Source of the DNA: Candidatus Fibrimonadaceae bacterium
GTDB lineage: Bacteria; Fibrobacterota; Fibrobacteria; Fibrobacterales; Fibrobacteraceae
Direction of reading: 5' to 3'
Assembly: GCA_031286305.1 (NCBI GenBank)
Contig: JAITUM010000018.1
Location: forward strand, 1-35,703
Length of the DNA: 35,703 nt
In this document: one piece after another, positions 1-35,703 of the stretch
Layout: each line of letters starts with the position of its first letter
Position numbering within the stretch: position 1 is the first letter of the stretch
The notes under the pieces: model-generated
What the model was told of the DNA's origin: nothing
Database searches by the model: none
Seen by the model: only the letters and a program-made list of their open reading frames with translations
Position numbers and translations under genes: made by a program

Positions 1-30
1 GAAAAAACAGCGACGATGCGGACTATGTAG

Positions 31-52
31 GGGCGGCTCACCGTGGCCGCCC
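31..52. repeat. GC-rich hairpin near left edge
   Basis: GGGCGGC (31-37) and GCCGCCC (46-52) form a perfect 7-bp stem around an 8-nt loop, far more GC-rich than the flanking DNA. It lies just after an in-frame stop (28-30) that may end a gene beginning outside the window, so it could be that gene's transcript-end hairpin or a dispersed palindromic repeat. There is no T-run right after it, so a classical terminator is not supported. Confidence 0.4.
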
Positions 53-136
53 TGCGGTAATTGTTGCAAAAACAACGTTTTCTGCGAGAATTTGCACAAA
101 AATGAACACTGGAAATAAGGTGCGTTGACCCTGGGG

Positions 137-165
137 ACTCAGCGTATCGCTTGTCCCATGTCCCA
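137..165. repeat. Copy of the 29-bp dispersed repeat
   Basis: These 29 bases, beginning ACTCAGCGTATCGCTTGTCC, are identical to 12853-12881, which lies in a cluster of related units upstream of pilM. The repeat sits just before the gerW-like gene. It is open in that gene's frame, which makes a spurious N-terminal extension look possible. Confidence 0.8.
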
Positions 166-187
166 TAAATTTTACTACGTTACACAC

Positions 188-541
188 ATGTCAGTAGAAT
201 CCATTGCAGAGACGCTTTTAGAGAAGCTAAAGACCATAGCTCAAATTGAAACCGTTATTGGCGAGCCAATACAGTCAGGTGAATCGACAATTGTTCCTGT
301 TAGCCGAATATCCATGGGAATGGGTATGGTTGGGCATACCAATAAGGGCAGCACTGCATCTAGCGGTGGCGGTCTTCGCATAGACCCTGTGGCGTTCCTT
401 GTGCTAAAAGGCGATGATGTCAAAGTTTTGCCGATTGAGAAAGCTCAATCCGCATTTTCAAAACTTGCCGATTTAACACCAGACGTGATAAACCTTCTGT
501 TAAAGAATCTCCCAAGCAAATCCGAAAAAGCCGCTGATTAG
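188..541 (+). CDS. GerW/YtfJ family protein
   Basis: The 117-residue product matches the GerW (YtfJ) family. It has an N-terminal amphipathic helix (SIAETLLEKLKTI), a VIGEPIQSGESTIVPVSRI block, a glycine-rich stretch (SSGGGLRIDP) and PVAFLVLKGDDVKVLPIE. GerW is known as a spore-germination protein in Bacillus, but homologues of unknown function are widespread in non-sporulating bacteria, which is the likely case here. The ATG at 188 is preferred because upstream in-frame starts (TTG 125, ATG 158) lie in or before a dispersed 29-bp repeat. No good ribosome binding site precedes 188, so the start is uncertain. It is convergent with xseB, only 31 bp apart. Confidence 0.75.
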   Translation: MSVESIAETLLEKLKTIAQIETVIGEPIQSGESTIVPVSRISMGMGMVGHTNKGSTASSGGGLRIDPVAFLVLKGDDVKVLPIEKAQSAFSKLADLTPDVINLLLKNLPSKSEKAAD

Positions 542-552
542 CTCTAATCGGC
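533..552. terminator. Possible bidirectional hairpin between convergent genes
   Basis: GCTGATTA (533-540) and TAATCGGC (545-552) form an 8-bp stem with one G-T wobble and a 4-nt loop. It overlaps the stop codon of the GerW-like gene and lies just past the 3' end of xseB. The placement suits shared transcription termination, but no T-run follows on either side, so this is tentative. Confidence 0.35.
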
Positions 553-572
553 AGTTGTCATGCTTCGTAACT

Positions 573-797
573 CTAAGAATTGCAAGGAGTTACAGTGTCA
601 TCATTTAAACAGCTCAACGCCTCTTGCACGCTTTTTTCTGTGTTTTTTAACACAAAACGGCAGGTTTTTATTAAATCGGTAGCTTCCTTAGCTAGCTCTG
701 CAAGCTCGTCTATGTCAACATTTGAACGGTCGATGTTCTCCAGAATCTCTTCCAGCCTTTTGATGGCTTCACTATATTTTTGGTTCGCTGAACTCAT
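573..797 (-). CDS. xseB: Exodeoxyribonuclease VII small subunit
   Basis: The 74-residue protein is helical and acidic. It matches XseB by its KYSEAIKRLEEILENIDRS N-terminus, the short loop and the ELAKEATDLIKTCRFVLKN second helix, at the family's usual length of 70-80 residues. XseB binds in several copies to XseA to form exonuclease VII, which degrades single-stranded DNA. The gene is preceded by AGGGGA about 5 nt before the ATG at 797. xseA, often adjacent, is not in the window. The hairpin at 842-862 lies in the upstream region. Confidence 0.85.
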   Translation of the reverse strand: MSSANQKYSEAIKRLEEILENIDRSNVDIDELAELAKEATDLIKTCRFVLKNTEKSVQEALSCLNDDTVTPCNS

Positions 798-841
798 AAA
801 GTCCCCTAAAATTATTCGAAAAATTAGAAAATCGAGGGTCT

Positions 842-865
842 AGAGCCTCCCATAGAGGCTCTTTT
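842..865 (+). terminator. Perfect 8-bp hairpin with short T-run
   Basis: AGAGCCTC (842-849), loop CCATA and GAGGCTCT (855-862) form a perfect 8-bp stem followed by TTT on the + strand, as in an intrinsic terminator. No + strand gene ends directly before it. It may stop transcription running antisense through xseB, or may sit in the 5' leader of xseB on the other strand. Confidence 0.45.
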
Positions 866-959
866 CTCCAAAAAAAGTGAAAAAAAGCATTTTTTTTTTA
901 AAAAAGTGCAACGTTTGTAAAAAAAAAATGTATTTTCATCAGAACCACCTGGAGTATTT
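866..959. promoter_or_regulatory. A/T-tract divergent control region
   Basis: This stretch between xseB (-) and the Hc1-like gene (+) is dominated by runs of A and T (for example A7, T10 and A10 blocks). These resemble UP elements or intrinsically bent DNA. No clear -10 box of the TATATT type found elsewhere in the window is visible. GGAG at 951-954 serves as ribosome binding site for the ATG at 960. Confidence 0.35.
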
Positions 960-1145
960 ATGGACATATTGCAAAATCTTGAGAATGAGTTGGAGTTGTT
1001 TAAGGATGACTTCGCCAAGTTCGAGCGCGGGAATAAAACCGCAGGGATCCGTGCGCGTAAGCACTTGCAGAACATTAAGCGAGCAGCTCAAGAGTTGCGG
1101 AATGTAATACAAAGTGTGAAAAAGGAAGAAGAGGGAAAGAAATGA
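960..1145 (+). CDS. Histone H1-like (Hc1-type) small protein
   Basis: The 61-residue, charged, helical protein resembles the N-terminal part of the Hc1 family, known from Chlamydia HctA and many free-living bacteria. It has an N-terminal helix (LENELELFKDDFAKFERG), the family-like turn GNKTAGIRARKH, then NIKRAAQELRNVI and a lysine-rich tail (KKEEEGKK). Hc1 proteins bind DNA non-specifically and compact the nucleoid. The long Lys/Ala tail of chlamydial Hc1 is absent, so any DNA binding would rest on the helical hairpin. GGAG lies 5 nt before the ATG. Its stop codon overlaps the start of the next gene by 4 bp (ATGA), so the two are probably translationally coupled. Confidence 0.6.
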   Translation: MDILQNLENELELFKDDFAKFERGNKTAGIRARKHLQNIKRAAQELRNVIQSVKKEEEGKK

Positions 1146-2512
1146 GAGCATTCATTATAGCAGTAGTAGCAGTATTTTTTGCAACATCGTTATCTTTTGC
1201 ACAAGGAACTGCTAGAGGTGGTGGTGGTGGTAGAATAGCTGCTAGGCAAGGTCCTAAAACCATTCGGGTTCCCCAAGATTATAAAACCATATCCGATGCG
1301 CTTGGAAACGCAGATGCCGGTGACACCGTTCTTGTTCGGCGTGGCGTTTATAACGAGAATATAACCCTTGTTATGGATGTAGTGCTCAAAGGCGAAGATC
1401 CCCTAACTACCATAATAGATGGTGGCCGCAGAGGGCCGACAGTCATGGGTGTAACTGAATCGGAGATTTCTCACTTCACAATCCGCAATGGTTTGGAAGG
1501 AATTCTTTGCGAAAATACTGGTGGTCTTTATATTCACAATAATATTGTACTGGATAACCATGCCACAGGTATAGCAGCATTTATTTCGCTACCTTCCATT
1601 GCCAATAACGTTGTTTATGGTAATCGCTGGAGTGGTATCCTAGCTTGGGGTGCTAAGTCTCTAGACTCCAAAATAGAGCATAATGTGGTGCTTCGCAACG
1701 GTTATTCCGGGCTTGCACTCAAAGGTCCTTCTAACGTTGTGGTGACCAACAATATCTTTATGGAGAACCATTATTACGGTGTTTATGCAGATCCGGCTTC
1801 CGGTCAAACTCGTATGGGTTTCAATAACATATATAAGAACTATTATCCTTTCAACCGCTTTATCAAAATTGACAGAACCAATGTTTCTTTGGAGCCTATG
1901 TTCCGCAGTCCATCTATCTTCAATCCCAATTTCTTTGTGCAGCCCAAATCTCCAATGGTTAGAAGAGGGCAAAGTCGCCGCGATATAGGTTTGATACAAG
2001 ACATTTCCGTGGTTCGTCCCCAGAAAGTGGTAGATGAAACAGGAATTGTAACTCATGTTCCTGTTCAGGAAGAGCCGGAACCGGAATTCATTCCCGAAGA
2101 AATAGAATTTGTTCCGGAACCAGAGCCGGAACCAGAGCCGGAAGCTCCGCCTCCACCTCCGCCGCCAAGAAGAGTGTTCGTGGTGGAAGGTGTTAATTTC
2201 GTTAGCGGAAAAGCGGATATTACGGATGAATCATTCGGCAATCTTATGGTAGTGGTGGAAACTATGCAAACCTATCCGGATGTCACATTCAAGGTAGTTG
2301 GGCATACGGACAATCAAGGTGGAAGAGATGCAAACCAAAGACTCTCCGAGGCTCGTGCGAAAGCCGTGGTAGATTTTTTGATTAGTCGCGGTATAAGTTC
2401 GGGGCGCTTCACTTTTGAAGGAAGAGGACCGGATCAACCTATTGCAACCAATAACACGGCTGCGGGCAGAGCAAAAAACCGCCGCATAGAGTTCCAGCGC
2501 ACGGATAACTAA
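1142..2512 (+). CDS. Beta-helix protein with C-terminal OmpA peptidoglycan-binding domain
   Basis: This 456-residue exported protein has four parts. Residues 1-20 are a signal peptide ending SLSFAQ. A Gly-rich linker follows. A right-handed parallel beta-helix of the NosD/DUF1565 type spans about 40-270 (VPQDYKTISDALGNADAGDT start, then repeated N-x-I/V turns such as IHNNIVLDNHATGI). An EPEPEP/PPPPPP hinge lies around 310-343, and an OmpA-C domain spans 345-456 (VNFVSGKADIT, VGHTDNQGGRDANQRLSEAR). OmpA-C domains bind diaminopimelate in peptidoglycan, here probably holding the beta-helix in the periplasm. It has no lipobox, so it is not a Pal-type lipoprotein. AAGAAGAGGGAAAG precedes the start. 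It leads the envelope cluster and ends 13 bp before the likely start of the next gene. Confidence 0.8.
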   Translation: MRAFIIAVVAVFFATSLSFAQGTARGGGGGRIAARQGPKTIRVPQDYKTISDALGNADAGDTVLVRRGVYNENITLVMDVVLKGEDPLTTIIDGGRRGPTVMGVTESEISHFTIRNGLEGILCENTGGLYIHNNIVLDNHATGIAAFISLPSIANNVVYGNRWSGILAWGAKSLDSKIEHNVVLRNGYSGLALKGPSNVVVTNNIFMENHYYGVYADPASGQTRMGFNNIYKNYYPFNRFIKIDRTNVSLEPMFRSPSIFNPNFFVQPKSPMVRRGQSRRDIGLIQDISVVRPQKVVDETGIVTHVPVQEEPEPEFIPEEIEFVPEPEPEPEPEAPPPPPPPRRVFVVEGVNFVSGKADITDESFGNLMVVVETMQTYPDVTFKVVGHTDNQGGRDANQRLSEARAKAVVDFLISRGISSGRFTFEGRGPDQPIATNNTAAGRAKNRRIEFQRTDN

Positions 2513-2525
2513 GGAGAAATTGAAA

Positions 2526-4781
2526 GTGAAACATTTACTACTGTCCATTGCGTTAGTGTTAAGTTTTGCAGGCTATGCGCTTGCACAATTGTCGCCATCT
2601 TATTCTCCAAACAAATATCAGCAAAATGATTGGTTTGGTGAGTTTGGCGGAACAACTTCCATGTATGTCAATCCTGCAGGCATAGCAGAAAACGACCAGC
2701 TGGAAGTTACAGGTGGTTTTTTCAGCACCATAAGCGGTGCGGCCATGCAAGAATACGGTTCCATTGTGTGGCCTTTGGATTATAATCACTCCTTTGGCTT
2801 CACCTTCTTTGAAAACGGAGCTTCGGTAGACAACAGTGCAAGAGGCTCTTACACGGAAAACGCCTACATACTTGGCTATGCTTACCGCGTGTTCCATTGG
2901 CTGGCTATAGGTACAAACCTGTCCATTTTGCAGGTGAACCAATTTAACCACAACAAGCATCTCTCCATGGGTGCGGATTTTGGTATTAGCTGGAATCCTG
3001 TAAGCAATTCAAAGTTTGGTCATGTGCAAGTGGGTGTTGCTATTCAAAACCTTTTGCAACCGGTTATTGCCAATGCAAGCGAAGAAGGCAACAGCAACTA
3101 TGGGTTTTTCCCTCCCATATTCGGAGGCAAGAGCGACGATGGTTATGCAATTCCGTCTAACTTGAATTTGTCCTTGTTCTATCGTGGCTTAAACCGCGCT
3201 TTAGAAATAAAGACTGAAGTTAGCATTATAGATATTTTCCACGATGAAGACGAAGGTGGCAATGGTAATATGATGGAGTTCGGCGTTTCTGCCACCTACT
3301 TTATAACCTCGCATCTTGGCGTTAAAGGTCGCTTGACCAAAGAGGGTTATCCTGTTATCGGTGCAACCGTAAATGTAAAAGATGTGAACTTGTTCCGCTA
3401 CCTCGGGTTGGATCTCGAAATGTCTCACGATGATTTGATTGAGAAAAAGAATCGTGGATTTTTGTGGAATGTTCGTGCAACGGCCCGCTTTGGCGATACC
3501 CGTGAAGAGAGCATTGGCGAAGCCAGATACCGCCGCTTGAAGATAGAGCCGGAAAACGATTACCGTGCCGCAATGCGTTTGTATTTGAACCGCGACTTTA
3601 TTGCTGCTTCTTATGCGTTTGGCAAGGTGCAAACAAAGTATCCCACATTCCACTTGGTTGACCAAGCAGCTTTCTACAAAGGCAAATCCTTTGAAAATAT
3701 GCGTATGCATTTGGCTGCACAAAGAGTTTATCAAGAGGCTATCAGAAAATATCCTCATTCCGACCAAATTCCAAAATACCATTTCCAGTTGATGAACATA
3801 GACTATAAAGAAGGTCGTTATGGCGATGCTATGACGAAATACCAATACATAGTTCAGCACTTCCCCAAGTCTGATGTAAAACCGGATGCGGATTATATTG
3901 CCGGTCAAATAAAGTTTGAGCAGGGTCAGAATAAAGAGGCTGTTGAGTTGCTATCTTCAATTTTACCCGGAAATGCCAATTATTTCTACGCTCGTTATAC
4001 AATGGGTATAGCATATAGCCGTGATTCGCGTTGGCAAGAGGCCAAAGGTGCCTTTAACGATATTTTGACTCAGCAGTCTTCTAACCAGTCCGAAAGAGAC
4101 TTGCAAGATGCTGCGAGAGTAAAACTCGGGCACATTTACTTTGCCGAACCGGATGGTTTGGCTGAGGCAGCACAGCTTTACGGTCAGGTGACCAACACAG
4201 CCTCTCCGTTCTACGAAGAAGCGGCTCTTGCGCTTGCATGGAGCTTCTTGAAGGTTCGCGACACAAGAAATGCTCGTCCCTTTACCACTTGGATAATAAG
4301 AAACCGTTCGGACTCTTACTTGATATCCGAAGCGCACCTTGTTGAAGGTTATTGCTTCTATATGGAAGGCGATTTGAACCGTGCTGAAGCCAGCTTGAAC
4401 AGAGCGATACAGCTCACGGAAAACCCGACCATTACAAAGGAACAGAGAGATAGCGCAAAAGTTAATTTTGACGGCATGAAGGAGAACTTTGATAGCGTTC
4501 AAGTTAGAGCTTTGGATTTGGCACGCCAGTTGCCGACTCCGAGAGTTGAACAGAGACGTGCTGCACTTCGTCCGGATTTTGAAAGAGCTAATCGTGAAAT
4601 TGAAACCTTTGCTGAATTCCAGCAGAGAGTTATTCAGAGCGATCGCTTTGAGGCAAGCAGGCAACGAGTTTTGGGTGATGCAAAGTTGACCAGTGCGGTT
4701 GTATCTTCGAAGAAGGCTACGCAACCTGGCGGTGGAGCGACTCCGGGCTTAGATGCATTGGGCGATTTGGATGATTTGTAA
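2526..4781 (+). CDS. PorV-like outer-membrane barrel fused to TPR repeats
   Basis: The 751-residue protein has a signal peptide (LLLSIALVLSFAGYALAQ). Residues about 20-330 resemble the PorV/PorQ (UPF0164) barrel family (TSMYVNPAGIAE, NHSFGFTFFENG, LAIGTNLSILQVN). From about 340-650 there are TPR units of the BamD/YbgF type (FAASYAFGKVQTKYPT-like helices, AQRVYQEAIRKYPHSDQIP, GDAMTKYQYIVQHFPKSDV). The tail is Gln/Ala-rich. GTG 2526 is preferred over the in-frame TTG 2520, because AAGGAG at 2511-2516 is 9 nt from the former and only 3 nt from the latter. A barrel joined to a periplasmic TPR scaffold would link the outer membrane to the neighbouring energised complex. The function is inferred. 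Confidence 0.7.
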   Translation: MKHLLLSIALVLSFAGYALAQLSPSYSPNKYQQNDWFGEFGGTTSMYVNPAGIAENDQLEVTGGFFSTISGAAMQEYGSIVWPLDYNHSFGFTFFENGASVDNSARGSYTENAYILGYAYRVFHWLAIGTNLSILQVNQFNHNKHLSMGADFGISWNPVSNSKFGHVQVGVAIQNLLQPVIANASEEGNSNYGFFPPIFGGKSDDGYAIPSNLNLSLFYRGLNRALEIKTEVSIIDIFHDEDEGGNGNMMEFGVSATYFITSHLGVKGRLTKEGYPVIGATVNVKDVNLFRYLGLDLEMSHDDLIEKKNRGFLWNVRATARFGDTREESIGEARYRRLKIEPENDYRAAMRLYLNRDFIAASYAFGKVQTKYPTFHLVDQAAFYKGKSFENMRMHLAAQRVYQEAIRKYPHSDQIPKYHFQLMNIDYKEGRYGDAMTKYQYIVQHFPKSDVKPDADYIAGQIKFEQGQNKEAVELLSSILPGNANYFYARYTMGIAYSRDSRWQEAKGAFNDILTQQSSNQSERDLQDAARVKLGHIYFAEPDGLAEAAQLYGQVTNTASPFYEEAALALAWSFLKVRDTRNARPFTTWIIRNRSDSYLISEAHLVEGYCFYMEGDLNRAEASLNRAIQLTENPTITKEQRDSAKVNFDGMKENFDSVQVRALDLARQLPTPRVEQRRAALRPDFERANREIETFAEFQQRVIQSDRFEASRQRVLGDAKLTSAVVSSKKATQPGGGATPGLDALGDLDDL

Positions 4782-4815
4782 CAGGGAGTAACCAGTTATT
4801 GTAGGAACAATGAGT

Positions 4816-7800
4816 ATGAATTTGAGACTTCTCTTTATTGGAACTTTAGCATTAGCTAGCGCAGCGTTTGCGCAAGCTGATAGCAGGGCGTGTAAAACGG
4901 AAACCGACAGGGCAAAAGCTCTTCACGAAAGATGCACGAAAATGGGCAGGAATGCTTCCGGTTACGCAAAGTGCGCTGAGGATTTTAGAAACCAAAGAGC
5001 CAGAGCTGAACAGGCTTGCCGTGCTAGTTCGGTTGCCAGTGTAAGCGATCTTGAATCTGCTGTTAAAAAATGGGAAGATCTTTCCAACACTAACAGGTGC
5101 CGCACAAACGATGCTAAAAGAAACAATAACTGCGCCACGATTTTGCAGCAATGGGGGCAGGAGCTGTTCAAACTGGGAGAGTTCAGATTCACCGAACAGC
5201 AGACCAAATTTGAAGAACTTGTGCAATTCTGTGCAGACCGCGATAACAACGTGCAAAGGTTCCCGCAGTGCGCCAAAATAAGCGACCCTCCGAAACCCAA
5301 TCACGATGCCGCTTTGCCGGTTTTCTTGGACTATGTTAAACACTTCCCCGATGGGTCAAGTGCACCGAACATGCTTTTCCAGGCTTCCTTTATTTTGGAA
5401 ACAAAAGGCGAGCATGATCGTGCTTTGCAACTTCGTCAGGAGTTGGTGAGAAAATATCCGAACCATACTTTGGCTCCGGGCGCATGGCTCCGTATAGGTG
5501 AGCATTATTATAGCAGAAACAGATGGGGAGATGCTATTAAAGCCTACGAAAGAATCACAAGTTACCCTGCAAATACACCTAGAGAAAGAAGAGAAGCTAC
5601 TTTAGCCATATATCACTTGGCTGAATCTTATTATAACCAGGCTGATTTTGAAGTTGCCGCACGGAAATTTTGGGAATACATAGACGGTGCGGACAAAGGC
5701 AGATTTGTGCCGGATTTGCGCGTTGAAGCTATGGACTTTATGGCAACGGCGTTTTCCGATTTGGACGATGGTATTAAAGTAGCCGATAAATTTATAAGAC
5801 CCAAAAAGCTTCCATATCAAGATTCTCTTTATTTCCGCATAGGAATGAAGGCTAAAGATCACGATCGCCATGATCAGGCAATTCAGGCTTTTGACTTTTT
5901 GCTACAGGCCAACCCAACTTATATAGACGCTCCTCTTGCTGATTTGGCAATGGTTGAAATCTATCTTTTGCAGCAAAAACCGGACAAAGCTCAAGACCAG
6001 CGTTTTTTGGTTATTAAACGTTATGACCGCAATTCGCCTTGGTACAGAAGAAACAGTGCCCACAAAGAAAGCGTGGCAAATGCAGAGCGTGCAATTCGCT
6101 TGGCAATGATGGATATTCCGGTTTATATGCACTTTACCGCTTCGGAATTGAATAAAAGAGGCGATACCGAAGGTGCGAAAAAGAAATATGCAGAAGCAGT
6201 TAAGGCTTATAATGATTTCTTGAATCGTTATAAAAACGAGCCGGACTGGAACGAGTACAGAGTTTATATGAACATGGCCGTTATCTATCATGAGCTTGGT
6301 CAGTTTGATAGAGAAGCTGCTGCGTTTAACTGGATTGTAGATGCTGATACCAGCCGCTATGGTCGCCGTCCGCAGAACCTTGGCGTTCTTATAACCAAAA
6401 GCGAGGCCGGTTATAATGCGGTGCTTGCAATGGACAGAGCTCGCGAACACGCTTTGAAAACCAAGGCCGGGGGCGACACTGTTAAAGCTTATAGCTTGCC
6501 GGAAACCAGAGCGTATTTTGCTCAGGTTGATAGGTACATGTCAAGGTTTGGCAAAGATACTGCTGCGCCGGATTTGGCATACAATGCCGCTATAGTTCAC
6601 TATCAGGCAAAACAATATAAAACAGCAATTGATGTGTTGCGTAAACTATCTGGAGACTTCCCAAGCCACAAGCACACTCTCCTGATTCGCCGCATGTTGG
6701 CGCAGTCTCTCTTAGAAGACGGTCAGTTAGACGAAGCTCAGAATGAGTTCGAGTGGCTGTTCACTCAATATACTGATAGAAGAGGTTTGGGTGTTAGAGA
6801 TTCCAATGCAGTTACTACAGCAAAAGAAATTGAAACTTCTATTGCGGCTGTGCTTTATCAAAAAGCAGAGAGAGCGGTTAAGAGCGGTCAGCATGTTCAA
6901 GGTGCAGATGCCTACGTAGCATTGGTTAAGCGTTTCCCCAGAGCTGAGTTTAGCGATAGAGCTTTGTTTGAAGCTGCAGCAGCTTACGAGCAAGGTGGTC
7001 AAAGCACAAAGGCAGCCGAAACTTGGATGCGTTTGCCCAGAGAATACGGCAAGTCTCCTTTGGCGGTTCGTTCCATTGTTCGTGCAGCCCTTGCTTACAA
7101 AAAAGACAAGAAATTCACAGAAGGCGCAAGAGCTTACCTCTTTATAGTTGATAACTATCCGCAAGATACCATGGCTATAAATGCGATTTTTGCCGCAGCG
7201 CAAACTTTTGACTCAATTCCGGCAAGAGACTCTGCCGCTATAAGAGCAAACAAAAGAATTGTTGCTCAAACCTATGAAATTGGTTTCAAAAAATTCCCCA
7301 ACCATGAGAAGACTCCCGGCTTGCTTTATAACGCTTGCTTGGCTTACGATGATGCTAGAGATACCAAAGAGGCTATTCGTTGCGCTCGCGACCTAATTAG
7401 AGCGTATCCAAAAAGCTCTTATGCTCTTGATGCCGCTTATAGCATACCTTTGGCATACGAGAATGCTAAAGATTGGCCAAACGCCATTAAGGAATACGAT
7501 TTCTTTGTTAAGAATTATTCAACCGACAAAGAAAAGTTAATCAACGCCTTTACCAAAATGGCACGTGCGCATATGGAGATGAAAGACACCGCTAGGGCAG
7601 CGGCTGCCTATAGGAATACCATTACCAACTATGACAGGTATGGTGTTCAGCTCGCTAATTCAGACCCTTCATTTGCAGCAGAGGCTTCCTTTATGCTGGG
7701 TGAATTTGAAAGAGTAACCATGGCTCCGCTTGTAATTAGAGGCAACGATAAAGCCAAGTTGGACATGGTTAAAAGGTTAATGACCATTCTGCAGTCTGCA

Positions 7801-8664
7801 ACCGCTCACTATTCAAAGTCAGCTACATACGCTTCTGAAAAATGGACTTTCCGTTCTAGAAACCGCATTGCCGAGCTGTTTGTTGCGGTTGCCGCAAAGG
7901 TTCGCGAACAGGAAATTGACGTTAGAGACAGAAGAGGCAATGTTGATAAAGAAAGGCTCTTTGTTGAAAGAATTCAGGTTGTTCAGCAGTTGCCTTCTTA
8001 TTACGAGCAGGCGCGTCCGCTGTTCCAGTCTAACATTGACCTTGCTCGTGAGCAAGGTTACTACAACCCTGATGTGGTGGCTGCCCAAGACGGTTACATT
8101 GAAATGTTCTACCGTGATTGCGAAAACTTCTATCAAGTGGGCAGGGCATTTGCCGAGGCTCCGTTGCCTGATAGCGCAGCTATGGTCAGGGAATACATGG
8201 AATTTGAGGGTATGGTTAGAGAAGATGCCGTGATGACCGTGGCAGAAGAACTTGAGCTTTACCGCGAAGAGCTAATGAACAAGAGTCAAACAGCCAAGCA
8301 GGGAGCTTTGCCCCGTTGCGCGAGTGGCATAAAGGCTGCCGCCCACTATGGCATCAAAAACAGATGGACGGATAGCTTATTTACCCTTGTTCGGACAATT
8401 GATTCGGAAAATGAGATTTTGTCAACGACCATAAAGGAATTTGACCCGAGCACTTTGTTCAGAGATGACCATTATAACAGAACAAAGGCTCGTTTAACGC
8501 AAATTGAAGGTTCCGCAGACCTTACGCCTCAAGAAAAGCTAACCACCTATAAGGAAATAGCCTCTGATGCCAAGACTCGGAACGCCAATTTGAGAAGAGA
8601 ATTGGAAAATTTGAGAAACCAGTGGAGAGCTAGACAGGCACCTCCGCCGGAGGATTCGCCATAA
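4816..8664 (+). CDS. Giant periplasmic TPR-repeat protein
   Basis: This is a 1282-residue exported solenoid. The signal peptide is LRLLFIGTLALASAAFAQA. A Cys-rich N-terminal 150 residues (eight Cys) may form disulfides. Many TPR-like helix pairs then run to about 1000, for example HDRALQLRQELVRKYPNHT, GDAIKAYERITSYP, YKTAIDVLRKLSGDFPSHK and AIKEYDFFVKNYSTD. A charged helical C-terminus ends NLRNQWRARQAPPPEDSP. ATG 4816 is chosen over ATG 4810 because AGGA at 4803-4806 is 9 nt away. Large TPR proteins such as GltD/GltE-type and AglT-type proteins accompany the TolQR-like motors of Myxococcus gliding complexes, and the gene order here suggests a similar scaffold role. This analogy is not proof of orthology. 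Confidence 0.7.
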   Translation: MNLRLLFIGTLALASAAFAQADSRACKTETDRAKALHERCTKMGRNASGYAKCAEDFRNQRARAEQACRASSVASVSDLESAVKKWEDLSNTNRCRTNDAKRNNNCATILQQWGQELFKLGEFRFTEQQTKFEELVQFCADRDNNVQRFPQCAKISDPPKPNHDAALPVFLDYVKHFPDGSSAPNMLFQASFILETKGEHDRALQLRQELVRKYPNHTLAPGAWLRIGEHYYSRNRWGDAIKAYERITSYPANTPRERREATLAIYHLAESYYNQADFEVAARKFWEYIDGADKGRFVPDLRVEAMDFMATAFSDLDDGIKVADKFIRPKKLPYQDSLYFRIGMKAKDHDRHDQAIQAFDFLLQANPTYIDAPLADLAMVEIYLLQQKPDKAQDQRFLVIKRYDRNSPWYRRNSAHKESVANAERAIRLAMMDIPVYMHFTASELNKRGDTEGAKKKYAEAVKAYNDFLNRYKNEPDWNEYRVYMNMAVIYHELGQFDREAAAFNWIVDADTSRYGRRPQNLGVLITKSEAGYNAVLAMDRAREHALKTKAGGDTVKAYSLPETRAYFAQVDRYMSRFGKDTAAPDLAYNAAIVHYQAKQYKTAIDVLRKLSGDFPSHKHTLLIRRMLAQSLLEDGQLDEAQNEFEWLFTQYTDRRGLGVRDSNAVTTAKEIETSIAAVLYQKAERAVKSGQHVQGADAYVALVKRFPRAEFSDRALFEAAAAYEQGGQSTKAAETWMRLPREYGKSPLAVRSIVRAALAYKKDKKFTEGARAYLFIVDNYPQDTMAINAIFAAAQTFDSIPARDSAAIRANKRIVAQTYEIGFKKFPNHEKTPGLLYNACLAYDDARDTKEAIRCARDLIRAYPKSSYALDAAYSIPLAYENAKDWPNAIKEYDFFVKNYSTDKEKLINAFTKMARAHMEMKDTARAAAAYRNTITNYDRYGVQLANSDPSFAAEASFMLGEFERVTMAPLVIRGNDKAKLDMVKRLMTILQSATAHYSKSATYASEKWTFRSRNRIAELFVAVAAKVREQEIDVRDRRGNVDKERLFVERIQVVQQLPSYYEQARPLFQSNIDLAREQGYYNPDVVAAQDGYIEMFYRDCENFYQVGRAFAEAPLPDSAAMVREYMEFEGMVREDAVMTVAEELELYREELMNKSQTAKQGALPRCASGIKAAAHYGIKNRWTDSLFTLVRTIDSENEILSTTIKEFDPSTLFRDDHYNRTKARLTQIEGSADLTPQEKLTTYKEIASDAKTRNANLRRELENLRNQWRARQAPPPEDSP

Positions 8665-8678
8665 AATTAAAAAAAATG

Positions 8679-8718
8679 ATATAGATTGTCTTTTTTTAAA
8701 AAAAATAATCTATATTAT
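8679..8718. promoter_or_regulatory. Long AT hairpin overlapping tolQ promoter
   Basis: ATATAGATT (8679-8687) and AATCTATAT (8707-8715) are a perfect 9-bp inverted repeat. The central T7 and A7 runs can extend the pairing to the loop. The right arm contains CTATATTAT, giving a -10 box TATATT (8711-8716) or TATTAT (8713-8718). The element may terminate the TPR gene, bind a dimeric regulator at the tolQ promoter, or both. AGGAG at 8751-8755 is the tolQ ribosome binding site. Confidence 0.55.
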
Positions 8719-8762
8719 ACAATGAAAAGTTTCACTCATCCATTAACCATAGGAGTAAAAAA

Positions 8763-9395
8763 ATGGAAATAGTCTTTAATAACACGCTGAAATCATTTAA
8801 CCCAAGTGAGGCGGGTTGGCAGTTCATGTGGGTCATCTTATTAGTGGGTCTTGCCGGTGTAGGTATAGCCGTTGAGAGATTCATCTATATTTTCCTGCGC
8901 TCTTCAAAAGGGCGCGATGCTTTTCTCAAAGATTTCGGTACTTTGGTAGCTGCAAAGAAATTTGAGGAAGCAACCTCTATGTGCAAAGCTTCCAAGCTTC
9001 CTATAGCGGCTGTTTTAGGGCCTGTAATAGAGGCTCGTGATAAAGGAAAAGATGCTCTTGTAGCAGCAGCAGATGCCGCATTCTTAACAGAGGCACCTCG
9101 AGTAAATAGATATTTATCCGTTATAACACTTATAGCTTCCGTTGCAACGCTCTTGGGCCTTGCAGGAACAATTTTCGGTCTGATTATAACCTTTGATGCT
9201 GTGGCTAACAAACCGGCTGCGGAACGCCCGCAAGCACTTGCGAATGGTATCTCTATAGCAATGGGTACAACGCTCTTGGGTCTTGCAGCTGCAATTCCTT
9301 TGCTCATGGTTCAGGGCTTTTTGACCATGCTTTCAGAACGCGTTATTCAAGAAATGGAAGAAAAGAGTTTAAAAGTTATCAACTCGTTTGCATAA
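8763..9395 (+). CDS. MotA/TolQ/ExbB proton-channel family protein
   Basis: The 210-residue inner-membrane protein has three membrane segments, at about 20-45, 116-145 and 158-188. The second and third carry the family signatures LLGLAGTIFGLIITF and ALANGISIAMGTTLLGLAAAIP. In ExbB/TolQ/AglR these helices form a pentamer around the ExbD/TolR dimer and couple proton flow to motion or envelope work. The length is close to TolQ/ExbB. It is followed 28 bp later by two ExbD-like genes and a TonB-like gene, so an ExbB-ExbD-type motor is nearly certain. The choice between Tol-Pal, TonB energisation and gliding remains open. Confidence 0.9.
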   Translation: MEIVFNNTLKSFNPSEAGWQFMWVILLVGLAGVGIAVERFIYIFLRSSKGRDAFLKDFGTLVAAKKFEEATSMCKASKLPIAAVLGPVIEARDKGKDALVAAADAAFLTEAPRVNRYLSVITLIASVATLLGLAGTIFGLIITFDAVANKPAAERPQALANGISIAMGTTLLGLAAAIPLLMVQGFLTMLSERVIQEMEEKSLKVINSFA

Positions 9396-9423
9396 CTTGT
9401 AACTTGTAAATTGGAGCTTGCTT

Positions 9424-10302
9424 ATGGCAAAACAGCTTAGAAAAGCAGAAAAGCAAAAAGAAATGGATATGCTGCCGGTTATGGCTCTCATGACCGTTCT
9501 TATCCCTGTTATCTTGACCATGGCATCTTTTCAAAAATTGGCCATTGTAGAGGTAAATTTACCTGAAAGGAGCGAGATATCCATGGATAGCGAGCCTCCT
9601 CCTCCGGATGATAATGCATTGAATTTGACCGTAGCCATTACCAGGGAATACCTTGAGATTTGGGCACGCGGCGGTTCTTTGCCTCGCGAGTATTATAAGG
9701 AAATGTGGACATTCCGTTGCAGAAGCGATGGCGACACAATCACTTATGATCCAGCCACCTTTGTCTATGATGATAAGGGGGCAGCGAAAAATCCACCTAA
9801 ATGCCAGGATGGCAGGGAGCTGGATTCGGAGAAGTTCAGGTATTCAATAGAAACCATACATCTATGGGCTTTGCATAAGGAGAGTGAAGAAGATCCGGGC
9901 AAAATAAAAATGTCCGTTTATAGCAAAACCGACTCCGCTTACTTAGATGGAAACAATGAATTTATCACGGATATATCTTTGGCAAGGCCCGGTTCAACGG
10001 TTGCAACTCTAGCTGAAAGCTCCGCTAGGAGGCTTGCTTGCGGGCAATCTGCTCCGGGTGTGGAAGATATATGCTATGATGGCAAACCTGCGATAAGTTT
10101 AAGACCTCGCAGTGCTTATGATGAGCTTGCAAAAACTCTCATGATGATTCATAATCGTTTTGTAGATAGCCCTGATGCCGATAACATAATTGTTTTGGCT
10201 GATGATGACACGGCTTTTGACAAAATTATCAGTGTTATGGATAGAGCACGTGATTCGGGATTCTTTAAAATCAACCTAGCCAAATTGGCTGCAGGAGGGT
10301 AA
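9424..10302 (+). CDS. Enlarged ExbD/TolR-like protein lacking the transmembrane Asp
   Basis: This is a 292-residue type II membrane protein: a short basic N-terminus, one membrane helix (about 17-35, LPVMALMTVLIPVILTMASF) and a long periplasmic part. It ends in an ExbD-like segment (NIIVLADDDTAFDKIISVMDRARDSGFFKINLAKL region). Typical ExbD/TolR are about 140 residues, so about 150 residues are inserted, including four cysteines (FRCRSD, PPKCQD, RLACGQ, DICYDG). At the position of the proton-binding Asp (TPLIDV in ExbD, Asp21 in the next gene) it has Ala21. ATG 9424 is chosen over TTG 9418 because GGAG at 9413-9416 is 7 nt away. It is probably a structural partner of the functional ExbD. Confidence 0.7.
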   Translation: MAKQLRKAEKQKEMDMLPVMALMTVLIPVILTMASFQKLAIVEVNLPERSEISMDSEPPPPDDNALNLTVAITREYLEIWARGGSLPREYYKEMWTFRCRSDGDTITYDPATFVYDDKGAAKNPPKCQDGRELDSEKFRYSIETIHLWALHKESEEDPGKIKMSVYSKTDSAYLDGNNEFITDISLARPGSTVATLAESSARRLACGQSAPGVEDICYDGKPAISLRPRSAYDELAKTLMMIHNRFVDSPDADNIIVLADDDTAFDKIISVMDRARDSGFFKINLAKLAAGG

Positions 10303-10303
10303 A

Positions 10304-10795
10304 ATGGCAAGAAAAGTTAGGCAATATGGTGATATGCCTCAGTTTTCACTAACATCCATGATGGACATTATGACCATTATTCTAGTGTTCATGATTAAGC
10401 AGGTGGATAGCGAAGGTCAGTTGATAACAGCTGCTGAAAACTTGGTTTTGCCAAACTCAACATCCACAAAAACACCTAAGGAAGTTTCTTTGGGTTTGGT
10501 TGTTGATGCAAACTGGGTTTTGGTTGATGGTGATCGGGTTGTGGAAACCAGCATTGTAGCCGGGCAAGACACGCTTTTGGTTGCCGCTTTAGACGAAGTG
10601 CTTAAAGATAAGCGCGAAATTGAAAAGCAAGCAAAAATAGCCAGAGGCGAAGCCGATGAAGGTGGTGGTAATATAATTGTGCAGTTAGATAAAAACATGC
10701 ATTATGATGTGATGTATAAAATCATGGCAACATGCGGCTTTTCGGGCTTTACCAATGTTGCATTTGCCGTTAACCAGTTGAATCCGGAGGAATAA
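10304..10795 (+). CDS. ExbD/TolR family biopolymer transport protein
   Basis: The 163-residue protein has one membrane helix (about 17-34) containing SLTSMMDIMTIILVFM, where Asp21 matches the essential proton-carrying Asp of ExbD/TolR. The periplasmic domain ends NIIVQLDKNMHYDVMYKIMA...GFTNVAFAV, the usual ExbD fold. In the family, a dimer sits in the ExbB/TolQ pentamer and couples proton-motive force to the periplasm. It starts 1 nt after the stop of the preceding ExbD-like gene (AGGAGGG just upstream) and ends 1 nt before the next start, so it is part of one tightly packed operon. Confidence 0.88.
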   Translation: MARKVRQYGDMPQFSLTSMMDIMTIILVFMIKQVDSEGQLITAAENLVLPNSTSTKTPKEVSLGLVVDANWVLVDGDRVVETSIVAGQDTLLVAALDEVLKDKREIEKQAKIARGEADEGGGNIIVQLDKNMHYDVMYKIMATCGFSGFTNVAFAVNQLNPEE

Positions 10796-10796
10796 C

Positions 10797-11753
10797 ATGG
10801 TCGATTCTAAACCAAAAGTTCAAAAACCGCAAAAACCGCAACTGGATCCCTTTGTGGCTTCCATGCTTCCGGAAAGCGATACGCGCACAGGTAGCTTTAT
10901 GGCTTCGTCTGCAGCGTTGTCACTTTTGCTCGCTGCTTATGCGGCCTTTATCTTTGAAATTGCAGTGGACGAGATTCTATTTGAAAATATAGCATCTGAA
11001 GACTTGTCTGCAACCATGAAGATAGATGAGAACAAGGAAGACAAGAAGAAAGAGGAAAAGAAAACCGAGAAACCTCGCAAAAAGCAAGGTGCCGGTGTAA
11101 AACCTCGCGGCAAGGGACAGCCAAACGCTCCGCAGACTCGTGGTGTGTTGAAGTTGCTCACTGCAAAAACCAGTGCTGCAAACATGAGTGCTTATAACCT
11201 TATGAAAGACCAAAGGTTTGCCAGAGACATAGACAAAGTGTTGAAGGATGTTGCCGGTTTGCAAACTAGTGGTAAAACCGAACTTGGTGGCCGTAGAGGT
11301 TCTGCCACGGGTGGCTTTAACGATGGTTATGCAGAAGGTGGTTCCGGTGGTATCGGCGATATGCTTGGCGGTTTGATGGGTGGTAGCGGTGGTGCTATCG
11401 GCACAAAAGCCAGAGGTTCGCTGAAGGCTCCGAGTGCAAGAGATATTGATATGGGTAGCGGTGATGGTTCTCGCTCAAGGCAAGAAATCATGGCTGTTGT
11501 AAATGCTCGTATGCCGGGCTTACGAAACCTGTACAATAGATATCTGAAGCAAAAACCCGGCTTTAGCGGCAAGGTTACGCTCAGATTTACAATTGCTCCG
11601 GGTGGCGATATTATCAGCATTACCATAACTGATAGCACCACAGGTTTCCCTGAGTTTGATAACGCCATTAAAAATATGGTTGCTACTTGGAAATGGAAAG
11701 CCATTAAGAGCGGTAACACAACACCAACCATTCCATTTAACTTCACGGAATAA
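10797..11753 (+). CDS. AgmX/PglI C-terminal-domain (TonB-like) protein
   Basis: The 318-residue protein is organised like TonB. It has a cytoplasmic Pro/Lys start, a single membrane helix (about 34-57, ASSAALSLLLAAYAAFIF), a Lys/Glu-rich linker (ENKEDKKKEEKKTEKPRKK) and a Gly-rich middle (about 160-215). The C-terminal domain (225-318; IMAVVNARMPGLRNLYNRYL, GKVTLRFTIAPGGDIISITI, FDNAIKNMVATWKWKAI) is the AgmX/PglI 'myxo_SS_tail' type, related to the TonB C-terminus. It would carry force from the ExbBD-like motor to outer-membrane or TPR partners. GGAGG precedes the ATG. It is the last gene of the cluster and is followed by an inverted repeat. Confidence 0.8.
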   Translation: MVDSKPKVQKPQKPQLDPFVASMLPESDTRTGSFMASSAALSLLLAAYAAFIFEIAVDEILFENIASEDLSATMKIDENKEDKKKEEKKTEKPRKKQGAGVKPRGKGQPNAPQTRGVLKLLTAKTSAANMSAYNLMKDQRFARDIDKVLKDVAGLQTSGKTELGGRRGSATGGFNDGYAEGGSGGIGDMLGGLMGGSGGAIGTKARGSLKAPSARDIDMGSGDGSRSRQEIMAVVNARMPGLRNLYNRYLKQKPGFSGKVTLRFTIAPGGDIISITITDSTTGFPEFDNAIKNMVATWKWKAIKSGNTTPTIPFNFTE

Positions 11754-11773
11754 GTCTTAACTATGATTCGCTT

Positions 11774-11816
11774 GATTAAAGGATTTTTTTTGATTTTTCA
11801 TGTTAATCCTTTAATC
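11774..11816. terminator. Perfect 12-bp AT-rich inverted repeat
   Basis: GATTAAAGGATT (11774-11785) and AATCCTTTAATC (11805-11816) are perfectly complementary with a 19-nt T-rich loop. The hairpin lies 20 bp past the end of the envelope cluster and 30 bp before the CheR-like gene. It may be a terminator or processing site. A T-run follows the left arm, not the right, so a regulator site is an alternative. Confidence 0.45.
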
Positions 11817-11846
11817 ATGTAAATCGAGGTTCAGACAATTTAACAT

Positions 11847-12689
11847 ATGAAAATTACAAATACAGAATTTCAGCTTCTCAGGGATTACATTGAAGAGCAA
11901 TGTGGTATTTGCTTGAATAAAGACAAGGCCTATTTGCTTGAAAATAGGCTTGCTTCTTTTATTGAAACTTATAAGTGCAAAGACTTTTCAGAGTTCTATT
12001 ATATTGTGAAGAGCGGGCATCACAGGGATTTGAAAGATAAACTCATAGATGCTATGACTACCAATGAAACTTTGTGGTTCAGGGATACTCATCCGTATTC
12101 TATTCTCAAAGAGAAGATTTTGCCCAGTTTTACCCAAGCGGTTAAGGATGGCAAAAAAAATAAAATTAAAATTTGGAGCGCAGCCAGCAGCACCGGTCAG
12201 GAGCCTTATAGCATAGCCATTACCGTGCGTGATTTTTGCATGGGGCAGAACATAATTAAAAAAGAAATGGTGCAGATAATAGCAACGGATATTTCGGATT
12301 CTTGCCTTGCAAAAGCCAAGGCCGGCAAGTACGATAGCGTTGCCATGAGCAGGGGAGTTTCTCCGGAGCAGTTAAACAGATATTTTGTGAGAGATTCTGC
12401 AAACTCTTATTCTATTAGCCAAGAGATTAAAGACATGGTTAAATTTCAAAAGTTTAACCTGCAAGATAATCCCATTATTTTGGAGCCAAGTTTTGATTTG
12501 GTATTTATGCGTTATGTGGCTATTTATTTTAACGATCAATTTAAAAAAGGTTTATACAGCAGGCTTGCTAGAATTCTTTCTCAGAGGGGTTTTTTAGTAG
12601 TTGGCGCAGTCGAAACGCTCAGAGGTCTAAGCGAAGACTTCGAAATGCTAAACCACGCCGGCGGGTTGTATTACCAGTGTAAGCGTTGA
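11847..12689 (+). CDS. CheR-like protein-glutamate methyltransferase, atypical
   Basis: The 280-residue protein has both CheR parts: the N-terminal helical domain (1-75) with MTTNETLWFRD, and the SAM-binding domain with KIWSAASSTGQEPYSIA (about 108-124) and IIATDIS. CheR uses SAM to methylate receptor glutamates. The usual CRN(V/I)LIYF motif is FMRYVAIYF here, around residue 220, so the conserved Asn is replaced by Tyr. The C-terminus (LVVGAVETLRGLSEDFEML...YYQCKR) is otherwise normal. No strong ribosome binding site precedes the ATG. It lies upstream of pilM rather than in the cheB-cheR pair at 22.2-24.2 kb, so it may serve another partner or have altered activity. Confidence 0.8.
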   Translation: MKITNTEFQLLRDYIEEQCGICLNKDKAYLLENRLASFIETYKCKDFSEFYYIVKSGHHRDLKDKLIDAMTTNETLWFRDTHPYSILKEKILPSFTQAVKDGKKNKIKIWSAASSTGQEPYSIAITVRDFCMGQNIIKKEMVQIIATDISDSCLAKAKAGKYDSVAMSRGVSPEQLNRYFVRDSANSYSISQEIKDMVKFQKFNLQDNPIILEPSFDLVFMRYVAIYFNDQFKKGLYSRLARILSQRGFLVVGAVETLRGLSEDFEMLNHAGGLYYQCKR

Positions 12690-12694
12690 TGCAG

Positions 12695-12881
12695 AGTTTC
12701 GTTGGCTGGGAAGCGATACGCTGAGTTACATTGGTTGGGACATGGGACAAGCGGCGTGCTAAACTACGTTGGTCGGGACATGACTATGCACAAGTTTATG
12801 GCTCATATCCCAGCCAACGTAGCTTTGCATGTCGCTTGTCCCAGCCAACGAAACTCAGCGTATCGCTTGTCCCATGTCCCA
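12695..12881. repeat. Inverted cluster of three plus three degenerate repeat units
   Basis: Units of about 30-38 bp with the core CGTTGGCTGGGACAAGCG occur three times in one orientation (12695-12790) and three times in the opposite orientation (12802-12881). The innermost pair (CTACGTTGG... at 12764 and ...CCAACGTAG ending 12822) can fold into a roughly 20-bp imperfect hairpin. AGTTTCGTTGGCTGGGA (12695-12711) has an exact reverse complement at 12839-12855. The last 29 bp are identical to 137-165. No coding potential is credible here. Confidence 0.75.
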
Positions 12882-12890
12882 AAACAACGT

Positions 12891-12925
12891 TGCTATACTC
12901 CCCATTCCCCATTCCCCATTCCCAG
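12891..12925. repeat. C-rich tandem tract (CCCCATT type)
   Basis: Tandem CCCCATT units (CTCCCCATTCCCCATTCCCC and onward) lie directly upstream of the pilM promoter. They resemble the CCCCATA/CCCTATA tracts upstream of cheB and sdhC. Confidence 0.8.
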
Positions 12926-12926
12926 A

Positions 12927-12952
12927 CATTGAGTATTTACTATATTAACTTC
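12927..12952 (+). promoter_or_regulatory. pilM promoter, predicted leaderless
   Basis: ACATTGAGTATTTACTATAT carries a -10 box TATATT at 12941-12946, the same TTTACTATATTA word as before cheB (sdhC has ATTACTATATTA). The GTG start of pilM is at 12953, only 6 nt past the -10 box, with no ribosome binding site. Transcription would begin at or next to the start codon. Confidence 0.6.
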
Positions 12953-14065
12953 GTGCGACTACACAATTTAATATCAAGGATACGTGGCGAGAGCAAGACG
13001 GTGGGTTTAGACATAGGTCACCGCTTGGCGAGAGTTGCTGTTGTTGAGCATAAACAAGGTATGAAAGGAACTTTGTTGGCTCTGGAACAAGAGACTATTC
13101 CAGAAGGAATTGTGGTAGACAATGAAATACGCAATGTTTCCGTTTTAATAGATAGAGTCCAAACCCTGCTCACTAGAGCCTCGCCCGGAGGCATAGATGG
13201 TGATTTTTTAATCTCGGTGAATTGGACTTCCGGGATTTTATGCGACAAAATGCTGGTAAAGCCTGTACCTAAGGTTCCCGAAAGAGAGCTTATACTGCAA
13301 ACTGCCCAAGGCAGACCACCCTTTGACGATGCCGGCAATATTTTAGACTACTCCATTTTGGAATACAAAGAAGAAGGCATAGAGGCAATGATAGTGGCAG
13401 CTAAAAAAGATAGCCTGACCGCTTGGATAAATTTATTCCAGGCACTGAACATAAAACTTTGCGCCATAGATGTAGATGCTTTTGTTTTGAGCAATATATA
13501 TTCCGCCTCAAGAGCAGATATTTCCGGATTATCATCGGGAGGAGAGGCGGAAATGGATGAATCGGTTTTGCTTCTGAATTTTGGGCACGGCAAATCTTAC
13601 GCTGCTCTTTTGCGGAATGGGCACTTTAGCACGGCCCGCTCAATATTGGGCGGTTCGGTTTCCGATTTGCAAGAGCAACTGTCCGGACCATTGGGAATAT
13701 TGCCCGAGCAGAGCGGGGAATTGCTTATGGGAACCGGAGCTAGAGACTCGGAACTGGATGATTCCAAAATAAAATTTGCAACAGAATTTGTTTTTGAAGA
13801 AGTAGCCATGAAAGTCGACACCGCACTTCGCTATTTCAGTTCAGCCGACAATTATAAAAAACCAACTAAAATGGTACTTACGGGTGGAGGCTCAAATATA
13901 ATTGGTTTGGAAGCATTCCTTGCAGACAGGTTATCCGTGCAATCTGTGCAATTAAATCCGTTTAAAAATGTAGAACTGGACAAAAGTCGCTTTCTTGGAG
14001 TTGATTGGAACACTGCTGCCAGCACATACTCTGTTGCTTTGGGTCTTGCCCTGAGGAGATTTTAA
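12953..14065 (+). CDS. pilM: Type IV pilus assembly ATPase-fold protein PilM
   Basis: The 370-residue protein has an actin/FtsA-like fold. The first phosphate loop is TVGLDIGHRLARVAVVEH (about 14-31), then VLLLNFGHGKSYAALLRNG as second phosphate motif, and MVLTGGGSNIIGLEAFLADR as adenosine motif near the C-terminus. PilM is cytoplasmic and binds the N-terminal INLLP motif of PilN, forming the inner-membrane alignment platform of the pilus. The frame is open far upstream through repeat DNA. GTG 12953 is chosen because it lies 6 nt after a TATATT box and gives the expected N-terminus (RLHNLISRIRGESKTVGLDI). The stop overlaps the pilN start (TAATG). Confidence 0.85.
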   Translation: MRLHNLISRIRGESKTVGLDIGHRLARVAVVEHKQGMKGTLLALEQETIPEGIVVDNEIRNVSVLIDRVQTLLTRASPGGIDGDFLISVNWTSGILCDKMLVKPVPKVPERELILQTAQGRPPFDDAGNILDYSILEYKEEGIEAMIVAAKKDSLTAWINLFQALNIKLCAIDVDAFVLSNIYSASRADISGLSSGGEAEMDESVLLLNFGHGKSYAALLRNGHFSTARSILGGSVSDLQEQLSGPLGILPEQSGELLMGTGARDSELDDSKIKFATEFVFEEVAMKVDTALRYFSSADNYKKPTKMVLTGGGSNIIGLEAFLADRLSVQSVQLNPFKNVELDKSRFLGVDWNTAASTYSVALGLALRRF

Positions 14066-14670
14066 TGGCAAACCTGCAAAGAAATAGTTCATTTATTGAA
14101 ATAAATCTTTTACCTTCAGAGTACAAACGCACTAAGGTAGATTTGTCTTGGCTTTCCGATGCACGTGTTGTGTGGTCAACATTTGCGCTCATCTTGGTAT
14201 CTGTGGTTATGCTGGCCGTGTATGTTTACATAACAGACACTATACACGAACTGGAAAAGGCCGTTGGGCAAACCAAGCAAGCCGTTGAAAAAGAACGACC
14301 TCTGCTCGAAAAGATAAAAGAACTGGATGAGAAATTGGCAGTTATAAAACGAAAGAGCGATGCTCTGCGTTCCATACAAGTTAGCCGCAAGCGCTGGGTC
14401 ATTTTGTTTGAAGATTTATCCACCGCGCTTCCACACGGAACTTGGATAACCGGAATAACGCAAAGCGGAGACCAAATGGATATAAACTGCTCCACATGGA
14501 ATTTTGCGGAGGTTGCACTCTACATGCTCAGGCTGGAGCAAAAAGAAAGTGTTACCGGAGTTTCCCTTACAAGCATAAGCGCAGTTAGAATGAGTGATGA
14601 AGAGGCTTATAATTTTTCGCTTAAAGTTGCATTTAATTCGCAGCTAGGCATGGAAGATGGGGCGCGTTAG
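14065..14670 (+). CDS. pilN: Type IV pilus inner-membrane protein PilN
   Basis: The 201-residue protein begins with the PilM-binding motif FIEINLLPSEYKR (about 10-22). It has one membrane helix (about 40-60, VWSTFALILVSVVMLAVYVY), a coiled coil (LEKAVGQTKQAVEKERPLLE) and a ferredoxin-like periplasmic domain (LPHGTWITGITQSGDQMDI). This is the standard PilN plan. PilN pairs with PilO and carries PilM on its cytoplasmic tail. GAGGAG lies at 14053-14058, 6 nt before the ATG, and the start overlaps the pilM stop by one base. Confidence 0.85.
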   Translation: MANLQRNSSFIEINLLPSEYKRTKVDLSWLSDARVVWSTFALILVSVVMLAVYVYITDTIHELEKAVGQTKQAVEKERPLLEKIKELDEKLAVIKRKSDALRSIQVSRKRWVILFEDLSTALPHGTWITGITQSGDQMDINCSTWNFAEVALYMLRLEQKESVTGVSLTSISAVRMSDEEAYNFSLKVAFNSQLGMEDGAR

Positions 14671-14678
14671 GAGGTTTG

Positions 14679-15278
14679 ATGGCTGTTTCAAATTTTGACA
14701 TAAGAGACAAGAAGAACATATATCTCGTAGTTGCAATTCTCGCTTGCTTAGGTTCGGGTTATTCATTTTATGATTTTATTTGGACAAAGTTCCAAAAAGA
14801 AAAACAGCATCTTGTGGAGGAACAAAAAAACGCTCAAGATGAGTTGGATAGAATTAATGCGCAGAGACCGCGTATCCCAATGTTGGAAGCCGATTTGCGA
14901 AATGCAGAAATTGAGTTTGACAGATTAAAAGAAATGTTCCCCGAAGAAGAGAAGGTTCCCATTCGCTTGCAAGATTTATATGCGGTGGTTAGAGCTTCGG
15001 GTGTTAACATCCAAGCGTTTAGACCTGCCGGTTCGCAAGTTCAAGAACATTTTGTGGAAAACAATTATTCTTTTAATGTCAATGCCGGTTACCATATGCT
15101 GGGTGAGTTGTTTGCAGAAATAGCAAACTTCAATTATCCTACCACCATAAATAATTTAAAGTTAGTTCGTTCCGGTGTCATAGCCCAAGAGGTTAAAAAG
15201 GCGGAAGATCACGGATGGGATCCTATAACAATGGGTGTTTCTTTTGATTTAACTACGTTTACATCGAGGAAGCAATGA
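14679..15278 (+). CDS. pilO: Type IV pilus inner-membrane protein PilO
   Basis: The 199-residue protein has a membrane helix (about 16-33, IYLVVAILACLGSGYSFYDF), a coiled coil (about 40-90) and a C-terminal alpha/beta domain. That domain contains LYAVVRASGVNIQAFRP and GYHMLGELFAEIANF, typical of PilO. PilO heterodimerises with PilN and contacts PilP in the periplasm. ATG 14679 is chosen over TTG 14676 because GGAGG (14670-14674) fits better. It starts 8 nt after pilN and overlaps the next gene by 4 bp (ATGA). Confidence 0.85.
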   Translation: MAVSNFDIRDKKNIYLVVAILACLGSGYSFYDFIWTKFQKEKQHLVEEQKNAQDELDRINAQRPRIPMLEADLRNAEIEFDRLKEMFPEEEKVPIRLQDLYAVVRASGVNIQAFRPAGSQVQEHFVENNYSFNVNAGYHMLGELFAEIANFNYPTTINNLKLVRSGVIAQEVKKAEDHGWDPITMGVSFDLTTFTSRKQ

Positions 15279-16417
15279 TTATGAAAGGCAAGTTATTTTT
15301 GATTTTGGCAATATTTTTTGCAGTGTCTAATGCTCAGGATTTGCATCGTTTTTCTGTTATGCCCCCGAGAATTACAAATGTTTCAGTGCAAAAAAATTCG
15401 GAATGGGAAAAACTTTTGATAGTTTTAGATTTTGATATTCCCAAAAATGTGACTCCTGTGATAACGGATTCTACGGTTGAACTGTCATTTTTTGATGCGC
15501 CGAATTATTCGGATTTGTTTAGAACGGTTAATAGCACATTCTCAAGAGGTTTGGCTTGGAACAATGGCAAGCTCACTATATTTTTATATCGCGGCAGAAA
15601 ACCGGCTGTTATGATTATGAAAAACAGGTTGCTTTTGCAACATGAAACAAGGCCGGGCAGGTTGGAGAATTGGCAGGCCACATCAACAAGCGTAAAGGGT
15701 TCAAATTTCTTTTTGCCGAGTTATGAACCTTTAGCTCAGAGCACATCTGATTTTGCAAGAACCATGGAGCGGAGACCCATGACAATTCCTTCTCTTGCGC
15801 AAACAATACAAGTTAAAAGAACGGATGCTTCTTATTTGGTAGCCGAAGATGTGATATCCGTTTTTCCCACTCCTAGTGAAGGCAGGCCTATAGGTGCTTT
15901 GGAATTTGGCGATCGTTTGAAAGTTTTAGATAGGCGCGACCCATATTATAAAATACGCCACGGCGACAGAGAAGGTTTTGTGTTTCAGCGCGATGTTCTT
16001 TTAGAAGCACAGCTTACCACTTCTCAAAAAGACAAGCTTCGCCGCTTGAGAAAAGATTCGCCGGGCGGTGCGGATAGTGTTGCTTATAAGTTTGGCTGGA
16101 GAGATAGCGATAGAATTGTTTATAGCTCCTATGGTTCCAGAGATCCTTTTGTAGAGGTTAAGAACTTTGGAAGCGAAGGCATTAACATTGATAATTTAAT
16201 TTTGGCAGGCGTTGTTTATGAAAATGAGATGCCTATGGCTCTTTTTTCTGATAACAAAATTAGAGGGCAATCTTACACTCTTCACGAGGGCGACACCATT
16301 AATAACGGCAGAGTACTTAAAATTTCAAGAAACGAAGTGCTGTTCCTGTTGCAGGAATATGGCGTGAGCCGTCGTTATAAAATGTCTTTGCCCGATAAAT
16401 TTGGGGGTATTAAATGA
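15275..16417 (+). CDS. PilP-like protein with N-terminal AMIN-like and SH3 domains
   Basis: The 380-residue exported protein (signal peptide LFLILAIFFAVSNAQ) is about twice the usual PilP length. Residues about 25-130 look like an AMIN-type beta domain (LLIVLDFDIPKNVTPVITDS...LTIFLYRGRKP). Residues about 185-245 form an SH3b-like domain (YLVAEDVISVFPTPSEG, LEFGDRLKVLDRRDPYYKIR). The C-terminus (about 285-375; SRDPFVEVKNF, LAGVVYENEMPMALFSDNK, SYTLHEGDTINNGRVLKI) is a PilP/GspC-like homology region. Classical PilP is a lipoprotein, but no lipobox Cys is visible here. It probably bridges PilNO and the PilQ secretin and supplies a peptidoglycan/AMIN function missing from PilQ. ATG 15281 is an alternative start. 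Confidence 0.72.
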   Translation: MIMKGKLFLILAIFFAVSNAQDLHRFSVMPPRITNVSVQKNSEWEKLLIVLDFDIPKNVTPVITDSTVELSFFDAPNYSDLFRTVNSTFSRGLAWNNGKLTIFLYRGRKPAVMIMKNRLLLQHETRPGRLENWQATSTSVKGSNFFLPSYEPLAQSTSDFARTMERRPMTIPSLAQTIQVKRTDASYLVAEDVISVFPTPSEGRPIGALEFGDRLKVLDRRDPYYKIRHGDREGFVFQRDVLLEAQLTTSQKDKLRRLRKDSPGGADSVAYKFGWRDSDRIVYSSYGSRDPFVEVKNFGSEGINIDNLILAGVVYENEMPMALFSDNKIRGQSYTLHEGDTINNGRVLKISRNEVLFLLQEYGVSRRYKMSLPDKFGGIK

Positions 16418-17829
16418 AAAGGGGTTCAATGAAAAAAAGCTTCGTGACAAGTATCTTGCTTGTTCTAACTCTAACACTTTCTTCCTTTGCTGCCGTAGGC
16501 GATAGCAAAAGGTATGATATGACCTTTGTGGATGCGGATTTCCAGTCTGTTTTCCATTCAATATCCCGGCTTGCAAACCGAGACATCTTGCTTGCTCCTG
16601 ATGTTCAAGGAAGGCTTTCCATGACAGTCACTCAAAAAACGTGGCTTGAGATGATGGAGATTGTGTGCAACCTGTACGATTTAACATGGCTTTTTGAGAG
16701 CAATTACATAAGCGTTCAAAGAACTGCTACTTATCAGCACAAGATAATTATGGAATCTGAAAAGCGCGAGCAAAGTGACATGGTTGCACCGCTTGCAAGG
16801 CGTAGCTTCCAAATTAAACATGCCTCCGCTGCTGAGATGGCTTCTGTTTTGCAAACTATTAAGTCTTCGCGCGGAAACATTTCCGTGATAGAGCGCAACA
16901 ATGCCATTATAGTTTATGATACCGAAAAACGTTTGGAACAAATGCAAAATACTCTGAACGAATTGGATATTGAAACTTTGCAAATTGTTATCACTGCAAA
17001 ATTGGTTGTTGTTGACAGCCGCCTTGCAAATGATTTGGGAATAGACTGGACTAATGTAAATGTTAGCGGTTCAAGAATGAGTGCTACTTTTGAAAATACA
17101 CCAAGTATGGCCGGTATAGTTATGAGCAATGAAACTGTCACCGAGATTGTGAAGCCCACAACTGCATTGACGGTTAATGCCTTTGACAAAAACATGACCG
17201 CTAGAATTGCAAATATTTTGAGTGATTCTCGTTCTGAAATTTTGGCTAGCCCGCAAATTTCAACTTTAGATCACACTGAAGCTACCATTTTTATGGGAGA
17301 TGAAATTTCCATCAGAATTGTAGATGCAGCCGGTCAATCCGCTCAGCAGTTGGTGGAAAGCGGTATAAAGCTCACGGTCACTCCTCATATTGCCGGCGAT
17401 AACAGAATTTTGCTGGACTTGTATCCGGAAAACAACAGCTATAGCTACGACGAAAGAGGCAACGTTGTTATTAGCAAACAATGGGCGCAAACCAAGGTTG
17501 TTGTTTCAGATGGCGAAACCATTGTGATAGGTGGCTTGACCAAAAATGATGAGATGGAAACGGAAACCGGAATCCCATTCTTAAAAGACATTCCCATTTT
17601 GGGATATTTGTTCAAACATACAAGAAAAGAAGTTACTAAAAAAGATTTGGTTATATTTGTTACCCCACGCATAGTGCGCAACTACCTGTCTAATGCACCG
17701 GTGGCTAGAGCTTCGACTCCCGCTCCTGCTCCTGCTCCCGCTGCTGTGCCTGCTCCCGCTCCCGCTCCCAAAGCAACAGCGGTAGAAGCAGTAGAAAGCG
17801 ATGACTATGATTACGATGGCTGGGAATGA
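16414..17829 (+). CDS. pilQ: Type IV pilus secretin PilQ, short form
   Basis: The 471-residue outer-membrane secretin has a signal peptide (TSILLVLTLTLSSFAA) and an STN-like domain (about 30-100; YDMTFVDADFQSVFHSISRL). An N1 domain follows (about 125-190; FQIKHASAAEMASVLQTI), then the secretin barrel with ILASPQISTLDHTEATIFMG, WAQTKVVVSDGETIVIGGL and the canonical GIPFLKDIPILGYLFKH. The tail is Ala/Pro-rich then acidic (SDDYDYDGWE). Proteobacterial PilQ is about 700 residues with AMIN domains, which are absent here; an AMIN-like domain lies in the upstream PilP fusion. ATG 16429, with AGGGG just before it, is an equally plausible start. It overlaps both neighbours by 4 bp. Confidence 0.88.
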   Translation: MKRGSMKKSFVTSILLVLTLTLSSFAAVGDSKRYDMTFVDADFQSVFHSISRLANRDILLAPDVQGRLSMTVTQKTWLEMMEIVCNLYDLTWLFESNYISVQRTATYQHKIIMESEKREQSDMVAPLARRSFQIKHASAAEMASVLQTIKSSRGNISVIERNNAIIVYDTEKRLEQMQNTLNELDIETLQIVITAKLVVVDSRLANDLGIDWTNVNVSGSRMSATFENTPSMAGIVMSNETVTEIVKPTTALTVNAFDKNMTARIANILSDSRSEILASPQISTLDHTEATIFMGDEISIRIVDAAGQSAQQLVESGIKLTVTPHIAGDNRILLDLYPENNSYSYDERGNVVISKQWAQTKVVVSDGETIVIGGLTKNDEMETETGIPFLKDIPILGYLFKHTRKEVTKKDLVIFVTPRIVRNYLSNAPVARASTPAPAPAPAAVPAPAPAPKATAVEAVESDDYDYDGWE

Positions 17830-19718
17830 TACTTGGAATTATTTACCTAGTATTGCCATTTTTAATGGCGTTTCCAGCTTCGGTAGCTTTTGTTAAATGG
17901 AGGAATTCCTCCTTTAAAGATAAACAGCTCGCTCTGGAATTTTGTGGCTTTTTTTCATTTTTTCTTTTTAATTTATTTTTCTCATATCAATATTTATTTC
18001 TATCATCAGCTTACGGTTTCACCTCTAAAATCATAGACCCCTTCTTTTTTCTGTTTTTAATCCAAAAAGATTTATCTTATACTATCAGCAAAAAAAGCCA
18101 AAAGCGTCTTTTGATTTTGATGTTTGAAAATTTATTTTTGCAGATATTTGTATATGTGTTATCAAAAAATGTTTATGGTTATGATTTGTTGCATTTATTT
18201 GCTATGTTGTTTGTTATTTACATATCGCTTCGCATTGGCGAAGAATATTACAGAACGGCTTATATTCCAAAAATATCAAGGTATTTGATAATTGCGCTTG
18301 CAATCTTGTGTCTTTCGTTTGATGCCCATATATTTAGGCTTCTTTTGATTTCCATGATATTTTATGTTAGTTTAGAGCGGAGGCAGTCCGAGCTTCATGA
18401 TTTGCAGATGGAAACGCAAAATCTCCTTGTTCAGCAAACCGGATTTAAGAGTATGATGCATGAAATTTCCAATTCAATTAAGGATTTTTCAAACAAAAAA
18501 GATGCGGCGAATTCTTATTTAGAAAGTTTGTGCGATTTTCTGCTTATTAAAGGGGCGGCCATTTATGAGTGGGAGAGCAGCAAAAATTATTTCTCTTGCG
18601 TGGCAGTTACCGGTCTTTATTTTCCGCTTGGCATAGGTAGCGAAAAGTTATTTACCAGAATGGATTTGCTGCGCGAAATAGCTTTTAAGCAGCAGATAAG
18701 AGATCAGAAGTCCATGATTTGGAAATGCGGGCACGGCGGAGCTGGCATACACTTGAGCCATTCCTCAGATAATATGGAAGAGATATTTGGGAATTTATCT
18801 CAAGAGATGCATTCAATAATACTCATTCCGCTTTTGCAGGAATCTGAGCTTTTGGGTGTTTTGGTTTTGCAAAATAAAAAAGACAATGATTATTTAACGG
18901 AAGCGGATTTCAATGTAGCTAAAGCTTTTGCTAATTTTGCGGCTATCATTTTGAGCACCAGCCGCATGGCGGCACAGAAAAATGAAAATTTGAGAATGTC
19001 TATGGAACTTATTTCCGGTAATGTTATTCAGAATTCTTTATTTACGCATGATATTCCACAAATAGACGGAATAGATGTTTCGTTTTTAATGTTGCCGGCA
19101 AAGGAAATAGGCGGAGATTATTATGATTTTTTTGAAAAAGACGATAAACTCGGTGTGGTTATAGGGGATGTTAGCGGCAAGGGTGTTTCTGCCGGTCTTT
19201 TGGTTGCCATTATGCAAACATATTTGCAAAATAAGTATAAAGAAGAAGATGATTTGAAAAAGTTGATAGTTGGTTTAAATGATTATTTATCTCGTAAAAT
19301 AGAGAATGGAATGTTTGTGACTTTGCTGTTTTTTGAATGGGATTCAAGGCAAAATAAGTTACGTTATGTCAGTTGCGGTCATGAGCATATTTTGCATTTC
19401 CGTTCCAAAAGCCAAACCATTGAGCGCATTCGTTCCGGTGGTCTTGCTCTTATGATGGATTCCGATATAGAGCCATACATTAAGGATTGCGAGCTTGCTG
19501 TGGAAGAAGGAGACTCGGTGATTTTATATACAGATGGCATAACCGAAACATTCAATACCTCAAGGGAAATTTTTGGGCTTGAACGGTTTGTGAATTTTTT
19601 TGAGAATCATCCTATAAACAGAAATTCAGTTGAGAAACAACTCCCGCGTCTCCTTGAGGATTGGCGTGGCGAAGCAATGCAATCAGATGATATCACTTGT
19701 GTTCTGATGCAGTTTTAA
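17826..19718 (+). CDS. Membrane GAF-domain PP2C (RsbU/SpoIIE-type) phosphatase
   Basis: The 630-residue protein has six or seven hydrophobic segments (about 1-190), a short coiled coil and a GAF-like domain (about 225-375; LCDFLLIKGAAIYEWESS...LIPLLQESELLGVLVLQNK). A C-terminal PP2C/SpoIIE domain follows (about 395-630) with KEIGGDYYDFF, VVIGDVSGKGVSAGLL, YVSCGHEH, VILYTDGITE and MQSDDITCVLM. These hold the Asp residues that bind the metal pair. Such enzymes dephosphorylate anti-sigma-factor antagonists (STAS proteins) in partner-switching pathways; no STAS or HPK gene is in the window. Its ATG overlaps the pilQ stop by 4 bp, so it is probably made with the pilus operon and may regulate it. 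It is convergent with uppP, 8 bp apart. Confidence 0.85.
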   Translation: MILGIIYLVLPFLMAFPASVAFVKWRNSSFKDKQLALEFCGFFSFFLFNLFFSYQYLFLSSAYGFTSKIIDPFFFLFLIQKDLSYTISKKSQKRLLILMFENLFLQIFVYVLSKNVYGYDLLHLFAMLFVIYISLRIGEEYYRTAYIPKISRYLIIALAILCLSFDAHIFRLLLISMIFYVSLERRQSELHDLQMETQNLLVQQTGFKSMMHEISNSIKDFSNKKDAANSYLESLCDFLLIKGAAIYEWESSKNYFSCVAVTGLYFPLGIGSEKLFTRMDLLREIAFKQQIRDQKSMIWKCGHGGAGIHLSHSSDNMEEIFGNLSQEMHSIILIPLLQESELLGVLVLQNKKDNDYLTEADFNVAKAFANFAAIILSTSRMAAQKNENLRMSMELISGNVIQNSLFTHDIPQIDGIDVSFLMLPAKEIGGDYYDFFEKDDKLGVVIGDVSGKGVSAGLLVAIMQTYLQNKYKEEDDLKKLIVGLNDYLSRKIENGMFVTLLFFEWDSRQNKLRYVSCGHEHILHFRSKSQTIERIRSGGLALMMDSDIEPYIKDCELAVEEGDSVILYTDGITETFNTSREIFGLERFVNFFENHPINRNSVEKQLPRLLEDWRGEAMQSDDITCVLMQF

Positions 19719-19726
19719 TGCAACTC

Positions 19727-20515
19727 TTAATTGATGACTCCAAAAGCGAACAGTACTAAAAGAATTATTCCCATGCCTGTGCGGTACCATGCAAATGGAA
19801 CAAAGTTTCTAGTTTGAACGAATTTCAAAAGCCACACCACAGTGAGCCATGCGGAAATTGTTGCAATAATGTATGCGACAATGGCTTCTAGCGAAAACAA
19901 ATCTGTTGCATTTCCATTTTTAATTTCTCTGAATAATTCATAACTTCCGGCAGCAAACATTGTTGGGATGCCAACCAAAAAAGAAAATTTGACTGCCTGC
20001 GGGCGAGCAAGCCCTACTATGAGAGCTGCCATAATGGCCATACCGGAGCGTGAGGCTCCGGGGAAAATTGCCGCAACCATTTGCCCAATAGCAACAGCTA
20101 CAACCACCGCCCATGTTAGGTCTGCTTTTAAATCTCTTTTTTTATTGTACTCCACTGCAAAAATAATAAGACCGCCTATTAGCAATGCAAGCGCAACCGG
20201 TAAAATAGTTTCCGGTAATTTTATTCCGCACATTTTTGCAATAAAACCGCCTATTCCTGTGAGAAAAAAAGCGGCAGATAATTTTAAAACATAGTCTTTG
20301 GTAGCGGGTTCTTTCCTGTTAATAAAAAAACCGGATATATCTTTCCAAAACACAAGCGCGCAAGCGGCTATTGGCCCAACTTGAACCAAAACATAAAATG
20401 CGTCATTGAAATCAGACTTTAAAAAACTGTTGGCAATCAACATGTGTCCGGTTGAAGAAATCGGTAAAAATTCCGTTAAACCCTGCACCAAACCAATAAT
20501 TATAGCATCAAGCAT
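19727..20515 (-). CDS. uppP: Undecaprenyl-diphosphatase
   Basis: The 262-residue polytopic membrane protein matches UppP (BacA). The first motif is GLVQGLTEFLPISSTGHM (about 8-25) and the second is IFPGASRSGMAIMAAL, which carries the catalytic Ser/Arg; about eight hydrophobic helices are visible. It removes a phosphate from C55-PP to recycle the lipid carrier for peptidoglycan and glycan export, and its loss raises bacitracin sensitivity. The length is normal. The ATG at 20515 has no ribosome binding site but lies 6 nt after a TATATT box on the minus strand, so a leaderless transcript is likely. Confidence 0.93.
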   Translation of the reverse strand: MLDAIIIGLVQGLTEFLPISSTGHMLIANSFLKSDFNDAFYVLVQVGPIAACALVFWKDISGFFINRKEPATKDYVLKLSAAFFLTGIGGFIAKMCGIKLPETILPVALALLIGGLIIFAVEYNKKRDLKADLTWAVVVAVAIGQMVAAIFPGASRSGMAIMAALIVGLARPQAVKFSFLVGIPTMFAAGSYELFREIKNGNATDLFSLEAIVAYIIATISAWLTVVWLLKFVQTRNFVPFAWYRTGMGIILLVLFAFGVIN

Positions 20516-20545
20516 TTATGGAATATAGAAAATACGATTAAAACT
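20516..20545 (-). promoter_or_regulatory. uppP promoter, predicted leaderless
   Basis: On the minus strand TTTTCTATATTCCATAAATG places the -10 box TATATT at 20527-20522 and the start codon at 20515, separated by CCATAA. No Shine-Dalgarno sequence fits in that gap. A weak -35 (TTTAGT-like) lies about 17 nt further upstream. Confidence 0.6.
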
Positions 20546-20631
20546 AAATCACAGATTAAAATAGCGATAATTCCCCTCGGGGGAGGAGAAGTCGCCGTTT
20601 GCGAGGTGGGACTAATGCACCGCTATGCGCT

Positions 20632-20815
20632 TTACAGTGCCTTTACGGTATTCGATGTACTGCTATAGTTTTGCCCAACCAGCCAGCCTACATTGCTTTC
20701 GCTCTTAACTTCTCCAATAAAGTAGCAGTTGTTCATAGTGGTAAAGGCATGGTTGCCAACTAATCCGCCAACTCCGCTTTTTCCTGCTACTATGCCGGAG
20801 AAATGGCTGTTGAAG
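20632..20815 (-). pseudogene. GLUG-repeat surface-protein fragment
   Basis: Minus-strand translation gives NSHFSGIVAGKSGVGGLVGN, then NCYFIGEVKSESNVGWLVGQ. These are two successive GLUG-type repeats as found in long cell-surface adhesins of Fibrobacter and Firmicutes. No start, signal peptide or further repeats are present, and the reading frame ends at 20632. It is therefore a remnant of a larger gene, cut on its 5' side at about 20815, where transposase-like sequence begins on the other strand. The remaining DNA at 20546-20631 shows only a small CCCCTCGGGGG palindrome. Confidence 0.6.
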
Positions 20816-21003
20816 GCAAGCAGAAAAAACGACGGCACATGGCTACGGTGGAACCTGTTTGGGGAACGCTGCTGAACTTCATGCGCATGAAAAAAGTTCA
20901 TACGATAGGCAATGCGCTGGCGAATAAACAGATCTTGATGGCGGCGGCAACATACAATCTTAAGAAACTCATACTCTTTCAGGGTGTTGGATGTTATCCC
21001 TAG
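20806..21003 (+). pseudogene. Transposase C-terminal remnant (IS1182-like)
   Basis: The + strand encodes KRRHMATVEPVWGTLLNFMR followed by GNALANKQILMAAATYNLKK. This resembles the extreme C-terminus of DDE transposases of the IS1182/DDE_Tnp_1 group, where the last catalytic Glu lies in the VEPVWG/IEPVFG-like motif. Only about 60 residues remain. The rest of the transposase and any terminal inverted repeat were not found, so this is a decayed insertion sequence. It abuts the GLUG fragment, suggesting insertion into a former surface-protein gene followed by deletion. Confidence 0.6.
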
Positions 21004-21041
21004 CGCTTAGGGGAAAGTTGAGGGCTAGGGGTAGTGGCTGG

Positions 21042-21926
21042 TTATGATAGGCCAAGCTGGCGTTTAGCTTCGGGTAAAGACACACCGCTCTCCAAAAGGG
21101 TAAGAAGTTTTGTTGCACCCTCTTTCACGCCGCGACCAAAGCCTTCTTCACGACCAGCTTCCCAGCCTTCTTCCTTGGCGTACTTCAATGCAGCATACCT
21201 GTCACGCTCATTCTTCATAGCAGCCTCATAGCTATCTCTCTCTTCTAAGGTAAAATTAGAAATTCGAGCAATATCAAAAATCTTGTCAAACACTTCTTCA
21301 TTGAACTCGGAAGGTTTTTCCCTAAGCCTGTGAGCGTTACGCAAGGAAAACATGAGCCTATCCTGCAAGGTCTTGCACTCACCCTCGGATTTGTGGAACT
21401 TGCCAAGCCGAACAAATACCAAATTTATGTAACCATACCTGATTTTTGGGTAATTGTCATTGGAAAGAGAAAGATATTGAACAATATCATCATTTCCAAA
21501 GTCAAGATCAAAACTGAGGAAGCTTAGAGAATAAACTGCCGGGTAGTTAAAATCCCATTTTCCTTTTTTACCACTTTTGGTTATCGCCATGCAAGCGTAG
21601 AAAAGAACTCTTTTGATAAAATAAGCCTGCTTTCCTACCTGAACCTCAACAAGAAACTTGCTCCCTTGGGAATCTTCGCAGCGTATATCAAAAATAGCAC
21701 CCCTATCTTTTATGGTTTCTCCCGGAACATAAGGGTTCTTGATATCCACATCCACAATTGAGTATGCTAGTTTTTTTGCCAAAAATACGTTGAGCATTAC
21801 AATAAGCGGCTCTTTGTCTTTTTCGTTGGCGAATGTTTTTTTGAAGGGCATATCCACCGTTAAATCGGCGTAATATCCTGCGTCAGCTTCTGTATTAACA
21901 TCGGCATCCATATTTTTTTCGACCAT
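21042..21926 (-). CDS. Rpn-family PD-(D/E)XK nuclease / putative transposase
   Basis: The 294-residue protein matches the PDDEXK_2 (Rpn, 'recombination-promoting nuclease') family. It begins with MPFKKTFANEKDKEPLIVML, where family members usually have D-x-x-FK-x-x-F. The nuclease core is GAIFDIRCEDSQGSKFLVEVQVG (Asp, then Glu-x-Gln, around 85-110), and then YACMAITKSGKKG and a Tyr-rich strand region. The C-terminus has an AGREEG-type hinge (EEGWEAGREEGFGRG) and a short helix (LESGVSLPEAKRQLGLS). E. coli RpnA-type proteins cleave DNA and promote RecA-independent recombination. AGGAGAACC precedes the ATG. It lies next to IS and GLUG debris, consistent with a mobile or variable locus. Confidence 0.8.
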   Translation of the reverse strand: MVEKNMDADVNTEADAGYYADLTVDMPFKKTFANEKDKEPLIVMLNVFLAKKLAYSIVDVDIKNPYVPGETIKDRGAIFDIRCEDSQGSKFLVEVQVGKQAYFIKRVLFYACMAITKSGKKGKWDFNYPAVYSLSFLSFDLDFGNDDIVQYLSLSNDNYPKIRYGYINLVFVRLGKFHKSEGECKTLQDRLMFSLRNAHRLREKPSEFNEEVFDKIFDIARISNFTLEERDSYEAAMKNERDRYAALKYAKEEGWEAGREEGFGRGVKEGATKLLTLLESGVSLPEAKRQLGLS

Positions 21927-22084
21927 AGCTGGTTCTCCTATTTGGTTTATATTTAGTTAGACGGAAAAAACGGGAAAAATAATTTTAAAAATGCAAAAAA
22001 AATGCAAAGTGCAACTATCTGTTGTCATTTGCTGTGATTTTGAGCTAATTTCGTCGTTTTATTTGATAATTGTAAAAACAATGG

Positions 22085-22147
22085 TTTTTGCATTGCCTAT
22101 ACCCCACACCCCATACCCCATACCCCACACCCCATACCCTATACCCA
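22085..22147. repeat. C-rich intergenic repeat upstream of cheB
   Basis: The 20-mer TTTTTGCATTGCCTATACCC (22085-22104) is identical to 31394-31413 upstream of sdhC. It leads into tandem CCCCATA and CCCCACA units up to 22147. The whole stretch lies between the divergent Rpn gene and cheB and has no credible coding content. Confidence 0.85.
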
Positions 22148-22151
22148 AGCG

Positions 22152-22190
22152 AGTAAATCAGCATTTACTATATTACCCAAGGAAAGGAAA
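22152..22190 (+). promoter_or_regulatory. cheB promoter with 7-bp inverted repeat and RBS
   Basis: AGTAAAT (22152-22158) and ATTTACT (22163-22169) are a perfect inverted repeat with a CAGC loop, ending on the -10 box TATATT (22169-22174). GGAAAGGAAAT (from 22181) is the ribosome binding site for ATG 22198. The palindrome position fits an operator or a feature of the repeated promoter element, since sdhC has a similar arrangement. Confidence 0.6.
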
Positions 22191-22197
22191 TAAAATA

Positions 22198-23343
22198 ATG
22201 GCAGAACCTGCAAAAATTTTAATAGTTGATGACTCCCGAGTGTTTCGGAGCATACTGGAAAAAATAATTTCCACGATACCTGGTGTTCAGGTCGTTGGCG
22301 CTGTTGATAGCGGCTTGGCTGCTATTGAGTTCTTGCGAATGCGCGCGGTAGACCTTATGACCCTAGATGTCGAGATGCCTGAGCTTGATGGGCTGGAAAC
22401 GCTCAAAAAGATGCACGCTAGCAAAAGTCAGCTAAAGGCTGTTCCCGATGTGTTAATGATAAGCTCATTAACACGTACAGGCTCAGACACTACCATGAAG
22501 GCTCTTGAGTTCGGAGCTTTTGACTTTATAGCGAAGCCTGCAACTGAGATTCCAGGCTCTCAGGAAAGTCTGGGGCGAATGCTAAATACAGCAATAGGAG
22601 CGTGGGCTTCTCGCAGAAGCAGAGGGGTTCGGACTACAGCAGCAGCTTTGCCCACAAGCGCTCGCCCTGCTACCATGATCGGGTCGGGAAAGCCGCCTAC
22701 ACCTGCCCCTGCTCCTGCAGGCTTCACATATAACCTCCGACCTTCCACACACACAAAACCGGTTATGGCAATAGTTATGGGCATCTCCACCGGAGGCCCA
22801 AAATCTTTGGCAGAAATGCTTCCTAAACTTTGCTCAATGACAACTCTGCCAATCATGCTGGTGCAGCACATGCCACCTAACTTCACAAAGTCTTTGGCAG
22901 ATAGCCTTAGCTTAAAGTGCAGCCATACGGTTGTAGAAGGTTTGCATGGCACTGTAGTCAAAGATAAAACGGTTTATATTGCTCCGGGTGGCTCGCACAT
23001 GATAGTAAGACCCAGAGGCGCAGAATATGTTTTGGAAAACAATCAAGACCCACCTGAAAACGGTTGCCGTCCCAGCGTGGATGTTTTGTTTCGCTCCGCA
23101 GCGCTAGCCTACCCCCCTGACTCTCTTATTGGAGTTGTGCTAACAGGTATGGGCAATGATGGCGCTCCGTCTATGCACATTTTAAAAAATAAATCTGCTT
23201 ATCTAATAGCACAAGATGAAGAAACTTCGGTTGTATTCGGTATGCCTCGCGCAGCCGCAGCAACAGGTTTGCTAAATAAGGTTGCCCCCTTAATGCGCAT
23301 TCCGGAAGCAATAGTTGAACGTATAAACATGGGCAAAAGGTAG
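22198..23343 (+). CDS. cheB: Chemotaxis response regulator / protein-glutamate methylesterase CheB
   Basis: The 381-residue protein has a receiver domain (about 4-125; ILIVDDSR, phospho-acceptor Asp57 in LDVEMPELDG, Lys in FDFIAKPA), a Pro/Ala-rich linker and a methylesterase domain (about 185-381). The catalytic Ser197 lies in GISTGGP, His224 in QHMPP and Asp321 in GMGNDGA. It removes methyl groups from (and deamidates) MCPs when phosphorylated by CheA. ATG 22198 is chosen because GGAAAGGAAAT precedes it and the receiver domain starts right after. The open frame upstream runs through C-rich repeat DNA. It is followed after 9 bp by cheR, but cheA, cheW and cheY are not in the window. Confidence 0.93.
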   Translation: MAEPAKILIVDDSRVFRSILEKIISTIPGVQVVGAVDSGLAAIEFLRMRAVDLMTLDVEMPELDGLETLKKMHASKSQLKAVPDVLMISSLTRTGSDTTMKALEFGAFDFIAKPATEIPGSQESLGRMLNTAIGAWASRRSRGVRTTAAALPTSARPATMIGSGKPPTPAPAPAGFTYNLRPSTHTKPVMAIVMGISTGGPKSLAEMLPKLCSMTTLPIMLVQHMPPNFTKSLADSLSLKCSHTVVEGLHGTVVKDKTVYIAPGGSHMIVRPRGAEYVLENNQDPPENGCRPSVDVLFRSAALAYPPDSLIGVVLTGMGNDGAPSMHILKNKSAYLIAQDEETSVVFGMPRAAAATGLLNKVAPLMRIPEAIVERINMGKR

Positions 23344-23352
23344 GGTAAGTCT

Positions 23353-24216
23353 ATGGCAATGACTCAAGAGGAATACAAGAGTATAACAGCATACGTCTTT
23401 GATATATGCGGAATAGTTTTGGGAGATGACAAACAATACTTGGTTGAGCAACGCTTAACTCCGGTCTTAAGCGAACTTGGTTGCACTAATTTTACGGATT
23501 TAGCTAAAAGACTAAGTTCCGGAGTGACTAACTTTTTAGTTCGCGAAAAGGTATTGAACGCAATGACCACAAATGAAACATCGTTTTTCAGAGACGAGCA
23601 TCCGTATGTGGCATTCAGAGAAAAAATTATGCCGGATATGCTGGAGCGCGTTAAGCAACGCAAGGAACGTCCTTGGCAGCGCAGAGGTCCAAAGGTCTCC
23701 ATGTGGAGCGCGGCTGCGAGCACAGGGCAAGAACCTTACTCCATGGCTATGATTATTAGCGATGTGGTTGCCACAAAAGGCATGGGTTTGGTCACAATGG
23801 AAGATTTCGGCATTTTGGGCACGGATATTTCGTCAAAAGTTTTATCAAAAGCTATGGAAGGCAAATATGGGCCTTTGGATGTGGCTCGCGGTTTAACTCC
23901 TGATATGCGAAACAGATATTTTGTGAAAGAAGACGAATTTTTTGTGGTGAATGATAAAATTCGTAAGCTGGTGGAATTTAAGGCTTTTAACATTCAAGAC
24001 CCTTTTACGCAAATAGGTTCATTTGATGTTATATTTTGTCGCAATATTCTAATATATTTTACGGATGATGCCAAGAAAAAAATTCTGTCTCAATTTTATC
24101 AAATTCTTGCCCCCGGCGGTTATTTGCTTTTAGGTTCGGCAGAGAATATGTATAATTTGAATAATGATTTTGCAACGGAAAGGTATGGAGCTACGACTAT
24201 TTACAGGAAGCATTAA
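23353..24216 (+). CDS. cheR: Chemotaxis protein-glutamate methyltransferase CheR
   Basis: The 287-residue protein has the CheR N-terminal helical domain (LGDDKQYLVEQRLTPVLSEL) and MTTNETSFFRDEHPY. The SAM site is VSMWSAAASTGQEPYSMAM, followed by ILGTDISSKVL, and the intact motif is FDVIFCRNILIYF. It methylates MCP glutamates, opposing CheB encoded just upstream. Unlike the CheR-like protein at 11847, all signature residues are kept, so this is probably the main adaptation enzyme. No C-terminal receptor-binding pentapeptide acceptor is obvious in the two MCPs here. The ATG is preceded by AGGGTAAG. Confidence 0.92.
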   Translation: MAMTQEEYKSITAYVFDICGIVLGDDKQYLVEQRLTPVLSELGCTNFTDLAKRLSSGVTNFLVREKVLNAMTTNETSFFRDEHPYVAFREKIMPDMLERVKQRKERPWQRRGPKVSMWSAAASTGQEPYSMAMIISDVVATKGMGLVTMEDFGILGTDISSKVLSKAMEGKYGPLDVARGLTPDMRNRYFVKEDEFFVVNDKIRKLVEFKAFNIQDPFTQIGSFDVIFCRNILIYFTDDAKKKILSQFYQILAPGGYLLLGSAENMYNLNNDFATERYGATTIYRKH

Positions 24217-26187
<1,971 letters not shown>

Positions 26188-26254
26188 CAGGTCATTTATT
26201 TCGGTTATATACATAGAAACATGACATTTTTTCATAAAAAATTTGAAAAAGGGC

Positions 26255-26308
26255 TTGTTTTTAAACTTTTATTTTCTATATTTACTTCTCAGAATAATAA
26301 AAAAGGGA
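26255..26308 (+). promoter_or_regulatory. Promoter of the FadL-family gene
   Basis: TTGTTT (26255-26260) and TATATT (26277-26282) are spaced by 16 bp and preceded by A/T-rich DNA, fitting a sigma-70-type promoter. AAGGGAAC (26303-26310) is the ribosome binding site for ATG 26317. TTTTTCA and TGAAAAA around 26229-26251 form a 7-bp inverted repeat upstream of the -35 box. Confidence 0.6.
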
Positions 26309-26316
26309 ACTTTCTT

Positions 26317-27672
26317 ATGAAAAAAGCATTATTTGCTATTGTTGCGGCTAGCTCCTTGCTGTTCGCTGAGTCTTATCAGGTTAATACCCTTAGCGCAAAG
26401 CAGTTGGGTATGGCTCACACCGGAGCAGGCATAAAGCTTGGTTCGGAGAGTATGCATTTTAACCCTGGCGGTCTAGGCTTTGTGAATAAAAAGCTGGATA
26501 TTTCTGCCGGCGTAACCTTTATTATGCCAGAAGTGGAATTTCGTGGGGAGAAAGGCCTTGCTACCACTACTCAAATGGGAACGCCGCTCTATGTTTATGC
26601 AGCATCCAGCATAACAGACTGGCTATCTGCAGGTCTAAGCTTCACAAGTCCTTACGGCAACTCTGCCGACTACGGCAAAAACTGGGAAGGCGCAGGTCTT
26701 TTGCAAGACATTTCTTTGCAAGTTTTTGCCTTGCAACCTACTGTTGCTTTTAAATTCGGCGACATAAGCGTTGGTGCAGGTCCGGCTATCTATTTCGGAA
26801 GCTTTGAACAAAGCAAAGCATTGATTGCTCCTGGAGATTTGAATAAGCATCCGCAGCTTGGAGGTACGCCTTATGCAACTAAATACGCAGAAACCAGCGC
26901 TGTGTCTGCAACGTTTTCCGGTGATGCCGACGTAGCTGTGGCTGTCAATGTTGGTGCCATGTATGATGTAATCCCAGATAAGCTTACCCTTGGTGTTGCT
27001 TATCGTTCTGAAGCGCAGGCAAAAGTAGCAAAAGGCGAAACAAAAGTAAACTATGCAGATGAGGCAGATGCTGCTATATTTGCAGCCGGATTGCCCAAGT
27101 TTGAAGACGGTACTTTTTCAGCAGAGCTTCCGTTGCCGGCAAACTTAAATGCCGGTGTTTCTTTTCGCCCAATAGACAAGTTGCTTTTGGCTTTTGATTT
27201 TCAAATGATATTTTGGGGCACTTATAAAGAACTTGCTTTGGATTTTACTGATGATGTTACTATGCCTTTTGTCACTCCCGGAGGAATTATAGATGTTCCT
27301 CTTCCCAAGCCAATCTCAAAGAAAAACTACAAAGATGCTTTTGCTTATCGCTTTGGTGCGCAGTACACTGTTATAGACCAGTTGGATGTGCGTCTTGGTA
27401 TGTATTTTGATGAAACCCCTGTGAAAAGCGAATACCTAACACCGGAATCTCCCAGCACAAATAAACTGGGTTCCACTGTAGGTCTTTCTTTCCGCCCAAT
27501 TCCAGATTTATCCATTGATGCTGCGTTCCTTTACACAAATGGTGGCGGCACTTTTGGCAGAGATGCAAAATCCGGCGAAAAAGTGGATAGCAATGGCAGC
27601 AAAGACGGCCTTAATGGACGCTACGATGTTCAGGCATGGGTACCCTCAATTGGTTTGAGTTATAACTTCTAA
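26317..27672 (+). CDS. OmpP1/FadL/TodX-family outer-membrane transporter
   Basis: The 451-residue protein has a signal peptide (KKALFAIVAASSLLFAES). It then has the FadL-type hatch start (LSAKQLGMAHTGAGI, MHFNPGGLGFVNKKLDISAG) with the conserved NPG/NPA motif. Alternating beta strands follow to an aromatic C-terminus (WVPSIGLSYNF), as expected for a 14-strand barrel assembled by Bam. Family members take up long-chain fatty acids or other hydrophobic compounds; the substrate here is unknown. The ATG at 26317 replaces an in-frame upstream start because AAGGGAAC precedes it and the signal peptide begins there. The stop overlaps the next gene's ATG by one base (TAATG), tying it to a chemoreceptor. 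Confidence 0.88.
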   Translation: MKKALFAIVAASSLLFAESYQVNTLSAKQLGMAHTGAGIKLGSESMHFNPGGLGFVNKKLDISAGVTFIMPEVEFRGEKGLATTTQMGTPLYVYAASSITDWLSAGLSFTSPYGNSADYGKNWEGAGLLQDISLQVFALQPTVAFKFGDISVGAGPAIYFGSFEQSKALIAPGDLNKHPQLGGTPYATKYAETSAVSATFSGDADVAVAVNVGAMYDVIPDKLTLGVAYRSEAQAKVAKGETKVNYADEADAAIFAAGLPKFEDGTFSAELPLPANLNAGVSFRPIDKLLLAFDFQMIFWGTYKELALDFTDDVTMPFVTPGGIIDVPLPKPISKKNYKDAFAYRFGAQYTVIDQLDVRLGMYFDETPVKSEYLTPESPSTNKLGSTVGLSFRPIPDLSIDAAFLYTNGGGTFGRDAKSGEKVDSNGSKDGLNGRYDVQAWVPSIGLSYNF

Positions 27673-29510
27673 TGCAACTTAAACACAAATTACCATTAAT
27701 TTTATTTGTGGGTTATGTGCTTCTAACGGGAGCACTTGTTGCCTATGCATTGTACAGTTCGTATAAAACACGAAGGGTATCTCAATTCGAGGCGGCAAAA
27801 GCCCAAGCTCGGAATTATTCCGAGGAAATAGCAACTTTTATATCAGAAAAAGCAGGCGAACTCAAAAGCTTGAAAAACAGTATGGAAGTTGGAAACAATG
27901 TTAATGTGAATTTTGTGAATGCTGCACGTGCAGACAAACCGTATTTAACGGAGCCGCATGAACTTAATGGAAAAAAAATAATAACCATTAACTACCCATT
28001 TATTATAGATGGAAAATTTGCAGGCATGGCAGGCTTGAATTTGGAACAGGAAACAATTCAAAAAGAACTGCTCAATGGAATGCGAAATGATTCAATGCAT
28101 GCTTATGTGGTTTTTGTGCCGAATAGTAGCTTGCCTGCCGATTTACAAACTGCCATGAACAATGGCGAAGAACGCGTAATTATTCAAAAGAGCAATGTGA
28201 CCGGAGATCTTTCCGTTATGGCTTATGTTCCCTTGCCGGCCAAAGGATTTGATGCACCATGGGCTGTGGGGTACATAGTGTCTGATGATATTTTGCGGAG
28301 CGAAGAATTGGGAGTGAGGTACAGAACTTTAAGCCAGCTTTTATTTATTGATATTTTATGGGGTTTATTTTTGTTATGGTTAATGTCTAGGGTTTTTAGA
28401 CCTTTGACTAACGCGGTAAAATTACTTGGCAAAATGACTGAGGGTGAAGGCGATTTGACCATTCGCTTGGAAGATCGCGGCAAAGATGAGATTGGGCAAA
28501 TGTCAAAGAGTTTGAACAGGTTTATAGAAAAGCTTCACTCAACAATAAAAAGAACCCAAAAAGATTCTAAGAGCCTTCTTGGCACTTCTTCCGCTTTATA
28601 TACTTTGTCTGGCAATTTATCTCATTCCTCGGAAACCTCGCTTGTGCAATCTGAGAGTGCATCTAAGGCTACAGGAACGGCCAGTGAGAATGCAAAGACC
28701 ATAGCCGGTGATGCGCGGCGAACGAGCGCAAATGCAAACGAGCTTGCAAGCACGGCAGAGCAAATGAGCATGAACATGAATTCCGTGGCAAGCGCCGTGG
28801 AAGAACTCAGCGCAAGCTTTGCCGAAATAACCGGAAACACCGATGAATCTCATGCCATAGCAAGCGATGCTACCAAAAAATCCAGCGAAGCCACTAAGGT
28901 TATGAACGAGCTTGGCACTGCCGCTAAGGAGATAGGTCATGTTACAGAGATTATAAAACGGATAGCAGATAAAACAAATTTACTCGCGTTAAATGCCACC
29001 ATTGAGGCAGCGAGCGCAGGTGCTGCAGGCAAAGGTTTTGCTGTTGTTGCCGGCGAAATCAAGGAACTTGCCAACCAGAGTGCGCAAAGTGCAGACGACA
29101 TTGCTCGCCGCATAGATGGTATTCAAGTTGGCACAAACAATGCTGTTGAAGTTATAAGCAGCGTATCTGAAATAATAAACAAAATAAACTCTTCCGTAGA
29201 CGAGATTGCCGGCAGTGTTAGGCAGCAGACCGAGGCCAGCAACGAGATAGCCAATAATGCCGGGCAGGCCAATGCCGGTGCACGCCAGTTGGCTGGTTCC
29301 ATAAGCGAAATTGTTCAAGCAGCGCGGGCTTCTGCACAGAACGCCGAGAGCGTTGCTCAGGGCACAAGAAGCGTTTCGGAGAGCGTTGGCGTTATGTATG
29401 AGGGTGCTAAAAAATCCAATTTAAATTCCGCAGAATTGAATAAAACCGCAGATAAGTTGAAACACATGGCAGAACACTTAGACTCCATTGTGAGCAAATT
29501 CAAAACTTAA
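27672..29510 (+). CDS. Methyl-accepting chemotaxis protein, Cache type
   Basis: The 612-residue chemoreceptor has TM1 (about 8-28), a periplasmic Cache-like sensor (about 30-218; PYLTEPHELNGKKIITINYP then DGKFAGMAGLNLEQE), TM2 (about 221-241), HAMP (about 242-295; [14 protein letters not shown]) and a long coiled-coil signalling domain. The hairpin tip is [34 protein letters not shown]-like (about 432-466). It would control CheA through CheW. It lacks a C-terminal NWETF-type pentapeptide for CheR/CheB tethering. The start overlaps the stop of the FadL-type gene, so a ligand imported or bound at that porin is a possible stimulus, though this is only positional inference. Confidence 0.92.
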   Translation: MQLKHKLPLILFVGYVLLTGALVAYALYSSYKTRRVSQFEAAKAQARNYSEEIATFISEKAGELKSLKNSMEVGNNVNVNFVNAARADKPYLTEPHELNGKKIITINYPFIIDGKFAGMAGLNLEQETIQKELLNGMRNDSMHAYVVFVPNSSLPADLQTAMNNGEERVIIQKSNVTGDLSVMAYVPLPAKGFDAPWAVGYIVSDDILRSEELGVRYRTLSQLLFIDILWGLFLLWLMSRVFRPLTNAVKLLGKMTEGEGDLTIRLEDRGKDEIGQMSKSLNRFIEKLHSTIKRTQKDSKSLLGTSSALYTLSGNLSHSSETSLVQSESASKATGTASENAKTIAGDARRTSANANELASTAEQMSMNMNSVASAVEELSASFAEITGNTDESHAIASDATKKSSEATKVMNELGTAAKEIGHVTEIIKRIADKTNLLALNATIEAASAGAAGKGFAVVAGEIKELANQSAQSADDIARRIDGIQVGTNNAVEVISSVSEIINKINSSVDEIAGSVRQQTEASNEIANNAGQANAGARQLAGSISEIVQAARASAQNAESVAQGTRSVSESVGVMYEGAKKSNLNSAELNKTADKLKHMAEHLDSIVSKFKT

Positions 29511-29522
29511 AGGAGATTAAAT

Positions 29523-31361
29523 ATGCAACTCAAATACAAAATACCCATAATTATGTTTCTGATGTTCTTGTTGCTGGTTGGCTCCTTTGTTGCTTCTGTT
29601 TTGGTTAATTCCTCTGCTGTGCGCAAAGAATCTCAGTTTGAAACGGCAAAAGCCAGCGCTCAAGATTACACCAACAGAGCAAAGGCTTATATATCGGAAA
29701 GATTAACTGAACTCAAGGGTTTGGAAAACAATATATCTATGATGAGCAACTTAGACGAGGAAACCAAAGCAGACAGAACAAAAAAATTATTGCAAAAATT
29801 ATCCAACTCTCCGATTGTTTCCGATGTTTATATAAGACCAAATGCTTCTGCCGGCAGCAAACCGCATTTAACGGAACCTTATGAGCGCGGCGCAAAAAAA
29901 ATGATAAGCCTCACTTACGGCATAACAGGAATGGACTTGGATTTTGATGCTTTGCAAAAAGAGTTGTTCGGTGTTGGTAAAGTTGGTGATTATGCTTTTT
30001 TTGTTCCAAATAGCGGCGAATTCTACCAAGAGCTTAAGAATGATCCGAAAACAGGAGAAACTTTCCTTATGTCTTATATTCCTGCACTGTCTGAGGAATT
30101 TGTTCAGCCTTGGTCAGTTGGTTATGCTATACCGCATCTCGTTTTGCGAGAGGAGGAATTAAAGATAAGAAAAATGGTGCTTGGGGTTCTTGTGACTGCA
30201 TTATCTTCTTGGGCACTCTTTTTATTTTGGTTAATGGGCAGTGTTTTCAAACATTTAACCAATATGATTAAGCTGCTTGGCAAAATGACTGAAGGCGAAG
30301 GTGACTTGACCATTCGCTTGGAAGAAGGTGGCAAAGATGAGATTGGGCAAATATCAAGGGGGTTGAACGGGCTTGTGGAAAAGCTTCATTCAACAATAAA
30401 AAGAACCCAAAAAGATGCCAAGAGCCTTCTTGAGACTTCTTCCGTTCTATATACTCTGTCCAATAATTTATCTCATTCCTCGGAAACCTCGCTTGCACAG
30501 TCTGAAAATGCGTCTAAAGCTACGGAAGCGGCCAGTGAAAATGCAAGAGCCATAGCCGGTGATGCGCGGCGAACGAGCGCAAATGCAAACGAACTCGCAA
30601 GCACGGCAGAGCAAATGAGCATGAATATGAATTCCGTGGCCAGCGCCGTGGAAGAACTCAGTGCAAGTTTTGCCGAGATAACCGGAAACACCGATGAGTC
30701 TCACGACATAGCAAACGATGCTACCAAAAAATCCAGCGAAGCCACTAAGGTTATGAATGAGCTTGGCACTGCCGCTAAGGAGATAGGCCATGTTACGGAG
30801 GTCATAAAACGGATAGCGGATAAAACGAATTTGCTTGCGCTCAATGCCACCATCGAGGCAGCGAGTGCAGGTGCTGCAGGCAAAGGTTTTGCCGTTGTTG
30901 CCGGCGAAATTAAGGAGCTTGCCAACCAGAGTGCGCAAAGCGCCGACGATATAGCCCACCGCATAGAGAGCATTCAGAGCGGCACAAGCAATGCAGTGAC
31001 GGTTATAAACAATGTGTCTGAGATAATAAGCAAAATAAACTCTTCCATATCTGAGATTGCCGGTAGCGTTAGGCAGCAGACCGAGGCCAGCAACGAGATA
31101 GCCAATAATGCCGGGCAGGCCAATGCCGGCGCGCGCCAGTTGGTTGGTTCCATAAGCGAAATTGTTCAAGCGGCACGAGCCTCTGCACAAAACGCCGAAA
31201 GCGTTGCTCAGGGCACAAAAAGTGTTTCGGAGAGCGTTGGCGTTATGTATGAGGGTGCTAAAAAATCCAACTCCGATTCCGCAGAATTAAACGAAACCGC
31301 AGACAAGCTAAAACACATGGCAGAACACTTAGATTCAATTGTAAGCAAATTCAAGACCTAA
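29523..31361 (+). CDS. Methyl-accepting chemotaxis protein, tandem paralogue
   Basis: The 612-residue protein is a duplicate of the preceding MCP. Signalling domains from about residue 245 onward are nearly identical; one 62-bp stretch (31068-31129) equals 29217-29278 exactly. Sensor regions share only framework words (SQFE-AKA, HLTEPYE vs YLTEPHE). In this copy the Cache strand pair after LTEPYE is shortened ([17 protein letters not shown]), losing the PFIIDGKFAG segment of its neighbour, while an insert ([17 protein letters not shown]) lengthens the first helix region. AAGGAG lies 7 nt before the ATG. The pair probably senses different ligands with the same output. Confidence 0.92.
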
Positions 31362-31364
31362 GGG

Positions 31365-31388
31365 ACGTTGGATTACTCAATGTTTACC
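31365..31388. repeat. 24-bp intergenic repeat after MCP gene
   Basis: The sequence ACGTTGGATTACTCAATGTT and its next four bases lie immediately after the MCP stop codon. They recur with a one-base shift at 35236-35259 immediately after the sdhB stop. Part of it (TACTCAATGT) is present in reverse complement in the pilM promoter (12927-12936). Confidence 0.7.
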
Positions 31389-31393
31389 AATGT

Positions 31394-31437
31394 TTTTTGC
31401 ATTGCCTATACCCTATACCCCATACCCTATACCCTCC
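31394..31437. repeat. C-rich intergenic repeat upstream of sdhC
   Basis: It begins with the same 20-mer (TTTTTGCATTGCCTATACCC) as 22085-22104 and continues with CCCTATA and CCCCATA units to 31437. It belongs to the same repeat family as the tract before cheB and sits in the same position relative to a promoter. Confidence 0.85.
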
Positions 31438-31446
31438 TAAGGTGAA

Positions 31447-31500
31447 TCGCCAAAGGCGAGTAATCATTAATTACTATATTACCACTAACATTTTTAGGAG
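31447..31500 (+). promoter_or_regulatory. sdhC promoter with inverted repeats and RBS
   Basis: TCGCC-AAA-GGCGA (31447-31459) is a small perfect palindrome. AGTAAT (31459-31464) and ATTACT (31470-31475) form a second one ending on the -10 box TATATT (31475-31480). TTTTTAGGAG (31491-31500) is the ribosome binding site 9 nt before ATG 31510. The layout mirrors that upstream of cheB. Confidence 0.6.
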
Positions 31501-31509
31501 ATTTTGCAA

Positions 31510-32541
31510 ATGAAATGGCTTTTGACCTATATTACTTCTTCCATAGGCAAGAAGCAGGTTATGGGCGCTGCCGGGCTTTTGTTGGTTCTTTTTGTGCTGG
31601 GGCACATGGTTGGCAACTTGCAGCTGGTGCTCCCGTTTCCTCCAGACCCTTTAGAAGCCCAAGCTGCGTATAACGCGTATTCCAACCTTTTGACTAAGTT
31701 CAAACCAGCCCTGTACTATGCCACCATAGCAGGCTTGGCGGTGATTTTCATGGTCCATATGTATTTTGCAGTTGCACTCAAACTGCAGAATCTTAAGGCA
31801 CGTGGCACCGCTCGCTATGCTGTTGAGGCTCGAAAAGGCAAAAAACAATTCCCAACCTTCACAATGATTTGGTCGGGGCTTGCAATAGCAGCCTTTATTA
31901 TATGGCACATCCTCACCGTTCGCAACGGAGCATACTATTATTATATAAACCCTGAGGTAGCAGATGGCGCAGTTGTCCGCGATATGTGGCTAACCACCGT
32001 TGAAGTTTTGGGGAACCCGATATCTACCGTGTTCTACATGATTGTTGTAGTTGTGCTGGGCTTCCATACGTGGCATGCCATTTCGAGCGCGTTCCAAACA
32101 ATGGGCATAAACCACCAGAAATGGACCCCTATCATAGACATGATGGGCATTGCTTATTGCGTTGTGGTTGCTGTGGGTTACGGAGCAACAGCAGCAGGCT
32201 CTTATGCGGTTGTGAACTTTGATGAAAAAACAATAGCGGTGATTGAGCAGGTTAAAAATCCTTCTTATCAAAAAGCCTTGGAGGCTTTGTCTAAAAGACC
32301 TCTTGAAGAACAAAAGATGGCAGCCAAGCTCATTGCGAAAAATCCCGAGAGAGCAAAGTTCATTGTTGAAAGGGAAGGCTTGCACCGCCCATCCTTTGAA
32401 AAAGGAAATTTTCATGATAAAAGAAAGAAATTCCATAAAAAAGGTGGGCATCAAAGACCTGTGAAGCAGCAAGAGCCGGCAAGGAATCTTGAAGAAAATG
32501 CAGAACAGTTGGAAATAGAAACAGAAGGAGGTGAGGAATGA
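31510..32541 (+). CDS. sdhC: Succinate dehydrogenase/fumarate reductase cytochrome b subunit with C-terminal extension
   Basis: The 343-residue membrane protein matches the b558 family of Bacteroidetes and Fibrobacter. It has five membrane helices within about 1-235 ([97 protein letters not shown]). His residues in GHMVGN, MVHMY, IWHIL and FHTWH are suited to binding two hemes. It anchors SdhA and SdhB and exchanges electrons with quinone. The family is usually about 220-230 residues; here about 100 extra residues, highly charged and Lys/Glu-rich ([16 protein letters not shown]), follow. ATG 31510 is chosen over TTG 31504 by RBS spacing. It overlaps sdhA by 4 bp. Confidence 0.88.
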
Positions 32542-34451
32542 AATTAGAATCCAATATTCCGGGCGGTCCCATTGCAGAAAAATGGACTCGCCACAAATTT
32601 GAGCTTAAATTGGTGAATCCCGCCAATAAACGAAAATTTACAGTTATAGTGGTTGGAACAGGTTTGGCTGGAGCTTCTGCTGCCGCCTCTCTTGGCGAAC
32701 TCGGTTACAATGTAAAAGCGTTTTGCATTCAAGACAGCCCGCGCCGCGCGCATTCCATTGCAGCTCAGGGCGGCACAAATGCAGCTCACAACTATCCAAA
32801 CGATGGCGACTCGGTTTACCGTCTCTTTTACGATACCGTTAAAGGCGGAGATTTCCGTGCTCGCGAAGCAAATGTGCATCGCTTGGCAGAATGTTCGAAC
32901 TTGATCATTGACCATTGCGTTGGGCAAGGTGTTCCCTTTGGTCGTGAATATGGCGGCTTGCTTGATAACCGTTCATTCGGCGGTGCGCAGGTTTCCAGAA
33001 CTTTTTACGCACGTGGGCAAACAGGGCAGCAGCTCTTGCTCGGTGCATACCAATCCATGATGCGGCAGGTTGCAAAAGGCACGGTGAAAATGTTCCCGCG
33101 CCGCGAAATGTTGGACTTGGTTTTGGTGGACGGCAAAGCCAGAGGCATTGTGGTTCGCAATTTGATTAGCGGAGAGCTTGAGTGCCACGAAGCAGACGCA
33201 GTTTGCCTTGCAACAGGCGGTTATGGAAATGTGTTCTACCTTTCCACAAACGCAAAGGGCAGCAATGTGAGCGCAATATGGCGCGCGCATAAAAAAGGTG
33301 CCTTGTTTGCAAATCCATGCTATACGCAAATTCACCCCACTTGCATTCCGGTAACGGGTGACCACCAAAGCAAGCTCACGCTTATGTCAGAGTCTTTGCG
33401 CAACGATGGTCGCGTATGGGTTCCTCGCAATGCCGATGATCCCCGCAAGCCAAGCGATATACCGGAAGCAGAACGTTATTATTTCTTGGAAGAAAAATAT
33501 CCCAGCTTTGGAAACCTTGTGCCTCGCGATGTTGCAAGCCGCAATGCAAAAATGGTTTGCGACGAAGGTTTGGGCGTTGGCGGTTCCAAGCGTGCGGTTT
33601 TCTTAGACTTTGCAGATGCCATCAAACGCTTGGGCGAAAATGGGGTCAGCGCAAGATATGGAAACCTCTTTCAGATGTACGAAAAAATCACAGACGAAAA
33701 CCCCTACAAAACCCCGATGCGAATTTACCCTGCTTCTCATTACACAATGGGCGGCTTGTGGGTAGATTATAACCTTATGAGCACAATCCCCGGTTGCTTT
33801 GTTTTGGGCGAAGCGAACTTCTCCGATCACGGTGCAAACCGTTTGGGAGCATCCGCTCTTATGCAGGGTCTTGCAGACGGATACTTTGTAATTCCATATA
33901 CCATTGGCGGTTATTTTGCAAGCTCAAAGCTGGACAAAGTAAATTCGAGCCAGGCTGAATTTGTGGATGCGGCAAAAAGTTCAAAAGCACAGATTGACCG
34001 CTTGCTTTCCATTAACGGCAAAAAAACGGTTACCGAGTTTCACAGAGAGCTTGGGCATGTTATGTGGGACAATGTTGGTATGGGTCGCAACAAAACCGGT
34101 CTTGAAAAGGCAATTTCCGAAGTTCCCGCTTTGCGCGATGAATTCTGGAAAAATGTCAAGGTTCCGGGCGATAACGCTTCCTTTAACCAAAATTTGGAAA
34201 GTGCAATGCGCCTTGCCGATCTTTTGGAGTTTGGCGAGCTTTTGGCAAGAGATGCTCTTTACAGAGAGGAGTCTTGCGGCGGACATTTCCGAGAGGAACA
34301 TCAAACTCCGGAAGGCGAAGCGATGCGCGACGATGAAAAGTTCTGCCACGTTGCCGCTTGGGAATGGAAGGGCGATAATAAAAAGCATGATCTTAGCAAA
34401 GAAGATTTAAAATTTGAGTATGCACACCTTATGACAAGGAGTTACAAATGA
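32538..34451 (+). CDS. sdhA: Succinate dehydrogenase/fumarate reductase flavoprotein subunit
   Basis: The 637-residue catalytic subunit has an N-terminal FAD-binding loop ([20 protein letters not shown]). His72 in [15 protein letters not shown] is the expected site of covalent FAD attachment. Active-site motifs are [27 protein letters not shown] and [20 protein letters not shown]. It interconverts succinate and fumarate; in fermenting Fibrobacter-type bacteria the complex runs mainly as fumarate reductase to make succinate, although direction cannot be read from sequence. GAGGTGAGG precedes the ATG. It overlaps sdhC and sdhB by 4 bp each, so the three are one translationally coupled unit. Confidence 0.95.
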
Positions 34452-35230
34452 GCGGGAATATGAACTTAACCATAAAAGTGTGGCGGCAAAAAAACATCCA
34501 GTCAAGAGGCGTGTTTGAAACTGTCAAATTGTCAGACATTTCTCCGGACATGTCTTTTTTGGAAATGCTGGACGTTATGAACGAGCAGCTTATGAGGGAA
34601 AACAAAGAAGCTTTTGCTTTTGATCATGATTGTCGCGAAGGAATTTGCGGAATGTGCTCGTTGGTTATCAACGGTTTGCCGCACGGGCCAGACAATTTGA
34701 TTACTGTTTGCCAGCTTCATATGCGCAAATTCAAAGACGGCGATACCATAGTTGTGGAGCCTTGGCGTGCTGCTGCTTTCCCCGTTATTAGGGATTGCGC
34801 TGTTGACAGAAGCGCTTTTGACCGCATTATACAAGCGGGCGGTTTTGTTAGCATTAGCACAGGCAATGCGCCTCCGGCAAACACGGTTTTGGTTCCCAAA
34901 GCGGATTCCGAGCGTGCCTTTGATGCTGCTGCCTGCATAGGTTGCGGAGCCTGCGTTGCGTCTTGCAAAAATGCTTCTGCCATGTTGTTTGTTGCTGCCA
35001 AGGTTAGCCATCTCTCATATTTGCCGCAGGGTAAGCCTGAAAAGCAAAAGAGAGTTTTGTCTATGGTTGAGCAGATGGACAAGGAAGGTTTTGGAAACTG
35101 CACAAATCTTTATGAGTGTGAAGCTTCTTGCCCCAAGGGAATTTCCGTTGAGTTCATCGCAAAAATGAACCGCGAATACCTGTGTTCATCAGCACTTTAT
35201 GCGGAAAGAGTTTATTCGACAGAAGGGTAA
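34448..35230 (+). CDS. sdhB: Succinate dehydrogenase/fumarate reductase iron-sulfur subunit
   Basis: The 260-residue subunit carries three clusters. The [2Fe-2S] cluster is bound by Cys62, Cys67, Cys70 and Cys88 (CREGICGMC...ITVC). The ferredoxin-like C-terminal half holds Cys163, Cys166, Cys169 and Cys173 ([11 protein letters not shown]) and Cys218, Cys224 and Cys228 ([15 protein letters not shown]), for [4Fe-4S] and [3Fe-4S] centres. Electrons pass between FAD in SdhA and the heme/quinone sites in SdhC. The length and motif set match the non-proteobacterial b558-type enzymes. It ends the operon and is followed by intergenic repeats. Confidence 0.95.
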
Positions 35231-35235
35231 ATTCT

Positions 35236-35317
35236 ACGTTGATTAACTCAATGTTTACCCGCGCTTCGCATGGTTCACCAGCGAAATGCAAAGCAGGAAG
35301 GGTATGGGGTATGGGGG
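35236..35317. repeat. Intergenic repeat block after sdhB, C-rich tract inverted
   Basis: 35236-35259 is the 24-bp repeat also found after the second MCP gene. Farther on, GGGTATGGGGTATGGGGG (35300-35317) is the CCCCATA tract in the opposite orientation to those before cheB and sdhC, here pointing away from the minus-strand gene at the right edge. No TATATT box is seen with this copy. Confidence 0.7.
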
Positions 35318-35338
35318 TTTTATCCCTAATCCCGTTAC

Positions 35339-35703
35339 TTAGTCATCACTCATTAATGGTTGCCTTTTATCTACTACTATTTCAAACTTTGTAGTGTCAA
35401 AGAAAACATTGAATGGGAATTCTTTTGCATTTTCGCTGTAAACAGTTACAGCGTGGGTATTTTTTAAAATCAGGTTTGCCAGCGAGGAGCAAAAAAGTCT
35501 GTTTGTGTCTTTAATATCGAATGAGAGATCAAAAGGAACACGCTTTGCAAGCAATCGGTAAGCTTCTTTTGCTATAATCTCTCCATTTGAATTTTTTAGT
35601 CGGGTTACCACAACACTGTTTGGTCTTGCTTCGAGTAAAAATTGGTCTAAGGAATTTTTCTGCACACCATCCAGCTCTGCCATTGAACCGGAGATTGAAT
35701 GTA
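35339..35703 (-). CDS. YiiX/YebB-like papain-fold (NlpC/P60 superfamily) protein, 5' end cut
   Basis: The minus-strand frame is open to the window edge, so the N-terminus is missing; the visible ATG at 35683 is probably internal. The 120 visible residues include SMAELDGVQKNSLDQFLLEA, VVVTRLKN, AYRLLAKRVPFDLSFDIKDT and RLFCSSLANLIL. These resemble the permuted papain-like YiiX/YebB group, where the FCS/YCSEL motif carries the catalytic Cys and a His lies in the missing N-terminal part. Such enzymes are thought to act on amide bonds in cell-wall peptides or lipids. In this protein the usual Glu after CS is Ser (FCSSL), a mild departure. Function is uncertain. Confidence 0.55.
   Translation of the reverse strand, partial: HSISGSMAELDGVQKNSLDQFLLEARPNSVVVTRLKNSNGEIIAKEAYRLLAKRVPFDLSFDIKDTNRLFCSSLANLILKNTHAVTVYSENAKEFPFNVFFDTTKFEIVVDKRQPLMSDD

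Follow-up and report, generated by a model that had tools for sequence, protein, structure and literature searches.

Fibrobacter has neither a cellulosome nor known motility genes, and how it nevertheless breaks down crystalline cellulose is a long-standing question. The stretch of DNA analysed here (the window, 35,703 nucleotides from a Candidatus Fibrimonadaceae bacterium) carries seven open reading frames, all in the same direction, at 1142-11753, where an initial annotation had proposed an energised envelope machine. We asked to which family of machines this cluster belongs, and what it might do for a cell that grows on fibre.

The gene cluster and its distribution

Profile searches and, for the barrel, a structure model recovered all seven protein families named by the initial annotation at 960-11753, in the order announced. 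Gene bounds needed some correction: the beta-helix gene starts at 1142 and not at 960 (a small Hc1 histone-like gene of its own occupies 960-1145), and the giant TPR protein has 1284 residues instead of 1282. The gaps between the genes are 7, 28, 98, 28, 1 and 1 bases. Signal peptides were judged by eye, and ExbD1 most likely starts at the ATG at 9424. The genes are as follows.

1142..2512, + strand: exported protein of 456 aa, with a right-handed beta-helix (NosD/Beta_helix), a Pro-rich linker and a C-terminal OmpA-like domain (Pfam)
2520..4781, + strand: outer-membrane 14-strand barrel of FadL/PorV type with a periplasmic GltC-like TPR domain, 753 aa (AlphaFold2, Foldseek, profile)
4810..8664, + strand: giant periplasmic TPR protein, GltD-like, 1284 aa (profile)
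8763..9395, + strand: TolQ/AglR-like proton-channel subunit, 210 aa (Pfam, tree, residues)
9424..10302, + strand: ExbD1, an ExbD/TolR lengthened by additional periplasmic sequence (Pfam, Asp column, model)
10304..10795, + strand: ExbD2, an ExbD/TolR of ordinary length (Pfam, Asp column)
10797..11753, + strand: GltG-like force transducer with an AgmX/PglI TonB-like C-terminal domain, 318 aa (NCBIfam models)

This seven-gene operon is kept across almost the whole phylum of fibre-degrading microbes. Besides the window, 28 distinct Fibrobacterota contigs displayed the full order, headed by the beta-helix-OmpA gene; named Raymondbacteria, Chitinispirillaceae and Chitinivibrionales were among them. 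The synteny check across Fibrobacterota genomes that the initial annotation had suggested thus confirmed that the cluster is conserved. The giant TPR protein was present in 116 of 121 genomes and in all 38 genera. In one genome, G023 (98% complete), none of the three cluster probes matched, and SprA was kept. Two further candidate losses, G088 and G091, were rejected, as both retain the TolQ-ExbD1-ExbD2-PglI half; therefore G023 is the sole standing loss. Plasmid searches with the transducer and the giant TPR protein gave zero matches. A scan of genome contigs for the tail domain returned Fibrobacterota and two weak proteobacterial matches, so that Pseudomonadota genomes served for the comparison with Glt loci. 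CheR and PilMNOPQ were rejected as parts of the machine; they adjoin the cluster in a single genus (g1).

Motor, transducer and envelope proteins

TolQ (Pfam MotA_ExbB, 9.9e-22) keeps T148 and T181, in E. coli ExbB numbering, and has a hydrophobic residue instead of E176. In the tree, a branch with support 100/98 separated the cluster TolQs of Fibrobacterota and Pseudomonadota, taken together, from 32 other TolQ/ExbB sequences. Grouping the cluster TolQ with the Tol paralogues of Fibrobacterota was rejected (p-AU 0.00024).

The two ExbDs (Pfam ExbD, 1.8e-09 for ExbD1 and 1.8e-15 for ExbD2) form an unequal pair, one of them being devoid of the proton-binding Asp almost everywhere. At this site ExbD1 displays Ala21 (9484-9486) and ExbD2 Asp21 (10364-10366); the ExbD2 Asp was present in 50/50 Fibrobacterota and 16/16 Pseudomonadota rows of the alignment. 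The extra periplasmic stretch of ExbD1 gave no significant Foldseek match. The transducer consists of one TM helix, a charged and Gly-rich spacer and the AgmX/PglI TonB-like C-terminal domain. It matched TonB_C, the AgmX/PglI tail model NF033768 (1.6e-19) and, over residues 77-316, the GltG model NF033760 (1.3e-14), which reached 3.2e-31 in the transducers of relatives. Compared by sequence with PDB proteins, it resembled none.

The product of 1142..2512 matched Pfam OmpA (2.4e-18) and NosD (7.9e-14). For the barrel-TPR protein, the AlphaFold2 model (mean pLDDT 79.5) combined a 14-strand barrel with TPR helices, and Foldseek aligned it with the PDB structures of T9SS PorV (6h3i_F, TMt 0.57) and FadL (3pgs, TMt 0.45). 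By sequence, the UPF0164 match was weak (15.8 bits, below the Pfam cut-off). Owing to the predicted barrel and its PDB matches, the label "PorV" is fair at the fold level. The TPR part, and only this part, matched a GltC-like protein of Pseudomonadota (up to 4.4e-20). Since Myxococcus GltC binds the outer-membrane barrels GltA and GltB, a fusion of barrel and GltC would be sensible. Pfam detected TPR/YbgF repeats in the giant TPR protein, whose profile spans the GltD-like protein of Pseudomonadota (up to 2.7e-77). A fusion of GltD and GltE as the cause of its greater length was unsupported, the profile being collinear along the GltD-like proteins.

Relation to the Glt core complex

A set of 399 Pseudomonadota genomes was used for comparison. 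PglI-tail loci were found in 14 of them (16 loci), and the order TolQ-ExbD-ExbD-PglI was observed in 16/16; in each locus the first ExbD best matched ExbD1 and the second ExbD2. Upstream of TolQ, where the contig permitted, proteins of about 1000 and 650 aa were encoded. Most of the former matched the giant-TPR profile, and several of the latter matched the PorV-TPR profile in its TPR half. The cluster also encodes a protein of about 250 aa, which in one locus matched the GltE model (1.2e-11). Taken together, the 16 loci have the collinear order GltC-GltD-GltE-TolQ-ExbD-ExbD-GltG. GltE matches were confined to the Pseudomonadota cluster, and no separate GltE gene was found in the Fibrobacterota operon.

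Luciano et al. 2011 (PMC3169522) described gltC/D/E/G-aglRQS as a "core complex" of Myxococcus and of gammaproteobacteria, listed F. succinogenes as the one Fibrobacter genome that has it, and argued that the core alone is insufficient for motility. The link to Glt is therefore not new. With this Group B core (gltC-gltD-gltE-gltG-aglRQS), the operon shares the gene order, the TolQ clade, an AglRQS-type TolQ with two unlike ExbDs, the GltG-like transducer, and GltD-like and GltC-like TPR proteins in order. It differs by its barrel fused to GltC-like TPRs, its extra beta-helix-OmpA protein and its long ExbD1, and is without a separate GltE and a small extra gene. Because a GltE TPR lipoprotein was missing, we class the operon as a variant; it is very probably a core-complex variant of the Glt type. 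Myxococcus enters this comparison through NCBIfam models and papers, the motor tree and the ExbD pairing having used Pseudomonadota core sequences. New are the phylum-wide spread, the fusion to a 14-strand barrel, the added beta-helix-OmpA protein and the unequal ExbDs. Thus the initial annotation was right to place the cluster nearer to Agl/Glt than to Tol-Pal, as indicated by profiles, collinear Pseudomonadota loci and the TolQ tree, but its word "undescribed" has to be dropped: the core is in PMC3169522, and orthologues appear in proteomic studies (PMC4619616, PMC6851124, PMC8092306).

Other known systems resemble the operon in part. The Agl-Glt gliding machine of Myxococcus xanthus has the same motor and transducer family, and its GltC partners the barrels GltA and GltB, whereas the models used, which covered a minority of the Group A proteins (GltA, B, F, H, I, J, K), identified none of them in the operon; the GltJ model matched through the shared tail only. 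According to PMC9389320, the Asp is present in AglQ as well as in AglS, unlike in the ExbD1 of the operon. The Agl-Nfs spore-coat transporter (Wartel et al. 2013, PMC3858216) uses the same core outside motility and moves surface polysaccharide, but it is sporulation-specific and borrows the Agl motor, whereas the Fibrobacterota operon has its own. Clusters described in PMC12204202 also combine one TolQ, an unlike TolR pair and a TPR gene, but their transducer ends in a vWA domain instead of a TonB-like one.

A possible force machine on cellulose

In F. succinogenes, the orthologues FSU_2396-2403, whose protein masses match, are known from proteomics (PMC4619616, PMC6851124, PMC8092306). The proteins are up on cellulose, with a modest induction (1.2-1.7 fold), and the cluster is strongly expressed in vivo. 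In vesicles, the OmpA and TPR orthologues form part of a complex that also contains cellulases and a fibro-slime protein. For members of the Fibrobacterota, the literature searched contained no data on mutants, localisation or movement. We consider it probable that the product of the operon is a trans-envelope force machine of Glt/Nfs type, a Fibrobacterota variant of the core complex from which the Myxococcus gliding motor was built.

Tol-Pal has a TolQR-type motor, a TonB-like transducer, an OmpA domain and TPRs in common with the operon. The absence of TolB, Pal and CpoB, asserted by the initial annotation, holds for the window, where TolB and Pal are lacking from the cluster, but not for the genome as regards TolB, which is encoded on another contig (G000:C253, E 1.9e-144). 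The Pfam TolB_N model misses TolB in the window's genus; the phylum alignment alone recovers it. Relatives hold an intact, separate tolQRAB-pal-cpoB operon, and the TolQ clades differ; a plain Tol-Pal operon was therefore rejected. A further system of the Tol-Pal kind, constricting the outer membrane or controlling vesicle release, could account for the peptidoglycan-binding OmpA domain, the motor type and the OmpA and TPR proteins in vesicles, and FSU_2396-2404 has been proposed for vesicle formation. We find it unlikely, given the separate Tol-Pal and the 98%-complete G023, which is without all three cluster probes. Constriction, one of the roles initially suggested, is disfavoured because Tol-Pal exists separately.

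FSU_2400-2403 have been read as a TonB/ExbB/ExbD energiser importing cellodextrins via an outer-membrane channel (PMC6851124), which would agree with cellulose induction, the motor fold, the TonB-like tail and the barrel in the operon. However, the cluster TolQ lies in the Glt-core clade, outside ExbB/TolQ, without E176, the ExbDs are unequal, and a TonB importer has no role for partners such as the giant TPR and GltC-like proteins. No TonB-dependent receptor plug was found in the FadL/PorV-type barrel (Pfam, AlphaFold2, Foldseek), no SHLS/His motif was seen by eye in the transducer TM helix, and PMC6851124 found no MalA-like receptor. An importer is thus improbable. A true gliding motor of Fibrobacterota has similarly poor chances: the Glt/Agl clade and the reported breakdown of crystalline cellulose in the direction of the crystal axis (PMC3079729) would suit it, but F. 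succinogenes is called not actively motile (PMC3079729), no gliding is shown for the phylum in the literature searched, some Chitinispirillaceae swim by flagellum, and the core alone was argued insufficient. Finally, an energised type IX accessory moving or positioning secreted, PorV-handled cargo is very improbable in spite of the barrel and of SprA in 119/121 Fibrobacterota genomes, a co-occurrence that is uninformative because both are near-universal: the motor is MotA_ExbB/ExbD and not GldL/GldM, SprA lies on another contig (G000:C272), G023 keeps SprA without the cluster probes, and Pseudomonadota carry the same core without a barrel.

In the preferred force machine, a TolQ pentamer would surround an ExbD1/ExbD2 pair, a heterodimer and stoichiometry that we infer. 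The proton gradient would power this motor, with a single protonatable Asp per motor, and the motor would drive the transducer, whose TonB-like tail may engage the TPR proteins or the barrel. The beta-helix-OmpA protein would hold or ratchet the assembly on peptidoglycan, and outer-membrane complexes carrying fibro-slime and cellulase proteins could be pulled or slid. As output we tentatively propose that cells adhere actively to insoluble polysaccharide or carry out surface transport on it; they might also creep along fibres, and motility is possible. It is more doubtful that this proton machine with unequal ExbDs moves or tensions surface cellulase and fibro-slime complexes, such that the cellulosome-less Fibrobacterota work mechanically along cellulose.

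Altogether, the operon joins two unconnected literatures, that on the Glt core complex in non-gliders and that on the cellulose-induced FSU_2396-2403, so far read as a TonB importer plus a TPR/OmpA scaffold. The unequal ExbD pair is a natural test of the number of proton sites needed by a 5:2 motor. If these proteins form one machine, active surface transport would be testable by a deletion series in a cultured, non-pathogenic rumen bacterium. The surface with which the cells grip cellulose may be pulled or shifted by means of this operon.

Gene organization and relation to Tol-Pal

The window corresponds to contig C193 in a Fibrobacterota genome of 3.19 Mb. Since its seven plus-strand genes at 1142-11753 are co-directional, with intergenic gaps of 7, 28, 98, 28, 1 and 1 bases, they very likely form a single operon. 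All seven families listed in the initial annotation are present.

960-1145: small Hc1 histone-like gene, just ahead of the operon
1142-11753, + strand: in order, beta-helix with OmpA domain; outer-membrane barrel with TPR; 1284-aa TPR; TolQ; ExbD1; ExbD2; AgmX/PglI-tail transducer
11847-17829: CheR and PilM-PilN-PilO-(SH3 protein)-PilQ type IV pilus set, directly downstream of the operon
17826-19718: SpoIIE phosphatase
21042-21926, - strand: PD-(D/E)XK family transposase, adjoining the CheB/CheR pair
21991-24216: CheB/CheR pair

The Hc1 histone-like gene also lies upstream of the operon in many Fibrobacteria loci. Among the fetched loci, CheR/PilMNOPQ genes adjoining the cluster were not found outside the window's genus.

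TolB was detected in 97 of 121 Fibrobacterota genomes with Pfam TolB_N, a model that misses all 4 genomes of the window's genus despite their full-length TolB, and whose absence calls should not be relied on in this phylum. An alignment of the relatives' TolBs identified a full-length TolB in the window's own genome (G000), on a separate contig (G000:C253:12422-13654, E 1.9e-144). In relatives, TolB belongs to a typical operon that also contains TolQ, TolR, TolA-like, Pal-like and CpoB-like genes, as read from ORFs. Therefore the cluster is not a plain Tol-Pal operon, in line with the initial annotation; nor is it a stand-in for a missing Tol-Pal system, which is ruled out by TolB in the same genome.

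Conservation and kinship of the cluster

The cluster is real and kept across Fibrobacterota. The giant TPR protein was present in 116 of 121 sampled genomes and 38/38 genera, with identity down to about 27%. Synteny was also conserved: the full seven-gene order was recovered in 32 fetched loci, corresponding to 28 distinct contigs (four were fetched twice), and the giant TPR-TolQ-ExbD1-ExbD2-transducer part in 11 further loci. The barrel-TPR gene has a separate genomic location in family f6 and a few others. In family f2, the motor half TolQ-ExbD1-ExbD2-transducer stands by itself, with no adjoining TPR, barrel or OmpA genes (L220:8417-11476, L221:11558-14627). Genome G023 (98% complete) matched none of the three cluster probes (giant TPR, barrel-TPR, tail). 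The cluster is present in its siblings G025 and G029 and can therefore be lost.

Several barrel-TPR paralogues per genome were seen in G038 (contigs C4, C23, C35, C74) and G064, indicating that this fused family has expanded in some f9 genomes. In the window's own genome, contig C82 (L081:3610-4549, +) carries a short ExbD1-like fragment, then a 187-aa lipoprotein-like protein whose tail is close to that of the window's transducer; this is apparently a degenerate, incomplete copy of the operon's end. Contig C55 (L082:2405-8940, -) encodes a tandem pair of VIT/vWA-type proteins (1053 and 1125 aa), in the second of which an AgmX/PglI tail lies internally, at residues 653-743 (69 bits). Relatives have comparable long tail proteins (L107, L102, L114).

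When the AgmX/PglI tail model was run against 399 Pseudomonadota genomes, it yielded 16 loci in 14 genomes. TolQ-ExbD-ExbD-PglI was found in 16/16 loci. The giant TPR profile matched a protein of ~930-1500 aa in 14/16 (1.6e-27 to 2.7e-77), and the TPR half of the barrel-TPR profile one of ~600-680 aa in several (up to 4.4e-20); gene order is that of the Fibrobacterota operon. Generic TPR similarity was controlled for internally: the giant-TPR profile matched the adjacent ~650-aa TPR proteins only at 3e-05 or worse. Between giant TPR and TolQ, the Pseudomonadota clusters carry a ~250-aa TPR lipoprotein (matching the GltE model in one locus, 1.2e-11) and a ~115-aa gene, whereas Fibrobacterota have neither. 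Conversely, no beta-helix-OmpA protein was seen in the Pseudomonadota clusters.

In the TolQ tree, the Fibrobacterota (17 rows) and Pseudomonadota (16) clusters fell on one side of a branch (100/98); on the opposite side were the remaining 32 TolQ/ExbB, among them E. coli TolQ, E. coli ExbB and the same genomes' own paralogues. Grouping the Fibrobacterota cluster TolQ with Fibrobacterota Tol paralogues was rejected (p-AU 0.00024). The profile matches, shared order and TolQ branch thus agree with the Agl/Glt-like parts list initially proposed. Luciano et al. 2011 inferred recent transfer into Fibrobacter from one genome; in contrast, because TolQ branching within the phylum mirrors taxonomy, descent from the phylum ancestor appears to suit the tree better.

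Protein anatomy and motor residues

In the predicted structure of the barrel-TPR protein, TPR helices come after a 14-strand barrel (mean pLDDT 79.5); PDB matches are FadL and the type IX translocon protein PorV. Its Pseudomonadota counterpart covers the TPR half only (profile positions from 376 on). Since Myxococcus GltC directly binds the barrels GltA and GltB, the fusion plausibly hard-wires a GltC-barrel contact.

The proton-binding Asp was found in ExbD2 in 50/50 Fibrobacterota and 16/16 Pseudomonadota rows, and in ExbD1 in 1/52 and 0/16, being replaced by N, G, S, C or A (one row is truncated and a few rows are one locus fetched twice). This asymmetry differs from Myxococcus, where AglQ and AglS are both described as Asp-bearing (PMC9389320). 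Every row retains TolQ threonines 148 and 181, and the ExbB E176 position is replaced by I, V or M in 17/18 Fibrobacterota and 16/16 Pseudomonadota. The sole Fibrobacterota locus with the ExbD1 Asp (L046, G109:C69) also keeps this Glu. Its TolQ forms a long branch, and its motor was perhaps replaced.

By eye, the transducer TM helix contains no TonB/TolA-type SHLS histidine. In f6, f8, f9 and f12 loci (L048, L052, L085 and others), the transducer has an extra ~75-aa cytoplasmic N-terminal domain, absent in the window's family, that by eye resembles ribosomal L7/L12 C-terminal sequence.

Earlier descriptions and proposed mechanism

Luciano et al. 2011 (PMC3169522) report the seven-gene core from F. 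succinogenes, one betaproteobacterium, and delta- and gammaproteobacteria; outside gliders its genes share one genomic region and are described as of unknown function. By order and mass, the F. succinogenes orthologues are FSU_2396, 2397, 2398, 2400, 2401, 2402 and 2403: published masses are 55.97, 83.84, 146.67, 23.06, 32.44, 18.24 and 32.45 kDa, and those computed for a relative, in operon order, 55.9, 83.9, 146.4, 22.2, 32.4, 19.9 and 32.6 kDa. Cellulose raises all seven 1.2-1.7 fold (PMC6851124), expression of FSU_2396-2404 in sheep rumen is high, and a vesicle complex has been reported to contain FSU_2396 (OmpA) and FSU_2397 (TPR) together with cellulases and a fibro-slime protein. The operon is already half-described under two unconnected names. 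The initial suggestion that the motor may be undescribed is not supported; what stands is a phylum-wide variant with new anatomy, namely a barrel fused to GltC-like TPRs, an added beta-helix-OmpA protein, an unequal ExbD pair and a transducer TM helix in which no SHLS His is seen by eye.

Conservation of the operon, its family membership, residues and domain make-up are shown by comparison. Judging from the families, the TolQ/ExbD motor would be driven by the pmf and move the GltG-like transducer, whose tail would reach the TPR proteins and barrel while the OmpA domain holds peptidoglycan. Gliding by this machine is possible. Agl-Nfs moves spore-coat polysaccharide (PMC3858216); by analogy, the cargo may, more tentatively, be the cellulose-binding surface complex.

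Follow-up and report, generated by a model that had tools for sequence, protein, structure and literature searches.

How does an Exb/Tol-type motor run when one of its two pore-helix subunits has no aspartate to carry the proton? ExbD and TolR are described as homodimers with two such aspartates (PMC12215075), whereas the locus studied here encodes two diverged subunits with one aspartate between them. It lies in a 35,703-nucleotide stretch of DNA (the window), part of a 3.19 Mb MAG from the phylum Fibrobacterota, in which Pfam and NCBIfam profiles applied to the open reading frames reveal a same-strand run in the order OmpA-TPR-TPR-TolQ-ExbD-ExbD-TonB (Table 1), the last four genes being called here Q, D1, D2 and B. 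A single base separates D1 from D2, and likewise D2 from B, and the TPR/YbgF-like gene upstream of Q is kept in related loci. Directly downstream of the motor operon a CheR methyltransferase gene is followed by type IV pilus-like genes, including a PilM-like protein and a PilQ-like secretin (window 12731-17829). We read the system most readily as a motor of the Exb/Tol/Agl type of which a silent subunit is an integral part.

Table 1. Features of the motor operon (window positions) and two related features found at other loci.
Feature	Position	Strand	Basis
OmpA-family protein; C-terminal OmpA domain, N-terminal beta-helix	1142..2512	+	Pfam OmpA E 2.4e-18; NosD/Beta_helix
TPR protein, 753 aa	2520..4781	+	Pfam TPR families
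TPR/YbgF-like protein, 1284 aa	4810..8664	+	Pfam TPR_6 5.3e-25; NCBIfam tol_pal_ybgF 147 bits, cut-off 90.1
Q, TolQ/ExbB-type ring subunit, 210 aa	8763..9395	+	Pfam MotA_ExbB (PF01618) 9.9e-22, 77.5 bits
Q Thr136, counterpart of lumen Thr145 (TolQ) / Thr148 (ExbB)	9168..9170	+	Thr in 72/72 homologues
Q Thr170, counterpart of lumen Thr178 (TolQ) / Thr181 (ExbB)	9270..9272	+	Thr in 72/72 homologues
D1, ExbD/TolR homologue without the proton-carrying Asp, 292 aa, ATG start	9424..10302	+	Pfam ExbD (PF02472) 38.2 bits, cut-off 25.4
D1 Ala21 codon (gct) at the Asp position	9484..9486	+	alignment to ExbD; homologues N/G/S/A/C, never D/E
D1 Pro28 (+7), membrane helix	9505..9507	+	75/79 homologues; 134/142 over all D1 types (classing that used the helix itself)
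Insertion of ~125 residues (D1 ~98-225) in the TolR-like periplasmic domain	9715..10098	+	boundaries approximate
D2, ExbD/TolR homologue with Asp21, 163 aa	10304..10795	+	Pfam ExbD 57.6 bits
D2 Asp21 codon (gac), proton-carrying position	10364..10366	+	Asp in 69/69 homologues; 130/130 by periplasmic classing
D2 Lys32 (+11), membrane helix	10397..10399	+	Lys in 59/69 homologues; 111/131 over all types (classing that used the helix itself)
B, TonB-like transducer with AgmX/PglI C-terminal domain, 318 aa	10797..11753	+	NCBIfam NF033768 69.8 bits, cut-off 40; TonB_C 3.1e-07
D2-D1 lipoprotein	L098:1823-2563, contig C68 of the window's genome		without membrane pore helices
Type III fusion loci (Q2-D1, neutral site)	L105, L107, L108, L127, L128, L130-L140, L174, L175		

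Q belongs to the TolQ/ExbB family both by its profile score and by its two lumen threonines. At a third-helix position where TolQ has a glutamate (GIAEAL) Q reads GISIAM, with Ile165 (window 9255-9257), and the 72 homologues carry Ile, Val, Met and Glu there in 35, 30, 6 and 1 cases, respectively. For the two ExbD-like proteins, the first-pass annotation had set Asp21 of D2 opposite Ala21 of D1 and described D1 as about twice the normal length, and both statements are borne out by the lengths in Table 1, by reading of both proteins and by a phmmer alignment against the PDB, in which the D1 segment qkemdmlpvmalm is matched with lheinvtpfidvm of ExbD and Ala21 falls opposite the ExbD aspartate. 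No acidic residue is present between D1 residues 16 and 36 that might occupy the functional position within the membrane. Asp15 and Glu13, which lie 6 and 8 residues before the site, are rejected as displaced acids, as they correspond to the N/D and E/D positions of the canonical pore-helix motif of ExbD, [ED]-x-[DN]-x-x-P, which D1 retains; the canonical ExbDs of the same genome also carry an aspartate at -6 together with that at the site. A glutamate at +14, which many D1s carry towards the distal end of the helix, is absent from the window D1 and is likewise rejected. D1 thus has the score, membrane helix and periplasmic fold of the ExbD/TolR family and is missing only the helix aspartate, so we file it as an ExbD/TolR homologue rather than as a proton-carrying ExbD/TolR. 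D2 has the family score, the fold and the aspartate. Elsewhere in the window's genome there are three more helix-bearing ExbD genes (contigs C20, C44 and C260), and all three encode the aspartate.

The neutral site is a property of the phylum. Among 79 D1 homologues found in the first loci by phmmer with the window proteins (the lipoprotein at L005, which has no helix, was left out as misaligned) the residue is Asn in 33, Gly in 25, Ser in 12, Ala in 5 and Cys in 4; the D2 homologues of the same loci have Asp in 69 of 69, and the pairing of a neutral with an Asp site holds locus by locus in all 69. Extending the survey to all distinct adjacent ExbD pairs at the loci collected from Fibrobacterota gives the same pairing in 132 of 132, the upstream gene being always the neutral one (Asn 83, Gly 29, Ser 12, Ala 5, Cys 3). 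To keep this count from being circular, open reading frames were classed by profiles of the periplasmic region, and the site was read from a helix profile with the site column masked. The resulting D1 class of 147 distinct proteins comprises 142 with a readable site, in none of which is it Asp or Glu, four without an alignable helix (two cut by contig ends at L123 and L113, a secreted protein in L096 and the lipoprotein in L005) and one with Asp (L179, 18 bits), a canonical ExbD weakly misclassed as D1. By the same classing, 29 single ExbDs carry Asp and 10 distinct lone D1-type genes a neutral residue. Profile matches at E <= 1e-15 occur in 140 of 167 phylum genomes for D1 and in 147 of 167 for D2, and this spread, with its invariant positions, leads us to reject a pseudogene or local mutation in the window. 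Outside the phylum, tblastn with D1, D2 and a short D1 returned no match in the plasmids collection, nor did a scan of viral_contigs return any relative.

The two pore helices are separately specialised, D1 through the proline at +7 and D2 through the lysine at +11 (Table 1). An acidic residue at +14 is found in D1 only in 51 of the 132 pairs, in D2 only in 40, in neither in 41 and never in both, a pattern confounded by ancestry for which common descent may account. The annotation had also pointed to four extra cysteines in D1; they are present (C99, C127, C206 and C217) but are kept in only 41, 39, 10 and 10 of the 79 homologues, and with such poor conservation they form no part of the architecture. 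Neither they nor the additional length can be the cause of the asymmetry, as short D1s (~165-180 aa) also lack the aspartate. An AF2 model of D1 (mean pLDDT 82.8) has a single helix at residues 17-36 and resembles TolR (5by4; Z 11.7, 95 residues, 3.9 Å, the match spanning residues 29-289), while its Z of 8.7 to ExbD lies level with unrelated entries (8.8 and below). The insertion in the periplasmic domain is absent from short D1s and from the D2-D1 lipoprotein, in which the D1 profile match skips positions 100-209. Weak Foldseek likeness of D1 to MreB/Hsp70 (E >= 0.005) was rejected as reflecting a common arrangement. The D2 model (pLDDT 70.4) has the TolR/ExbD periplasmic fold with a Foldseek probability of 1.00.

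The pairs fall into four paralogous types, I-IV (our own labels). Type I, that of the window with its long D1, accounts for 80 of the 132 pairs; types II and IV, with short D1s and Asn at the site in those inspected, account for 17 each and were divided by identity ranking, and the tree recovers each as a clade of its own; and in the 18 pairs of type III a TolQ protein carries D1 as its C-terminal half. This fusion is a single open frame of 432-450 aa at 18 loci of 18 genomes, followed each time by a free Asp-bearing D2, with Asn (16) or Gly (2) at its site; L169, whose reading frame is over-long and has no TolQ match, was left out of the count. The one fusion tested matches both Pfam MotA_ExbB and ExbD, and the link between the two parts is conserved in the 14 compared. 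Fifteen of the 18 loci also have a free-standing TolQ gene upstream; the remaining three start at the edge of a locus or contig, or close to it. The C-terminus of TolQ and the N-terminus of ExbD are both cytoplasmic, so the topology of the fusion fits. In a tree of 88 sequences and 131 columns, calculated under LG+G4 with the site column removed, the D2 clade has a support of 100, the canonical ExbD clade 99 and the D1 grouping a weak 41. Each of the four types forms a clade on the D1 side and again on the D2 side, indicating that the pairing is older than the types, and it is likely from these sequences that the aspartate was lost a single time.

The annotation had proposed a heterodimeric stator with one dead and one active proton site. 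The two kinds of site are strongly supported throughout the phylum; the placing of D1 and D2 together in one ring is partly supported, and we regard as the best reading, with a probability of roughly 0.6, that the two form an obligate hetero-axle with a single proton site inside a TolQ-like ring. A close known system is the AglRQS/Glt machinery for gliding and sporulation in Myxococcus xanthus, which likewise has one TolQ-like protein, two TolR-like proteins and a TonB-like protein of the GltG/AgmX type, and an output that crosses the envelope. The window carries that gene set, including a transducer recognised as GltG-type by its AgmX/PglI domain, while scores to the NCBIfam equivalogs stay far below their cut-offs (GltG 53.7 bits against 650, GltJ 23.3 against 450). 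In other phyla, too, one of the two TolR-like proteins (AglS or a counterpart) might be proton-silent without this having been noted, which would bear on novelty and is compatible with the hetero-axle; the shared composition speaks for it, as does the report in 2011 of AglRQS/Glt homologues in one member of the Fibrobacteres (PMC3169522, in part). We think it unlikely, if the strongest of the alternatives, as a 2022 review assigns a conserved aspartate to both AglQ and AglS (PMC9389320; compared by description), whereas the Fibrobacterota partner D1 is always without. The same review, in the part available to us, treats the question of homo- or heterodimers of AglQ and AglS as unsettled.

Among other relatives, TonB-ExbB-ExbD and TolQ-TolR-TolA have in common with the window system the Pfam families, the predicted fold, the lumen threonines and a TonB-like partner. 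The GldLM motor of Bacteroidota (type 9 secretion and gliding) also has an axle subunit without a mid-membrane proton-carrying aspartate, as in D1, but there the ring subunit GldL carries the key Glu49 (PMC8986121), whereas here the axle keeps its acidic site on D2. TPH-vWA proteins resemble the present case in pairing two different pore-helix proteins with one TolQ-like ring, though with a conserved aspartate in each monomer and no tolR/exbD gene (PMC12204202). In the portions available to us of PMC12204202, PMC9389320, PMC9120999 and PMC8986121 there is no silent-site partner and no TolQ/TolR or ExbB/ExbD fusion, and literature searches for D25N/D32N dominance and for AglQ/AglS with aspartate gave no match.

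Obligate pairing of D1 and D2 is supported by several features of the gene sequences: the invariant gene order, the presence in two genomes (L060 and L063, each with a full operon elsewhere) of D1-D2-B modules that have no Q gene next to them, the TolQ-D1 fusion and a second natural fusion, of D2 with D1. The latter is a lipoprotein-like protein of the window's genome with D2-type (46-123) and D1-type (154-252) periplasmic domains in one chain; it is confined to that genome, with one weak match elsewhere among the 111 genomes of the family. Pieces of a second copy lie on contig C82. Were D1 and D2 instead to form two homodimers, with D2 as an ordinary axle and D1 in a separate, non-conducting complex (a brake, a reserve or a structural unit) using the same ring, the one-to-one adjacency in 132 pairs, the modules, both fusions and the consistent differences between the two helices would be hard to account for. 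Yet the periplasmic domains of TolR and ExbD are known to be dimers, and lone D1 copies exist. At least three of the 10 lie at contig ends and the others are extra copies in genomes with a full operon; since two of them adjoin a B gene (L071 and L115), D2 may not always be needed for D1 to work. We judge the two homodimers improbable, by a narrow step more so than a silent AglS. Least probable of all is that D1 sits at the rim of the ring as an accessory transducer in the manner of TonB or TolA and D2 alone fills the pore, which would suit the freedom of the D1 site to vary among small residues, the large periplasmic domain with its insertion and the TolQ fusion, which is compatible with a peripheral place, but not the retained pore-helix motif, nor a periplasmic fold that is that of TolR rather than a TonB-like domain in an operon that already has a TonB-like protein.

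Two further observations concern D1-type sequences away from the operon. Lone D1-type genes, some beside B and with the full operon elsewhere in the genome, are found at L056, L071, L092, L115, L117 and L120. At L096:2381-5281 (genome G066, contig C9) two Fib_succ_major proteins have a TonB_C-type C-terminus, and the larger also contains a stretch like the D1 periplasmic region; these surface proteins look as if they had captured parts of D1 and B.

In the hetero-axle model, Q would form a TolQ/ExbB-type ring, probably a pentamer, with a Q:D1:D2 stoichiometry of 5:1:1 by analogy with homologues, and the pore would hold one D1 and one D2 helix as a fixed pair. The D2 aspartate would be the only protonatable site, facing the conserved threonine ring of Q, and the matching position of D1 (Asn, Gly, Ser, Ala or Cys) would stay neutral at all times, so that a single proton site would cycle per axle. 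Force would pass through the periplasmic domains of D1, enlarged in the window, and D2 and through B, reaching the operon's TPR and OmpA proteins, and the output would probably be an outer-membrane apparatus, linked in Fibrobacter succinogenes to cellulose adhesion and degradation. The two aspartates of TolR are described in different environments, one at the threonines and the other facing a cytoplasmic cavity (PMC12215075), and in the published turnstile a proton is swapped between two sites, one every 36 degrees and 10 per turn, a review noting that 5 protons per turn would demand an entirely new model (PMC9389320). With one site fixed as neutral the two-site swap could not occur. A single-site axle would have to use about 5 protons per turn, in 72-degree or limping steps, or else to rock or pull instead of turning; a variant able to turn while both sites are neutral could still manage five. 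The covalent link of TolQ to D1 in type III would, moreover, keep D1 from turning without limit relative to the ring subunit to which it is joined. It is tempting to go further and see a family of one-site motors whose silent arm predates the split of the four systems, whose fused type rocks or pulls, and which would be a counter-example to the two-site turnstile and the engine of cellulose adhesion in this phylum; this larger picture is tentative, and we place it below even odds.

As for function, the operon matches FSU_2396-2403 of F. succinogenes S85 by gene order and protein mass alone: in the portion of PMC4619616 available to us these comprise an OmpA protein (FSU_2396), two TPR proteins of 83.8 and 146.7 kDa (FSU_2397 and 2398), a TolQ/ExbB protein of 23.1 kDa (FSU_2400), two ExbDs of 32.4 and 18.2 kDa (FSU_2401 and 2402) and a TonB protein of 32.5 kDa (FSU_2403). 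Computed masses at fifteen related loci of the same family are 32.1-32.8 kDa for D1 and 18.1-19.6 kDa for D2. All seven FSU proteins (2396, 2397, 2398, 2400, 2401, 2402 and 2403) are reported as increased on cellulose, and a complex that contains cellulases and a fibro-slime protein is said to include FSU_2396/2397 (PMC6851124); FSU_2401-2403 were detected on cellulose only (PMC4619616). The TonB/ExbB/ExbD genes of F. succinogenes were read by the authors as serving nutrient (cellodextrin) uptake (PMC6851124), and the organism, in which motility is described as undemonstrated, degrades cellulose along a crystallographic axis (PMC3079729).

The fixed neutral/Asp pair of Fibrobacterota suggests, as judged from its sequences, a one-site motor where known relatives have two. 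A silent site that is fixed, and sometimes tied to the ring itself, makes it possible to test if a 5:2 motor depends on both of its acidic sites, and the pair likewise opens to test the rotation of 5:2 motors outside the flagellum and the dimer question of AglQ and AglS. For F. succinogenes, it offers a candidate PMF-driven engine for the cellulose-associated OmpA/TPR complex.

Follow-up and report, generated by a model that had tools for sequence, protein, structure and literature searches.

A MITE family of one Fibrobacterota genus with a putative preference for host -10 promoter boxes

This locus raises the question of why operons of unrelated function should share one module upstream of their genes. 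The window, meaning the whole 35,703-nucleotide stretch analysed here, contains identical copies of a 20-mer (TTTTTGCATTGCCTATACCC) at 22085-22104 and 31394-31413, upstream of a cheB-like gene and of sdhC, respectively. In each case the 20-mer is followed by a heptamer tract, a palindromic end module, and then TTTACTATATTA at cheB or ATTACTATATTA at sdhC, which confirms the order of 20-mer, C-rich tract, palindrome, and TATATT reported for both genes in a preliminary description. A third site, before pilM, had been described as a partial version, and it has a heptamer tract (12899-12923), the end module, and ATTTACTATATTA without the 20-mer. Chance was excluded because the C-rich pattern matched nine times in the window and never in 100 shuffles, and because the 20-mer occurred 69 times genome-wide with up to three mismatches as compared to once for its reversed control.

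Anatomy of the repeats

The genome (G000) is a 3.19 Mb assembly of 277 contigs, and our detailed examination covered 1.28 Mb of contigs (40% of the genome) plus short loci. Among named sequences, its SdhA is closest to that of a Candidatus Fibrimonadaceae MAG (91%), with Fibrobacter at about 80%, which places the organism in the Fibrobacterota. Across the whole genome, the 20-mer had 39 exact matches and about 59 with two or fewer mismatches, in keeping with the earlier view of a dispersed element. The element directly adjoins promoter-like boxes of unrelated operons. The 20-mer is the middle of an element of approximately 161 bp, in which a core and inner heptamer arrays are enclosed by terminal inverted repeats. 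Full copies are symmetrical: both sides have an outward-facing end, and the copies read TATA-GTAAACGCTGATTTACTCGC-(G-rich heptamers)-AACTGCACAAATAAACGGCTAAATCTGCTTAAAAACAATGTTTTTTGCATTGCC-(C-rich heptamers)-end-TATA, wherein the inverted ends are GTAAA(C/T)GCTGATT and AATCAGC(G/A)TTTAC. Measured from TATA to TATA, 10 copies spanned 156-216 bp, including four of exactly 161 bp, and a long single hairpin was predicted for three G000 copies (z about -10 to -12). Most G000 copies have TATA flanks on both sides, which are not separable from the element's own TATA. The element is thus short (~161 bp), non-coding, bounded by terminal inverted repeats, and present in many copies (up to 92 terminus matches per genome), as are MITEs.

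Set against this symmetrical element, the copies at cheB and sdhC are half or internally deleted, a correction to the earlier description. All features of the cheB, sdhC, and pilM copies lie on the plus strand. The cheB copy keeps the right half of the element, beginning with the right half of the core (AAAAACAATGGTTTTTGCATTGCCT, 22074-22098), whereas the left half and left end are missing. It continues with 6.9 units of an ATACCCC heptamer array (22099-22146) and the terminal module AAGCGAGTAAATCAGCATTTAC, which contains the palindrome AGTAAA-N6-TTTACT and forms the right end (22147-22168). The adjoining TATATT (22169-22174) is read as a putative host -10 box completed by the element's TTTAC, and the first downstream gene (22198-23343) is the one named cheB-like in the preliminary description. 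The sdhC copy has an internal deletion and comprises a left-end remnant (GATTACTCAATGTTTA, 31371-31386), the core with the shared 20-mer (31387-31406), 4.4 units of a CCTATAC array (31405-31435), an additional nested REP-like palindrome (AGGTGAATCGCCAAAGGCGAGTAATC, 31440-31465) that other copies also have, and the terminal module GAGTAATCATTAATTAC at the right end (31458-31474). The sdhC -10 box, TATATT, follows at 31475-31480, and the gene itself (31510-32541) has a start conserved in relatives. Just before this element end two apparently tandem-duplicated genes, encoding 612-aa ORFs at 27672-29510 and 29523-31361 with 3' parts (29299-29514 and 31150-31365) that are 89% identical.

The pilM copy is reduced to one end, with a TCCCCAT array in the tract noted above, a partial terminal module (AGACATTGAGTATTTAC, 12924-12940), and a TATATT that is a candidate -10 box (12941-12946). 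A GTG at 12953, exactly 6 nt after this box and in frame with the called start at 13001, is a predicted leaderless start. Upstream lies a 31-bp tandem repeat (TCCCAGCCAACG...CGCTTG, 2.2 units, 12808-12874) that resembles the interior of elements in a related genome, G004, and the pilM copy may therefore be of a different subtype. The window also contains a decayed half copy on the minus strand between convergent genes (35236-35317), consisting of a degenerate end (CATTGAGTTAATCAACG), a palindrome, and two heptamers. This copy faces no gene and lacks TATATT.

Host promoter motif and point of insertion

In a 660-kb sample, k-mer enrichment upstream of genes was highest for TTACTATAT, TACTATATT, and TTCTATATT, and, judged from sequence, the general promoter motif of the host, genome-wide, is TTT[T/A]CTATATT. 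A conserved -35 signal is almost absent from the native promoters. The distance between box and start codon peaks at exactly 6 nt, a spacing found at 44 of 237 motif-bearing genes (box TTTNCTATATT). This peak corresponds to the geometry of leaderless transcripts, and predicted leaderless transcripts therefore appear common in the genus. In the window, such sites occur before pilM (12941-12955) and before the minus-strand gene 19727-20515 (20515-20533). At smc, a box of the type TTTCTA(C/T)ATT precedes the GTG by about 6 nt in nearly all sister genomes, and element-free sister genomes carry TTTACTATATT at the place of the sdhC box. TATATT had earlier been taken as part of what the element carries, a view not supported in that form given its occurrence as a genome-wide promoter motif, natively at sdhC without the element, and, as a -10-like box, in the empty sites described below.

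The orientation of element ends relative to genes was strongly patterned. An ORF started within 70 nt of 25 of 26 TATATT ends, in many cases at 6-10 nt, versus 11 of 24 other TATA ends (p = 8e-5), several of the latter 11 having their own promoter box further downstream. This ORF-start test was picked after gene-call failures showed in an initial test, which compared end type with gene direction by crude gene calls and was weak (p = 0.02). The result suggests that the TATATT end of a copy points to the gene whose promoter was invaded. It had been proposed to check whether copies always sit upstream of genes and end in TATATT: TATATT ends do face genes, but 24 of the 50 recognised TATA-type ends are not TATATT, and the presence of a copy therefore does not guarantee a promoter on any particular side. 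The TATATT box is mostly the host's own, and the promoters seem for the most part to predate the insertions.

In most G000 copies that end in TATATT on one side, the opposite end reads TATAG[A/T]AA. When flanks were joined across TATA, the result was T[T/A]C-TATA-TT in eight of nine testable copies, a small sample in which some joins may be misread. Promoter boxes make up 22% of intergenic TATA sites and 40% of intergenic C-TATA sites, and the joined flanks exceed what random insertion at either would give (p = 4e-5 and p = 0.004, respectively). Such high background shares favor an account without promoter targeting, wherein any TATA is hit and only harmless insertions survive, leaving promoter sites enriched by selection. 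The sole TIR-bounded insertion sequence (IS) seen, in G004, also sits at a non-promoter TATA. However, eight of nine exceeds even the C-TATA expectation, with the same caution about sample size and misread joins, and we regard this account as a real possibility that falls short of being probable. The apparent target preference may reflect either a preference of the transposase or the survival of harmless insertions.

Filled and empty sites were compared between the sister species G006 and G009, where three pairs gave the evidence of mobility expected of a MITE. The filled locus L274 and its empty counterpart L322 are 86% identical across the joined site, where the host sequence is GCATTTAC-TATATTC (the hyphen marking the junction). 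Locus L281 is filled and L331 empty (74% identical, host AAATTTC-TATTTTATT), and L227 is filled and L225 empty (host AAAATTC-TATATTAAACCTCATG). In all three pairs a -10-like box is split by the element just after its C and before its TAT, with ATTTAC of the element replacing the host's upstream half. The boxes before insertion were not letter-identical, given an 8-bp indel at the junction of the L274 pair and TATTTT rather than TATATT in the empty species of the L281 pair. The target duplication is putatively the 4-bp TATA, which most G000 copies fit, whereas the smc pair fits TA better, and two filled/empty pairs have extra TA units at one end. Some GTAA flanks could derive from the element and not from the host.

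These pairs bear on a rival modelled on Correia elements, in which the element would carry most of the promoter (TTTACTATA) and make new promoters where its end meets TT. Element ends do contain TTTACTATA, the element-type TTAC is found in 31 of 41 element-linked promoters versus 44 of 196 others, and, according to the cited account, Correia elements form fusion promoters where they meet TATA-like targets (PMC9330008). Yet the empty sites already have a -10-like box, native boxes exist at sdhC and smc in sister genomes, and the joined flanks restore the box in nearly every testable copy. We therefore view a Correia-type origin of these promoters as improbable.

Distribution in the genus and transposase partner

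With one mismatch allowed, the terminus TATAGTAAAYGCTGATT was found in all 12 genomes of the genus, at 3 to 92 places each, and none of 48 more distant genomes had it at more than two places. By this measure, the element family appears essentially confined to one Fibrobacterota genus. Few insertion sites are common to G006 and G009, and sites mostly differ between these sister species. Interiors usually contain a 7-nt repeat of species-specific sequence (TACCCCA in G000; GGCTAGT, GAGAGTT, GGGAGTA, and TATCCCT elsewhere), although the interior of G006 copies is different and lacks heptamers. Many contigs of G007, such as L347 (C35), break about 72-93 bp inside a near-identical element copy, which implies that copy number is probably undercounted there and that these copies are recent. 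Upstream of carA in G008 (L218) is a minimal version in which two facing ends enclose almost no interior (TATAGTAAATGCTGAATTAGTCGCTTCAGCATTTACTATA), flanked by two outward TATATT boxes.

The heptamer arrays are an obvious feature of the repeats, and G-rich heptamer repeats also occur between genes in Xanthomonas and Nostoc (PMC4692102). It could be asked whether heptanucleotide expansion upstream of genes, of the STRR or G-quadruplex type, would account for the copies without transposition. Expansion does not account for the IS partner, the empty sites, or the TATA flanks, nor for the fixed ends, the core, and a length that is nearly constant; the heptamer is the part of the element least conserved between species; and the filled/empty pairs speak against expansion as the whole story. 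We give this reading almost no credence. A G-quadruplex or i-motif is likewise unlikely as a conserved property because GGCTAGT and GAGAGTT, which are non-quadruplex heptamers, occupy the same place in other species.

In G004, the same termini surround a 1,238-bp IS encoding a 333-aa IS5-family transposase (NF033581, 240.7 bits versus a cut-off of 140, E = 2e-71; Pfam DDE_Tnp_1 and DUF772). The copies therefore look like MITEs of this IS, sharing their termini with an autonomous element. This partner also weighs on the earlier proposal of a common regulatory cassette. In the form considered here, AGTAAA-N6-TTTACT over the -10 box would be the operator of a global regulator and the copies its regulon. 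The palindrome does overlap the box at many genes, but it also forms the terminus of an IS that encodes a transposase, the occupied sites mostly differ between sister species, and the targets (smc, carA, sdhC, pilM, and cheB) are unrelated. A regulatory cassette is unnecessary for explaining the copies and, in our judgment, very unlikely.

Examination of 1.28 Mb (40%) of G000 revealed no IS5-type transposase gene, and mobilisation here is extrapolated from the relative, as is any present mobility of the element in this genome. Two other routes of mobilisation were considered and rejected. Y1 matches, as expected for IS200/IS605 or REP/RAYT, were seen in just six of the 12 genomes and without paired termini around them, and the DDE_3 transposase (PF13358) of IS630/mariner was detected in none of the 12.

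Taken together, we consider it likely that the repeats belong to a genus-specific MITE family, mobilised in trans by an IS5-type transposase, that inserts preferentially in the host's extended -10 and re-forms the box. The window's repeats would be copies of this MITE, often truncated or rearranged. Insertion would occur at TATA, preferentially within the extended -10 promoter TTT[T/A]C-TATATT, between the C and the TATATT. There the element's terminal TTTAC would take the place of the host's TTTNC, such that TTTACTATATT is re-formed on the gene side, and the old upstream half would be left on the opposite side as TATAG[A/T]AA. The gene should keep its core promoter, because native promoters show almost no -35 signal, while all sequence upstream is replaced. 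Promoter activity at the element ends is predicted from sequence.

Relation to known elements and significance

The family has partial counterparts among known elements. Correia elements (CREE/NEMIS) of Neisseria are described in the cited accounts as 104-157 bp long with TATAG termini and many copies 5' of genes, and as having TA or TATA-like target duplications that resemble a -10 hexamer, with promoters formed at their ends (PMC2649163, PMC9330008). The family described here is alike in size class, TATAG ends, TATA-like targets, and predicted promoter formation. It is unlike them in its termini (TATAGTAAAYGCTGATT rather than the TATAG[CT]GGATTAA... that defines CREE), in its IS5-type transposase partner, in native -10 boxes that the empty sites suggest are invaded and re-completed, and in its heptamer arms, a feature absent from the CREE descriptions consulted. 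The BrickBuilt MITE of Porphyromonas gingivalis, as presented in the source cited, shares IS5-family-like ends, an internal tandem repeat, intergenic location, and outward promoters at both ends (PMC4596501). Its repeat unit is 23 nt rather than 7 nt, its TSDs are variable, its terminal sequence differs, and that source's description, as far as consulted, includes no targeting of promoter boxes (PMC4596501). Among IS5-family insertion sequences, to which the partner IS belongs by its transposase, E. coli IS5 is reported to form a fusion promoter at fucAO (PMC11894529). Here, unlike in that family, the partner IS and MITEs occur essentially in one Fibrobacterota genus, and the IS copies seen are far fewer than the MITEs. 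The Xanthomonas and Nostoc repeats are similarly intergenic, G-rich, and 7 nt in unit length, but they are not described within transposon ends, whereas here the repeat varies by species and the ends are constant (PMC4692102).

A literature search for MITEs that target native -10 boxes yielded only the preference of Correia elements for TATA. What appears new is the invasion and re-completion of native -10 boxes, as suggested by the empty sites, together with species-specific heptamer arms within constant ends and a one-genus distribution.

Many transposons avoid harm by missing genes. This element appears to avoid harm by landing within promoters and rebuilding the part that it breaks. A stronger version, which we find rather doubtful, is that the lineage homes to promoters, with a transposase that recognises the extended -10 (or promoter DNA that RNA polymerase has bound or opened) and ends that evolved to be interchangeable with the box. 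If so, housekeeping and other promoters would have been colonised without silencing, and upstream regulation rewired across the genus. If the likelier reading of preferential insertion with re-formation of the box is true, it would explain the shared upstream module of unrelated operons and offer a concrete route by which upstream regulatory DNA is repeatedly swapped at many genes. It would also constitute a natural set of promoter replacements in a mostly uncultured group wherein predicted leaderless genes are common.
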